Positions 1 through 64,000 of a DNA stretch of 64,000 bases are shown piece by piece. Every line of letters starts with the position of its first letter. Position 1 is the stretch's first letter. The notes below the pieces were generated by a model. The model was not told the DNA's origin, made no database searches, and saw nothing but the letters and a program-made list of their open reading frames with translations. Made by a program: the position numbers and the translations under genes. Source of the DNA: Marisa cornuarietis (lineage: Eukaryota > Mollusca > Gastropoda > Architaenioglossa > Ampullariidae). The DNA lies in NCBI GenBank assembly GCA_004794655.1, contig SMMW01000046.1, positions 9,101,501 to 9,165,500 on the forward strand. Reading direction: 5' to 3'.

Positions 1-557
1 TAATCTATCTGTGCATAGGCACACACAAGGACATGCATGCACATTTATAAATCAACATCCACACATTGATACAACTCCTTCACATGAACATATACTCACA
101 CACAAGCAAATATTTTATACTCAGATTTATTTTCAAACTGGCAAAACACACTTAATGAATCTGCTTTTAACAAGCAAACCAAGAAGTTTTGCGACAGTCA
201 TTTCAAAGGATGAATTGTCAATAAGGCCTCCCTCCTCACTGCCTTCTTCCTAAAAAGTCTTCTAAGCAAGTTTCAAAACTGCAAGTAAACGTCTGATAGT
301 TGAGACTGTGACAGCTGTTTCTTTTAATTCCTTGCCAATCTGGAATTGTTCTCATGCCTTGACTGATTTCTGTCTCTTGTTTCTCTTTGTGTCCCCTCAT
401 GCCTGGAAACTTCTACACAAAAAAAAGTTAGAATTCATCATTTTCTCCAATCTCTGCTGGGTGGGCATACTTGTAAGTCGTGCCACCAGACCCATGCCCT
501 ATTCTGAAACAAAATTTGTGTAAAAAGTATCCAACTAAAAACAACTGAAGTTATTAC
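1..557. other. unresolved left flank, 3' side of the minus-strand gene
   Basis: AT-rich sequence downstream (in minus-strand sense) of the exon at 558-609. Further exons of that gene should lie here or beyond the window edge. Two minus-strand open stretches follow AG dinucleotides (about 245-425 and about 130-250), but neither continues in the required phase with a good donor, so no exon is called. Confidence 0.4.
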
Positions 558-609
558 CTGTCAATAGGACATTGCGTTGTTTGCTGAGAGCCTCTCCTTC
601 AGCTTGTAA
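558..609 (-). CDS. ZNF106-like gene, coiled-coil exon (52 nt)
   Basis: Minus strand: acceptor ATTACAG before 609, donor CAG|GTAATAA after 558. It enters in phase 0, as the previous exon (4214) leaves, and encodes LQAEGEALSKQRNVLLT plus one base, continuing the helix. Good splice signals, matching phase and an open frame support it despite its small size. Confidence 0.6.
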
Positions 610-3600
610 CTGTAATTTTATGAAAAGATTACATTATATCACCAGTGCCAAGATATCAGTGGTGGGATAATGTGTTATCATGCCCAAAAAAGGTGTTTTA
701 CTGCTGATAATTAGTAAATACTTGGAAAGAGAATCTGGTAATAGTATTACTACTGTGACATGAACCTATGTTCACATGAATCCATAATGTCTAGTATGTG
801 CCCACAATTCTGAAGGCCAAGAGGGTCAACCATGACACAACTCTGAACATCTTGTTCAAATGTTTTTTATATATTCAACCATCAGCATATAATCTCACAT
901 GTGCATGCACACCCATACTGTGACTAGGTAGTAAACAAAAGCAACCATCATCCCATCTATTTTTTTTTAAATGCGATCAACGTTAAAAAGAGGAGAATCA
1001 GACAATCAACACTCTGAAGGAGTAGCACTACTCCTCAATAGGAAAACTGAAAAGAAATTGGTGGAATGGAAGCCTTATGGACCCAGGCTTCTGAGAGCAA
1101 GATTCCATTCAAAGTACACCGAGGCAGAAGACAAGGATGCTTTTTACGATCAGCTCCAGGCAGCCACGGAGAGCATCCGAGCCCATGATATGTTGCTCAT
1201 CACCGGTGATCTCAATGCCAAGGTGGGAAGTGACAATACCTGCAGGGAGCATATCATGGGCAAGCATGGAATTGGAACCATCAATGACAATGGAGAGAGA
1301 CTGGCAGACATTTGTGAAGAAAACAATCTACTGCTTGGAGGCACACTCTTCCTGCACAAAGACATCCACAAGGCAACATGGACATCACCAGACGGGATCA
1401 CAAAGAACCAGATAGACCATGTCATCATCAACCGAAGATGGAGGAGCTCACCAAGATGTCAGAGCCTATAGAGGAGCAGACGTTGCCAGTGACCACACTC
1501 TTGTGATAGCCGCATGTCGATCGCAAGGAAAACAGGCACGTCAGCAGAGAGTGGACTCCGGCAGATTGAAGGACCCAGCCACCAAACGGGCCTTTGTAGT
1601 GGAAATAAAGAACAGGTTCCAGGCACTAGGGGACCAACAGGAGGTGACCTTAGAGGACTTCAATCGAGTCTTACAGGAAACAGGAGAGAAAATACTGGGC
1701 TTCCAACGAAAAAAGAAATAACAGTGGATCAAAGAAGAGACATGGAAAAGGATAGACGAGAGAAAGTCAAGCAAGCAGAAAATCAACAACACCAGATCTG
1801 ACGTCTGAAGGAACAACACAGACAAAGATTTACAGAAATAAACAAAGAGGTAAAGAGGATGATCAAAACTAACAAAAGGGACTATATAGAGAAACTGGCC
1901 AATGAAGCAGAAGAAGCAGCAGGAAAAAATGACCTGAAGACACTGTATAAAATCAATAAACAGCTAAACAACAGGTTCAAAAACAGTGAAGTGCCAGTGA
2001 AAGACATGAACGGAAATGTTGTCCTGGGAGAGGCAGAAAAACTACAGCGCTGGATGGAACATTTTGAGTCAGTTCTGAACAGACCAGAACCCCCTCAGCT
2101 TGCAGACATCCAGCCAGCAGATACAGACCTTGACATCTGCACAGACCCGCCAAGCCTGGAAGAAGTGACAGCAGCAATCAAGGCAATGAAAAGCGGCAAA
2201 GCACCAGGGGCAGATGGAATAACAGCAGAGATGTTGAACAGATGTGAATGTGACAGCTCCCATGTTGACTGAAATCTTCAGGCAAGTTTGGGAATCAGGA
2301 CAGATCCCCGATGCGTGGAAGACAGGGCTCATGTTCAAGTCACCCAAGAAAGGAGATCTTGGAGACTGCAATAACTGGAGGGGTATAACACTTCTTTCCC
2401 TCACCAGCAAGGTCTTCAGCAAGATTGTTTTGTCAAGACTCACAGAAACCCTTGAGAAAGACCTCCGGCCTCAGCAAGCAGGATTTTGCCCTGGGCGATC
2501 CTGCTCTGAACTCATTTTCACTCTGCGTCAGATTCTGAAGCAGAGCAACGAGTGGAACACACCGCTGTACATCAACTTCATTGACCTGGAGAAGGCTTTT
2601 GACAGCATCCACCGCGAGTCCTTATGGAAGATCCTGAGGCATTACGGAGTCCCTGCGAAACTTGTCCAAGTCGTTGCAATGGTGTACTGCAATTTCAAAT
2701 CTCAGGAGGTCTGTGACACGAAGCTCACAGCCCCCTTCAACGTCAGTACTGAGGTGAAGCAGGGCTGCATTCTGTCACCGTTCCTCTTCATCCTGGCCAT
2801 GGACTGGATCATGAAGAATTCCACCGACAGAGAGAGGAGAGGGATCTAATGGACCATGACTATGACAGCAACAACAATGCTGGAAGACTTGGACTTTGCT
2901 GATGACATTGCCCTGTTGTCACACCGCCACCAAGACATGCAGAAGAAAACAAATGTCTTCTCAAAAAACAGCTGGAAAGCTTGGCTTGAAGGTCAGCGCA
3001 AAGAAAACAAAAAGTATGAGAGTGAACGCCAGAGTCCAAAACATCAAAATAAATGGAGAAGAGATTGAGGAAGTTGACAGTTTTACCTATCTTGGGTCCA
3101 AGATGTCAAACACCGGGGATGCGGAGGTGGAGATTCGAGCCCGACTGGCGAAAGCCAGCCAGGCCTTCACCTCACTCAGGAGCACATGGAAGGCAAAAAA
3201 CATCAGCCAGAAGACCAAGCTGAGAATCTTCAAGTCAAATGTGATCAGCACCCTCCTTTATAGATCAGAATCATGGAAGATGACCAAAAACATCGGTAAC
3301 AGGCTTGACGTCTTCCAAAACAGATACCTCAGGCACATACTTAACATCTTTTGGCCAAACACCATCACCAATGAAGAACTCCACTGAAGAACTGAAACCG
3401 AGTCCATCACCACGCAGGTTCAACGAAAGTGTTGGTGATGGATTGGGCATGTGCTCCGCCAGCAGATAGCAGACCTCTCCAAAATTGCCCTAAGATGGAC
3501 TCCAGACGGCCGAAGAAAACGAGGCCACCCAAAGGAAACCTGGAGAAGAACAATGGAAAGGGAGATGAAAGGAAAGGGCTGGACATGGGGTTGCCTAGAG

Positions 3601-6600
3601 CGGGTTTCAGCTGATCGACATCAGTGGCGGGCTAAGGTTGAGGCCTTATGTGCAAATAGCACGAAGAGGATCAATTGATTGATTGAACATTAACAAGAAA
3701 TTTATCTCCTCAGTAAAACTGGATATATCCCTGAAGATTAAAATAAACTAACCTGATAATTTAAGTCGAATATTTAACTAAAAAAGAGTGGTAAGCAAGT
3801 ATGTGTTCATTTAGTAGAGTTGTCTGTATATCAAACATTTAAAAAATAAATTGCAGGTGTGCAAAAATTGTGCTACATAAATAACAATGTAATGTAGTAG
3901 AAGTGGTGATGGTTCTTAAAGTTATTATTTTACTGGTGAATGTTGAAAACCAATGAATTTTTGGGGCACTTGCCTCACCATTGAAAAGTGTTCGTTATTT
4001 GGGGAGTTGGGGGCGAAAAGGAAGAGGTCAAAATAAAAAAAAAGGAAAAAACATCCACAAAAATAAAATGTTTTCTCAGAAGTTTGTCAAATTATTCACA
4101 AAGAAATTAAAACACAGAAACAAGCTTGCTTAAAAATATCCATTTAAAAGAAAAATTGATTAAACACAAGGCATTTTAAAATATTGTCCACCAGCCAACA
4201 CGAAAATAAATACCTGAACTCTTCTCCGCTGAAGAACACTCATTTGTGCCACAATTTCAATCAGGGATTTATACTGCTCTGAAAGTTGTATGTCAATGTT
4301 GCGCATTTCTGCCATGATGTTGTCTTGTTTCTGGTTTGCCAGCATCACCTCCATTAAGACTGTTTCTTGCCTTGATGCATCATTTCCTGTATTTATGTCA
4401 GGTACAGATCTTAATAGAGATTCTTGCTTTTAGTAATGTTATTATTTTCAATCCTATAATTATGCATCATTAGCTATATGCTAATGGCAAAGAATTTAGC
4501 TTCCTGCCTTATTCAGACTGTTAATCATGTTGGTAATTTTTCTATCTGTACAGACACCATATTCTTTAAGTTTAAGGAATTATGATAGTCTTCCAGAAGA
4601 AAAAAATATCAAAAATACCCTGGTCGTAAAAAAATATGCTTTCATTTTATCTCTCTCCCTTCTTCTGTCCTCCTACTCATGGAAACTACTCACAAAAAAA
4701 AGGCAGGTGGGGTGGGTGTTATACAAGTAGATTGTTTTCTCCCTTAATTAACAGTAATGCACTCCTCTGTCTTTTCTATCTCTGATATACTCAGCAGAAG
4801 AATTGCAGACACTCTTAAAATGCAAGCATGCAAGGAATGTATACATACCATGTACCAGAGGGTCCTGGCACATCACAAGGCTATTGTTTTCTTCATCACT
4901 GTTAGAAATGTCCATAAGATCAGCGTTCCCTGAAGAGAGATCAGGCAGCTGATGATCACCTTTGTTATTTACTGCTGGTAACTTGGCACTGCCCTCTGAA
5001 AATGTGGCTGCATTAACTGTTACTTTTTCAACACCTACTGGTGTTTTTGCTGGACCCAAGGGTAAACTGCATTCAGAGACAGACACAGTGTCTCTATCTA
5101 TATTCATATTTTTGGATGCCACAGGGAGGCAGATTTCTAGCCTCTCTTGGCTGGACAGTCTGCCTGTAGCGGTGCTGGAGAAGCTGTCTACCTGCAAATC
5201 GTTTAGTGAAAGGGGTCTGCTGGTAACTGATGATTGCAGCTCTGACTTGTCTGCAGAAGCAGTTGAGTCCTTGGTATGAGCTTCGGAGCCACTTCGAATC
5301 AATCTTTCTGCTGTGATAGGAGACGGCATCACAAAACCGTCTTTATCCCTCACACCACCTTCATCTGTCACCTGAAGTTCTATTATATCAGCAAGCAGTA
5401 GCTTGTCATCATTAGAGAGATCCTCTAGCTTGATAGATCCTAAGCCCAAATGTTCCAGCTTAGGCAGATCATCTAAAAGATTGCTAGTGCTGGCACACTC
5501 ATCAGAGGAATTGTAGAGACCTTCGAGCTGTATACCGAGACGAACAGAGCGAGGCTTGGGCACACTACTTGCATGCTGACGCAAAATACGGGCCAACTGC
5601 ACTCTTTGTGCACGGGAGGAAGGAGCATTCACCATTCTGGCCAAAGCCTCCCTGGTAAATGTTCCATGGTGCACACGTGTGTTGCTGGATGCTGTGGATG
5701 TAGAGCAGGTGGTGGTGGTGGTGGTTGACACAGTTGGCTGTGACCTTGGATATGTTGAGTGACTAGGTGTTGTTTGCTGTGGTTTTGGAAACAAGGGGCT
5801 CGATGATGTTAGTTGTGGAGATGCTAAGCGGCTAGAGAGTGTCCTCTGCAGTGCGTCTGAAGACAAAGGGGTGGAATAAATGGATGTTACTGACTGTGTT
5901 TTAGGGGATGCAGAGCACGTAGGAGTGGATGATCTTGGCTGTGAAGAAAATGTATGCCAGGAGGTTGTGAAGGATGCTGGAACTGGCTGAAATTGCTGCT
6001 CATCTTCAAAGTTCAGTTCAGTTAATTTACCTTCTGCTAAAACACTGGCTTCTATAGCCTTCCTGATACGTGTGATCTGATTAGCAGAAGAAGAATCTTC
6101 ACTCCCTCTTAAACCACTGGTTTCATTTCTTGATTTCTGAAGCTTTTCCTCTGCAGAAATATCTAAAAGGGCATTTGAATTGGTAGCTGTAGATGAAACA
6201 AAGCTTTTCTTTGATTCAAAAGAGGAAATTGATTGTGAAGAGGAAGCAAGACTTCTTCCTAAAAGCTGATCCTCATGTTGTTTTCTGTGTAATTTCTGAA
6301 CAGAGTTGTCAAAGGTTGTATGTGTCTTTAATTTTTGCTGTTTCGTAGCTGATGTCTGCAGTTTTGATTTACGTCGTTTTTCTTTCAGCTCTTTGCACAC
6401 TCTCTCTGCTTTTTCTAAAACTTCCTCTACAGAGCTAGACGGCATGCTTGCTTTCCTTGAAGTAGCCATCACCTCAAATGTTGAATCAGGTGAGTTTTTA
6501 TTTGCCTTTTCTTGCCTGTCTTTGCCTGAAGAAACTGATATTTTGGTTGTTCCTCCAAGAATGGTACGTGAAACTAAACCTTCTGGCAAAGTAGACGCTA

Positions 6601-7745
6601 ATGGCTGCTTGCTTGGGTTATTATTGTCAGCCTCGCATGTGCTGTTTCTTTTTCTTGCTGTGGACCATCTACTTTTATCCGATCTTTCCCCACTTGTCTG
6701 GCTGAGGCCAGCCACACTAAAAGGTTGATGAGTAGTCATGCTCTCAGATTTCTCAGCTCGCAGAGACTTGGAAAGCCTCACATCCCCAACTGATGATGAC
6801 CGTTTTCGGCCTGATAAGTGAGAGTTACTCAGACTATCCCTGCCATTTTCACTGCTGTGAGACTTATTGCATTGATTTTGATCAACCTGTGAAGTTTCTT
6901 CAGTCCCTTGGTCTAGGAAGTTAAACCGAAATTTTGTATACTGCTTTGTTAATGTCTTCCATTTACTCTTTCTGTTGTGTGCATCTGAGTCAGAATGTGC
7001 TAAATCCTTCCTGGAGCATTGCTTTGACTTTCCTAATGTATTGCCAGTGTTATTCCATCTTTTAGACCTCTCTAGATCTCTTTTTTGTCTGTGATGTTCA
7101 TTGCCAAAGCCTTGTGTCTGTTCAACACTTTTCTCTGACTGCAAATGATCATTGTATTCCTGTTTCTTGCCAAGGTAACTCCCACGGCTATTCTTATCAA
7201 CCCAGCCAGAACCTTTCTGTGTTCTGCTCCCCTGCTTGCCTCTGGGATAATCCACTCTTTTTTTCGCTGGCCAGAATTGATCAAAACTAGTGTAAAGCTG
7301 ATCTCTGCTCCAAGTACTATCATCGTACCAATTAGCTGACAAGCTAGCATGAGGCATACTCCCCAGATGTCCACCATCAAGGTAACTGACATTATTTGAA
7401 TGACCTTCCCCTTCACGATATCCTCGCTTCTCAACAGAATGTTCAGAGCGCTCCTGAATGTCCATTTCAGTGCGAGACCTGCATAGAGACGAAAACCAAA
7501 AACCAACACACTTTAGCAGTACCGCTTTTTTTTCTTCTAAATTAAAAAAAACCACACAACTGTTTATCAAAGAGCAGGAATTCAGAATTCAGCATCATGT
7601 TTGTAATTGTTAGCAACTTTGTTGCATCTCCTCAATTACACACTTTAAACAATTTTATGTAGCCCATCAAGTGGACAGTTAGTTTTTACCTTTGTGCTTT
7701 AAGCATTTCCTTTCTTTGTATGGCCAGTGTCTGAGAGTCCTTTCC
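558..7745 (-). CDS. ZNF106-like large Ser/Thr-rich coiled-coil protein, partial gene (four exons seen)
   Basis: Four minus-strand exons (7745-7690, 7478-4849, 4386-4214, 609-558) join in consistent phase (2, 1, 0) and give an open protein of about 970 residues with both ends missing. The N-terminal part is charged and rich in Arg, Ser and Trp; the middle is Ser/Thr low complexity; a more ordered block at 5497-5667 reads LARMVNAP... then PRSVRLGIQLEGL; the last two exons form a heptad-like helix (IVAQMSVLQRRRVQLQAEGE). From memory, vertebrate ZNF106 has the same order: Trp/Ser/Arg-rich N-terminus after a zinc finger ending in H-K-D, an LxxxxNA...PRFGIEM block, then a helix before the WD40 repeats. 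I see neither zinc finger nor WD repeats here, so the family name is tentative. The 3.6-kb intron between the last two exons holds an antisense RTE element. Confidence 0.5.
989..3690 (+). mobile_element. RTE-type non-LTR retrotransposon, 5'-truncated and frame-disrupted
   Basis: The decayed polyprotein is read in several frames: apurinic-type endonuclease (about 990-1440; GESDNQHSEGVALLL, then LLITGDLNAKVGS and a WTSPDG...NQIDHV end), a linker (1440-2240), reverse transcriptase (about 2150-3060; [50 protein letters not shown]) and the C-terminal region (3060-3650; TYLGSKMS, GHPKETWRRTMEREMK). The N-terminal third of the endonuclease is missing. The copy ends in a short TTGA repeat (3673-3687), the simple-repeat tail usual for RTE elements. 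Frameshifts near 1450, 1720, 2250, 2850 and 3390 and in-frame stops make it inactive. It lies in the intron between exons 609 and 4214 of the minus-strand gene, in the opposite orientation. Confidence 0.93.
3691..4213. other. intron remainder, nothing recognised
   Basis: AT-rich sequence between the RTE tail and the exon at 4214. No conserved frame or repeat is seen. Confidence 0.5.
4214..4386 (-). CDS. ZNF106-like gene, coiled-coil exon (173 nt)
   Basis: Minus strand: acceptor AAATACAG before 4386, donor CAG|GTATTT after 4214. The large exon leaves one base (G), and this exon supplies GA to complete Gly, then reads NDASRQETVLMEVMLANQKQ followed by a helical segment ending LQRRRVQ. It leaves in phase 0. 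The exact phase match on both sides is the main support. Confidence 0.7.
4387..4848. other. intron of the minus-strand gene, nothing recognised
   Basis: AT-rich, with short A and T runs. No coding or repeat signal is seen. Confidence 0.5.
4849..7478 (-). CDS. ZNF106-like gene, large central exon (2.63 kb)
   Basis: An uninterrupted minus-strand frame of about 876 codons, bounded by acceptor CTATGCAG (before 7478) and donor G|GTATGT (after 4849). The open frame runs past both splice sites by chance, giving a 940-residue ORF. It starts with (R)SRTEMDIQERSEHS, then basic/aromatic sequence (NWYDDSTWSRDQL, FDQFWPAKKR), KAERVCKELKEKRRKSK at about 6360-6410, Ser/Thr-rich stretches including a Thr run encoded by a GTG/GGT repeat near 5705-5730, and a structured block at 5497-5667 with an acidic region after it (DDLPKLEHLGLGSIKLEDLS). 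No catalytic motif is seen. It is probably largely disordered and nuclear, by composition only. Confidence 0.75.
7479..7689. other. intron of the minus-strand gene
   Basis: Short intron between the donor at 7690 and the acceptor at 7478. Nothing else is seen. Confidence 0.5.
7690..7745 (-). CDS. ZNF106-like gene, upstream exon (about 56 nt, acceptor uncertain)
   Basis: Minus strand, donor AAAG|GTAAAAA after 7690, leaving phase 2, which the next exon (7478) completes to Arg. The frame reads GKDSQTLAIQRKEMLKAQ(R). A TGA lies just upstream in this frame (7754-7752), so the exon must start between 7751 and 7745; three overlapping AG dinucleotides follow a short pyrimidine run. The peptide resembles sequence directly after the second zinc finger of ZNF106, but the finger itself was not found upstream. 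Confidence 0.45.
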
Positions 7746-8439
7746 CTGCTCTCATATGAGAAGAGTACCTCTGAAATTAAACTTTTATTAGTCTGACAAA
7801 ACAGACAAATGTTCTCACAGAGACAAATTCCACTGCACGCTTCTAATTTCAACTGACTGCTGTTTAAAAATTGGACGAAATGCCTTGCCATTTCAATGAG
7901 GGGAGGGGTGGGGGAAGGTGTCTGTGTGCAAGACAGCAAAATGAAGCATTGTGAAATCCCTTAACTCATGACACATGGTAATGAATATTATTTGAATTTT
8001 ACATTTTTGGTCAATACAAAACTTTTGGTGATTCATTAACAACTGTTTGTGGGGATATGTGTCGTATTATAAGTGATTGTTATGAAATCCGATGCTAATC
8101 GAAGTTCGAATACTAAATAATATAACTCTGCAATAAAGTTTGTGAGAAATAAAACATTTCATTGAAAGTATGCGTTCATTCTAACGCTATGTTTCCTACA
8201 GATGGATTATTTGTACTCCTACAGATTTTCCCTTACATTAGTACGAGGCACATGTATAAGCATGCAAACGTATACCGAGGCACTGTGCAATTTTACTATT
8301 GGAAGCAGTAATCATCAGATACATCTGAATTTGTTTTAATAAGTGGATTTATTTTTCCCTACCCGTTTCACAACTATGCAACGTATCAGATTGTTAGGTT
8401 CTCACTACGCAAAGATCGCCATCAACAAAGTACAAGGAG
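7746..8439. other. intron or 5' region of the minus-strand gene, no exon identified
   Basis: AT-rich, with no convincing zinc-finger-coding exon on the minus strand. An 86-residue minus ORF (7939-7679) overlaps the exon at 7690 in another frame and looks fortuitous. Confidence 0.4.
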
Positions 8440-8640
8440 CGTCAGAAGATCGCCGCCATGTTTGAAGTTAGAAGTGTTTAGTTACAAGTTTATATAAATT
8501 TAACCTTTTTAGTTTTAAAGTACGATAGACCTTTCTATTATAAAAATTAGCTTTGAATAATCGGATGAAAAATAGGGAGAACATTTTATATCATGTCATT
8601 GACGTCACGTGGTCGCCATCTTTGGATGGGGAGAAGTCTG
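8440..8640 (-). promoter_or_regulatory. probable promoter with YY1, CRE and E-box motifs
   Basis: Minus-strand reading shows AACATGGCGGC (8462-8452), the classical YY1 site often found just downstream of start sites, and a second copy AAAGATGGCGAC (about 8623-8612). Between 8600 and 8611 the sequence TGACGTCACGTG merges a full palindromic CRE with an E-box. CpG density rises locally in an otherwise CpG-poor region. Both YY1-like sites point toward the minus-strand gene. The block could also serve the plus-strand SNAP25 transcript, whose upstream non-coding exon is not located. Confidence 0.5.
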
Positions 8641-11600
8641 GTAATCGACGATAACATATAACGTTCTTTTGGTTGCATCTGTACACTTTGGTCAGTTTTC
8701 CTTTACCATTAATAAGCCTTATCTCTTTATTAACAACTTTTTAAATTACGTAAATACCAAAGTCTGTTATCTTGCAATATTTTATATTAGTTGTCAGTCG
8801 TATGATTGCCTTGTTTTGATTTTCTCACTACACTTATCACATAAGATTCTGACTCAATGATTATTTTTATATCAGTCACATTGTAGAAGTCGATACAATA
8901 GCTTACTATTAATCAGAATGTGGTATTTGAGATTTTGTAATTTGCATTCGTTTCGCATGTTGATGTGAAAAGAATGCACTGCAAATGTACTTAGACTACA
9001 TTCGCAGGGTGATGTATCAACGAACGGTAGATCCGCCCACAAGCACATTACAGTCATATACTATATATAACATCAGGAATTATACGCCAACTCGTGGTGT
9101 CATAATGGAGTAATCATACTCATAAAAAGTTAACTTGTAGTTAGTAACGTATGTTTTTCAGAGTTTTATGTACAGTAGGTACAGTCTTCCAGTTTTCTAT
9201 TGTCTGTAAACATATTGCTCAGAAAGCATGCTCTCTCTAATGACTAGTCATTTAACTTTGTGAATATGTTCATGGTGCAGTTGGTGTACTTTTATTTGAC
9301 AGTATGTCTTAGGAATTTATATCTATAATTTTATTGGCTAGATTTTCTTTGACCACTATACTTTCAAACTCCTACATTGTTTCCTTAAATTTGTTTTTGG
9401 AAGTTATACTCTGTAATTTTTATGGATGATGTGTTTGTTAATTTTGCCCAAGACTGAATGATTATAGTTTGATATCATTGTTGCAGTAACTATGTCTTTA
9501 ATTTTTTTTGTAACAGACCTATTACTTTTAAATGTGGAATCTTGATGTTTTAAAGGGGACAGTAGTGAAAATGTTAGGGCAGCGTTTCTCAACCTTTTAC
9601 TTGTGACGCCCCCCCAGACGAATAAAGGTACGTCCGCACGCCCCCCTTAGCCACTAATACCTATATGAGATATGAGAAAATGACCGCCTTTGCGGCCCCC
9701 TTTTCAGCAGCTTGCGCCCCCCTTGGGGGGCGCGCCCCCCAGGTTGAGAACCGCGGTGTTAGGGTGTGCCATAGAAACTCATATGTTACTGATTATGTCT
9801 TGTAAAATTGAAAATTGTATGACTAATACACTACTACAACAGGTCACTGAGTCTCAAAAGTGCCTTGATATTATCAGTCACTGAAACTCCTATTGTATCA
9901 TCAATACCATGTTCTTAGCTGGTTTTACTTTCATTTCCTGTTGGTGTATTATATAATCGCTATGTCCACATCTTAAGTCTAATTACGGAAGTTTTATTTC
10001 CTACTAAATCTTGTCTGGCTGGTACAGTATAAATAGTATGATGCTGTGTGAACCATTATGGTCTGTTCTTTCCATGATAAAGCTATGTGTTTGATTGAGA
10101 AGTAAATTGCCAGAGGTGGTTAAGGTTGGGCATAATTAAGCACGAGCTTTATGGCATTGACAGGTGGAGCTTCTTCAAAAGCTCTGCTTTAGAACTGGAG
10201 CGTTACACCTACACCTTCACTTTTCTTTTTTTGAGCTGCTAAATAGGTATATGCCCCAAACCTGTTGATAGCATAAGTTGAAGTGTAAGTTGACATATAC
10301 TTGTAATAAATCAGACCAGAATGTTAAATTACTGGAACTTGTGTTATATAAACAGGTGTTGGCATTCAGCTGCCACTCACATAATTTTTTTTCAAAGTAT
10401 CAAGGCCCTAACTACTTCATAATTATTTTGATGGCCAAGCATGTTCTGATCGTAATTCTTAACAAAAAGTATCTGCAAGCAACTTTCCCCCTTTTGAAAT
10501 GTGCATAAAATGTTCAGTATATATATATATAGAGAGAGATTGATCAATTTATTCTAGGGCCATTGCCTTACAGAACGGGAGAAAGCAAAACAGTGGTAAA
10601 ACAGTACTACAATCAAGAATGATCAAGAATAATGACAATCCACAGTAACTGACAAAATAAGTGAATGAACAGTTACTATACTTATTTAACTAGATATTCA
10701 ATGTCGGCGCTGACATGACTGTTTCTAATATTAAATGCATAAAATAAATATAATGACGTTCTGTACAACTTTTTTTTCAAATGTTCTAAATAAACATATA
10801 TATATATATATAGAGAGAGAGAAGGGATGGGGGTGCAAAAGTATAGTGAACCATGGGCTTGACTACATCTGTGTTACTCAGGAGTGTTATACTTTTTGTT
10901 TTACATTTACTGATGAATTAAGATATTTGTAGCAGAATAAGCATTATTATTGCATGTTTCTCCTACAAGCTCCAGATCACTTAAAAATAAAATTTGCCAA
11001 AGGGTTCTGAAAATGAGCAAGTTTTGATGTTGGGAGTCAGAAAATGTAGAATTGTATAGGTCAGAGATCCCACTGAGTTTGTAATAAACCAGGTGCATGA
11101 AAATTTCATTGAAATGTGATATTTCTTCATTATTTGTTATCAAATATCAGTGATACAACTTATGTATGAATTAAAGCAGTTTCTTGACATCAGGGATCAA
11201 GATAATGATAATACTGACACATGTATATTGATATGTATATTTTTCTGCAGCTGACCAATTAAAACCTCTAATTTTAAATAAGGGTCTGAGAACCCCCAGC
11301 CATTTTAACTGGGATCTGAAAACCCCTTGCATTTTCTGGATGGTAACAATTTATCATAAGCCCAAGAAACAAAATATAAATGTCTTTTATGCAACAAGAA
11401 CAAAGGAGAACTTTGAAATACTTTGTTTAGTTCTGTTTTTCTTAATGAAGGATCTGTTGCTTAATAGGTTGTATCATCATGTGCACTCTTGCTTACCTGC
11501 ATGTGTGTGTGTGACAGTGCATGTGGGCAAACAGGGGAGGAGATTGGTAGTTTTGTTGTCAGAAAGCAGCTGCTGCATATTGTTACCTCCCTTCTTTGGA

Positions 11601-12512
11601 GAGGCCAGTGAAAATCGTTTCCAGGAGTAGATCTGTAGAAGAGGAAACTTTTAATGTTTAAAACAAATCTTCTAGCTGGGATAAAAGAGCTTACATCTGG
11701 ACATATGCCTTATGTTATGACTAACTTGTTTTGATTTGTTTTAAAATGGAAAGAACATCTGGATTTTTATTGACAAACTAGTTTTTAGGTTTTATGACAG
11801 AAGATGAAGCACCGCAGGGTGTGAGGATATTTTTGTTTAAATTTAAGGTATCATTTAATTTTTAGCTTACATAGCAGGAGAAGATGTAATATTAATCATA
11901 TAAGCAAAATAATCTTTTTTTAAAAGTTAAGAGTATCTGAGTAGTTTTTACTTCTTACAAGTAGATGGTGCATAATTCAGGTCATCAACATAGAAAAATT
12001 AAACACTGTTATGGCATAAAGATTATTTTGACACTGCTGTATATATCACTTTTGGTCACATACATTAGTATTCAACAACCTTGAAAAGAAATAGGTTATA
12101 TATTTAAATAATAATAATATACCAATCAGAGCCAATTTACCATGAAATGGCTTTTCATTGCCAAATTTACCAATGGGTACACAAATTAGTAGATGGTACA
12201 GCACTTGTATTTCCTGGGAAACACATTCTCTCTTAAGTCTCCTCTTACCATTTCAACCAAGTTTCCTCAGTGGCAACTTAATTTCATTATTCAAGACATT
12301 AGTTAAAGTTTCTTGTCATAGAGACATTCCCCCACTTCTGATCTATTAATGATAGACACATTACTCCAGTCTGTTGACTGATTGTAAACAGATACATTTC
12401 TCTAGATCTTCATGCATTTTGATAAATTGTAAACATTTTTCTGAAGTTTTTTGTGAATGTTAGTATTTGTGGATAAGTTGTTTATTATTCTTCTTCTTCT
12501 TCTTTGCTACAG
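8641..12512. other. AT-rich spacer or SNAP25 upstream intron
   Basis: No coding signal on either strand. It holds a MITE (9580-9756) and TA/GA simple repeats at 10518-10538 and 10797-10820. Because the exon at 12513 starts with a splice acceptor, at least part of this stretch is probably the first intron of SNAP25. Confidence 0.5.
9580..9756. mobile_element. hAT-type MITE, 177 bp, with 8-bp target duplication
   Basis: Left end CAGCGTTTCTCAACCT, right end AGGTTGAGAACCGCGG, an imperfect inverted pair (about 14 of 16-17 positions). It is flanked by perfect 8-bp direct repeats TGTTAGGG at 9572-9579 and 9757-9764. The 8-bp duplication and the CAG...TTCTCAACC terminus are typical of hAT elements. 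The inside is GC-rich with C and G runs and has no ORF, so it is non-autonomous. Confidence 0.85.
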
Positions 12513-12714
12513 GAGTAAAACAGCCACCTCCTTTCATTGCTGGAAAGAAAAGCTGTTTTTTTACCAGACGGTAAATAGTTCTTCATTTGAGAGGTCAGCT
12601 GTGATCTGGTATTAGGGGGACAGTACAGAAGAAGCAATGGCAGGCTTATCAGATAATGAGATGCGCACTGAGTTGCAAGAGCTGCAGATGCAAGCCAATT
12701 TAGTCACAGATGAG
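12513..12714 (+). CDS. SNAP25: SNAP25 exon 1a: 5'UTR plus first coding segment (ATG at 12637)
   Basis: The acceptor follows a (TTC)n-rich pyrimidine tract (TTTGCTACAG, ending 12512), so an upstream non-coding exon must exist. The ATG at 12637 has G at -3 and +4 and an in-frame TAG at 12613-12615, which fixes the start. It encodes 26 residues ([17 protein letters not shown]..., ending LVTDE) and ends at donor GAG|GTAAGT in phase 0. The segment matches the canonical SNAP-25 N-terminus (human ...MRNELEEMQRRADQLADE). Confidence 0.9.
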
Positions 12715-15700
12715 GTAAGTTCTGAGCTATTGTCCCTGTTGGTGAGATAAGACATTTGCATGATATAATTTTTGCTATATTGTGGGTATAATTGTGTATG
12801 TGTATCCATGTATGCATGTGCAGTTTGGAAAATATTTGTAAGCTAAACTGGTGTTTGGTTGGGTAGTAAAGCATTAAAATCTTATGAATGCTTATGAAAA
12901 GAATGAAATTAGGGACATCATATATTTCACTCTGGCTGTAACTTAAGCAGAAACGTATCATCTGAGGCAAATGTCCTGGTGCAATGTGTAATGTGGTCAG
13001 TTTTCTTCACTGTACATTGGAGATCATGAAAAATATTTTGTTGCTGATATTTCATTAGGAAGACAAGTGTTACTTATCTGCTTATAAATGTGCTGTCTAT
13101 AAATTTTACATCAGAATGCATAGAACCATAAAGTTGCTGGTCTTTAATGTTTTCAAATGAACCACTATGGTATTCCGTCCAAATTCATAAACATCATCCA
13201 GGGATTGTATGAAGACTCATCCTGTCAAGTTATCCATAATGGCAAACTCACTAAACCTTTTGTAGTGAAGATTGGCGTAAGACAAGGATGCATATTATCA
13301 CCGACAATCTTCCTGATGGTCATAGACTGGATTATGCGTAAAACAACCTAAGACAACAACACCGGTATCCAGTGGACTATCACCAAACAGCTAGAGGATC
13401 TGGACTTTGCAGATGACATTAGTCTCCTATCTAATTGGCAGCAGCATGCACAAACCAAACTGAGCAAGCTAGCAGAGGAAGCAGAGAAGACCGGCTTAAA
13501 GGTCAACAGAAAGAAGACCAAAGTGATGAAAATCAACAACAATCCATCTTCAAGGAGAGAACACCCTAGAAACAGACTGCTTCACATATCTGGGAAGCAT
13601 CGTTAGCAAGGATGGTGGAGCGGATGACAACATCAGAAGCCGCATAAACAAGGCCAGGCATGCTTTTAACACCCGACGCCCCATCTGGAACTCCCGAGCA
13701 TTATCCCTCCGCATTAAGACCCGCATCTTCAATACCAATGTGAAGGCAGTTCTACTGTATATGGCTCCGAAACCTGGAGAGTGACAAATACCATCAACAA
13801 CAAGCTCCAGACCTTTACCAACCGATGCCTTCGCCATATTTTGGGAATAAGATGGCCCGAAAAGATGTCCAATAGCAGCCTGTGGTAAAGAACTAACCAG
13901 AATGCCACTAGTCAAGACATCAAAAAGCGCAAGTGGGGCTGGATTGGACACACCCTGCACAAACCAGCTGACACCATTGCCAGGCAGGCACTTGACTGGA
14001 ACCCTCAAGGCAAGAGGAGAGTTGGGAGGCCAAAACAGACTTGGAAAAGATCAGTAGAGAGCGAGGCAAAAGATGGCAGAACCACATGGGCCCAACTGAG
14101 GGGGGCTGCCCAAAACCGGGTCCGCTGGCGAGGTGTTGTTGCGGCCCTATGCTCCTCGAGGAGTAGCAAGGAATGATGATGATGAATCTTTTCAAAAGAT
14201 GTAGGTTGACTTCTTAAAGGCACATCTTTTTACAGACAAGTTAGTTTTCTCAGGTTTTGCTTGTAGTAAAATATCCTGCAAATCATTTTAGATCAATATA
14301 AAAAAAAATTGCCATTAAGACTTTGAGAGAGAAGCAGACACATGTAACCTAATTTAACAATTTTAGAATGACTGTCTTTAGCAGAGATTGCCCTAGCCAT
14401 CTACCATAATTGCTTGAGCCTGGTTGTAATCAATAATGCCTCTGAGAAGTTTGTTTCAAAATGTCAGTGGATCAGATGGCTTTTTCATTACCAATTTGCC
14501 ATCTTATTGAACTTCGTAATAATTTGCTGATGGTAAATTTCAGTAAAAGAATGCTTGGAATATCATGTTTTTTTTCAATTTTTAATGCGCTGTCTAGAAG
14601 TGTTAACACTTTCTTGCTACTTGCTGGCTCACAATTTCAAGCGTTGAGGTCACATTAGAACAAGAGTTAACAACATCAGAAAACAGAAACGGAAGAAAAC
14701 AAGTAGGATGACTGATGCAGAGATAAACCTACCTAACCACCAAAGAAATTCATACAGAAATAGTTCTGTGGCTGTAAACTGATTTATTCAAGATATTAAT
14801 TTCATTTAATATTTCATGCATTGAGAGCCAACCCCCCAAAATTTGGCAGTGCATCTAACTTTATAAAAAAAGAAAATTGCTTCAGTTTTAGTGATCTTAA
14901 TGGCAATAGATTTTGTTACTATACACCGATCTTAATGTTTATAAAATATATTCTTTATAAGCTTAAAATTAAAACAAATGGAGGGAAAGAAAGTTAATTT
15001 TCTGGAACTTATTTATTTGTGACCTGTTTGGGGAAACAATTTTTTTCTATGCAGCTATGTGTAAATCGTGGGAAAAACGTCAGACAAAATTGCTGGTGTA
15101 AAGTAGCATTTCTAACTTTGCCTTTAGTGCATGACCATAAATCCTGATTTTTGAACTGAATTATTGTGCAGTATGCTAGAGGTTGGAAAGTTTAATGAGG
15201 CCTGTAAGGTTGACGTCATCACCTGCGAGTGACTTCCCTTAGTTGGGGTAAACAAAGCCGCCAGCTTTGTGAGATTCGAAATAGGGCCAATACATTATTG
15301 AGCTAGTGTTAAAAAAATCTGAATGCGCCCTATGCTAAATATGGAAATAAAGTAGTAAGTCATTCGCATTTTTTTCAGTTGTTAAAAGTCCAGTGTGCTA
15401 GTTCTGTTACTTTTTCATGTGCAAAACTATGTCAGTTATGTTTACAACAGGTGATGAATGAGCCGCATGTACCGAAATCACTGTCAATTCCTTAACAGTT
15501 TAACACCTTTGCACCATAGGTCTTCATTAAGCTCCTGTTCATATTAGTCTATTACTGTGGTATATAAAGATGATAATATTTTATACCATGATATAAATAT
15601 CCTACTTAAAAGATGCATGTTATCCATCCTGTTTTGTGGAAAAATATGTGACAAAAATTGGATGAACTGAATTTTATATGTAAGGTGAGGTCTATAACTG

Positions 15701-18700
15701 TGTGTGTTCTTGTTTTGTACTTTTAACAAACATTGATAATCAATATAAACTTAATATAGCATTATTTATAATTCATCACTGTTTAGATTGTCATATATAA
15801 GCATAAAAATCAAGGTATATATATATATATAGACACTAAGATAGAACCCTAACTTTTAACCTACTGTAATTAAAACTGACCCATTCATTTCAAGTTTTTA
15901 AGTGGTGGATGAACATTCAATTAGAACATTCTAATCTTAAAATTAATTGTTAAAAAATGTTATGATACAAGACAGGAGTACAAATTTTCTCTAAAAATAA
16001 CTGATGAGCTTAACTTTAAAGAAGAAAAATTCATAATCCATATCAAAACCAAAAAACAAAATGGTTAGTTTATCCTAACTGCAGGATTCAAACAGATGGG
16101 AAGTTCCAGGCTTCTTTCCAATTATCTTTTAACATTTCCTAGACAGCTACTTTTACAATGGAACATAAAAACAGTACATTGATGATATATGATTTGAACA
16201 AGAGATTTGTAGTATCATGAGATGCTATTCTTTCTGTCAAACAATAATTATAAGTGACAATTGAAAAAAAAGCTGACTAACATTTATATTGTGTAAATGA
16301 ATATCTTGATGGAGATCTGTGTGTTTCTATCAACCAGTGTGTGTGTGTTGCGCTGAGTGATGTGTGTGTGTGTGCATACGCACAAGTAAGAGACAAATAA
16401 GCAGCATAAAAGTGCTAAGTAAAAAACAAGCTATACATATCTTTTCAAAGGTAACCATAAAATTAAATTTAGCTTGATAGTTTGCAGATATGAATTGAAC
16501 CCGTGCGCTGCAAACTGTCCAAATTCATGGCCTTTTAAGACTTAACAAAACTCTCCTTGAATCTTGTGTTAGTTATCTCTTTGCCTTGATTCATTTTCAA
16601 AAGTCACAAAAATGTTTTATTCAACAATAGGGATTTAACATTCTTAAAATAAAGGACTATCACACGTTTTGTACCCAAAATCTTGCAGTCAGAAAAATTA
16701 CTAAATTTGGGGTACTGCATGATGCAGTCTGTAATTAGTTCTTTTTATATTTTGTTTTTCTATTTCCTTTCTATGACATATTTTATGCTTGTTTTGAACA
16801 AACTGTACAAAATGAACAGCGTTTCCATGAAATAAAATGTTCATAGAATAAGTCTTTTTTGACTGTTATTGCTATTATATAACAGACACAGCTGGTGTGG
16901 CCAATATTTTGCCTAAACTACATATAACAAGAAAGTCTTGAAGGCATTGAGCCGCTTTGAGTTGGCGCCACTATCAGTAACTATGTAAGAGAATTACAAC
17001 TGTGACAGTATAGGGACTTTTATTCGATTTATTAGCCAACTAAAAAGAAAAAAGTATGTATATTATTCCACAGAATATGACCATGTATTTTTCACAGAAA
17101 AAAGTCACGTGAAAACAGCTTTTAAATGCTTAAAAATGCGATGCTGTCTCAGTGACAGCATACATCCGCTTAGTTGTGATCGTGTACCTCAAGTAGGGGC
17201 AAGTTACTCTCGCTCACGCAAAACCTTACGGGCCTAATTGGCAAAGGAGCATTTAAGAGACTGGGACATGAATGAATGATTTCGGTATAAGAATTTTGCA
17301 TTTTAGATACAAATAGGATGTGTCTCCAGTTTTGTTTAAACAATCAAAAGCCAACCCAAGCGCTCTGGACATATACCCTGTTGCCTATTTCTATTGGAAG
17401 TAGGCTAGGAGACAAAAGGACTGTAAAAAGATCATGGTCTCTAGAAATGATCTTTCTGCAGTTTCATTTACTGCAATGCATGCAGTGAACATTGGGTTGG
17501 CATTTTAAACTTTGCAAATGAGCCAGGAGATGGATTTGGTTATTAACGTGCTACTGCATTAACTTTTTATAACCCAGCATCAAGCATTCTGTATATGAAA
17601 CATGACTAACACAACAACATCAAGTTTGCTCTTATAATTAAGTGCTTGCATGACTAGTCAGGACTAAACTGCCCATTAAAAATCACATCACTTATCCTTT
17701 AGGGGAAGGAAGAGAGAGCTGGAAACTAACGACATGAAGCAGTACAGGGTTCTCTCTCTCTTTGTAATTGTTACTGTTAGTTGCTTTTGTGCATGTGGGG
17801 GGAAGGGGCATGTGAATATGCTTGGTTATGCCCTTACCCATGTGTGCATATATATGTATGCATGGAAGCATGCATAGAATAGTTGCAGCACAGTTTATGG
17901 AATGCTTAACAGAAATTCTTAAGATGGAGTATATTACAGTTTTCTGAGGTCACCTCTTTGGTGTAGCTCCTGGGCACCTTGTTCAAAGCAAAATGTACTG
18001 GCATGTCAGTGAGTGGGTGCTTCCTGGTCTTTAGAGAGAGAAGCTTTCAGCCTTAAGCTTCTTCATTATGCATATTGAGGAAGTGGAGGGGTGTGTCTTG
18101 GGGCATTCTGATTGATGAGATGATAGTGTTTTCCTCTGTAAGCCAGAATTAATATGTTTTGTGGGACTGTTGGTATTTGCAACCAGGAAGAAAAAGCTTT
18201 CCCTCTGCAGTATCACTCTGCCAGTAGGCAGTGATGTTGCTACAGGGGCAAGCTTAGCAAATTTCCTTATTGATTTTCTTCATGTGTCTTTCCTGGGAAC
18301 ACAATTTTCTGCAGTTAGGTCTATTTAGCTAATAAAGTATTTGCATTTAGTAAAAAATACATATATAAGTTGGTGTGCCCCTATTTGATGCAGTCAAGTG
18401 GCAAAGGTCTTGACTTTTTTCCCCCTGTTCACTACCAAGAATGCTCATATTCACATTGATCTGGTGTGTAGAGCCAGTTTCTTCTCCTTGAGATGTGAAG
18501 TTCTCCATCTTAATTCTAGTGCATCCATTCATACCTTCTACCAGAACATGAAGTGGGTGTAAATTACAAATTTATTAAGTAGCAGATAATAAGTCTCAGT
18601 TTATTTGGTTGGGTCACATTGGGAACATAATGCTTAGGTACACATAAAATGTACAGATAATTAATTATTAGAGAGCTCAGATGGCGCATGAAGTATATAT

Positions 18701-21700
18701 CAAAAGATGATTAGATTGCATGATCAGTTCATAGCAGAAGCTCCAGAAATGTTAAGTTTGGTGAACATATGCCTACTACTGGTAGTCTAAAATTGAGAAT
18801 GCTAGCAAATTTCAGGGTTGTGTCAAAACTTGATTAGCACTTAGAAATAAGACTTTGATACATTCATACTGTGACCTTTTTTTTTTAAAGAGCATACAGT
18901 GATTTGGTAGTTGTCACATAGTTGTGCATTTTTGCACATTTAGTAATCGTCTGTTTAGTAACTCTTCCTCTCCAAGTTTCATGAGCTAACCCCCATTTCT
19001 TTGCCAACTATGCTGCTTCAAATATCTGCAGGTATTTTTAGTCCAGGGGACTGTTCAAACATTTTGAAGTTCCAGCATTCATGCATAATCTGGTATAAAG
19101 GCCACTGTCTGTGTGGAAGATGTAGATTGTTAGTTTGATGTGGCATTGCATTCATAGCAGCATAATATTTTGTTCATCTGTTGGAGTAACATTACCATGC
19201 TGCATTATGACATCATTCACCTTGACTCCCCTCACCCCCTTTCCCACTTAACAGGGGGAAACTCCATATTCCGTCAAGTAGCTTGACACTATATATTCTG
19301 TCTACTTGTCTGTGAATGGTAATGGCCAAAATGGAAGGAGCTGTTAATTAAGATTTATAACCATTGCTCAGTGGGATGTGGTGGACTCCACTAGAAGCAA
19401 ACACAATTCCCATTTCGAGTGCACATGGCGACACACGTGGCTGTCTGTGGACTTCTGGAAGTAATAGTTTTGTCAGAGAGCCAGGATTCTCTGTCTGCAG
19501 AGACACCACCCTTGTAACTTTCCCATCTAAATGATGGTGTGCTGCTGTGGAAGCATTTCATTATTTTCAAATGCAAATGTATTTTTCTAACTGCATTTGT
19601 AGTATTTAAAATTTATCCTTGTGCTTGAATACTTAATATTATGCAATTTGGTTGAGCAGTCATTCATTGCAGCATTTAGTGATTCAGGAATAATCATTAC
19701 AAGACAATGGAGAGTTTTTCGGCTTAGAAAAATGTGCAGCTCTTTGAATTCAACCAGCTTTGTCATCTGTTTTTCTTTGTTTTATGTGTTTTTTTGCGTA
19801 CGATTTTAGTCTGTAGAAGATGGTTCTCGCTGTGGTGACTGACGAGATGTCATGATATTTATTTTATTTAGCAGTCATCCTTCATAACCCGCTTTGGTTG
19901 TGATGCAGGAAAAGCTCTGTGTATGATAGACACATGCACATTCTGTGGGTAGGAGAGGGTGTATGGAATCGTTACTAGAAGCGGTAGGTGTGAAGGTTCC
20001 GGAACTTGTTTCGCACCCAACGAGACTCGTTCAGTATTAAATCACAAGATCGTGATCAGGCCTGCCTGCTGCTTTACTAGAGACGTCGACAACGGCGTGT
20101 TTCGAGAGCAGTCGCGACAGAATATAACGACAACAAGTGACTTGTTTCCCTGGCCACGGTACAGATAACAGTTTTTTTTTCCACTCCCCTTCCTCATCCA
20201 CTCCCCCAATCCTACTCTTCGCCATTTTCCCAACCTCCATTTGTTTACTGCCGTTTTGTCCTATATTGAGTCGTCACGCGGCGCTTAATTTAAAAAAAGG
20301 CTACCCCTCCTCCCCTAACAAAACGTCGGGTAGCAAGCAATCCGACTTCAGCAGTCCTGTCATCGCTGGCCTCAGAACGCTCTGTTGGTCCTGTAGCCAG
20401 AGAGCGGCTGCATTCTAGGTTTTAATTAGCGCCGCGTTGACGCATGGCGCGTGGCTGCTTGGAGTCACGTGGCACCTACTACAACAGCCCCACCACCATC
20501 ACCGCACGGGTTGGTGGGTGGGAGAAGCATGACCTACATACAGAGCGAGGCGCGATCAATTGATAACAAATGCCAGCCGCTATTGATTTTGCAATTAAGG
20601 TATGCCCACGTTTGGAAGGGACAATTGCGAGGACTTAAGAGCCAGACCTCGGCAACATGATCAATGAAATATTAATGCTATTAGGTAAGGGAAGGCTACC
20701 TTGCCAGTAGGATTGAGTCATCGTCGCATTGTAAACTGTACCTTTCGGGGCCATCGCAGTGTTTGTAAATTACATTTGTAGGTGTGCTTAAGCCCCTTAT
20801 GTGAGATATTAAAAAAAATTGTTATGACTAGCTCAGTGGCATCAGAATGAAATGGAAGAGGTGGATTTAAAAGAGAAAGAATTCCGCTGGTTGCCAGTTT
20901 GGATTTGTGCAGTCACTGTTGTTACGTCTAATTAAAGAATAGGGGTAACAGTCTTTCATCTAAAGCATACGGAAGAGAGGGAAGAAGAAAGACTTAGAAG
21001 CAATTCATTGAATGGTCCTTTCACAGAGTTTATGTGATTGTGGATGTAACATTCTGGAACAGAAGGCTGGACATAACTGTGCTTTAACACTGAGAATAAT
21101 AGCAGTCACTACGTAGTATTTATTTGTTGCTTGCATCTTTTCCAACGACTGCAGACATGCAGTACTTTGATTCCAACCAGTAAGGCTTGACAAGTTTTTG
21201 CAGCTGTTGATTTCATTTGTGGATCCCACTATTTTGAATTTTGCTCCCTTCTCCCTTTCTGATTTCTTTCCTTTACTGGACATACTCCTTGTTTCTTGTT
21301 GATCATTGGACTACGTTTGGCTTGGAGCAACCTCTCTGAGGAACATGCATGTTTTGAATCCATTATTATTATGCAGAAGTTTTGTTAGGTACAAACCGAA
21401 GAAGGATATTACGCAACATCGGAAATGGTAGCTATGCATGACAGGCGTGGGTAGGCAAGTAGTGCCAAATATGTCAGGATATTTGCATTGCTAACAGGCT
21501 TCTCTCCACCAAGGTCACCGCCCATCGCTCAATGGCCGTCCCTTGCGGCTAAGGCGCAGAGCGTCAGGGTCAGTAGCGTCCTAGAAGAGGTTCGCGACAG
21601 CCGGGCTGCCCTCGCCAGGTCTGGCCCGAGCCGCTGTGGCATTAGTGGTTTTTTTTTTTTTTTTTTTTTGGCGCCTGTTGCGTGCATGGTTCGGGGAGGA

Positions 21701-24700
21701 TCCTCTTCCCCACCCCTCCATCCCTGCGAGAGAAGACCAATCAAGCCGCTTGGTTCTAGAGGCCAGGCTGTCCGAGGCTTTCCGTGTTTGCTTCCATTCA
21801 TAGAGGGAGTTCATTCTCTAGGCTGTATAATAATTCAGTCCGAAATCTCAGGCAATGGGGACAGTGAAGGGCAGTGTAGAAGATGAGAGGGAATGTGAGT
21901 GGGGTAGGGGTTGGGGGGGGGTAGAAGGAAAACGCACAACGTCTTTCCCCGTCACCTGGTGACGTAGACTTGCGTGACTGGTTTTGCGCAACGTGAAGCT
22001 TTCGGTGAATCAAAACATGGCGGTACGCTCGCTGTTCCTGTGTCGGCTGATTCCCCTAATAGCTTCCATTTCTTTGGGGTCTTTTGGAGATGGTGGAAGA
22101 GGCTGTGATGGTTATTTATTATTTTTTTTTTTTGACTAATCAGTGTTACACGACGACAGCTTCCGTCAGATTTCATCATGGGGCTTTTACCTTAAACGAC
22201 ATTGCATTTAATAAGGGCATCCACTTCTTTATCCTTATATCTTAGATAACAATATTTTTTTTAGACCTATGGAAAAAAAAGACACGTTCTGTTAAAAAAA
22301 TCTGGTATCTAGGTTGCTTCAGCAGATCTAGATTTTTAACAATTTCCGTTACTTTACCCATCATGTGTGGAAATGTCTGCTTACATGGGGAGAAAGTGTT
22401 TTGTGAAATCGGCGCCACCTCCTCCAGTATCTTTCTATGCGGGATCCGTCCACTTTTGTTAGTGCCTCGGAAGCTCGTACCAGGCGCTGCAGCACCAAAA
22501 ATCTCACCGAAGACCTTAACTTGCACTAACAGAACTCACCATAAAACGTAACCGGGGCAAATGTCGAACGCTTGACTGTGTTTAACTGGATTGTGTGTGA
22601 AGGTCACGGGAAACTAATAGTTTTGGGGCGAATGTTCAGGACATTAAAACTTAGGTCGACATGCAAAGCCAAGTCCAAGCATGTTTGCCAGTTCATTTGT
22701 CAGTACAATGGGACTATTAGGCACTCAGGAGGCTTGACGCTGCGGCGCTTTGTCTGCTTAGGAACGGCCTTAAGCATCATGTTACGACAACTTTTAGGAT
22801 CTCAGAAATCGATCAGACGAACGAGCTAACCACATGCGCATTTCCTCTCCTTTTTTCTTTCTTTCTGATTATTCAGATATGCTAGACATATAAGATAACC
22901 GGGTAGGTAGCACAGTGTTAATTGCACAATTGAGAGAGGCACTTACTCCGAGCAAGCGACCACATTAAAGCATAGAAACGTAGACGCGTGTTCTATCGCT
23001 TGCGATTATTTAAAAAAAATTGCAGAATCCGTTTGTGTTATTGATGGTTGTGGGTAGTGATGTAGCTCCTCTACGCAGCTTTCTCAGCAGTCGCGCTTTC
23101 CCGCGGAGGAAACAGCAAAATGGGTGGCACGGGAGACATCAAGAACAAAAATCCTCCCCCAACACTCTTTCGCGCTCGAAAAGGACTTCACTTTTTTTTT
23201 TTTAAAGGAAAACGGCTTGTAGAAGGTCAGAGGCGAATCATGACCACCCACACAAAGCAGTGACAAAGATAATGGCATCTTGCAAAACACAAGCAAGCAG
23301 CACAAGACAAAGTAAAAAGAACCCGTAGACGAAAGACGATGCATCAATAAGAGAAGAAGCACATTGCCTGTGCTGGAAGGGACGGGCAGATTGATGCGCA
23401 GTAAAGTGTCGCAATTTCTGAAACTGGATCGCGTGTCGGCGTTTTCGTTCAGCAACGCAGTTTGGAGGGCTTGCGGTGCGTCCAGTCATGCAGTGAAAAC
23501 AGTAGCCGCGCACGTTCCTGACCAGTGTTGCTGACGTCGTTCTTACTCACGATGAGTTGCATTGCTCGCGCACACGATGAGGGAATATTTACGTCCTGTG
23601 GGCAGCAGTAGAGGGAGGGTGGGGAACCAGAATATGTTACTCAGCTTATGGTAGTAGTGGTGGCGATGATGTCTGCCTTTACAATGTTTTTATGGAAGAT
23701 AAAGGGTTTAAAAAACTCTCTTGCCCCCTTAGAAAAAAGAAATTGAACTATCAGACTGCTCTGACAGAGTAGGGGCTAGGGAAGAAGGGAGAATTTATTG
23801 TGAAAAGTGACCCAAGTACCCGGTCTCTTTCCAACTGTTCGACAAAGGAAATGACGGAAGTCTTATTTTCCCAGTCCTTAAAAAGTGACGTTCTCAATTC
23901 CCTTTTGTGAAAAATAACCACCTGCAAGTCTCTTCAGTTAAAAAAAAACGGCCAAAAATATGTGCCTGATTTTTTTAAGGGACTAGAAAGCCGTAAAGTA
24001 TTAGTGTGAATATTTTTTTCTGTAGTTTATAAATGTGGTAGTTGGTTGTTCCCTAACACAGTGTTACTTTGGAATTAACAACTGTGAAAAGCAAGCAGCG
24101 ACGTTACAGTCTGTTGTAGTCTTTTGCTGTTGCAGCTTCAGTGCAGAAGTAACATCGTATCATTACAGTCACTGTTTCTGATGGCCTTACAGTAAGCCTT
24201 GCGAAAACAATGTTACTTATTTGTATTAATACTTTTACACGCTCTAGAACATTCTTCAAGACGATTTGAGAACGTTTATATCAAACATCACCCAAACCGT
24301 GGTGCTCAAGGTTGAGAACAGCGTTCTGGGGTCGTAGTTATGAAGGGAGGGTAAGTCGCTTCCCCAGGAGCAAAATGGGGACCTCAAGAAAAAGCGTCGT
24401 TACTGACGATATAAAGCGGTGTCTGGACCCGATGGACACTACTACGTGTTTCTTTACCCTAAGACACCTTTGCCACCGCTTTTTAACCACGACTCCACGG
24501 GTAAAACAATAAACGAGAGGTCTAGACACAGGTTTATAACTTCGAAAACAAGACGCTTGTCCTTGAGTTCCCCCATGTTGCCACAGGACAACGACTTACC
24601 ATCGCTTATAGCTACGGCTTCCGGGAAACACGTCATATGAGGAGTTGTAACCTGCATCCACGTGTCGTGGAATGGCGGGGATCGAAAGGGCACGAGCCGC

Positions 24701-27700
24701 TAGCGTGGGCAAGCCGCGGCGTGTGGAGTGCGAGGTGGCTGGCTACATGGCTGTCCCGTGGTGCAGGCCTTGCTCGGTGCCCGCTCCCAGAGAGGCGCGC
24801 TCATTAATTAGTGATGATTTTGTGTCAGACATCAGCAGAACCATGTCGCGCGAGGCAGCGCGGTGTTGTTTCGGAAGACCAGCGCGGGAACCTAGTTTAT
24901 TGCCAGCGTGTGATTAGACGCAGCGTTTCCGTTAGTGCTACACTCGTTCACCCGATAGAATAGAGACTTCCCAGCAGTTCCGTCGTGGCGGGTCCGCACA
25001 CAGGCAGGCGTTGAGCAGCTTTGCGCGCAGCGACACCGCCACCTCCACCACCACCGTCACCATACGCCTTCATCGCCAGCACTGTTACAACACGTGGCCG
25101 TCGTCCGTTGAGGTTGCTGCAGCGGCTGGCGCTCGGGGGAATCTCGGGACTTCCCTGTTTGCTGAGAGCCGTGGGCGGGAACCCCCTTCATCACCACCAC
25201 TACCGCCAACACCACCACCAGCGTGCCTGACCGAGCGTCCCCCGCCGACGCTGTCGTCGAGAGGCGGGCGGCGAGGATTCTGTGAACGCGTTCAAGCAGC
25301 GCGCGTGGCGGCAGTTCCATTCTGAACCGTATCGAGCGGACGCGCGTCCTAGGTAAGCGCTTCGTGGGAACCTCGTGTCAGCTGGGACTCGGATCCGAGA
25401 GAGAAGGATGTTGCCGAGAGAATACGAGACGTTGTTTTGACCACCTCTCTCCCACCTTTCTGGTTCCCCACCTCCACCCCTACAACTCCTTTCCTCATTC
25501 TGCCTACCTACCTACCATTCCCTTGTGCTGAACGAAGTGTGCTGCTGCATTGGCTTGCGCTGAAAGGATAAGGCGCGGATGCGTGCGGGCAGCAACACCT
25601 GACGTAAGTTGCTTGCACGTCTTGACGTGATTGCAGAGCTCGTGCAGCACGGCACCGTCGTGACGACATGCGCATCGTCGTCTCTCGGTGCCGTCTGTGT
25701 GTCTGTGTTGGGAGGAAGACGGTGACTTCCAGAAATCACAAGACCGGCCAGTGTGGTTGTTCATGATGGCCTAAACGAAAGGGGCCAGTGTCACTTCAGG
25801 GGGAAAAAAAATCTTACCAACCAACCAACACGCGAAGGACAGCTAACGCAATCTGGCGGGTTTTTTTTTCGGGGGTGGAGGAAGCTCTGATTGAACGTCA
25901 TGACGATGCCATAAACGTGTTGGTGGTGGCAACGTGTTGGTATAGCGTGGTTGTTGGTGCCACCACATTTAAGCTTCTTGCGGAATTGCGTTCCAAAAAG
26001 TGAAGTGGTCTGAGTTCTCTCATTATTATCTTCAATCTGCTGCAGAAGAGGTAACTCTGCGGTCGTTTGAAACGGAACAGCTGCTTGAAATATCGAACAC
26101 CTGTGGATAAGTGTTTTACAGAGAAGCCAAGCTTACATCACGTTTTCCTTTCTACTTAAAAAACGGCGTATTGTCATCCTTCGTCCAACTTCTTCTGTGT
26201 AAAGTTTTGTGGAACCACCACCTCTTTACTGAGGGAAAGTTTTGTTTTAACACCATGAGTGGGCCAAGCGGCCAGACGACTGTTCTTGTGGGAGAGGATG
26301 CTGAGAGGGAGGCGCTTATGAAAAGCATAGAGGATTCAACAAATGAAGTAAGATCTTTAGCCATCTTAAGCACATTGGCGACTTGATATAAAGGTATTGC
26401 ATCCTAAGATTATTAACGACTTATTAAACTATTTTTTTCTAATTTACCAGCAAAATTGTGGGCGTTTATAGTGGAAGCCACCAGTGCAGCTGATAGCGTT
26501 TGAAAATTGCTATTTTTTTTAAACAGTTTAAAATAAAAAGAATTGTGTTTTTTTTCCTTTTCAGAGATTGTTGTAATGGGTTTTTAGGTTTGGACTTCGT
26601 GCATCAGAAAAATCGAAAGCATGTGTAACATGCTTCCGCCGTGCGTCTTGAACGGAATCAATCGACAGGCAGCAAATTAAATAACAGATTAAACATTCAG
26701 GTCGCGTACTTGGTTGGTTAAATAAACATTTTAAGTTGTGTCTGTTTGTTGGTACATGTGCGCTCCTGTCCGCATTAGTCTGGTCTTCGCCACCTCGCCA
26801 GGTCACCTCGTGTGGCGGAACAGACGACCGCGCTTGACCCCCGCCAGTGTCCGTGCGGCAGGCTGTTCCCCGTCATTCATAGCGGGCCTAAGAGACACGG
26901 GGACCAGCCACGGCCCTACCGCATTCAAACGATCCCCATTAAGTTGGTCGGGATTACTTTCCGACACGATGTGGTCTGGTGCCATACGTCATCGACTGTC
27001 TAGCGCATGCTCGTCTTTTCTCGCCGCCGCCATCGAGACTTGGGTCGCTTCGCAGAGGTCCACGCACTCATGCATTTTGGATGGAAGAAGAAGAAATCAT
27101 AGCCAGGGAAGCATAATTTGTGACCAGCGAACCAGTGTTTGATACTGGCGGATGGGGTCGGGTTGGTGGGAGGGGGGGGAATGAATCCCATTCTTGCTCG
27201 GCGTAGACGTGGCCATCAATCGTAAGCGAAGCATTTTTTTCTTTTTTTTTTTTTTTTTGCTTTACCGCTCCAGCGAAATTGTTATGTTGGCCATCGATCG
27301 CACGAACGAGGCCGTCGAGTCGGCCTGTATGGCGGCAAGGATGATTGTGCTGCAAAACGTACTTCTTGTCCGGGGTGGGGGGAGGGTGAGTGCGGTGGTG
27401 TGGGGGAGTAGGCAAGCGTCAGACGTTTTTCTCTTTGGGTTCTATACCGTCAGGTGATCATGTAACGCCCTGTCACAGTCCCCTCACCAAGCGACCAGCC
27501 TGCTGTGAGTCGGCCCCACAACCAGCTACAAATACAGAATAAAATGCCGTCTTTTCCGTAACTTTCGCAAGGATAAGGGGATTGCCGGGGGGAGGGGGTA
27601 GATCCTGGCGAGTTGTTTTAATTGGTTAAAAAAATAAATCCCAAGAAAAGAAGAAAGTAATGATGAAGAATGTTCGCGAATTATTGATTTGTCAGGAGAA

Positions 27701-30700
27701 AGCTCTTGTGCAAACGGTAAGAAGGGGAAAGGTCAGTTGAAACGGGAGATAAATGAGGTTTACAAAAAAAAAACAAAAAAAAACAACCCAACTTTCTTCT
27801 TTGTCTGTACATCTCTCGCTGTCCTACTACCCACCCCAGTCGTTGTCGTCGTCTTCGTAACATCGCTTAACTGTTTCGGTCTCCAGTCTGACACTTTTGC
27901 GCAGGCCTTCCGTCCCTTGAGAGCTGTGCAGGCTGCTCACGCACTGGCGCTTGCTGGTGTTTATACCCTTCTAAACGACAGATGGTTCTTGTTCTTTTAT
28001 CTACTCCTCCTCTTCCCCTGTTGTTATTTTCCGAGTGACTAAAAGACAAAAAGCAGCCACCAGGACGTCATGAGTTGCGATAGTTTGGAGGCTGACTATG
28101 GCGGCTCTCGTAGGAAGACAGTACGCCCACTGGGCTTGACTGTCACTCCAAGACTGCGCCAGATCATCGGTGCTGTGTAATTTCGCAGCCTGTTACTGTC
28201 ACATTGCCACCTTGGGAGTTTTGTCCTCAGCTCCAGTCTTCTCTGCACCTCAGATCTGTGTCACCCCAGAGATAGGTCAGCTCGGATAGCAGCTTTGGAC
28301 CGCATACAAATATTGGTTGTAGGCAAAATAACCTAAGGTCCAAGGCTCAGAACAACTGGAGCAACACTCGCGACTGTCGTAAAATTCATGAAATAGTTTA
28401 ACTTATGTCTTAGATATTTTGAAAGATAGAGATTTACGAGAGAATGGGCCCTGAATGGGCGGCCGAAGAAGTTACAGACTCAAGGAGATATAGGGGGTGT
28501 GTGGGTGGTGGTGTAGGAGGTTGAAAACACGTAGAGGGCATGCCAGTGCCTGTTGAGGGCTAAAAGTCATGGCTAGATGGAAGCTCAGGTATGCAGGTGT
28601 AAAAGTGGAGTGGACAGTGGGTGGATCTGCAGACAGATCGAACGTGATGTTTTGCAGACGCCGGCAGAGGGGTGGGTGGGGAGGCGAGCTTTCAGAAATA
28701 GCTGAGCATCTTAGCTGCTGAAGTGCTTTCCTAATATAGCTGTTCGCTTTGGCCTTGTGTTCGATGGATAGGCAAAAGTCGCAGACAGTACCATAATGAC
28801 GAGCTATATAAGAGAAGAAGAGAAAGATCGAGGCCATAAAGTCGTCATCCTTCCCCGTTTCTTCAGGGTTTTGTTTTTTTTTTGGGGGGGGGGGGGGCGT
28901 AAAAGGAGAGTGGAGAAAAAGAAAAAGAGAAGAAAATCTGACAAGACTGACGGCATTACCAGGAAGATTAGGATTTTTTCTATCTTTAGCTTTCGAAAGG
29001 ATATGTTTATAGCTTCTGTCGTTCGTAGGCGGTGTAAATGCGAGACGTGGAGTTCTCTCCCATACCCCACTTCTCATGAGATTAATTTGAAAGGCGGGCT
29101 TCTGAATGATGATATATGATCGAGCTTCTTCGTGACATTGCGTCGGATGCGCTACAGTACCCTAATAAAAAGTTCGAAGACTATTATTCTTATATATTTT
29201 TCCGTGTCTACTTTTAAAGAGAAGTCTTCATAGAATAGAGGATACTGTAAAGGCGTAGTTAAAGTAGTTAAAACAAATGAGACAGAATGAGCGAATCTGG
29301 TCTTCTATAAGGATGCATGGTTTTGCTACAGTCTTTGCGATGAGAAGTTGTGGAAGAGATCTCTTGCCCCAGTCTACTAGATAAAATCTTTGTTGCAGGC
29401 GGTCACACTAGTTATGCAAGTAGGTCAGACCAAGTGAGACCGGAATAAAACTCCGTGGGGTGGGGTGGGGAGTCCAAGTAAAACGGACGAGGAAGCGAAT
29501 GACAACAAGTTTATTCAGCCTTGGAGTAACGATGAGGGGCAAGGACTTTTGCTAAGATTTTCAGTAACGATTCGGTCAGCAGCAAAAAAAAAAAAAAAAA
29601 AATTCGCCCCAGAATGTTATTGTCATCTACTGGTTGTTCAGGACGCTTTAGAGTAGTTGGGTACAGTGACCTTTTAAAAGGGCGTGAGGGAGGTCGTGAA
29701 AAACGGTCATTAGGATCCAGTTCATCCTTCTCCTCGGCAATCATCATCGTTATCATCACACTGTTCGGCATGTCCTTGTCAGCGACTTCTCTGTCCTTTA
29801 TTCCACATACTGAGCAACGGTGCTTAAAGGGAAAACAAAATCTACTTGCAGATAGACGCGTGAACCCACAGCTTCAGTGCCCTCCCTTGCTGATCGCGCA
29901 GTGGGAGCACAGTCTCAGCTGACATAATAATAATAAAGGCAAACATTTTTAAAGCGCATACTCGCACTCCAAAGGAGCATGCTCTTAGCGCTAAAGAACA
30001 ATAACGAGACATGGGCAACACACGAGGGACAGGAAAACAAACAAACAACATATGAACTACGAAAGAAGAAACAATAGTACTAAATAAAAACAAATACAGA
30101 AAACACAATTAGGAACCCAGTAACAGACTGAGAGTATAGCGATTTTGCATAAGGAAGACAAGAAGGGAAGCAGCAATCAGCGGAAAAGGGAGAAAGGTGT
30201 GAAAACGAAATATTCTTGTGGGAACTGGTGTTAGGAATAATGTATAAGAAAGAGGTACGTTTGCAGTGCCCATTTAAAGGATTCAGTAGTGGGTAGGTGG
30301 TGGATATGGAAAGGGAGAGATTTCCATTGTTTCACTGCACAGTAACTAAAAATCCTGTGCATATATGATGTTGTCCTGGTGACAGGAACAGTAAGGAGAC
30401 GGTCGTCAGACGAGGTGCGGAGTTGTCTAGCAGGGACGAAAGGGAAGAGAAGTTCAGAAAAATAATCAGGGCCGGAGCCAGCAAAGAAATTAAAACACAG
30501 CACAGACAGTTTGTACTGCATGCGAGAACGGACGGGCAGTGCAGAAAACGAAGGAGTAGCGTGGTCCTAGCTCTAAGCACCAGACGCGCAGCGGAGTTCT
30601 GTACTTTCTGGAGTTTGTGAAGATGCAGGGCAGCCGGCAAGAAAGGAGTTGCAGTAATCAAGTCGAGAAAGAACAAAGGCACAGACAAGAGTGTTGGTAG

Positions 30701-33700
30701 CGCGCGTAGAGAGAATGTGACATCGATGCACTCTCCAAGGAAGTACTATTGTTCTCACAATATCGCATTAACATACTATGCCAGACATCATCTGAAGCAC
30801 TATAGACACCGCGTCTTGAGCTAAAGACCTCGGTTGTTTACCGACTGCGCGAGAGGACCTAGAAGTGCACCAAGAGATACATTTTTACGACGTGTATAAA
30901 CATATGAGCAGCATGCAAAAGGAAACCACTAACAGAATAAGTGTTCCTGTCGGGGCGCTGTGTGTGTGTTGAAGGCCCAGTCACTGCAATTTTCGCCCAT
31001 CCTACAGGCTGACAAATTGAGAATGACTTCCAGCATTTGCCAGAACTTTGAGCAGGTCTCAGCTTGAGAGAACGTAATGCCGTCCAGCCATGGTGTGCAG
31101 TTTAGGGCTGGCTTACTATCTTAGTTGCTAGGTTTGTGTAAGTTTGTCGTTAGTGAGACGGCAGTCTACCGGTCCTATCGTTGTGCACTGTCGTGTTCGT
31201 TAATACTAACACTACACAGTGATATTGTCGCCGGGTTTTTTGGGCATTATTAATATAGATAACCTAACTGCAACAAATTTCAAACTTTAAGTTATGTATA
31301 TAAATCGTAGCGAACATTTTCATGCATTATACATTAAAGGAGTACTAAGGTGCAACTTTTTAATTATGGGATAAAGCTCAGTGCAAGATACTATTTCCCT
31401 AAATCTGGGTGAACACGCCTCACCCGTTCTCTTGAAACGTCACTTTAAGCATCATTGTGTACTGAAACAACACAGGCATCATGATTGTACACGTCAGTCC
31501 TTCAGGCAGTGGAAGAGCTGGGATTATACGTAAAATATGCGCATCTGTGTACAAAATTGACGGCACATGAAGTTCAGAGCCACACGCCTCTGCATGTTTG
31601 TCGATAAATAAATCCGTTTCGTCTGTTTTGTCCATGCAGTCGATACATCTGTCCTTACCCTCATAACCACCCTAGTCACAGTTCACTTTTTCTTTGCTGA
31701 CAGCCCTGAAACCTACACCAGACCACCACGTCCCACATTTTGTGTGTGTGTGTGTGTGGCTTTTTTGTGGAATGATGAATTATCGCGACTTAAAAATATT
31801 TTTAGGCGACACTCTAGTCATTGACCTACAAAACCACAAACCGCTCGTGTACTGCTAGTCTTTATAGAAATCGTCAATAAAATTTGTTTATTGAAATTTG
31901 TTTTTATTGACGCAAGGGAAGTTGACGCAAGTGCAGCGCCAAAAGGGGAGGTGATTTTACCGCATGGATCCGCTTCAGTTTCTGCCTCGTGGGTAAAAGA
32001 GCCTGTCATTTGCAAATCATGTTTCCGACGCTTGGGAGAAAACAACACAACAGCAACCGTTAAGTAGTCAGTTGTTGGTGGTGTTGCAGTGGTCGTATTG
32101 CGGCCGAGTAGAGTGGCCTGACGAGGCGGAGTGCGCAATGGGTCTGGCTGTGTTGTGACGGTATGTGGAATGGCCACTTCGCACTGTACAGCTATTTTCT
32201 CCGATCTCCACAGACAAAACGTGGGCATTAGAAGTTAAACGCAGTTGGCGAGCCTGTGCTGCTGACCCCACATCCGCCTAACCATCCCTGTTGTCGACCC
32301 CACGTCACGGAGCCCGACTCCTCAGGGGACATTTAGTGGAGGTTTTTTTTTTTTGGTATTATTGTTATAAACGCGTGAGACCGTTAGGGGAAATGAAGGA
32401 AAACACAACTCTTTTCACTTGGACGAAGTATTTTGTTTTGGCACACGACGGAAAGAAGACGAAGCAAAATATTTTGATGAACTGCCGATGGCGTGGCCAT
32501 TATTGAACAAAAAGAGTGGGCACGGCGAGCAGACAGCGAGCGTGCATGGCTGGGGAGTAGCTTCTTAGTAAAAAAAAACAAAAACAAAAAAAACAAACGG
32601 AGACTGGCAGGAAATTAGTTCAAGACCCGCAAATCTTGGATGATTAGCCTGATGACAAGCGTCAGTAAAGATAATCTGACGCCATTCTTGGGCGTCTTTT
32701 GTCAGAGTTGCACACAGACTTGAGAGATAATGCTACACGAGCTGAGGTCACAGAAATAGTCACACCCTTGTGGCGAGGGAAGAAGGGGAAGGGGTTGGAA
32801 CCAAACAGCGAAGCTAAGCTTGCTTTAATAACAAAGACAAGAACTTGCGTGTGGGATTACTACAGATAGTTGGGTGAATGGGCTGCGAGTGAATGGATCA
32901 GAGAAGAAGAAGAAGAAAGACAACATTGCCTGGGTTGCCTTCTAATTCCACTCTAAGATGACGTGAGCGTCTTGACCTGTTGCGCAATGGATGCGAGTAC
33001 CGGGGCTGCCTGCGATGTGCCCGTCAATTGCGGCGCTTTCATTGATCAGCGAGAACTGATCGAAGTCACTTTTCACACACACACACACACAGAGGAATGG
33101 GGCCTTAAATCCAGTCTCTGTCAGTTGGGCCTCCTCCCACAGCAAGAGCTTTGTGGGAACGGTGGCCATTTCCAGGGTTCGAGGAATGAATGGCCATTAT
33201 AAAAGGGAAGGGTTCAAGGTAGGGAAGGGGAGAAAGCAACACCCATAACTTGAAAGCAAGCACTGTTATCCTCAATGGGAATGCTGGGTTATTTTGGAAA
33301 AGAAGCCTGCTGATCCGTCTTTAGTATCTGACAAGCGCTATCACCCATTGTCAGTGTCATAATTTATGATTATACGTTTCCTTCCCCTTTAAGATTAATT
33401 GCACTGTTTGTTTTTTTATCTGGACGTTTACTCTTTTGAAGAGCCGCTTACATATAGACGTAGTGTCAGTATAATATGCTGGGGATAATTCTTTCAGCTG
33501 TTGCTTCTGGACTGTGCGCGCGGGTGTGTGCGGCCCCAGAATGAACTAGGCAAACTTGCCCTCGTCTTCGCTCATTTAAACAAGAAATCTTCTATTGCTT
33601 TCTTGTCTGTTCGCAGTTCTGGTCCCAGAGCAGTTGAAGAATGGCCGCCAGTGAACTAGGCCGGGATCGTGGCGCTTTAAGCCTTTTTTTCTTTTTCGTG

Positions 33701-36700
33701 TTTGATCCTTTGGAAATCGATGAAGAGAATGAAGCAGAAATGGATACAGGGGTTATCGAGGCTCTAGTACGGTGATAAGAGCGGCAGGCCGGAGGACTCG
33801 CTATGATTCAGACCTGCACCCTCCAGATCAATGCCAGCACGGAACGAGGCCGATTGATTTCACTCTTCCTCTGAGGAGGGTTTTGTGCTGTCGGACGAAA
33901 TAAGTGTTTGCCAAAGAAAACAAGAATTATGGGAAGGATAGCGGTCGGGAAGGGGGTTTGAGAGCCCGCAGAGCCGGACGAAAGAATGCTTTGTGGGTCA
34001 TACACATGCCATGGGGACGAATTGCGCTCACGCCGCCGTAGTTTTCTTTGCGTCTGTTTCCTTTTGCAGGGCCAGGCAAAGTCAAAATGCAAAGTAGGAT
34101 GCTGGGAGGGATTCGGCCTTTTATCCTCCTTATCATTTATCCCTCTTTTGTGTCCATCTCTCATCCTTCCCCACCTCACCCCCTTTTTTTAAAAAACTGT
34201 CATCTCATTTCCTAGGGGACTGTTATTAATAAGAATGGTATTGTGATATGCAGTACAAATAGTTGACCACAGTTTACAAGAAATTATATACTATAGTGTG
34301 TAAAATAATTAATAATCACAAGCCTGTTTATTGCATTCACCTATATATATATATATTAGACATGCTACTGGGAGAGTGAAGGCAGTGCTAAGGTAGTGTC
34401 TATTGATGGGCACAGTAAAGCTTTGTGACAATTCGTATTGGTCTGGTCATAATTCTGATATAATTTCTTCCCTTTTGCGGCTATGTTCTGTCTGCATGCT
34501 TATCTAGCAGCATAATTTGCCACTTTCCCCTTATCATTTTTTTTCCTTTTGTAGTAGTAGTCAAGGTTAGAGGTTGGAATGACTGGCAACATGTTCTTAT
34601 CTGCTTGTATATTTTTAGCTCTACCTTTTGATCATTAATAATTCCATGTCTTTTGTACCTTTGGCCCTCGCCCCCATTGTTGTGAGATGATCCTATATAT
34701 TAGAATAAATAATTTACAGCAAATTAGGAAACTGGTGAGAGTAATGTGTGGTTTTTTTTGGTTCCTTTACAGAGTATAAGGAAGGTTTTGAATGTCTTAG
34801 TGGTCTGAAAGTGTTAATCAGTAGACTACAGATGTGTGTTTTGGAAAAGGAAGATGCTGATAAATCCCGGATCCTTTCCCCTCCAGTACTTCCTTTTAGA
34901 ATGACACATGACCTCCTTCTTATTGTTAGCCAGTTCTGTTGCCATAAGGTTTCTGACACTGGGGTGGGGGGAGTCTTTGGTGGTGGTCTGGTCGCATGGT
35001 AGTGACTTAGATAAAGTGTCTGGACAGCTAGCACTATGACTGCAAGAGTCATACAAGGGCGGAAAAGAATGTTCTTAACCAGGCAAGAGTGAGGAAGCAT
35101 TTCAATTGTTCCATTTTATCAAAGAGGGTTGGGGGAATGTAAGTACCATGGTGTTCTGCAGATTTACAGAGTAAGTTGATAAATAAGATTAGTTTTGTAA
35201 TTATACCTTTCTTTCCAGAACACCATAACATACTAACTCAGTTATGAAAACACCCACTTTATCCATTAAGGTCAAAAAGATTTATTTATAAGTGCTACAG
35301 TGCTTCACGGTGTTAAGGTGAGAAAAAGGTCACTTAGCCTAGTACATGTAGGGGCAGTGAACTGTAATTGGTTCATGTCTATGAGTTCGTGTAGTAAATG
35401 TTCATATAGAGCCCAGCATGTTGAAGCCAGAACCCAACCCTCTCCATTGATAAATCAGTTATCTGCATGATGGGTATCCTAAGGAAAGTTTTCCAGCCAA
35501 AGCCAGGGCAACTTGAAATGCATGACTTTCCATTCTGATATCAGTCATGCTAACAACCCCAGAGTTCAGTGCATCCACCTTTGATTATTATAGTTTAAAT
35601 AATTCTTTTCCTTTTTTTATATTCTTTCTCTGAACTAGATGAAACTCACATTTACTTTCAGACACCACTTAGTCTTTTCTCCCAGTTTATCTCAAAGACC
35701 GAGGAACTAGTTATCTTTTGCTAGCCAGTTTGTATCTTTCATAGACACTGAGGCCGTCTTCATTCAGTTATGTTAAAACTCAGTTTTAACCAAAGATTTA
35801 AAATGGAAATGTTCAGTAACTTTTCATTTTCAAAAGTTAAATAAAATATTAATTTTTCTTTTATAATTTTTAATCAATGTTTTTCTTGCTAATCACTAAC
35901 CTTTTGAGCATTGAACTGGACAACAGTCTGTATATGTGTTTGAGGGAAATGGGATAGGGAGGGGAGAGAGAGCAAGTGATTGAAAGTTTGAAAGTGGATC
36001 CAGGTGCACATACATTTGTTTTCATATTCTCATCTGTCTTTATTACAATACATTTTCTGTCTTTATGTCTGCTGTATCCATTAGTCCATTTGTATCATTG
36101 TTTGTTTTGCATTTGTTTCAGTCCCTGGAAAGTACACGGCGTATGTTGGCATTATGCGAGGAGGTAAGGTCTTAAATATTCCTACAGTAAATCTTCAGCT
36201 TACCAACACCTAATATTCAGAGGTTGATAGCAGTTTTGTCAGTGATCCAGAGCAATTCTTTTTTTTTTTTTTTGCCAGTAAACTTTCACAGGGTATAATG
36301 TTCTTGCGAAGTGCAGGAGTTTTAAAGATAATTTTCTCAAATGTAGAAAAAAATTAATAGGTTTCATTTGAAACAAGTTTTGTAAGCTTTCCAGAGCTGG
36401 AGCGTTTAAAATAACTTTCCACAAAAATTTGCTAGAGCAAGGAGGCTGGCATAAAGACACTTGTCATGTTGGACGAACAAGGAGGTAAGGATGATAATCA
36501 ATTACTGATCGATGTTTTAATTTTATGGGCGCTGTCCTGCATGGCAAATTTTGATGTTGTTACTTTTGTTTGGAGGCTTTTTGTCTCTCTTGCCAAGATC
36601 CCATCATCGTGCTTCTTTTTTTTTCTTCAAATTTTGGGGTTCTTATGTAGGTTCTAATGTCGATTCAGTTTATTTTTTATTCCAGATTGTATTCTTGAGC

Positions 36701-39700
36701 AATTGAAAATAAAGATAGCTGTTGACATATGGGATATTTTTGTGATTTCTAGGAATGAATTCTTACATTTTTTGTTTATTACATTTTTCTCTTTTCATTA
36801 CGATAGTTTTTTGTAGGCTGTTATTTACCAGTAAAGTTAATTATTTAAAATCACCATTTATTAATGCAAACTCAAGATCTCAAGGGAGGCTTTGAATTCA
36901 GATGCGTAATACTCCACATCTGTCATTGGTATAAGCTTATGTGTAAGTTTTTGAAACATATTTTAATGGTGTTGGTATGGAAATTCGATTAAAAAGAGAA
37001 ACATTCAGATTAAAAAGAAATAAATACTCATAATGAATATGGAATTGTTTTATGTGTAGTTGACTTGCTGTATTTTGTTTTCTCCCAGAAAGTTAAAACA
37101 GCTTGCAAATTGTTACGAAAATTTGTGCATGAAGATAATTTATGCAGTGAAGGAATTAAATGCACCAGCCTCCAGCCCTCATGCATACTACATTTTAAAT
37201 TCATGGTTTTCTGTGTAAATCATAACAACCAACACCATCTGAGTATATTTATATTTTAAAAATTTACATATCGTAAATACCAGTGATTGACAGAGCATGA
37301 TGCATCATGTTTTCCTCCCATTTTTATATAGATCTATATATATTAAAAAATTTGGCTTCAATAAATGAGAATAATGTGTGAGTGTAGGCCATTTATAAAA
37401 CAGCTGAGAGTAACCTTCAGCTATGAAAGTTTTGCAAGTTCCATTCAATACAAGAACAGTCATCATGTTGCTCTTTCAAGTCATTGAAAACATTTCTATT
37501 GATCTGAACCTTTCTAAGGTTTAAAGAATTTATTAGCTATGTGTCACAGGAAGATGACGTATCTTTGTGTTTAGTATTCATGTTGGGATTTGCATTGACC
37601 AGTCATTTTTTCCCCTCTCTGGTGACAATTTTATCTCTCCCAGAGAAAGATACGGCTCGATGTTGATCAAAAGAAGTATTGAGATCCATGTTTTCATATA
37701 ATTTTGCTTTAGAAAATGACATGCAGTTTTGCTCCTAGAATAAATTTGATTTCAGTTTGCAGTCCATTTTAATCAAAGCTTATGAAGCAAAAGGTTAAAT
37801 AATTGGGGTGTCCAGATGTTGGGCAAGGGCGTGACACTAGAAAACTAGCTACTCTTCTGGAGATCGTAGGGACCGATTTTCTAGGGAGAATTTTTGTTTT
37901 TCTTGAAGATGACATCCTTCTTATACTGTGGCCGACCCAGAACAGAGTGTCAGTGTTTACATTTGTCAGACCAAAACATTTGTCACTCTCAGAAGTGCAG
38001 GAATGTGATACCTGATACATCAGTGTACTATAGCATTAGAAGAAAGCATGCATTGCTGTCTGCACATTTTAACCATTCCTGCAAAAACACTACTGTCAAA
38101 GATTTGCAGTGCACTTCTCTCAGGTCTTTGATGTTGTTTTGTGTGTGGACATGAAATTAGTCCTCCAGGCAACCACACTATAAACTTAAATGAAGGCTTT
38201 TTGGATTTCACTGATGTCAGGATGTGAAAAAAGTGTGCCTCTTTTAGTTTGAGTTGTAGCCTCTTTTTAGTTTTACTCAGTTGTATTATGACTGACAGGA
38301 CACTTTTATGTTCAAGATTGCTGCTTACAATTTTCTGTAGGAATGAAGAAGCCATAAAGTTATGTAGTGAAATAAGTAAATAAATAATGCATTGAAAAGA
38401 AAACTTACTGTTTTTTTGTCATATGTGGAAATATTAATCAATGGTTCTTAGACTGTTAGACTTAGGAGTGGATCATAAATGTTTCAGAATGGCTAGCACT
38501 GACATGATGTAACATACATTCTCTGTATTTCATGCATTTTCAGTACAGTAACAACCAAATCAAATCAACAGAGGAAAAGTAATTAAATATAAATGTTAAA
38601 AAGTGTTTCACTTTTTCTTCAGCTTTCTATGCTGGTTGTTTATTAAAAGGAATAGAACCAATAACCATTGTTATATATCAAAGCATTTTAAGAACAAAGC
38701 TCATGTAGTGTGTTCTTAGAATTAACATTGCCTTATTATAATACACATCTCAGATGAAATCCCTTAGTAACTTTGAAGATCCTGGTTCTGATGTTGTCTC
38801 AGTTTTATCTCATCTTTGTTCTGTTATAGTCTTTACATTTATTATTTTATTTATTTAATATTAGTAAAGTAGACAAAGGATTCTTTCTGGTTGTGATTTC
38901 TCAACCTAGAAAAATTCTGCTTGAGGTAGTGACTTTTATTTGATGTGGGTGTTGTACTGCTGTTGCTTGCAGAGTCAGGATGTGGGGGTGAAAACTCTGT
39001 CCATGCTGGACCAGCAGGGTGGTAGGTAGTCATACACCTGCCACTCCATTATTATCTTCATATTGCATTCTTTGATGGGTGTGACCTGTCCTGTCCAGAG
39101 TTAAGTTTGATGTGTGGCCATTGTGGCTGTTATCCATAGTGGTTCCATTATGTTTAACACTGTTAAAGGGATGAGTAAGTGAAATCATTATCGCTATTTG
39201 CCCAAGCAGCAGTCACACGTCTGATGAAGATGTCTTTCATGCTTTGGCTTGATGCATGCTTGACATACTTGTGCTCTTTACCATATTGGCTTCCCCTTAA
39301 TACTGTCATGTTTTTCTTAAGGTAGATACTGAATGTAAGATTAAAAGCAATGTGCCGCATGCACCGTGGAACAGTTCTAGGATTTTAGTGGGATAAATTT
39401 GATGAATAAACTTAGCGTAAACAGAAACAAATTAAGACCTAATAGTTTTTTTTTTTAAGGCATATAAGATAAAATTTGTATTTGCATTCACCAGAAGTAG
39501 TTGTTCCTACTGTCCTTTTGCTTTGTTGATTCAACAGTTAAAATAAGTGTTTTTATCTTATTCCTTTGTTTGCTTTGGTCATTTTATATAAATGTTTGGT
39601 CTTTATTTTTATTGCCTTGCATTATTGTTTTCTTATAATTTCTTTTTTTTGAGTTGGCAATTTAGTTGAAATATTAACATACAGTTATTATTTTTGGACA

Positions 39701-42700
39701 TATTATTGCAGTACATTGTTATTAACAAATAATAATTTATAACAGTACAATTTCTGCTAATTTCTTTACACCGAGAAAGTTCTTTCCCTGAATATTTATC
39801 AGAATATTCTAGTTCTGTCAAATACAAATGTGAAGGGTTGAATTAAACTGCAGTCACAATTCCCTTGTTTTGAGAGAGTAAAAGTGCCAGCATGTTCTGA
39901 CGAAAAGTTTTAGTTTTCATATATATATATATATATGTTGATGTTGGTGCTAAAATCAAGTCAGAACAGAGGAGGGATGTATATATATATATAGATGTTA
40001 CTTTAAAAGACTGTGGTAGAAAGCTGCTAATGACCATTGGTTTTTGTATTTAAAAATATCAACTATTTAAATTATGTAGTATATATTATAGTCTTCCCCT
40101 TCCTTTGTTATATTAGGTTTAATCAAACAGCATCATTTTTTTTCTTCTTAATCATTGGTAATCCACATAATGTGGATTGCTAAGTCTTTAAAAAAATACT
40201 GTAGTACCAGGTCAGAAAATTAGACACAATTATGAATAAAATATGAACCAAGTCAGTATTCTAACATGTCACAGATGTGAATGCTTTCTGTTTGTGTTAA
40301 AGTATTTGTATTTCATAAAGGCGAGGGGTTCCTTTGGTCATATTTTGAGACATAGTGTCTTGAAATGAACAACACCCTTTTATTTTATTAAAAAATTTGC
40401 ACTAAATTCTTACTAAAATCTTTTAATTCTCAATAGTTTGCAAGAAGGTTGACAGATATGAACATCTCTATTTCTTATTCTCACTGTTTTTCAGAGCAAC
40501 TGGACCGTATTGAGGAGGGTATGGATCAGATTAACCAGGACATGCGAGATGCTGAAAAGAACCTGGAGGGCTTAGAGAAATGTTGTGGACTGTGTGTGCT
40601 TCCATGGAAAAGGTCTGTGTGCCCAGTTACTTTATTTCACAAACACCTACAATGAAATCAAAAAGCCTTCAATGGGCTGGAAAATGGTTTGGAGAAGAGA
40701 ATAAGCTTGTGTCTGTCTTTGTGCATGAGGTAATGTTGAATATAGGTAAATAAATTAGTGGAAGGTAAGGAGACACTTGAGTGTATACAGAAATCTATAG
40801 TTGTACATATTCATTCTTGTCTAGTCTTTTACCCCCACCCTCTTCATACACATGTATATGTACATTTCACTTATGCATGTATGGTTCAGGTTTTAGGTAT
40901 AAAGAAGTTCATAGCTGTTTATTGATATATTATTGAATGCCTAAAATTATTAGGTTATAAAAAATACTTCATTTATTAATTGGCTGAATCAGGTCAAAGA
41001 ACTTTGAGAAAGGTGCCGACTACAACAAGACATGGAAGGCATCAGAAGATGGAAAGGTCAATACAAATGGCCCTCGTATTGTAGTTGATGACCGCAATGG
41101 GGCAGGACCTCAAGGGGGTTACATTACACGGTTGGTACATAGTTATGTTGGTCTTTATATTTTTCTTTGTATAGTTCTTTTCATAAATTTTGCCTTTGTT
41201 TCTTTAAATCCTTTCTTTGTATTTCATTAAAAAATTTGAGGAAATGATATACATAATGCCTGATGCTCATTTTTTAAAAGCTAAAAGCTGAAGCAGTTAG
41301 TTTAACATAGATTGTAACATCAATAAGTGTGCAAAGTATTCTATGATTTTTGTAATTATGCTAATAGCAGTCTGGCATGGTCCAGTATTATTTGCAGCAG
41401 TTACTCTTTACCAGTTTCTTGACCATCTGCTGACTAGATGGTTTCTTCATTAGTTTTATCAGATTACCCGCCTGTAAGAAGATTCACTTTAAATGAATCA
41501 TTGCCCTGGTCAGCAAGGTTAGCAGTCTTGGCCACTATTCCCCCCACCAAACCCAGGTGCTCACCAGTCTTTTTCCTGGCAATACTACATGCTGTTGTCC
41601 AGCTTTTAAACCTGCCCATCAACAGCTTGGCTGTCTAGTCAGCTGTTTGTATGGAGTGTTTTTTTTTCTACCTCAAGAAAAAAGAAGAAAGAGATGGAGG
41701 ATTTTTGTTTAAGCTGTCAGTAGTCCGTCTGCTTATACTCACATGCTCTGCGGATCCTGTTTGTCACATTGTTTTTGCCAAATGGCTGGGTGGGTTCAGG
41801 TTTGGAGGGATGAGTTTCTGCAGGTGGAGTTAGGGCTACACTTCTGCTCATGGGGATCAGTGTTGCCAGATAAGACCAGTTTTTCTGTTGTGCATTCTAC
41901 TGTGTGTCTAAACATTCATGGCTTCTCTTAGTTTTCTCCTCTGGGAACAGCCAGATTTCTTCTTTTGCTGGCCATCTTTCTTCTGCCAACTCTTTTCTGG
42001 CCGATACTTTTTATCATCAGGGTGTGGGGGCTGGTGGGGTCCTGTCTGTACCTGCCTGGTGGGTAAACATGGCCCTTAGCATGCCAAACGAGTATGACCT
42101 TGTTGTGCAACTCCAGCATTCTTGACATGACCATTATGCAGCTGGCTCCTATCCCGAATAGAGTCCCTAGGCTTCTAGTGGCTACATGCATGAAACGCTT
42201 GTGGAGACTTTAGACTTTTATGAAGATAATGAGGGAATTTTTTTACGGTGGACTATTGAGCTGTTGTAACTTTTGTGAAACATCTTACCACCAGACTGTT
42301 GTCTGGTCATTTTGGAGGAGCACAACTATTTCCCCTATTGACTGTGGATAGTGTTTGGCATGTCCTGCTATCACCCATGCTCCCTTGAAGTGGGTGACAG
42401 AACAATCCATTTTTCTGCTGGCCTTAGCCTCGGCAGTGAAGGTGTTGAAATTACATGCCCTTTTGGACTATTTTAACTACTTGCAGTTTTGAGATGACAT
42501 CTGTTCATCTGCTCATAAATCTGTCTTTTCTGGCTGAGAATAGACAGCATGGTGTGAGCCCTCAGTTATATTGACCTGGCCTGCTTTCTTCCAGATGTGG
42601 GATGGATACTTCTATGTCCTCCTCTTCATCCAGACCTTCGGCACACCTCTTCATAAACATTTTCCTTCTGGATTTTCTGTCATTAAAGATGCTTATAAAC

Positions 42701-45700
42701 AGGTATCACCTTCAGCAGTTCACCAGTTTAAGGTATGAGCGCATGAGGTGCAGGTGGTGACTGCTAGCCTAGCCTTATATCATAATGTGGCTCTGGCTGA
42801 TATTATGACCTCCATCAGGTGGTACTCTGCATGCTATCACTGTAATCTGTCCCCTATTCTAATGTTTTGCATCTAGTTGGCCCCCATCTTGGTCACACAG
42901 CATGGCACAGCTTTAACTTTACTGCAGGTGTGCTGCTTGGTCAGAGAGCATGGTTTTAACAGAGCCAGCCTTCTGATAGTATTCTCCTGATAGGCCATCT
43001 GAAGAAATGACATTTTCCTTGTAAAGGTGGACGCACCTGGGTGGCAGACCATTAACCCTGCTGGCTTGGAAATGATTTGTTTGGTTAATGAACAGCTGTA
43101 GTTCATAAGCGTGTGACAGAAAATCTACAAGAAAGATTTCATTTTGTGAAATAGACATAAAGCTGAACTGTAAAAGCTAAAATGTTTCCTTTATTTGACT
43201 GCTTTTTGGAAATTTCCACCCATTCTAAAACTTTCCTGGAAATGTACACAATGTAGATTTTATTAATTAACCTGTGTGCAACTTTGTGTGTTTGCAGAGT
43301 ATTGAACGATGCTCGAGAAGATGAAATGGAGCAGAACATGTCTGAAGTATCAGGCATGATTGGGAATCTGCGAAATATGGCTGTTGACATGGGCAACGAG
43401 ATTGAATCACAGAATCGACAGATTGACCGTATTAACCAGAAGGTAGTCTCTTTGCTAAGCAAATATCATACACAATGTTCACCAGAGCAGCATTTTTACC
43501 TAATAATATGGGTTCTTGCTGAAAATCTAATGGCCTTTAAGACACAAGATGTCCATAATTTTAGTTAGTTTCTTTCTGTACACATTCATAAAAGTTGGTG
43601 CCTTTTATTTATTTATTTTTTGTTATGGGAATGTTTTTTTCTGTCGTCCCCTATTTCATAATGATGATTGTCTGCATGTCCAGCCTCTTCCTATCTACCT
43701 GTCTGGTGCAGCTTGTTAATTCATCACTGAGTATACAGTGAATTCAAACTTTATTCTTACTGCCCCAGCTGCATTTGCATCACTGCATCATGCAGTCAGC
43801 ATTTTCCACCTGTCATGTTCTACTGTCTTCTGTTGCATGCAGATGTTTTGCTGACCTATTGGTTTTGCAGCAAATGAATTGACTTGTGCAGTTAAGAAGC
43901 ACAGTCTACTGACTGAACTCTCAAGCTGCTGTGTCATGCCTCTGCTGGCTGTGCTATGTTTAACTCAGATCAGATGTTTGAGTTTGCCTAGAACATACCT
44001 CTACCTATTCCATAACCAGATCTTCTGTGGTGTTTGTGTGAGAGCAGGCACTGACTAACCTCTGTGAATTTACCTGACCAGTCACATTGTACTGACTGCA
44101 AAAATCCTTCTTTGCTTCAACCGCTAACCTGCAGATGGGTTTTGCTTCCTGCTTTTCTGCTTTTATTGTTGGTTAAATATTTGTTGTAGGTGATGCTTTG
44201 AGGTGTCAACTTTACATTAAGCTGGCAGTTGACTGTTTCTTCCCAGTCCTCATTTTTGAGAAGAAATCTTGGTCATTCAAGAAGCTGATTGCAATAAACT
44301 CAGCAGTATTTATTATGAGAGCATGTCAGTTGGCCACATTTACTTTGATCAGTTTGTAGTGATCTGGAGAGGGTCTTTACAAAGAGCTTTACATTGATGG
44401 GACATCCAGCAGACACCATGTTCTGGTCTTCAGCTCAGTCTTACACTTTCATCCTTCCTTCAGCCATTCATGAAATGATTCAGGGTCTTGAGAGAGGTCT
44501 GAAAATATGTCAGTGTTTTAGATGATCTGCTAGAAATGTAATACTCTGGAATAGCATAAATCCTATCCAGAAAGTGAGGGGGCGGGCTGTGTGTGCGCGC
44601 ACATACCTGTGTGTATGCTTGTTTGTGATACACGTGTAAGATAATTTTTTAATTCTGTATTTTCACAGCAGTATTAATTGAGCACTTGAGGACACGAGTA
44701 ATAAAATATTTCGGTGTTAGTTGTACTCACTCTTTCGTTTGTTTTGAATTTCTTTGATCTAGGTGGATTTTTTTAAAGTGCATAAGCTGTACAAATAAGA
44801 GCATTTACAAAAAAGTTCAAAAGTACTTCTGAGATCAGTTGAGTGTAGATATCAGAGGAACTTATTTATCCCTTCCCCACACCCTTCCTATGCAGCTGAA
44901 AATTTTAAGGATTTCACATTAGCTTTTTCTTAATACCATTTTTTTAAAAACTCAGAGGGCAAAAGAAAACACAGGTAGGAACAAAGTAATTCTTCATGAC
45001 TAGCCTGTTTCTTCTATTTCCAATAAAGCCAAAACAATTTTCACAGAAAGCATCAAGTTTGTTGTGAAAGGAACTCCTAAAAAGAATAAAAATTACCAAA
45101 AACTTTATACTTTTACTGTATACCATCTATGTAGTAGTAAGCCCAGATTAGTTACTGCCAGTGTACAGTTTCAAGAGGCTTATTAACAATTTATCTTGGG
45201 CACAAGCAAACTGAAGAATAGCTGCAACTACTTTGTGTGTGTGGTGCTACAGATAATTTTTTTTTCATAATGATTGAGGACAACAAAGGTGCCTTACAAA
45301 ATGTAGAAGCTGCTAGAATTATCAGTTTCAGGGCAAGAATAAGAACTATTAAGCTTGTTAGCACCACATGCTTAAGGCAGTCTGCATGTTTTAAGAGTAA
45401 TCTCAAAGCTGTTTTTCCCATGGTCATAAGGGCAGTGCACTGCTCTGTTTTTGCAGTGAGGATTTCTTTCCTTATAAATGTTCGACTGTTTTGGGCATTA
45501 TGTAGAGGAGATTGCATGTTGTTGGTGCGTGCTGTTTTGTCCTTAACCTGTCTTGCTTATCATGCTTTCTCTACAAGTCTTTAACTATTCTCCTTGCAGG
45601 GAATGTCAAATGAAACACGCATTACGGAAGCCAATAAACGTGCTACAAAAATTCTAAAAGAGAATTAGCTGCAGTGGAGTGCAGCTCAGATCAGTGCTGT

Positions 45701-46959
45701 AGTTAAAAATCAGCGCTGGTATGCTGGGACATCCTTTGGTAGTGTCAAGAGTGACTTTAAAGACTTGGTCCCATTGTGGGAACAACATAAGACAAGAATC
45801 TGTTTACAGAGTAGTCCAGTCTTTAGACTGGGCATATGTTCCTTTTGTAGTTTCTGTAGTTCAAGAAGCTTTTTTTCCCCCTTCTGTATAGTTCATTTGT
45901 CTTTTTAAAATTTGTGCAATATTGCCCTCAGTTGCTTTTGCCTTTTTCATCTTCTAATCATATTTTCTCAGCTTGTAGATATCACTACTCTTTGCCACTT
46001 TCCATCCTACTCATCCTCAGTATCACCACCGCCACCTACTTGAATAGGTCTTCCTTAATTTTGTAAAGAAACTTTCATCAAAATATTGTGTTTCACTCCA
46101 GGTAATCATCATTTTCCTTAAAAGACATTTCATAAACATTTCAAGCTTAAAAAATTAAAAAAAAAGATTCATTACTTGCCATGCGCTTTCTTTTTGGCAC
46201 ATTTGATGGAGTTTCTTCCAGGCACAACATCAGCAATGTATTTCAATACAGCAGTTTCAAAACAGATGCATCTTAACAGACTTTACTTTTACATAATTTT
46301 ATAATTTTGGTGAGATTCTTTTCTGTCAAGTTTAAATTTTTTTTGTTTTACTTCTTGGTAGCAAAAGATGGGAGTATTTTTTTTTTACGTTGCAGCAGTA
46401 GAAAAAAACTGATTTCATTTTCTTAGACTGTGGTCGGTTTTATCAATGGTTCGTTAAAGCATGTTATTTTGCTCAGCATATCTGTTAAGCAGCAGAACGA
46501 TTTAAAATATTTTCACAACTACTGAATTTACAGGTACTGAATATGATAGAAGGTGATGATAAACATAGAAGTGTATGATGCTTCAGTTATTTTATTTCAA
46601 CTGTATTTTTGAGTTGTGCTGACTTAATAACTTTAGGAACAGCTTTGTTTATTCAATGGCAGTACTTTATATTTTTACATCATTTTGTGAAAAAAAAAGT
46701 TTGTCTCTTATAGGTAGTGCTAAAGTAGCAATTTTTTTTCTATCTGTGTATGCTATACTAGTTGTCTTGGTTGTCTTTGTTAAAGCTTTGTTTCACCTTT
46801 CGTTTTGTTTTTTGTTTTTCTATTCTTTTCCGTTCACCATCTTCCCTTCCTTCCATGTGAATCGTCAACAATTGGGGTGCTACTCTGAAGGGCGAGTCAT
46901 TGAACAGTCGTGTGGACAATGCCAACAAGAGAGCCAACAAGATCCTTCGCAACCAGTGA
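12637..46959 (+). CDS. SNAP25: SNAP-25, Qb/Qc synaptic SNARE, with alternative first and last coding exons
   Basis: SNAP-25 pairs with syntaxin and synaptobrevin in the four-helix SNARE bundle that fuses synaptic vesicles with the plasma membrane. Exons 12637-12714, 36122-36163, 36436-36484, 40495-40612, 40993-41130 and 43298-43442 plus one of two terminal exons (45600-45668 or 46891-46959) join in exact phase to 212 codons, close to the 206-212 usual in the family. First SNARE helix: [14 protein letters not shown]...[20 protein letters not shown], with the zero-layer Gln in DEQG. Linker cysteines: CCGLC. Second helix: [18 protein letters not shown], with its zero-layer Gln in ESQN. An alternative first coding exon (26255-26347) lies inside the 23.4-kb first intron. 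Identity is certain from the helices; isoform usage is inferred. Confidence 0.96.
12715..13157. other. SNAP25 intron 1, nothing recognised before the RTE fragment
   Basis: AT-rich intron sequence. The direct repeat flanking the next element occupies 13150-13157. Confidence 0.5.
13158..14188 (+). mobile_element. 5'-truncated RTE-type retrotransposon fragment
   Basis: It starts within the reverse transcriptase ([20 protein letters not shown]), continues through [20 protein letters not shown] and [12 protein letters not shown], then after a frameshift near 13545 through [28 protein letters not shown] and [12 protein letters not shown], ending in an ATG/GAT simple-repeat tail (about 14170-14185). 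It carries stops near 13350 and 13880. It belongs to the same superfamily as the copy at 989-3690 but is a different subfamily by sequence and tail. An 8-bp direct repeat TTTTCAAA at 13150-13157 and 14189-14196 is a plausible target duplication. It lies in SNAP25 intron 1 in sense orientation. Confidence 0.92.
14197..24639. other. SNAP25 intron 1: long non-coding stretch
   Basis: No conserved coding frame on either strand. Up to about 19.8 kb it is AT-rich and CpG-poor, with TA and TG runs (15816-15830, 16341-16373). From about 19.8 kb the DNA becomes markedly richer in CpG. A 21-nt T run sits at 21649-21669. The ORFs of 60-130 codons here (for example 21488-21886) have no recognisable protein features. 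Confidence 0.5.
24640..25352 (+). promoter_or_regulatory. CpG-rich block, candidate internal SNAP25 promoter and non-coding exon
   Basis: Dense CpG with GC-rich triplet runs (CACCGCCACCTCCACCACC near 25030) ends at a strong donor-like site CCTAG|GTAAGC at 25352/25353. About 690 bp downstream an acceptor (CTGCTGCAG, ending 26045) opens the exon with the alternative start. The simplest model is a start site in this block, a 5'UTR exon ending at 25352, then splicing to 26046. There is no TATA box and the start position is not fixed. Confidence 0.4.
26046..26347 (+). CDS. SNAP25: SNAP25 alternative exon 1b: 5'UTR plus alternative first coding segment (ATG at 26255)
   Basis: The ATG at 26255 lies in an optimal context (CACCATGA) and is the first ATG in its frame. 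It encodes 31 residues, [20 protein letters not shown] then [11 protein letters not shown], and ends at donor GAA|GTAAGA in phase 0, exactly as exon 1a does. Either first exon therefore joins the exon at 36122 (SLESTRRML). The last dozen residues keep a helix-forming heptad pattern and the final acidic residue before SLES, as in canonical SNAP-25, but the N-terminus is unrelated and acidic. The acceptor at 26045 follows a pyrimidine-rich run. It is probably driven by the CpG-rich block upstream. Confidence 0.75.
26348..36121. other. SNAP25 intron between exon 1b and exon 2
   Basis: Non-coding. It contains a LINE tail (29922-30770), T runs near 27234-27258, a G run at 28882-28898, A runs at 29584-29601, a CA repeat at 33074-33091 and TA at 34339-34355. 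CpG-rich up to about 34.1 kb, then AT-rich. The 201-residue minus ORF at 28472-29077 is low complexity and unsupported. Confidence 0.5.
29922..30770 (-). mobile_element. CR1/L2-like LINE 3' fragment
   Basis: On the minus strand the end of a reverse transcriptase polyprotein is read in shifting frames: [20 protein letters not shown] (about 30700-30640), [17 protein letters not shown] (about 30610-30560), [16 protein letters not shown] and [20 protein letters not shown] (about 30430-30290), then a 3'UTR with AGCGC-containing blocks and an (ATT)n tail at 29937-29922. These motifs are the usual C-terminal signature of CR1/L2/Jockey-group LINEs. It is 5'-truncated and frame-broken, and shares 3'UTR blocks with the copy at 63755. 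Confidence 0.85.
36122..36163 (+). CDS. SNAP25: SNAP25 exon 2 (14 codons)
   Basis: Acceptor TTTGTTTCAG, donor GAG|GTAAGG, phase 0 on both sides. It encodes [14 protein letters not shown], the start of the first SNARE helix, nearly identical to insect and vertebrate SNAP-25. It is the common target of both alternative first exons. Confidence 0.95.
36436..36484 (+). CDS. SNAP25: SNAP25 exon 3 (49 nt)
   Basis: Acceptor ATTTGCTAG, donor GGAG|GTAAGG, entering phase 0 and leaving phase 1. It encodes [16 protein letters not shown] plus one base. It carries the zero-layer Gln of the Qb helix (DEQG). The intron before it is only 272 bp. Confidence 0.95.
36485..40494. other. SNAP25 intron 3, nothing coding
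   Basis: AT-rich, CpG-poor. TA repeats at 39919-39936 and 39978-39993. No alternative copy of the next exon was found. Confidence 0.5.
40495..40612 (+). CDS. SNAP25: SNAP25 exon 4: end of first SNARE helix and cysteine loop
   Basis: Acceptor GTTTTTCAG, donor AAAAG|GTCTGT, enters phase 1 and leaves phase 2. It encodes (E)[19 protein letters not shown], then [19 protein letters not shown]. The cluster CCGLC is the palmitoylation/membrane-anchor region of the family. Compared with human CGLCVCPC, the last two cysteines are replaced by Leu and Trp and one is added before the Gly. Confidence 0.95.
40993..41130 (+). CDS. SNAP25: SNAP25 exon 5: linker region
   Basis: Acceptor CTGAATCAG, donor ACACG|GTTGGT, phase 2 in and out. 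It encodes (R)[19 protein letters not shown] and continues to [16 protein letters not shown](R), the flexible linker between the two SNARE helices that lies along the membrane. The polypyrimidine tract is weak. Confidence 0.93.
41430..42880 (+). mobile_element. DIRS-like (tyrosine-recombinase) retroelement remnant
   Basis: Two decayed protein signatures on the plus strand. About 41,950-42,120 reads [20 protein letters not shown] then [14 protein letters not shown], like the RNase H end of DIRS elements (normally HIPG..N..AD.LSR...DLFAT). About 42,679-42,836 reads [19 protein letters not shown], a stop, then [20 protein letters not shown] and [11 protein letters not shown], like the C-terminal tyrosine recombinase block (family pattern VRAHxVR.LAASLA...V...DIM.A..W.S). 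Both conserved Arg positions around AHEV are lost (one to stop, one to Gln), so it is inactive. Borders are approximate. It lies in SNAP25 intron 5. Confidence 0.6.
43298..43442 (+). CDS. SNAP25: SNAP25 exon 6: first part of second SNARE helix
   Basis: Acceptor TGTTTGCAG, donor CAGAAG|GTAGTC, enters phase 2 and leaves phase 0. It encodes (R)[19 protein letters not shown], then [20 protein letters not shown] and RQIDRINQK. It carries the zero-layer Gln (ESQN) of the Qc helix. Leaving in phase 0 lets either terminal exon follow. Confidence 0.96.
43443..45599. other. SNAP25 intron 6, nothing recognised
   Basis: Non-coding. The stretch 43650-44560 is less AT-rich and may be an old repeat, but no signature could be identified. 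Confidence 0.4.
45600..45668 (+). CDS. SNAP25: SNAP25 alternative last coding exon A
   Basis: A strong acceptor (pyrimidine run ending TCCTTGCAG at 45599) opens 22 codons and a [18 protein letters not shown] then TKILKEN. It continues RQIDRINQK in phase. Aligned to human SNAP-25 numbering it supplies layers +3 to +8, with Asn at +4 and Ile at +5, as in vertebrates and insects. It ends the protein at the normal position. No AATAAA was noted in the 1.2 kb after it. Confidence 0.92.
   Translation, partial: GMSNETRITEANKRATKILKEN
45669..46890. other. 3'UTR of exon A / intron before exon B
   Basis: T-rich, non-coding. It serves as 3'UTR for isoform A or as intron for isoform B. A pyrimidine-rich tract at about 46800-46856 precedes the distant acceptor of exon B. 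Confidence 0.5.
46891..46959 (+). CDS. SNAP25: SNAP25 alternative last coding exon B
   Basis: A second 22-codon exon with stop [18 protein letters not shown] then NKILRNQ, in phase 0 with the exon at 43298. Same length as exon A and similar over most positions (ANKRA.KIL shared), so it looks like an exon duplication. Layer +4 is Leu instead of Asn and +5 is Val instead of Ile. The acceptor CTCTGAAG (46890) is weak, with its pyrimidine tract about 35 nt upstream, which suggests regulated use. A poly(A) signal follows at 47567. Confidence 0.9.
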   Translation, partial: GESLNSRVDNANKRANKILRNQ

Positions 46960-47566
46960 AGCCTCTCATTTGGATCAGGACTGATTTATCTGCTGTTGTG
47001 TGCAAGGCCTTGGTTGGCAAAGCCCTGGTGCTTGTCATTGAGCATCTGGCAGCATGAAAGAATCCTCCGTTTTCAACACTCCTGCTTTCATCATGCTCTT
47101 GTTTCCAAGCCCCTGTGACTTTGGTGCAAGGTCATCATCACTGCTGCAGCAGGCGCAAGAACTACAAGAATAAGTTGTTTAGAAGCAATGCCAGGGGACT
47201 GGGACAAGTATACAAGCTGCACATTGTTTTTTTTTCCAAAAGGTAATTTTTAAATGAGACAGTGCTTATTCTGTTGACCTGACCATACCTCTCTTTTGAG
47301 GTGTATGTAGCAGAAAAAATACATTACCCTTGAATTTAGAGAAATATAACTGTTTCCCATTAAAGGAATCATTTCAACTGTTAGTTAAATTATATTAACT
47401 ATAGGGTTTACCCTGTTTCACTAGGAATGAAGATTTATGACAAAAACATTTCTTCTGAAGTTGCACAGATTTTTCTTTAACTACATTTATTTTTGTAATG
47501 TATAAAATATAATAATGTTGATTAGGAAGTACTTTACTAAAAAGTCCTTAATTAAGTCAAACACTT

Positions 47567-47572
47567 AATAAA
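47567..47572 (+). terminator. candidate SNAP25 poly(A) signal AATAAA
   Basis: AATAAA about 608 nt after the stop of exon B, in AT-rich sequence. A second AATAAA at 50462-50467 could end a longer 3'UTR. Confidence 0.45.
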
Positions 47573-50500
47573 TTTGTTAAAGAATTGACACTAGTTGAAC
47601 AGTTTACAAGTAGTACACTTTGGCACCAAGTAGTGAACTAGCATTGTTCATTGTGGGTATCTGTTGGGGTGAAAGGGCAACAGTGAAGGTGATAATCATT
47701 TACTACTTTCCCAACAATTATTTATCATCATGAAAGCACATTGTTTCTGGTATGCTAGAGGATATCACTCATTTGTTTAGAAAAGAAGAAGGCAACAAAG
47801 TAGTGTATTGGCTTTCATTCAGATAAAGTATCTGGCAAGTGCGATTTAGACAGATTTTTTTTGGTTATCTTTTGAATGAGTTGTGTAAAGTATGTGTGAC
47901 GTAAAGTATTCTTGAGGGGCCTGGCCAGCCAATGAATGGACATTTACTAGATCTATCCTCTTGACGTGAGCTGCCATCTTGAATGGCAACTATCATTTTT
48001 ACAGGTACGGTAAGAGAAAATATCTTTAAATATCTTTTTTAGGCTTTCTATTTTGTTCAGATTATTGAATTGAAAAGCTGGGGCTTAAAGATTCTAAATA
48101 TTTGCTCAAGCTCATGTCAGGCAGGAAAAAATTTATTAGATGTCTATTCAGGGTATTGATGAAGTGGCCTGATGCATGCTTATATGAGATTTGTTAAGCA
48201 TTGTATGTGCACGTTTTCCATTTGTACATTGCTAACCCTGTTTGTATTACTATATAATGCACACTCTAAACTGGTTACTACACAACTATGTTGGCCCCTG
48301 ATAAATGTATTTATTTGCACGTCAGCGATAAACCCACAAGCTCAAACTATGATTCTAGTATCATGCAGTGAAAGTAACTTTCTATGGTGGTTTGGCATAA
48401 ATTTAAGTTATAAAGACAGGAAAGTCCGTTCATTGAAAGCTCTCAGTGAAGGAAGAAACTTGTTTATAGATCATGATCTGGGATGTTGATTGTTGAAAGT
48501 GATCAGTGATTCTTGTTTGATAGTCTTATTTCTTTAGAAGGTGTCTTTGGTTAAAGAAGAAAGGCTATCTGATTTGGTGAATTATCCCTTATGTAGGGCA
48601 GGAAATTAGGATAAGTTTTGGGATACTAGTGACTAAAAGTGCTGGAGACCTGCATCATAGGACTCAGCAATTTTGGTGTCAAAGGACTTCATTATTTAGG
48701 AAGGTGCATGTGATAGATCTGTGCTTATTGGGATGTTATTTGTTACTGCCTCACTTTAATTTACCTGTACATAGTTCAGAATATCTTCTGTGATATCCAT
48801 CTTGTCTGAGATGACAAACAGGTTCTTTAGAAATTACAATGGTTTTAATTTTTGTTCTTAAAGTACATGCACATTTGATTTTCTTGACACACTTTCTCAC
48901 ACACTGCTATGCTCTCGTGGTTATTGTCACCTGCTGACAGTTCATCTCATGCAATCCGAGTGTTTTGCATGTGGGCATGGGTAGGCATGTGCGTGTGCAT
49001 ACACACACACATATACAACTGTTTTCCTTCTAGAAGTTTTTCAATGCTGTAGTGTTGAAAAATGAAGAGAATGCTTTGCAAAAGACTTGTTAAGATCTTT
49101 CAGGGGAAGGGATAGTACAGAATGAAAGGACTTTCACAAAGCCACAAATACAGTGAATGTAGTCAACACAGAAAGTTTGAAGGACTTGGAGAGTAAGGCG
49201 AGCAGGACTCTTGTTACCACGTAGAGCTTATTGATATGGACTACTACAATCACAGGATGCATTGCTATCAAACTGTTACAGGGTGGAATTTTCATGTCCA
49301 CCTAAGCTTGATGCACCTGTCTCCTTTAAAAGCAGTATTTTTAAACTGTATTCTTTTTACCTCTGGAGGATGCAACTGTTTGACTTTTTGGTGTAACTTT
49401 AAAAACTTTTTAGGTTCTGTCTGCATCTTCCTTTGTTCCTTTGTCTTTCATATATCCTCATCTTCTCACTTATTAGGTTAAAACAAGATTTTGCATCATT
49501 TCTAAGACTTTTCTTTATTAGTTCTGTGATTTTGACCAGTTTGTATTGTAAACATTTTATAAATGACCTATACAGTAATGTATATACTTACAGAGCGATG
49601 CATCTCATCCTTCCATTTGTAACTTTTTTGTCTTTGAGAACAGAAATATGTCTTGTTACCCAGTGTAAAGGTATACCACCGACTTAAAGGGAACAGCCAC
49701 AAACATGTCACAGGGCAAGTCCACCACTCATCTTACTAGCGGACATGCAAAAAAACTGAAGTCCTGGCTTTGCTAGTGCATGGTCACATCTTTGTTGCCC
49801 CTCGCGAAATATTTGCTACTTTTCATAAAGTGCATTACAAGGAAACAGAACTAAAGAGACAAAAAGAAATGTTTATTAGAAAGTGAAGCCAATTATATAA
49901 TTTAAGTAGTTAAAATGCACTTTTTACTCCAACGCTTTTGCCTGAAGCAAAGCATTCGATTTGTTGTCACTAATGTGGTGCCCACTTTTCTGTTTGGAAA
50001 ATTTGTGAAATCCCCTAAAGCCATGCGACACCTTTTTAAAAATTATTTTCCCTTTTCGTGGGCCACTTTAAAAAAGCTGACGTGTTATCTGCATGCATTA
50101 TTATTAAGCACAACTGCTGTGTTTTGGGTTTTCTGTGACAGCCCATTGTAGAGTCGCAGCAGGCTGGATTTTCTTCTGAATTGTATGCCTTTTTTAATCT
50201 CATTCTTCCCTTTAGGTTACTTACTGAAAGATTCCATCCACTGTCTATTAAAGTATGCAGATCGTAGATAGGTACCACCTCAGAAAACCTATTCCCCACT
50301 CCAATTTTTATTATTGTCGGTTTTCTTCAGCTCCCCCCCCCCCACCCTAGGCACCGTCATCATTGTTAACATCTCTTCCTGGCATCTTCGAGTGTAAGGT
50401 TTTTTATGGTGTGGGGAAACTATTTGTAAAATTAGTCTTTTTATGAAAACATTTTATAGAAAATAAATCGTAAGATGTTTTGTAAAATGTTTTTCGTCAA

Positions 50501-52436
50501 TTCATCGACATTGCTTACATATTTACAAAGCAGTAGCTGTATTCTTGAGTGGGAAAGTCCACAAGTCATCTACATTCCAAGAATGAAAAACCCTTTTTAA
50601 TGGAGCAAATGCCCCATTTTAAAAACAAGAGACTTTTTTTTTTATTTATTCATGTCGGTTCGTTTCCATTGTTAAGATGTCGCAGTCTTGGGTTATGCTT
50701 TTTGGTGAGAGACCGACTGATAGTCGTTATAAACCATTTTGTGGATATTGGTAGTGTTAAGTTTTCCGATTCCAGCTTCTGAAGCGTAAGTGCTTTGCTC
50801 CGTGCGTTAACGATAACGATTCCACTGCACGGCCAGCAGAGTGCACCAACATAGAAAGCTCTTATCGCCGTGGACAGTGCTTGCGGTGTCCACCCTAGCA
50901 CCGTGTAATATCTTTCTACCATCATGTCTTTGCTTCACGTCGGGCAGGGCGAGGCTAGACTGACGTGCCCGACTCTGGCTGATGAGAGGAGACAGACTAT
51001 GGGGGTCTATCGCTTTCATCAGAGCCAGAGCGAGTGGTGTCGAAAGCTGAAAGAAGTGAAATATCGTGCTGTGTAATCTGCGACCACGGAAGAGCTGAAC
51101 ATGGATGCTTGCTTGCTGCTCACACAGACCAGCTTGGATGGCGAAAGGCACACACGCGACGTCACACTGACGTCAGAACTCGGCGACCGTCGAATGTAGG
51201 GTCTGACGTCACAACTTAAACGTCTGCTCAGTTTTGTAACGCTCGACACATCTGAGTGTAGTGAGAGACAGTACGAACGTTTACAATGGCGTCCTTGCAT
51301 AGACCCTTTAAGGTGTATGATAGGTTTATTTCAGATCCCTAAGGTGTGTGAAACATTTCAGCGTTAAGCGGCCCCATGGGTGTGTGGAGCGTTTAAGGGT
51401 GTTAAGCGTCACAGTCAAACGACTATGTCCTATACACGGGATGCTGCTTGCACTTTTCAAGATATTTTGTTAACGATAGAGATCTGATTGATTAAAGCGA
51501 AGGGTGCTGTTACCTGCCACTTTCACATCCGTCGACTTCACTCGCTCCTCCCTCCCTCCATTCGTTGGCTTCTGCTCTTGGCCATTTTGGTAATGAGCTG
51601 CTTTTGATAGGTTAGCATGTACATCTGCCGTGTGCGGGTTGGCATTAGAATGGCCAGCACACAGGGGTGATATTCTGTCGATATTACACACGAACAGGCT
51701 TGAGGTAAGTACCAGTCTACATGACTGGCAGCTTCTCGACTGGTTCGCTATTGAGGGGGAGGTCAAAAAGGTCGGTATATTTTGTCACTCCACGTAGAGA
51801 AAGGAGGTGCTTAGTGTTAGTTTCGTAGACTCAACACATCTGGCTTGCTGCGAAGCCGTCACACCCATTGTTTCGTCCTGTATAATAAACTTCAGCATCG
51901 ATACACATGTTCATCTTGTTTCATTTGAGATTAAACGTGCACTTCCAAACACTGACCAGGCTGTGTGTGTGTGTGTGTGTGATGGATGGAGCAGTGATCA
52001 GTTCACGCCTCTCCCTTTCTCGCTACATCTTTGTCGTGGGTGTTATTATAACATGCCATGGACTTGGTGCTCGCTGACAGGAAATGACAGTCACGTGATA
52101 CTGGGACTACATTTTATTGCAATAGTCTTGAAAGTAAGCCCATGTAACTTAACAATGCAACTCCACGTTCTAGGAAAACCAATCACACCATGGAGTCCTC
52201 TATCAGAGTTATTGCTGTAGAATACTGAGCTTCCACGCGAGAGAGAAAAAAAGCTTTATTGTAAAGTCTGGTCACGTGACCGCAATGCGTAAGTCGGCTC
52301 CATGGACGACCTGGCTCTTGTAGATTGGCATTATACCAGCACTTAACTAAGCGGTCACCGGGCAAAATCCATTTGCTAGGCGAAGGCTGCGGAACATGAA
52401 AATCTATATAGACCATATTCTAGCATCGCCAGCCAG
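47573..52436. other. convergent intergenic region between SNAP25 and CNRIP1
   Basis: No coding signal. AT-rich until about 50.7 kb, then CpG-rich. It contains a C run at 50332-50343 and a TG repeat at 51962-51981. Part may be the long 3'UTR of SNAP25. Confidence 0.5.
51158..51211. promoter_or_regulatory. cluster of three CRE-type sites
   Basis: GACGTCA at 51158-51164, TGACGTCA at 51168-51175 and TGACGTCA at 51204-51211, that is, three CREB/ATF-type sites in 54 bp, inside a CpG-rich segment. No gene start can be read next to it. It may be an enhancer or an unrecognised promoter. Confidence 0.45.
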
Positions 52437-52442
52437 TTTATT
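52437..52442 (-). terminator. candidate CNRIP1 poly(A) signal
   Basis: Minus-strand AATAAA about 110 nt downstream of the CNRIP1 stop codon (52553-52551). Confidence 0.55.
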
Positions 52443-52550
52443 GTACCGGACATAGTCGGGGAGCAACATCTCTTCGATCTGATTGGTCCTATGCTGTCCG
52501 CTGATATAAGGTGTCCCGGTAGTGACGTGGCGCTAGGTTGTCGCTCCTTG

Positions 52551-52715
52551 TCACAAAATGCTGCCTCGCCGCACGACGACGGCCGACTCCCCGGGCTGGG
52601 AGTCGCACAGTAGGTCCAGGGCGTGCATGGGCTGGCCCCACTGGCTGGCAGTCTGGTTCTGGCTAGCGTAGAACTTCACTTGGAGTGTCGTCGTCAGGAT
52701 CTGGCCACGCTCCAA
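52551..52715 (-). CDS. CNRIP1: CNRIP1 exon 3 (last)
   Basis: Minus strand: acceptor CATTACGCCAG before 52715, phase 0, stop TGA at 52553-52551. It encodes LERGQILTTTLQVKFYASQN, then QTASQWGQPMHALDLLCDSQ and PGESAVVVRRGSIL. The Q-V-K-F-Y and Q-W-G-x-P motifs are diagnostic for the family. Confidence 0.9.
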   Translation of the reverse strand: MERGQILTTTLQVKFYASQNQTASQWGQPMHALDLLCDSQPGESAVVVRRGSIL

Positions 52716-55700
52716 CTGGCGTAATGAAACGCACGCACGCGCGCGCTCACACACACGCACATACACACGCGCATGCGAAAAACACGTGAAAGAATGCTGG
52801 AACGAGAGTTTCAAGAATTCTGCTGTGCGTATTAACAACTCAAGCGCGCGCACCCTTCCGGTAGCCGCGTTGCAATTACAGGACCGCTACAGCCATCGGG
52901 ACAACTTGATCCTGCGAACATGTTCACCTGGAGCTGTGTCAACAATTCATCTGGCGGTGGTTCTAAGCGGAGTGACTGATACAGCGGTCCGTGATTGATT
53001 AGATCGCTCGGGGCAGCTCCTGCACACACGCACGTGCACAGAGAGGTCGGGGGTGGGTGGGTGGGATTCGCGTACTGACTTGTCTGGGTGCATCCTGCTA
53101 CGCCGCCGTGATAAATCTTTCAAGGAGTTGTCACCCACCTGTTTTTAAGAAAGAATCGAGAGGCGACACCAATCGACTTCAAGGGGAGGAGAACACGACA
53201 CGCACGAGTTTAAAGGTCGGCTCCAATTATTTGCGCGAGAACGACAAAAGAACGATTCTGGAGCCTCGTGCTTTGAAACATTACCCAGTACTTGGCAAAT
53301 GCCAAGCCAGGTTATTCACGGGGGCAATCTTTGCTGCTTCATCCGTCTCCCATAGTGCTTCCCGCTGAGAGGCTGCTGGGAAATGGCAGACATTTTCATG
53401 GCTCTGGCAATGCTGGAAAGCCTTGCAGCATCTGCGTTGGAATAGAGCACCTAATCGGGCTATTTTTTTTTGTTTGGAGATCGGACAGAGTCGTCAACAA
53501 GTGCTGTCCTCATTGACGCTACAGAATTAGGAAGGTGAAGAGAGGCGCAAAATAAACGAAGATGATTTTGTTTAGCCCTAAATAGGCCCAGTGGCATGTA
53601 AACCATTTTGATATTAACAGCTCTAAGAAGTATTCCTGGGATATCTTTTAGACGCAATTTACTAAGTAGAAGGGTAGTGGTAGTGGTATCATAATTCATT
53701 GCCGCAAGAAATTAACAATGTTTTCAGCATCTTGTCGCGCTACAGGTACATAAAGCATTGCTGAGCTAAACGCGCCATTGGTCGCTCTCCAGCAGGATTG
53801 CTGCGTGAGCGAACTAGTAATTTCGTCGGCTGCGATTCATTGCTACTGTTGGCTGCCATTATCTTTGTGCAGGTAGGCTATGTTAAAGCCGTTCTTAACC
53901 GGGCAAAGCGCCATGGAAAATAAGGCAATACAAGCTTTCAGTTCTGAATAAAATTTTCGTGGATGAATACATGTCTGTCGTGGTTTACGCCTCTGCTAGT
54001 TTACTTGCCTCTGTCAGCCTTTGACACCGCAAGCCAAAGCAAATATTCCAGGACTCTGATGTCACGTAGAAATTCTAACTATTCTAAATGTCAGTCAGCC
54101 ATTTCCGAGTGAATTTATATTCATGACATACAGTGGCCTAGTGCACGATCCTCTCAGCGATTACCTCTATAAATTCAAGACAAATACTGTACCTGGATAA
54201 AATCGTTAAATTCAAGATATACTATCCTACTCGAGCGAATGATTATGCGGATTGTGCAGTTAAGACATACTGGTAAATGAATGATCGTCTCACAAAGGAT
54301 TATATCGTTATAGTCAAGACATATATTGTCCTAGCATGTGAACGAATGATCATCTCGTTATAGTCAATAATATAATCATTGTCATAGCATGTAAGGGAAT
54401 TTTTGTCTCACATCAGATTACATCGTCACATTCTTGACATATACTAACAATATGAGCGAATCATTATCTCAAGATGCTCATCATCTTACCGTATATTAGC
54501 ATAGCAATTCGACTTTTATGTGCACGTGCGTTTCTCTTGCCTCCTGCGCATGCGTACTGAGTAGGACGAAGGTTCAGATTGTGACAACGGAACAGCTAGT
54601 AACAGCGCCTTTTATTTAAATTACCACCCATATCCCCTAACCAAAACAGCTCGGTGAATTTGTATGCTCGCAGAACCTTTGAAAGAGGCGAGACTACGAG
54701 AACTGCTCATGAAGTATGAATACGTAATGAGTGCTCACTTCAAAGAAAAAATGAATCTTTTCCCGCCGTCCCCTCCTCGTGACATCAAAGCCGTCAACTG
54801 TCCAGATTGTCGAATACACTGACAAGTCCTCGTTGGCTTTGCTTGGCAAGGCTTGTGTGAACAGCGTCTTCTCCCCCTGGATCGTCCATTTTCTGAAGAC
54901 AGAATGCAGTCTCCATTACAGAGGGGGCTTTGACTAGTGATGAGGTTTTTATTTGTCATCTCCAATCAGTTAAAAGCCATTGGCTCCATGACGCAGGATC
55001 AAGACTGCTTGCTGAAATTAGAATAGCTGTTTCGAAGAAATTCCATAACATTTTCACTAATTACCAAACCAAGAAAAAATATTTATATATCACTTTTCCA
55101 CAACAATTTGCTCAGAATGCTTAACAAATAAGAAAACTACATTTTTTTTAAAATGTACTCCTAAGTTTGGAATGAACGGTGGTAAAAAAAAATCAGCGTG
55201 ACGATGGCTGAGGGGTAATTTGTTCCAAGTTGAAGGAGCTTGATAGGAAAAAGACCTCTGTCCATACGTCTTTGTTTTAATCGTAATCTTGCCCGTAAGG
55301 TAACCAATGGCTTGCATTTATCTGTCACGGACCACGCGCTGACATGCGCATTCGTTCCAAACAACACGAGATCGCTTAGTTCAGGACGTCCCTTCCAGGA
55401 CACATAATTATACACACAAATGTCAAGATTATTAAAAATTACAAATGTCTTAGAACAGCTTTCTTATAGGGGGGTAACACGACGGCCATAACAAAACTGG
55501 CTTACCTGTAGGCGGAGCTATGCAAAATAGTGACTTCACTACCACGTCACTCATCTTCTGCTCTCTCCTCACTAAACTCCCCTGATATCGTCTACTCCAT
55601 CTTCTTCGAATCCTTACTCCCAATTTTTCCGAAAAATACTATTCAAAAATGAACTAAATTTGTCCTCCCCCGAAAATTGCGTAAATCTGTCACATCACTA

Positions 55701-58489
55701 AGTCTTCCACTAAACTCAAATCAAACCAACCTAGTCACTTCTCCATCCATTCTAAACTTTTTTCGGCTGTACTTTCCAGGCTCCGCACCTCTCAACTTTT
55801 CTTTGAAAGCCACAATTGCACCACAAATTTTCCCCAAATTTCCATCCACACTCGCCATCTTGTCTCCTCTCGACCTTCTCTCGTCTGCTAACGTGAAATC
55901 AAATAAACTTTCCCGCACCAAATATCACATGATTAAAACCATCCCAAAACCAGCCAATAATTTAACACACCTCCATGTCAATCACCATAACGTCACTCGA
56001 CCAGTCCTCAACATTTGTCTGCTCAATTCACTACAATATAACCTACCCCTACCCCTAACCCAAACCCATAAACCTAATCCAAACCCAAACCCCACTTCAT
56101 AAATCACACACACAACACCAACCAACGCCCAACCTCACACCCCTCTCAAACATCGATTCTACCCGCTCTCCCCTCACAAAACAGCATAGCCCGCCCTATG
56201 ACGCAGCCAGGGGCCAGTTGCACAACACGTTTCTAAACCTTAAAACTGTTCTAAAGAAGCAAAATCTCTTCTTAGCCATTTTGATGCATTGCAGAAAAAC
56301 ATACCAAAAATTGTACAGACAGGACGGAAAGTCGGACTTCAACAACTTTATCTTACTTAAAGCAGTTTTAGTTTTGAAAATTCTAAAATTGTGGTGTGCA
56401 GTTTAAACTAATTATCTAAATAGAGTTAAGGCCTAAAAGTGTTTAAAATTAGAAATGTGTTGTGCAACTGGCCCCAGACCCCCTAAATGAAAGTTCTGCC
56501 AATGTCTTTGCCACTAGGCAATCTCAAAATCAATTCCAAAGAAACAATCTACTACTGTTAGCAGAATAATAGGCACAACAATAAGCTAACACTAATACTA
56601 AAACTGTCAATTTGCAACAAAGATGAGACCGCTCACAGGCTAGTCGTCGGCAGTCTCTAAAACTGCCTACTCATAAATCCACATTAGGTACAGTTCACAC
56701 ACACAGGCAAGTCTTTAAAAAGTTTCCAGACTGCACGCAAGCAAGTCCTCAGCAGTCTCTAAACTGCATACATATATCTTCAACACAACAGTCCGCACAC
56801 AGACAAATCTACTGTGATTACTGAATCCTCTCAATCAACAGTTTTACCTCTACCCCCGGAAGAAGGTGGAGAAAAGTCAACGAGGTGACGGAATCTCCCT
56901 CTAACTGGAAAAAAATGTTCAAAGAAAGTCTTACTTTTAGTACGCCGTGTCTCTTGTAAGTTCGGCGTCCCCGATAGCTCACGTTTACCCCGCGTCAGAG
57001 GTCCCCCGGACGTAACGGTGCGGTGCACAATGGACGTGGCTATCTTCGGCTCGCTGCCCCGCGTTAAAAGAATACCGCGACGGCCCTCCCCTCAGTCGGT
57101 GGGTTAACGTCGTTGACACTGGTGTTGGTGGAGCACAGTAGCTCGACTCTCTGGAACGCTGATGTGACTCGTACCGCCTTTATCGCCAGCTCCGGTTGTC
57201 CTGACTGGTTCTGGCAACCTTCCGTCAGCTTGGCGCTTGTTCTCCGCTCACAGCAGCAGAATGGCGTAGCCGTAGAGTCTTCAGCTCTCTTTAAAAAAAA
57301 AAACCCGTCCGGCGACAGCAATAATAGCCCGATCTCTTCAGTAGTCGCCTGGCTTTAGCAAAGGTGCAACAACTGAAGAAGCAGCAGCAGCAGCCCACTG
57401 GCCGCTTGCAGTCGGGATTAAAACTCACCCCGGACCGCACGAAAAATACGAGATTTATGTGAACTCCTAACTTCCCCTGATCTCTATGCGGCAGCGACTA
57501 GAATCAAAACACCCTGTTTACCTGGACAAAGGGTGAGCTCCGCACGGGAAATACGAAAACTTCATTTTCACGAGATTCCTGTGTGTCAGTGACAAGTAAA
57601 AACAAAACAAAAAAAAAAAAACAACAACAACAAAGAAACAAACAAAATAACAAAAACAAAAACACACACCCTGTGTTGAACTACGACCTGTACTGTATTA
57701 CTGTCAAACCCCCACTCTACACCCTATCCGCTACATTATCGTTCTTATGTTCTTGTCATTCACGTGCCCCTTCAATTTGATAAAAAAAACTTTATCATCT
57801 CAAAGACAAAGTTGACAAAGTTCCACTGTGAGAACCCTGTAGAACAGTAATCATACAGAACTAAAAATGTAAAATTATCGCCGGAGGTGAACCGCCCAGT
57901 TCACCAAGAACATAAACACTCCACTGTGTACACTCATGAGTCATGACCACACAAATATTTACTTAGAAGAAGAAAAAAATCTCCAGAAATAATGTTTCAT
58001 CTATCAGACACAGAAAATAGACATAACATACAAGCGTAACTTCCCAGTACCACAGAAAAAGTAGGGAAACTCGATCTGTCATTCCAGGATCGGACGACAA
58101 CCCACTAAATTTACTAAACTTTTTGTCGAACATTATGCGCGCTAATGCTTTTATTTATTCTTAATTTAATTTATTAATTTATTGAATAATTTATTCTTAA
58201 TTTATCTTCACTATTATTATGTCCGTCCACTCGTCTCTCTTGTCTAGCCCAAAAGTCTGCAGGGAGTTCGAAGGCAACACACGACACACACGACACAAGG
58301 ACCTCATAAGGCTTATACTCACAGCAGTTTCCTGGCCGGCCGGAAGCATACGTTGACTTTGTACGTGTGGCCGACACGCATTTTCACAGTCACGTTGTTT
58401 TCAAACCGCTCTCCGTCATGTTTGAAGTACACAGACTTGCCTTCTGGCTGTGTCTTCAGTTCCACCGAGGCCTCAAACCTTGTGGCCAT
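52551..58489 (-). CDS. CNRIP1: CB1 cannabinoid receptor-interacting protein 1 family protein
   Basis: CNRIP1 is a small cytosolic beta-sandwich protein that in vertebrates binds the C-terminal tail of the CB1 receptor; in invertebrates, which lack CB1, its partner is unknown. Three minus-strand exons (58489-58323, 54892-54739, 52715-52551) join in exact phase (2, then 0) to 161 codons plus stop, against 164 residues in human. Exon 1 matches VRLSIALRIQPNDGPVFYK...DGQRF (here FEASVELKTQPEGKSVYFKH, DGERF). Exon 2 matches the Y-x-x-x-(Y/W)-x-x-(E/D)-G segment. Exon 3 matches [20 protein letters not shown] (here LQVKFYASQNQTASQWGQP) and the C-terminus. The gene is convergent with SNAP25. Individual identities are modest, but length, order and motifs agree. 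Confidence 0.88.
52716..54738. other. CNRIP1 intron 2
   Basis: CpG-rich, with a mixed CA/CG dinucleotide run just upstream of the acceptor (52730-52775) and a degenerate tandem array at 54100-54475. The ORFs on both strands (for example 53057-53368) show no protein features. Confidence 0.5.
54100..54475. repeat. degenerate tandem repeat, about 50-60 bp unit, 6-7 copies
   Basis: The elements ATCGTTATAGTCAAGACATA, CCTAGCATGTGAACGAATGA and ATCATCTC recur in the same order with much divergence, for example at 54203-54250, 54290-54355, 54356-54412 and 54415-54472. The spacing is irregular, so the array is old. It lies in CNRIP1 intron 2. Confidence 0.6.
54739..54892 (-). CDS. CNRIP1: CNRIP1 exon 2
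   Basis: Minus strand: acceptor CTGTCTTCAG before 54892, donor GAA|GTGAGC after 54739. The first base completes the Leu codon begun in exon 1, and the exon leaves in phase 0. It encodes KWTIQGEKTLFTQALPSKAN, then EDLSVYSTIWTVDGFDVTRR and GRREKIHFFFE. A longer ORF in a different frame covers this exon and would hide it. Confidence 0.85.
55150..55420 (-). mobile_element. CR1/L2-like LINE C-terminal scrap
   Basis: The minus strand reads TKTYGQRSFSYQAPSTWNKL then PLSHRHADFF at about 55280-55190, the standard end of CR1/L2-group polyproteins (GxRSFSYxAPxxWNxLP). Upstream sequence in another frame (VSAWSVTDKCKPL...) fits a decayed continuation. Borders are approximate. Confidence 0.75.
55555..56200. 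repeat. G-depleted, C/A/T-rich strand-asymmetric block with CCCTAA-like run
   Basis: For about 650 bp the plus strand has very few G residues. The end (56040-56095) is a degenerate run of CCCTAA/CCCAAA-like motifs. The 141-codon plus ORF inside (55677-56102) is a by-product of the base bias. Confidence 0.6.
56210..56475. mobile_element. MITE, 266 bp, with 27-bp terminal inverted repeats
   Basis: Left end starts GGGGCCAGTTGCACAACAC and right end finishes GTGTTGTGCAACTGGCCCC; the inverted arms match at 26 of 27 positions. The interior is AT-rich with no ORF. If the outermost G:C pair is outside, a CAG direct repeat flanks it, which would fit a 3-bp duplication of PIF/Harbinger type, but the superfamily is not settled. 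Confidence 0.85.
58323..58489 (-). CDS. CNRIP1: CNRIP1 exon 1 (ATG at 58489)
   Basis: The minus-strand ATG at 58489-58487 (context AAGATGG) opens 55 codons plus two bases, ending at donor CTGCT|GTGAGT. It encodes MATRFEASVELKTQPEGKSV, then YFKHDGERFENNVTVKMRVG and HTYKVNVCFRPARKL. The TTG codon four codons upstream is in frame, but ATG is preferred. Confidence 0.9.
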
Positions 58490-58560
58490 CTTCTTGCACA
58501 ATCAGCTGTGACCAGACAGATGAGAGAAAACGGACCAATCTGGACTTGCGTGTGGGCCTA

Positions 58561-58574
58561 TATATTTATATATA
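58561..58574 (-). promoter_or_regulatory. TATA-like element upstream of CNRIP1
   Basis: The minus strand reads TATATATAAATATA about 70 nt upstream of the ATG, so transcription would start near 58535 with a short 5'UTR. A second TATATAAA lies at 58674-58667. Confidence 0.5.
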
Positions 58575-59526
58575 AGACTGGGGGAAAAAACATGCAATCT
58601 GAAGAGGCGGGGTTGAAAATATTGACCTTGTTGTGCAGAAGATTCTCCTCTGGTCCCCAGATTAGCTTTATATAAGAGTTCTCGACGCACCTGCATTAAG
58701 ATGGCAGATTTCGGGATTTGTTTTTCTGCGGCAAGTGTAGGTTATAATTTATGCTGCTGCCAGTGTGACCTCCTGAGTGGGTTTCGATAAATGTAAACGT
58801 CGTTTCTCTGTCTCACATTTCTAATCCACGCGAGGGATGATAAGAGTGCCAGTGGTCTGCGCATGCGTTGACTTTTACAACTTCCTTTTCGCCCTACAGA
58901 TGTTTGTCAGCGCCATCACCACGAGAACCTATTTATCCTTTATTCTTCCAGCGATACTCAAGAGATCTCTTCCCTCAGGCTGATCATCTGCTTGAAAGTA
59001 ATGTCGACAGTTCTGCAGCAATCTTTGTGAGCTTCTTTGTAATACCAACACGGGCTTGCCTCTGTTGTTCAGTACGTGTCGTCACAATACCGGATCTTCT
59101 ATCATTTTTCTTGACTGCAAACATTACCGAAATAATAATACACGCCTAATACCAGAAATGTAGTAAATGTTTTTCTTCCCTCCTCCCACTCCCTGCAGTT
59201 TCCGAATGTTTAATTAGCAAGCGTGGTCAGACTTGTCTTTGTCCTGACATTAACGTCACGCATAAGGCTTCGGTTAACCCCACGTGTGCCCCGGCCTCTA
59301 CATGACGTAGAGTTGCGGTGACAGCAGGCTGTGTCTCCCATCCATCAACGTATAGGGTACAGAAAATATAATTAAAAAAAGGGGGCAAGCCTCTAAACAT
59401 GATGAAATGCAAAGCAGTAACTGAAAGGGTTTCATTAGAGAGAGGGAACACTCTTTTGGCAAAATGTGTAACGTCTGGTTCAGCTCACACCAAGAGACTT
59501 AGTTATCTTTCCACAAGCATGTAAGT

Positions 59527-59610
59527 ATTTTAAAAATAATCATAATAATGAACATTTTATAGAGTTTTTCCAAGGATTTGCACAGAGCGTTTTACAGAAG
59601 CGATAGACAG
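59527..59610 (-). repeat. LINE/SINE 3'-tail-like fragment
   Basis: (AAT)n-like tail followed by GAACATTTTATAGAG...GAGCGTTTTACAGAAGCG resembles the 3'UTR blocks next to the (ATT)n tails of the LINE copies at 29922 and 63755. Weak similarity only. Confidence 0.35.
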
Positions 59611-60739
59611 ACCCCTTCCCATAAACGGATGCACCCATAATCTCATGTAACAGACTGACGTCTACAACAGACACACATACTCGTACACAAAGTAAATACA
59701 GGCACGCTCAAGAGCAGGAAGTGGTCGCAATGAAGTCTCTGATCTAAAAAATAAAACATAATTTATAATCGAAAAACAAAATCCTTACATAGGTAGAGGA
59801 CATCCAGAATGGTAGATAGTGGGGACAAAACAAAGTTTTTGCTTGCTCAAGTCGATTATCACGTACACGGTCATGGGTATGAAAGATTCACCTGTCAATA
59901 ATCCTCTAGTACCCCTGGTCATAGTGTCAGCAACACTCAGAGGTCAAGTACAGAGATATTACTCTTTCGCTACGAAACGGTGTGTGTGTGTGTTATGCAC
60001 ATTTGGATTCATATGCATGTGTTCCCCCCACTTGCTCTCTCTCTCACTCAATGTGCGCATTCGTGCAAATAAGAGGACAAACAAGGTCATGTTTTCTGTG
60101 ACGTGTTTGCATCTGTGGTGGGTGGTTGGGTGTGGGGAGAGTGAAGAACCCAAACAAAACTGGATTTCGGAGTTGAAAAATAGCTCATCTTATTTGTCCC
60201 TCCTCGGACCCTTCACATTGGAAATGAAATATGCCGGCTACAATTTAATAAGCACATGCGCCTCCTGCACTCGCGATCAAGAAACAGGTCAGTGCGTGGG
60301 GCGACGTAACCTCGCTTTATGTTGATGATCATCAATGAAGACTAGGCTCTCTGGTCAACGCGGTTGTCATGCGGATTGTCTTCAAGAGGGATTGACAACA
60401 AGGTGATAAGACAATCGATGTGATATACACATCTGAAAGATCAACCGATTAAGATTTTCGCGTCTGTTACCAATCCATTTGTCAAGAGTGATAATGTCCG
60501 TCTCAGTGAAATATCTGGACTTTAAAGTGCGTGACAGTAACAGCGCTACTTATATTTTCGCCAATACATTACGAGCTTTTTGTTACGGAAACTTCATAAC
60601 GCTTGGATTAGCTGTTTAGGACAGCGCACGTGGATTGGCTGCTAAGGGTTGCACACAATTAAAAAGAAAACCGACAAAAACAAAGGAAAATTGGTGTTTA
60701 CACCAAGCCAGCAACTAAGGCTGTATCACAGGCAATCAG

Positions 60740-61930
60740 TTGGCCCGGTATAACAGGTGCCACGTGCAGATAAAGAACAACATACCCACAACGAGATCTG
60801 AACCCAGGACAGCCAATACAGGATTATAACGCGTAGCATCCCGACCAAGATAGATCGCACTCTCTGCGCAGACCAATGATACATGAAAGATAACAGACAG
60901 TGGACGGAGGAACGTATAGGCACACTGAACAACATAAAGATAAGGAACAGGAGTAGAACGTAAAGCAAAGGATGAGGGTATGAAGGGATATAGGTACTGT
61001 AAACAGTGTGAGATGGGGCCACGATGGTTAGCATGACAGTATTGCAGTTAAGAATAGCAATTCGGCCATTCGGGATAGCACTTTTGGAAAAGATATGTTT
61101 TCAGATAGCGTTTGCATGTAGCCTTCGAGTCAGAGTGGCGAATGTGATGTGGAAGAGAGTTCCACTGCTTAGCAGCACAGTAGGAGAAAGTCCATATGTG
61201 ACTGTCTTTGTGGGAGGGAGGATAGAATGCGCGAGTCTGATGAGGAGCGAAGGTTTCGGGCAGGGATGGTGGACTTCGTGGACAGACAAGATTTCAGGAA
61301 AGTAGTGGGGGGAGGGGCCTTCAAAGAATTCATAGCATAGGGATGAGAGCTAGTTTTAATTAGTAGACAATGAAGAGAGTGAAGAAGTGTTCAGATTTGC
61401 GAGTCTGGAAAACGAGACGAGCAGCTGAGTTCGGGACTTTCTGAAGCTTATCAATGAGGTACTGTGGACAGCTATCAAGAAGAGAGTTGCAGTAGTCTAG
61501 TTTAGACAGAACAAATGCGCAGATGAGAATTTTGGTGGCTGAGATGGACAGAGTATGGCGAATCGAGCTGATCTTCCGGAGTTCATAGTATGCAGAATGA
61601 CAGATGTAGCAAACAAACATGCTTATCAAGAGAAAGTTCAGCAGACATTATGTAGCCTATGCTACGTACGTGTTGAAGTAACAAAATTATCAGCATTGCC
61701 TACCCGAACAGAGACGCGAAGGGTAAACTCTGGCTCTACTCTTTGAAAAAGTTAAAGTTTCTGTGTTCTTGTCATTTAGTTTTAAGGGGCTTTGTGAAGA
61801 TGATAAAGAGGGTAGGATCAGAACCGTGGGGGACTCCTGAGCAAATAGAGACATTTTTTAAGCACGCGCAGCCATCCACTGTAACTGCAGTCCTATCTGA
61901 GAGATATGACTGAAACCAGTTGAGTGGGGA
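60740..61930 (-). mobile_element. CR1/L2-like LINE fragment, frame-disrupted
   Basis: On the minus strand: NWFQSYLSDRTAVTVDG at about 61905-61855 and GVPHGSDPTLFIIFTKPL at about 61830-61775 (reverse transcriptase blocks, normally GVPQGSVLGPLLF), then after decay RKISSIRHTLS, ATKILICAFVLSKLDYCNSL and LQKVPNSAARLVFQTRKS (61580-61380), then LSVHEVHHP...TKTVTYG (61290-61190). It carries more of the RT than the copy at 30 kb. The 3' border is uncertain. Confidence 0.82.
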
Positions 61931-61936
61931 GCCTGT

Positions 61937-61954
61937 GATATATATATATATATA
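61937..61954. repeat. TA microsatellite
   Basis: Nine TA units directly at the 5' end of the LINE fragment, followed by a short AAATAAATA run. Confidence 0.8.
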
Positions 61955-62601
61955 AATAAATATGATGTGGTATTATCATTCATGGGTTGTAGAACGCTTT
62001 TAAGGTTTTGAACTTGCGATCAATTTTTCTTTAATCGGGGATTATATTTCTGTTACCACATGGAGGTCGAGTTCATTTCCCGAGGTTGCAATACAAGAGA
62101 AGCTACTCTTATAACAAGAAGCGTAACTGCACTTCTTTTTGTGTACTCTCCCTTAAATGGTTCGTCTCCCCTTTTCTATGCTACGAAAGTAAAGGCTGTT
62201 TTTTTTAAAAAGTATTATTTGTCAAGATTTTTACTAAGCGATGAATTAAAATACATACCCAGTCAGTGAAACTATGAAGATTAGTTAATGAATCTTTAAT
62301 CCGAACGAAAAGAAACGCATCAATTTCACTGCTTGACCTGTACATAGCAATCGAACTACATGTACTTTATTTTCGAAGTTTCTGCTGGCATGCAGCATTG
62401 CAGGATTAGCGGATTCGAATTCCAATCGATCAACAGTTTTCCGTGCATCCTCCTGCTTGTAGAAAAGTACAATAACATTGGCGCTACTAGTAATTTTATT
62501 TACAAACATGAATATAAAATGTAATAATAGAAAATTTTTAAGGCTTGCGGTACAAATGCTTGTATGTTTTATATTGTCTGAATTAAACACGTACCACATC
62601 T

Positions 62602-62674
62602 GCCCGGTTAGCTCAGTCGGTAGAGCATGGGACTCTTAATCCCAGGGTCGTGGGTTCGAGCCCCACATTGGGCG
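62602..62674 (+). tRNA. tRNA-Lys (anticodon CUU)
   Basis: A 73-nt sequence without intron. Acceptor stem GCCCGGT pairs with ATTGGGC (two G:U pairs); the D arm contains GCTCAGTCGGTAGAGC; the anticodon stem TGGGA/TCCCA encloses the loop CTCTTAA with anticodon CTT at 62635-62637; the T arm is GTGGG-TTCGAGC-CCCAC; G is the discriminator. The A and B box promoters (GGTTAGCTCAGTCGG, GGTTCGAGCCC) are intact. A T7 run at 62681-62687 is a proper RNA polymerase III terminator. Probably functional. Confidence 0.96.
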
Positions 62675-63092
62675 AAACACATTTTTTTCTCAATTCACTG
62701 ATTCTTTTGTGATTCACTTGTAATTGATATCCAGTACATTTAACTCGTTTAACTTCAAACTAATACGCACCGTGAAAGACAAGGTACACTTACAGTCACG
62801 CCGTCCAATAGAAATTGGTGATATCTAAGTTGGTGCTTATTTTATTTTTATTTAGTTTACTGCTAAATTTGGAACTACATTATTTCAGTTCTTTATTATC
62901 ATTATTACTTTACAACCTTATTTTATTTACACTTATTATATTTTCACTGATGTCCTGCAGGTGCTGCAATGTGACAGAAGGACATTTTTTTAAGAAAATA
63001 TATGCTAGGAGAACACGGGAGACAACTGTAACATTAAGTACTTATTTTTGCATAATAGAGTTATCTCCAGTTGCTCACTGCACCCGCTACAC
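62675..63092. other. AT-rich spacer after tRNA-Lys
   Basis: No feature apart from the Pol III terminator and the target-site duplication at 63085-63092. Confidence 0.5.
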
Positions 63093-63289
63093 CAGACGTT
63101 TTCAAACTGTGGTACGCTTACCAGTAGTGGTACGCGAGGGTATGACGAGTGGTACGCGAGCACCATGCGCCAAAATAAAAGAATGTGTATATATATTTTA
63201 CGGGAACTGTATGTAGGGTTGGGAGGTGGTACTCGGTCACTTAGAATTTTCGAAAGTGGTACTCGTCTGGAAAAGTTTGAAAATCACTA
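63093..63289. mobile_element. hAT-type MITE, 197 bp
   Basis: Left end CAGACGTTTTCAAACTGTGG and right end AGTTTGAAAATCACTA form imperfect inverted repeats around TTTTCAAACT. Flanking 8-bp repeats CGCTACAC (63085-63092) and CGCTACAT (63290-63297) differ at one base. The GTGGTACGC motif recurs several times inside, as in other hAT non-autonomous elements. No ORF. Confidence 0.8.
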
Positions 63290-63318
63290 CGCTACATCAG
63301 TAATCTTGTTCTAATAAG

Positions 63319-63447
63319 CAGTGGCGTAGGAACCAGGTGGCAGCCGCCCCCTAAAAAAGATACTGAGGAGGCAAGAATGTGAACGTCGTTCACTGTCAGC
63401 ATGGAGCTGCCCCCCATCCCAAAGCCGACCATCTTCCTACGCCACTG
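63319..63447. mobile_element. hAT-like MITE, 129 bp, with perfect 14-bp inverted ends
   Basis: Left end CAGTGGCGTAGGAA and right end TTCCTACGCCACTG are perfect inverted repeats. The interior (CCGCCCCC...GCTGCCCCCC) is short and non-coding. No clear target duplication (CTAATAAG versus ATAATGGA), so it is older or rearranged at the flank. It begins 29 bp after the previous MITE. Confidence 0.8.
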
Positions 63448-63754
63448 ATAATGGATCAGTGGTTGAAGCAAAATCTGCTTTTATACGAAACAAGAAATAA
63501 AACGCATTAAATCCATACCTCCATATCACAAATCGTTGCCGTGCATACTGATTGTAGCCGATGCCCATGACAGCTGTAACGTAGAGGCCCCATTGTGACG
63601 ACGATTCAGTTTCCAGTGAAGCAAGCAATAAGCACGTCATGATGGCATCTGACTTTTCAAGTGGTGATAACTCGCATCGGATAATCCTCGCTGGTCGTAG
63701 CCGATGCTTTTGTTCTGGGTTAGATGTGTTGTAACTGAACGAAAGTAACATATG
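63448..63754. other. spacer, nothing recognised
   Basis: Mixed-composition sequence between the second MITE and the LINE tail, with only a chance minus-strand ORF. Confidence 0.4.
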
Positions 63755-63960
63755 AAAAATAATAATAACAAACGCGTGATTTATATAGCGCAAACTCGGG
63801 CTCATAAAGGAGCGTGTTCTTAGCAATTGAGACAGGAATGAGACATGGAAAACATACGAAAGATTGAAGGATGAACAACAGTTCTGGTGACAGGAATAGT
63901 TCGGATACAGTGTGTATGACAGAAGAGTGAAGGGATTCCACAGCGCTTTGTTAATTTACT
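63755..63960 (-). mobile_element. CR1/L2-like LINE 3' end, internally deleted
   Basis: An (ATT)n tail (minus sense) at about 63756-63768 is followed by blocks shared with the copy at 29922-30000 (AGCGC...ACTCG, AAAGGAGC, GAGACATGG), then a jump to TCTGGTGACAGGAATAGTTC, which corresponds to coding sequence near 30370-30395. The intervening 3'UTR and coding DNA is missing, so this copy carries a deletion. The orientation is the same as the other CR1/L2-like copies. Confidence 0.65.
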
Positions 63961-64000
63961 TATTTTTCAGATACTGATAAAATGTTCACACAGCCACAGT

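Follow-up and report, generated by a model that had tools for sequence, protein, structure and literature searches.

A molluscan SNAP-25 gene with tandem duplicated last coding exons that are likely to reset membrane-proximal SNARE zippering

The window analyzed here, a 64,000-nucleotide stretch of the Marisa cornuarietis genome (534,278,870 bases in 572 contigs), occupies positions 9,101,501-9,165,500 of contig C322 and carries on its forward strand a SNAP-25 gene that extends over about 34 kb, from 12637 to 46959, as placed by tblastn and exon assembly. The first coding exon (12637-12714) opens with an ATG at 12637 and is followed by exon 2 (36122-36163) and by two alternative forms of exon 3, the K40-type exon 3A (36436-36484), whose segment is also present in Pomacea isoforms, and the Q40-type exon 3B (38973-39021), each of 49 nt (16 residues plus 1 nt) and identical in phase. 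Exon 4 (40495-40612) covers the region of vertebrate exon 5a/5b, for which tblastn gave one clear match in the window and no duplicate in the 5a/5b style; it encodes the motif KCCGLCVLP, a candidate cysteine-rich linker with putative lipidation. The linker exon 5 (40993-41130) and exon 6 (43298-43442), which encodes the portion of the C-terminal SNARE helix preceding a swapped tail, lead to what are very probably two real alternative last coding exons, 7A (45600-45668; 22 codons and TAG) and 7B (46891-46959; 22 codons and TGA).

Every acceptor of the coding exons ends in AG and every donor begins with GT, as checked by script, and all four combinations of 3A or 3B with 7A or 7B are open and encode 212 amino acids each; joining 3A and 3B together, or omitting both, shifts the frame. 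The SNAP-25 family domain PF00835 was recovered in the two isoforms tested (78.1 and 78.0 bits, cut-off 25), the first SNARE helix found its best match in 1l4a_C (113.4 bits with 3A, 103.6 bits with 3B), and the second helix scored 82.7 bits with 7A and 79.1 bits with 7B against 1l4a_D. In a protein search, the product combining 3B and 7B was 97% identical to a Pomacea canaliculata isoform. The gene also contains an alternative first coding exon, 1b (26255-26347, followed by GTAAGA), which matches the N-terminus of Pomacea isoform X1 (tblastn E 1.9e-12) and forms an open 217-amino-acid frame with exons 2-7. Exon 1b adjoins a GC-richer stretch at 24-28 kb of the window, a neighborhood that suggests a second promoter. 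Both exon 1b and the 3A/3B pair are additions to the preliminary description of this DNA.

The two last exons appear to belong to a single gene. A protein search of the genome, in which the best candidates were scored, found no second SNAP-25 gene that could supply either tail, and a DNA search scored in the same way placed the exon 7A sequence once in the genome. The other genome matches are a SNAP-29-like gene on contig C387 and two weak matches. The SNAP-29-like gene, presumably so from its likeness to the SNAP-29 tail, is the sole other match below E 0.001 among the best candidates scored.

Direct reading and a script bear out the preliminary description of two equal 22-residue last exons in phase with exon 6: exons 7A and 7B are 69 nt each, both are preceded by AG, and both join exon 6 in phase 0 (43442/43443). 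The substitutions it had proposed, Asn188 to Leu at layer +4 and Ile192 to Val at layer +5 in human numbering, are likewise present, 7A having Asn188 and Ile192 and 7B having Leu188 and Val192. The pair shares 11 of 22 residues, with identical codons at 2 of those 11, and 32 of 69 nucleotides; third codon positions agree in 3 of 23 cases and second positions in 16 of 23. This combination of 11 shared residues with two shared codons argues for an old duplication held by selection on the protein. A chance match is ruled out by scores far above the window background, as 7B scores 52 against 7A with a runner-up at 12 among the 135 stretches of the window, on both strands and with 7A and 7B included, that consist of AG, 22 sense codons and a stop, and, when all 127,868 ungapped stretches of 22 codons are compared, the runner-up reaches 35. 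The exons of each pair, 7A/7B and 3A/3B, are neighboring, homologous, and equal in length and phase, as is characteristic of tandem duplicated exons.

The acceptor of 7A (CTCCTTGCAG) is compact, and that of 7B is weak near the site (GGGGTGCTACTCTGAAG/GG, that is, CTCTGAAG/GG) and lies behind an AG-free, pyrimidine-rich stretch of 103 nt (46786-46888) that fits a putative distant branch point. An ATTAAA at 46154-46159, 486 nt beyond the 7A stop, is a candidate poly(A) signal for 7A transcripts, and an AATAAA at 47567-47572, 608 nt beyond the 7B stop, is the candidate for 7B transcripts; between 7A and 7B there is no AATAAA. From this layout, the choice is likely to lie between alternative terminal exons, each bringing its own 3′ end. 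The hexamer TGCATG occurs at two sites about 85 and 215 bases before 7A and at one site about 50 bases after 3A. We give these sites no special weight, as the whole window is enriched in the hexamer (82 occurrences against 49 expected, a number that 0 of 100 shuffles reached, with each strand counted separately where sites overlap). A search of positions 35000-48000 against Rfam returned nothing at the gathering threshold.

To place both tails among relatives, we drew on protein searches from which the best 120 of 2,388, all 13 of 13, and the best 120 of 3,220 matches were listed, giving 128 different proteins. Tails were assigned to class B by Leu188 and Val192 and to class A by Asn188 and Ile192, and exon-3 segments were classed by residue 40, so that the fixation of residues 188, 192 and 40 inside their classes is circular. 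A tail could be read in 125 of the 128 proteins (all but P0087, P0110 and P0127): 63 were B, 52 A, 9 mixed (seven N/V, one V/I and one L/I), and one, P0128, aberrant. Typically, B tails end in I-L-R-N-Q and A tails in L-L-K-D/E. In Pomacea canaliculata, isoforms X1, X2, X5, X6 and X7 have the B tail and X3 and X4 the A tail; the 7A product of the window is identical to the Pomacea A tail, and the 7B product agrees with the Pomacea B tail at 21 of 22 residues.

The preliminary description had proposed looking for the same exon pair in other molluscs, and both tails are indeed found in 12 of the 39 named species among the matches listed, namely the gastropods and bivalves Pomacea canaliculata, Physella, Babylonia, Littorina, Patella, Elysia crispata, Mercenaria, Mya, Dreissena, Mytilus galloprovincialis, Crassostrea virginica and Saccostrea. 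Elysia crispata has its A tail in one gene model and its B tail in another, and the A and B entries of Saccostrea sit on contigs of different size, which leaves their origin in a single gene open to doubt in both species. Among the matches listed, the remaining 27 species comprise 12 with B only, 13 with A only, and 2 whose tails fit neither class as defined (Dimorphilus and Oedothorax); single-tail species do not prove absence of the other tail, since only the best 120 matches of each large search were listed. The B tail is also present in the chiton Liolophura, in the nemertean Lineus, and in Lymnaea (entry Q869G6, P0051), and A alone was found, among the matches listed, in the annelids Owenia and Capitella, the nemertean Tubulanus, and Limulus. 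The search with the tail only (14 candidates, 13 matches) added just two species, Limulus and the spider Oedothorax, which are chelicerates and have A-like tails. Mammals and squid (1l4a) have the A type. Five squid-like proteins (P0084, P0087, P0088, P0100 and P0106) all have a K40 exon 3, and the tails parsed from four of them are all A; the B exons may have been lost in cephalopods or may lie outside the matches listed.

Many of the database isoforms are probably machine-predicted models, and the short contigs bear indirectly on expression. Forty-nine proteins without a species name come from contigs of 914 to 4,268 bases, which are probably spliced transcripts given that the gene in the window spans about 34 kb, and the 47 tails parsed from them divide into 21 A, 20 B and 6 mixed. 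Two of these contigs, those of P0081 and P0095 (1,172 and 1,228 nt), match each other fully over exon 3 and over exons 4 to 6, yet one has an A tail and the other a B tail. P0003, which is Pomacea-like, joins exon 3B to tail A in a 212-amino-acid protein, a combination missing from the seven Pomacea models listed. Either tail is thus seen in relatives one at a time, in separate isoforms and short contigs, and mutual exclusion of 7A and 7B in the snail studied here is putative. Together with the named species, these isoforms and contigs sustain the earlier proposal of two SNAP-25 variants at the membrane-proximal end that are separate from those of vertebrate exon 5a/5b.

Comparison of the tails across species indicates that the pair is old. 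At 20 positions in the 12 two-tail species, an A tail agrees with the B tail of its own species at 45% on average, with A tails of other species at 69%, and B tails agree among themselves at 73%; in 24 of 24 cases a tail is nearest to its own type from another species, and this holds in all 24 when columns 188 and 192 are left out. We conclude from these same-tail neighbors that the duplication predates the split of gastropods and bivalves, which took place several hundred million years ago, and in the 12 two-tail species we see no sign that one tail exon has overwritten the other. A tree of 62 tails (22 columns, the defining ones included; one tail per named species and class, plus 9 of 51 proteins without a species name) separates A from B by a branch that has an ultrafast bootstrap of 96%. 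The tree omits the spider tail and the six mixed tails that are B-like, and P0089 (Leu188/Ile192) falls on its A side. A leave-one-out profile built without 188 and 192 placed 76 of 77 distinct tails correctly; the exception was P0112, which is B by definition and received log2 odds of -2.3.

The swapped segment lies in a part of the SNARE bundle whose energetics have been studied in mammals. There, Ile67 of SNAP-25 contributes to layer +4, and Met71 and Ile192 to layer +5 (PMC4744192); the same spacing puts residue 188 at layer +4. Counted by heptads, 7B differs from 7A at layers +4 (Asn to Leu) and +5 (Ile to Val) and keeps Gly at +3, Ala at +6 and +7, and Ile at +8. Layers +4 to +6 have been called crucial for C-terminal zippering: alanine at +4 and +6 of VAMP2 lowers zippering energy by 10 and 12 kBT, respectively, the double mutant M71A/I192A at +5 of SNAP-25 lowers it by 13 kBT, and C-terminal zippering mutants of the mammalian complex slow exocytosis (PMC4744192). 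The same source describes SNAP-25 I67N at +4 in a patient and reports that syntaxin T251I at +7 strengthens zippering, citing increased spontaneous and evoked release (PMC4744192). By analogy with these mutants, it is plausible that Leu at +4 alters the final step of zippering, and the net effect of 7B would probably be a firmer fit at +4 and a slightly looser one at +5.

We consider it likely, with good though not full confidence, that 7A and 7B are tandem duplicated alternative last coding exons of a single SNAP-25 gene and that the choice between them resets zippering. The exon pair itself has good support, as both members are intact and in phase, are conserved in molluscs, and occur in the isoforms and transcript-sized contigs of relatives, whereas the separate 3′ ends and the effect on zippering are inferred. 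Under this model, exon 6 would be joined to 7A, in a transcript that would end ahead of 7B, or would skip 7A and be joined to 7B, in a transcript that would end beyond 47.5 kb, each with its own 3′ end. The choice of tail would exchange the second SNARE helix from layer +3 to layer +8, including +4, +5 and surface residues, and, to judge from mutants of the mammalian complex, could reset the strength and speed of membrane-proximal zippering, such that the rate or threshold of vesicle fusion would be set by the tail used in each cell. Tail choice also appears to be freely combined with the choice between 3A and 3B, which would alter the face of the first helix that binds synaptotagmin-1 in mammals.

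The most serious competing explanation is that the tails act through their surface residues or through differing 3′ UTRs, by way of partner binding, RNA stability or localization, with the changes at +4 and +5 being incidental. Nine of the 11 residues that differ between 7A and 7B lie outside layers +4 and +5, the two classes differ in their terminal residues, and two last exons imply separate 3′ UTRs. Moreover, B-like tails that keep Asn188 occur in five short contigs without a species name (P0023, P0028, P0029, P0034 and P0037; log2 odds 13 to 15), and another B-like tail has Val188 and Ile192; the five indicate that a 7B tail need not carry Leu188, and Leu at +4 may be dispensable in some lineages. 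Against this explanation stand the presence of Leu188 in 37 distinct tails, spread over lineages far apart from one another, and the fact that Val192 is missing from one B-like tail only, P0020, both of which are partly true by class definition, along with the importance ascribed to layers +4 to +6 for C-terminal zippering (PMC4744192). We regard an effect through surface or UTR as having a real chance, somewhat short of even.

Two further explanations would deny one of the exons a regular coding role. If 7B were mainly untranslated sequence downstream of 7A, or a rare or poison-type exon, with one tail dominating, the weakness of the near part of its acceptor would be accounted for, as would the donor-like sites past the 7A stop (for example CAG/GTAAT, with a GT at 46102). 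Its coding sequence, however, is conserved across molluscs and forms the C-terminus in 20 of the 47 parsed short contigs without a species name and in 5 of the 7 Pomacea models, and we consider such a role very improbable. We give hardly any credence to the notion that either exon is a duplicate in decay, a pseudo-exon or an artifact of assembly: in its favor, the two share just 32 of 69 nucleotides, but the frame is open, the stop codon stands at the same position, residues are conserved, and counterparts in gastropods and bivalves show the similarity pattern of a maintained pair. The pseudo-exon version in particular is rejected on the conservation, the tail tree and the open frame, and the conservation counts against this explanation unless the homologous models are for the most part wrong. 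We thus retain alternative last exons that reset zippering as the preferred interpretation.

The second pair, 3A/3B, affects the other SNARE helix in a different manner. The two exons share 10 of 16 residues and differ at positions 40, 41, 42, 44, 48 and 52, with K40 and E52 both changed; they agree at 39, 43, 46, 50 and 53, which are layer positions by heptad spacing from Gln53 of the ionic layer. The 3B product of the window matches Pomacea isoforms at 15 of 16 residues. An exon-3 segment could be parsed in 114 of the 128 listed proteins, and the 14 without one were dropped from the counts. The distinct segments comprise 12 of the K40 type (Glu52 in 11, Asp in 1), 24 of the Q40 type (Glu52 in 5) and 4 of neither, and both types occur in 6 of the 39 named species among the matches listed. 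Among the 110 listed proteins with both parts parsed, 98 show one of the four combinations (Q/B 31, K/A 28, K/B 25, Q/A 14), with the caveat that some combinations may have been enumerated by gene-model builders. In the spider Oedothorax, P0122 and P0123 differ in the exon-3 segment only (SKDTGIQTLVALDEQG versus SEDVGVKTLTMLNVQG), the latter having Glu at 40 but V42, K45, T48 and a neutral residue at 52, as in the Q type, and Limulus has a Q40 segment. An exon-3 pair therefore extends to chelicerates, and its age may match that of the protostomes.

Several of the residues exchanged in exon 3 have known partners in mammals. The primary interface with synaptotagmin-1 involves SNAP-25 residues K40, D51, E52, E55, Q56 and D166 (PMC8967716); the mutant K40A/D51A/E52A/E55A/D166A has been used to disrupt it (PMC9811660), and D51A/E52A/E55A impairs binding of C2B (PMC4878868). 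SNAP-25A and SNAP-23 are reported to differ at or near this interface only by K40Q, L47I and V48T (PMC8967716), and Q40-type segments, which have Q40 by definition, partly share these changes, often with I47 (14 of 24 distinct segments) and in 8 of 24 with one of T, I, S and N at position 48. In mammals, however, SNAP-25 and SNAP-23 are separate genes and not alternative exons, and the 3B segment of the window keeps L47. We reject the idea that the Q40-type exon is simply SNAP-23-like, as the likeness is confined to some interface positions and the score is nearer to SNAP-25 (26.3 bits against 23.7 for SNAP-23; K40 type, 30.6 against 22.3). Against SNAP-23, the whole first helix scores 68.1 bits with 3B and 67.3 bits with 3A.

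These observations raise the tentative and in our view rather doubtful prospect of a two-dial SNAP-25 gene in molluscs. One dial, 3A/3B, would set the coupling to synaptotagmin through the change of K40 to Gln and, in most species seen, of E52 to a neutral residue, the core layers staying the same here; the other, 7A/7B, would set the power stroke through layers +4 and +5. The dials would be freely combined, and the exon-3 pair would be protostome-wide, doing by splicing what the SNAP-25 and SNAP-23 genes do in vertebrates.

In vertebrates, the choice between SNAP25 exons 5a and 5b changes residues 56-94. That pair arose by tandem exon duplication and is mutually exclusive, yielding two full-length proteins (PMC2581893; PMC8151252), and the snail gene resembles it in belonging to the same gene family and in having duplicated exons that would provide two full-length SNAP-25 proteins from one gene. 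In contrast, the exon of the 5a/5b region was found once in the snail, where the duplicates are the preceding exon (3A/3B) and the last (7A/7B). PMC2581893 names Drosophila and Torpedo as animals for which no duplication of exon 5 is described, and a term search of its main text returned no mention of a last exon, exon 8, invertebrates or molluscs. Among tandem duplicated exon substitutions in general, 77 of 236 human events are C-terminal swaps, and a Ca-alpha1T exon pair is conserved across protostomes (PMC9741552); the spelling "snap25" has 0 occurrences in the main text of that paper. Exons 7A and 7B share with such substitutions the exchange of a C-terminus and differ from them in that they contribute to the core of a SNARE bundle. 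Among the open-licence papers listed in literature searches, none presents itself, in its title or the opening lines of its abstract, as dealing with alternative last exons or an exon-3 pair of SNAP-25. Tandem alternative exons are already known, as are swaps of C-termini and splice variants of SNAP-25, and the isoforms discussed here sit in database entries; what seems new is that the exchange falls in the SNARE core, that it is so deeply conserved, and that it is combined with a pair facing synaptotagmin.

If our interpretation is correct, molluscs would offer a natural counterpart, several hundred million years old, of experiments with point mutants, with two SNARE power strokes, differing in core layers, in one animal and a viable replacement, made by nature, of the polar residue at +4. 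The identifiable neurons of Lymnaea and Aplysia would allow tail choice to be compared across synapses with different release properties.

Elsewhere in the window, an open frame of 946 amino acids on the reverse strand (4751-7588) has no Pfam match at 0.001. A reverse transcriptase domain (PF00078, 86.9 bits) at 2238-2846 is probably part of a retroelement that extends over several frames at 1-3.4 kb.
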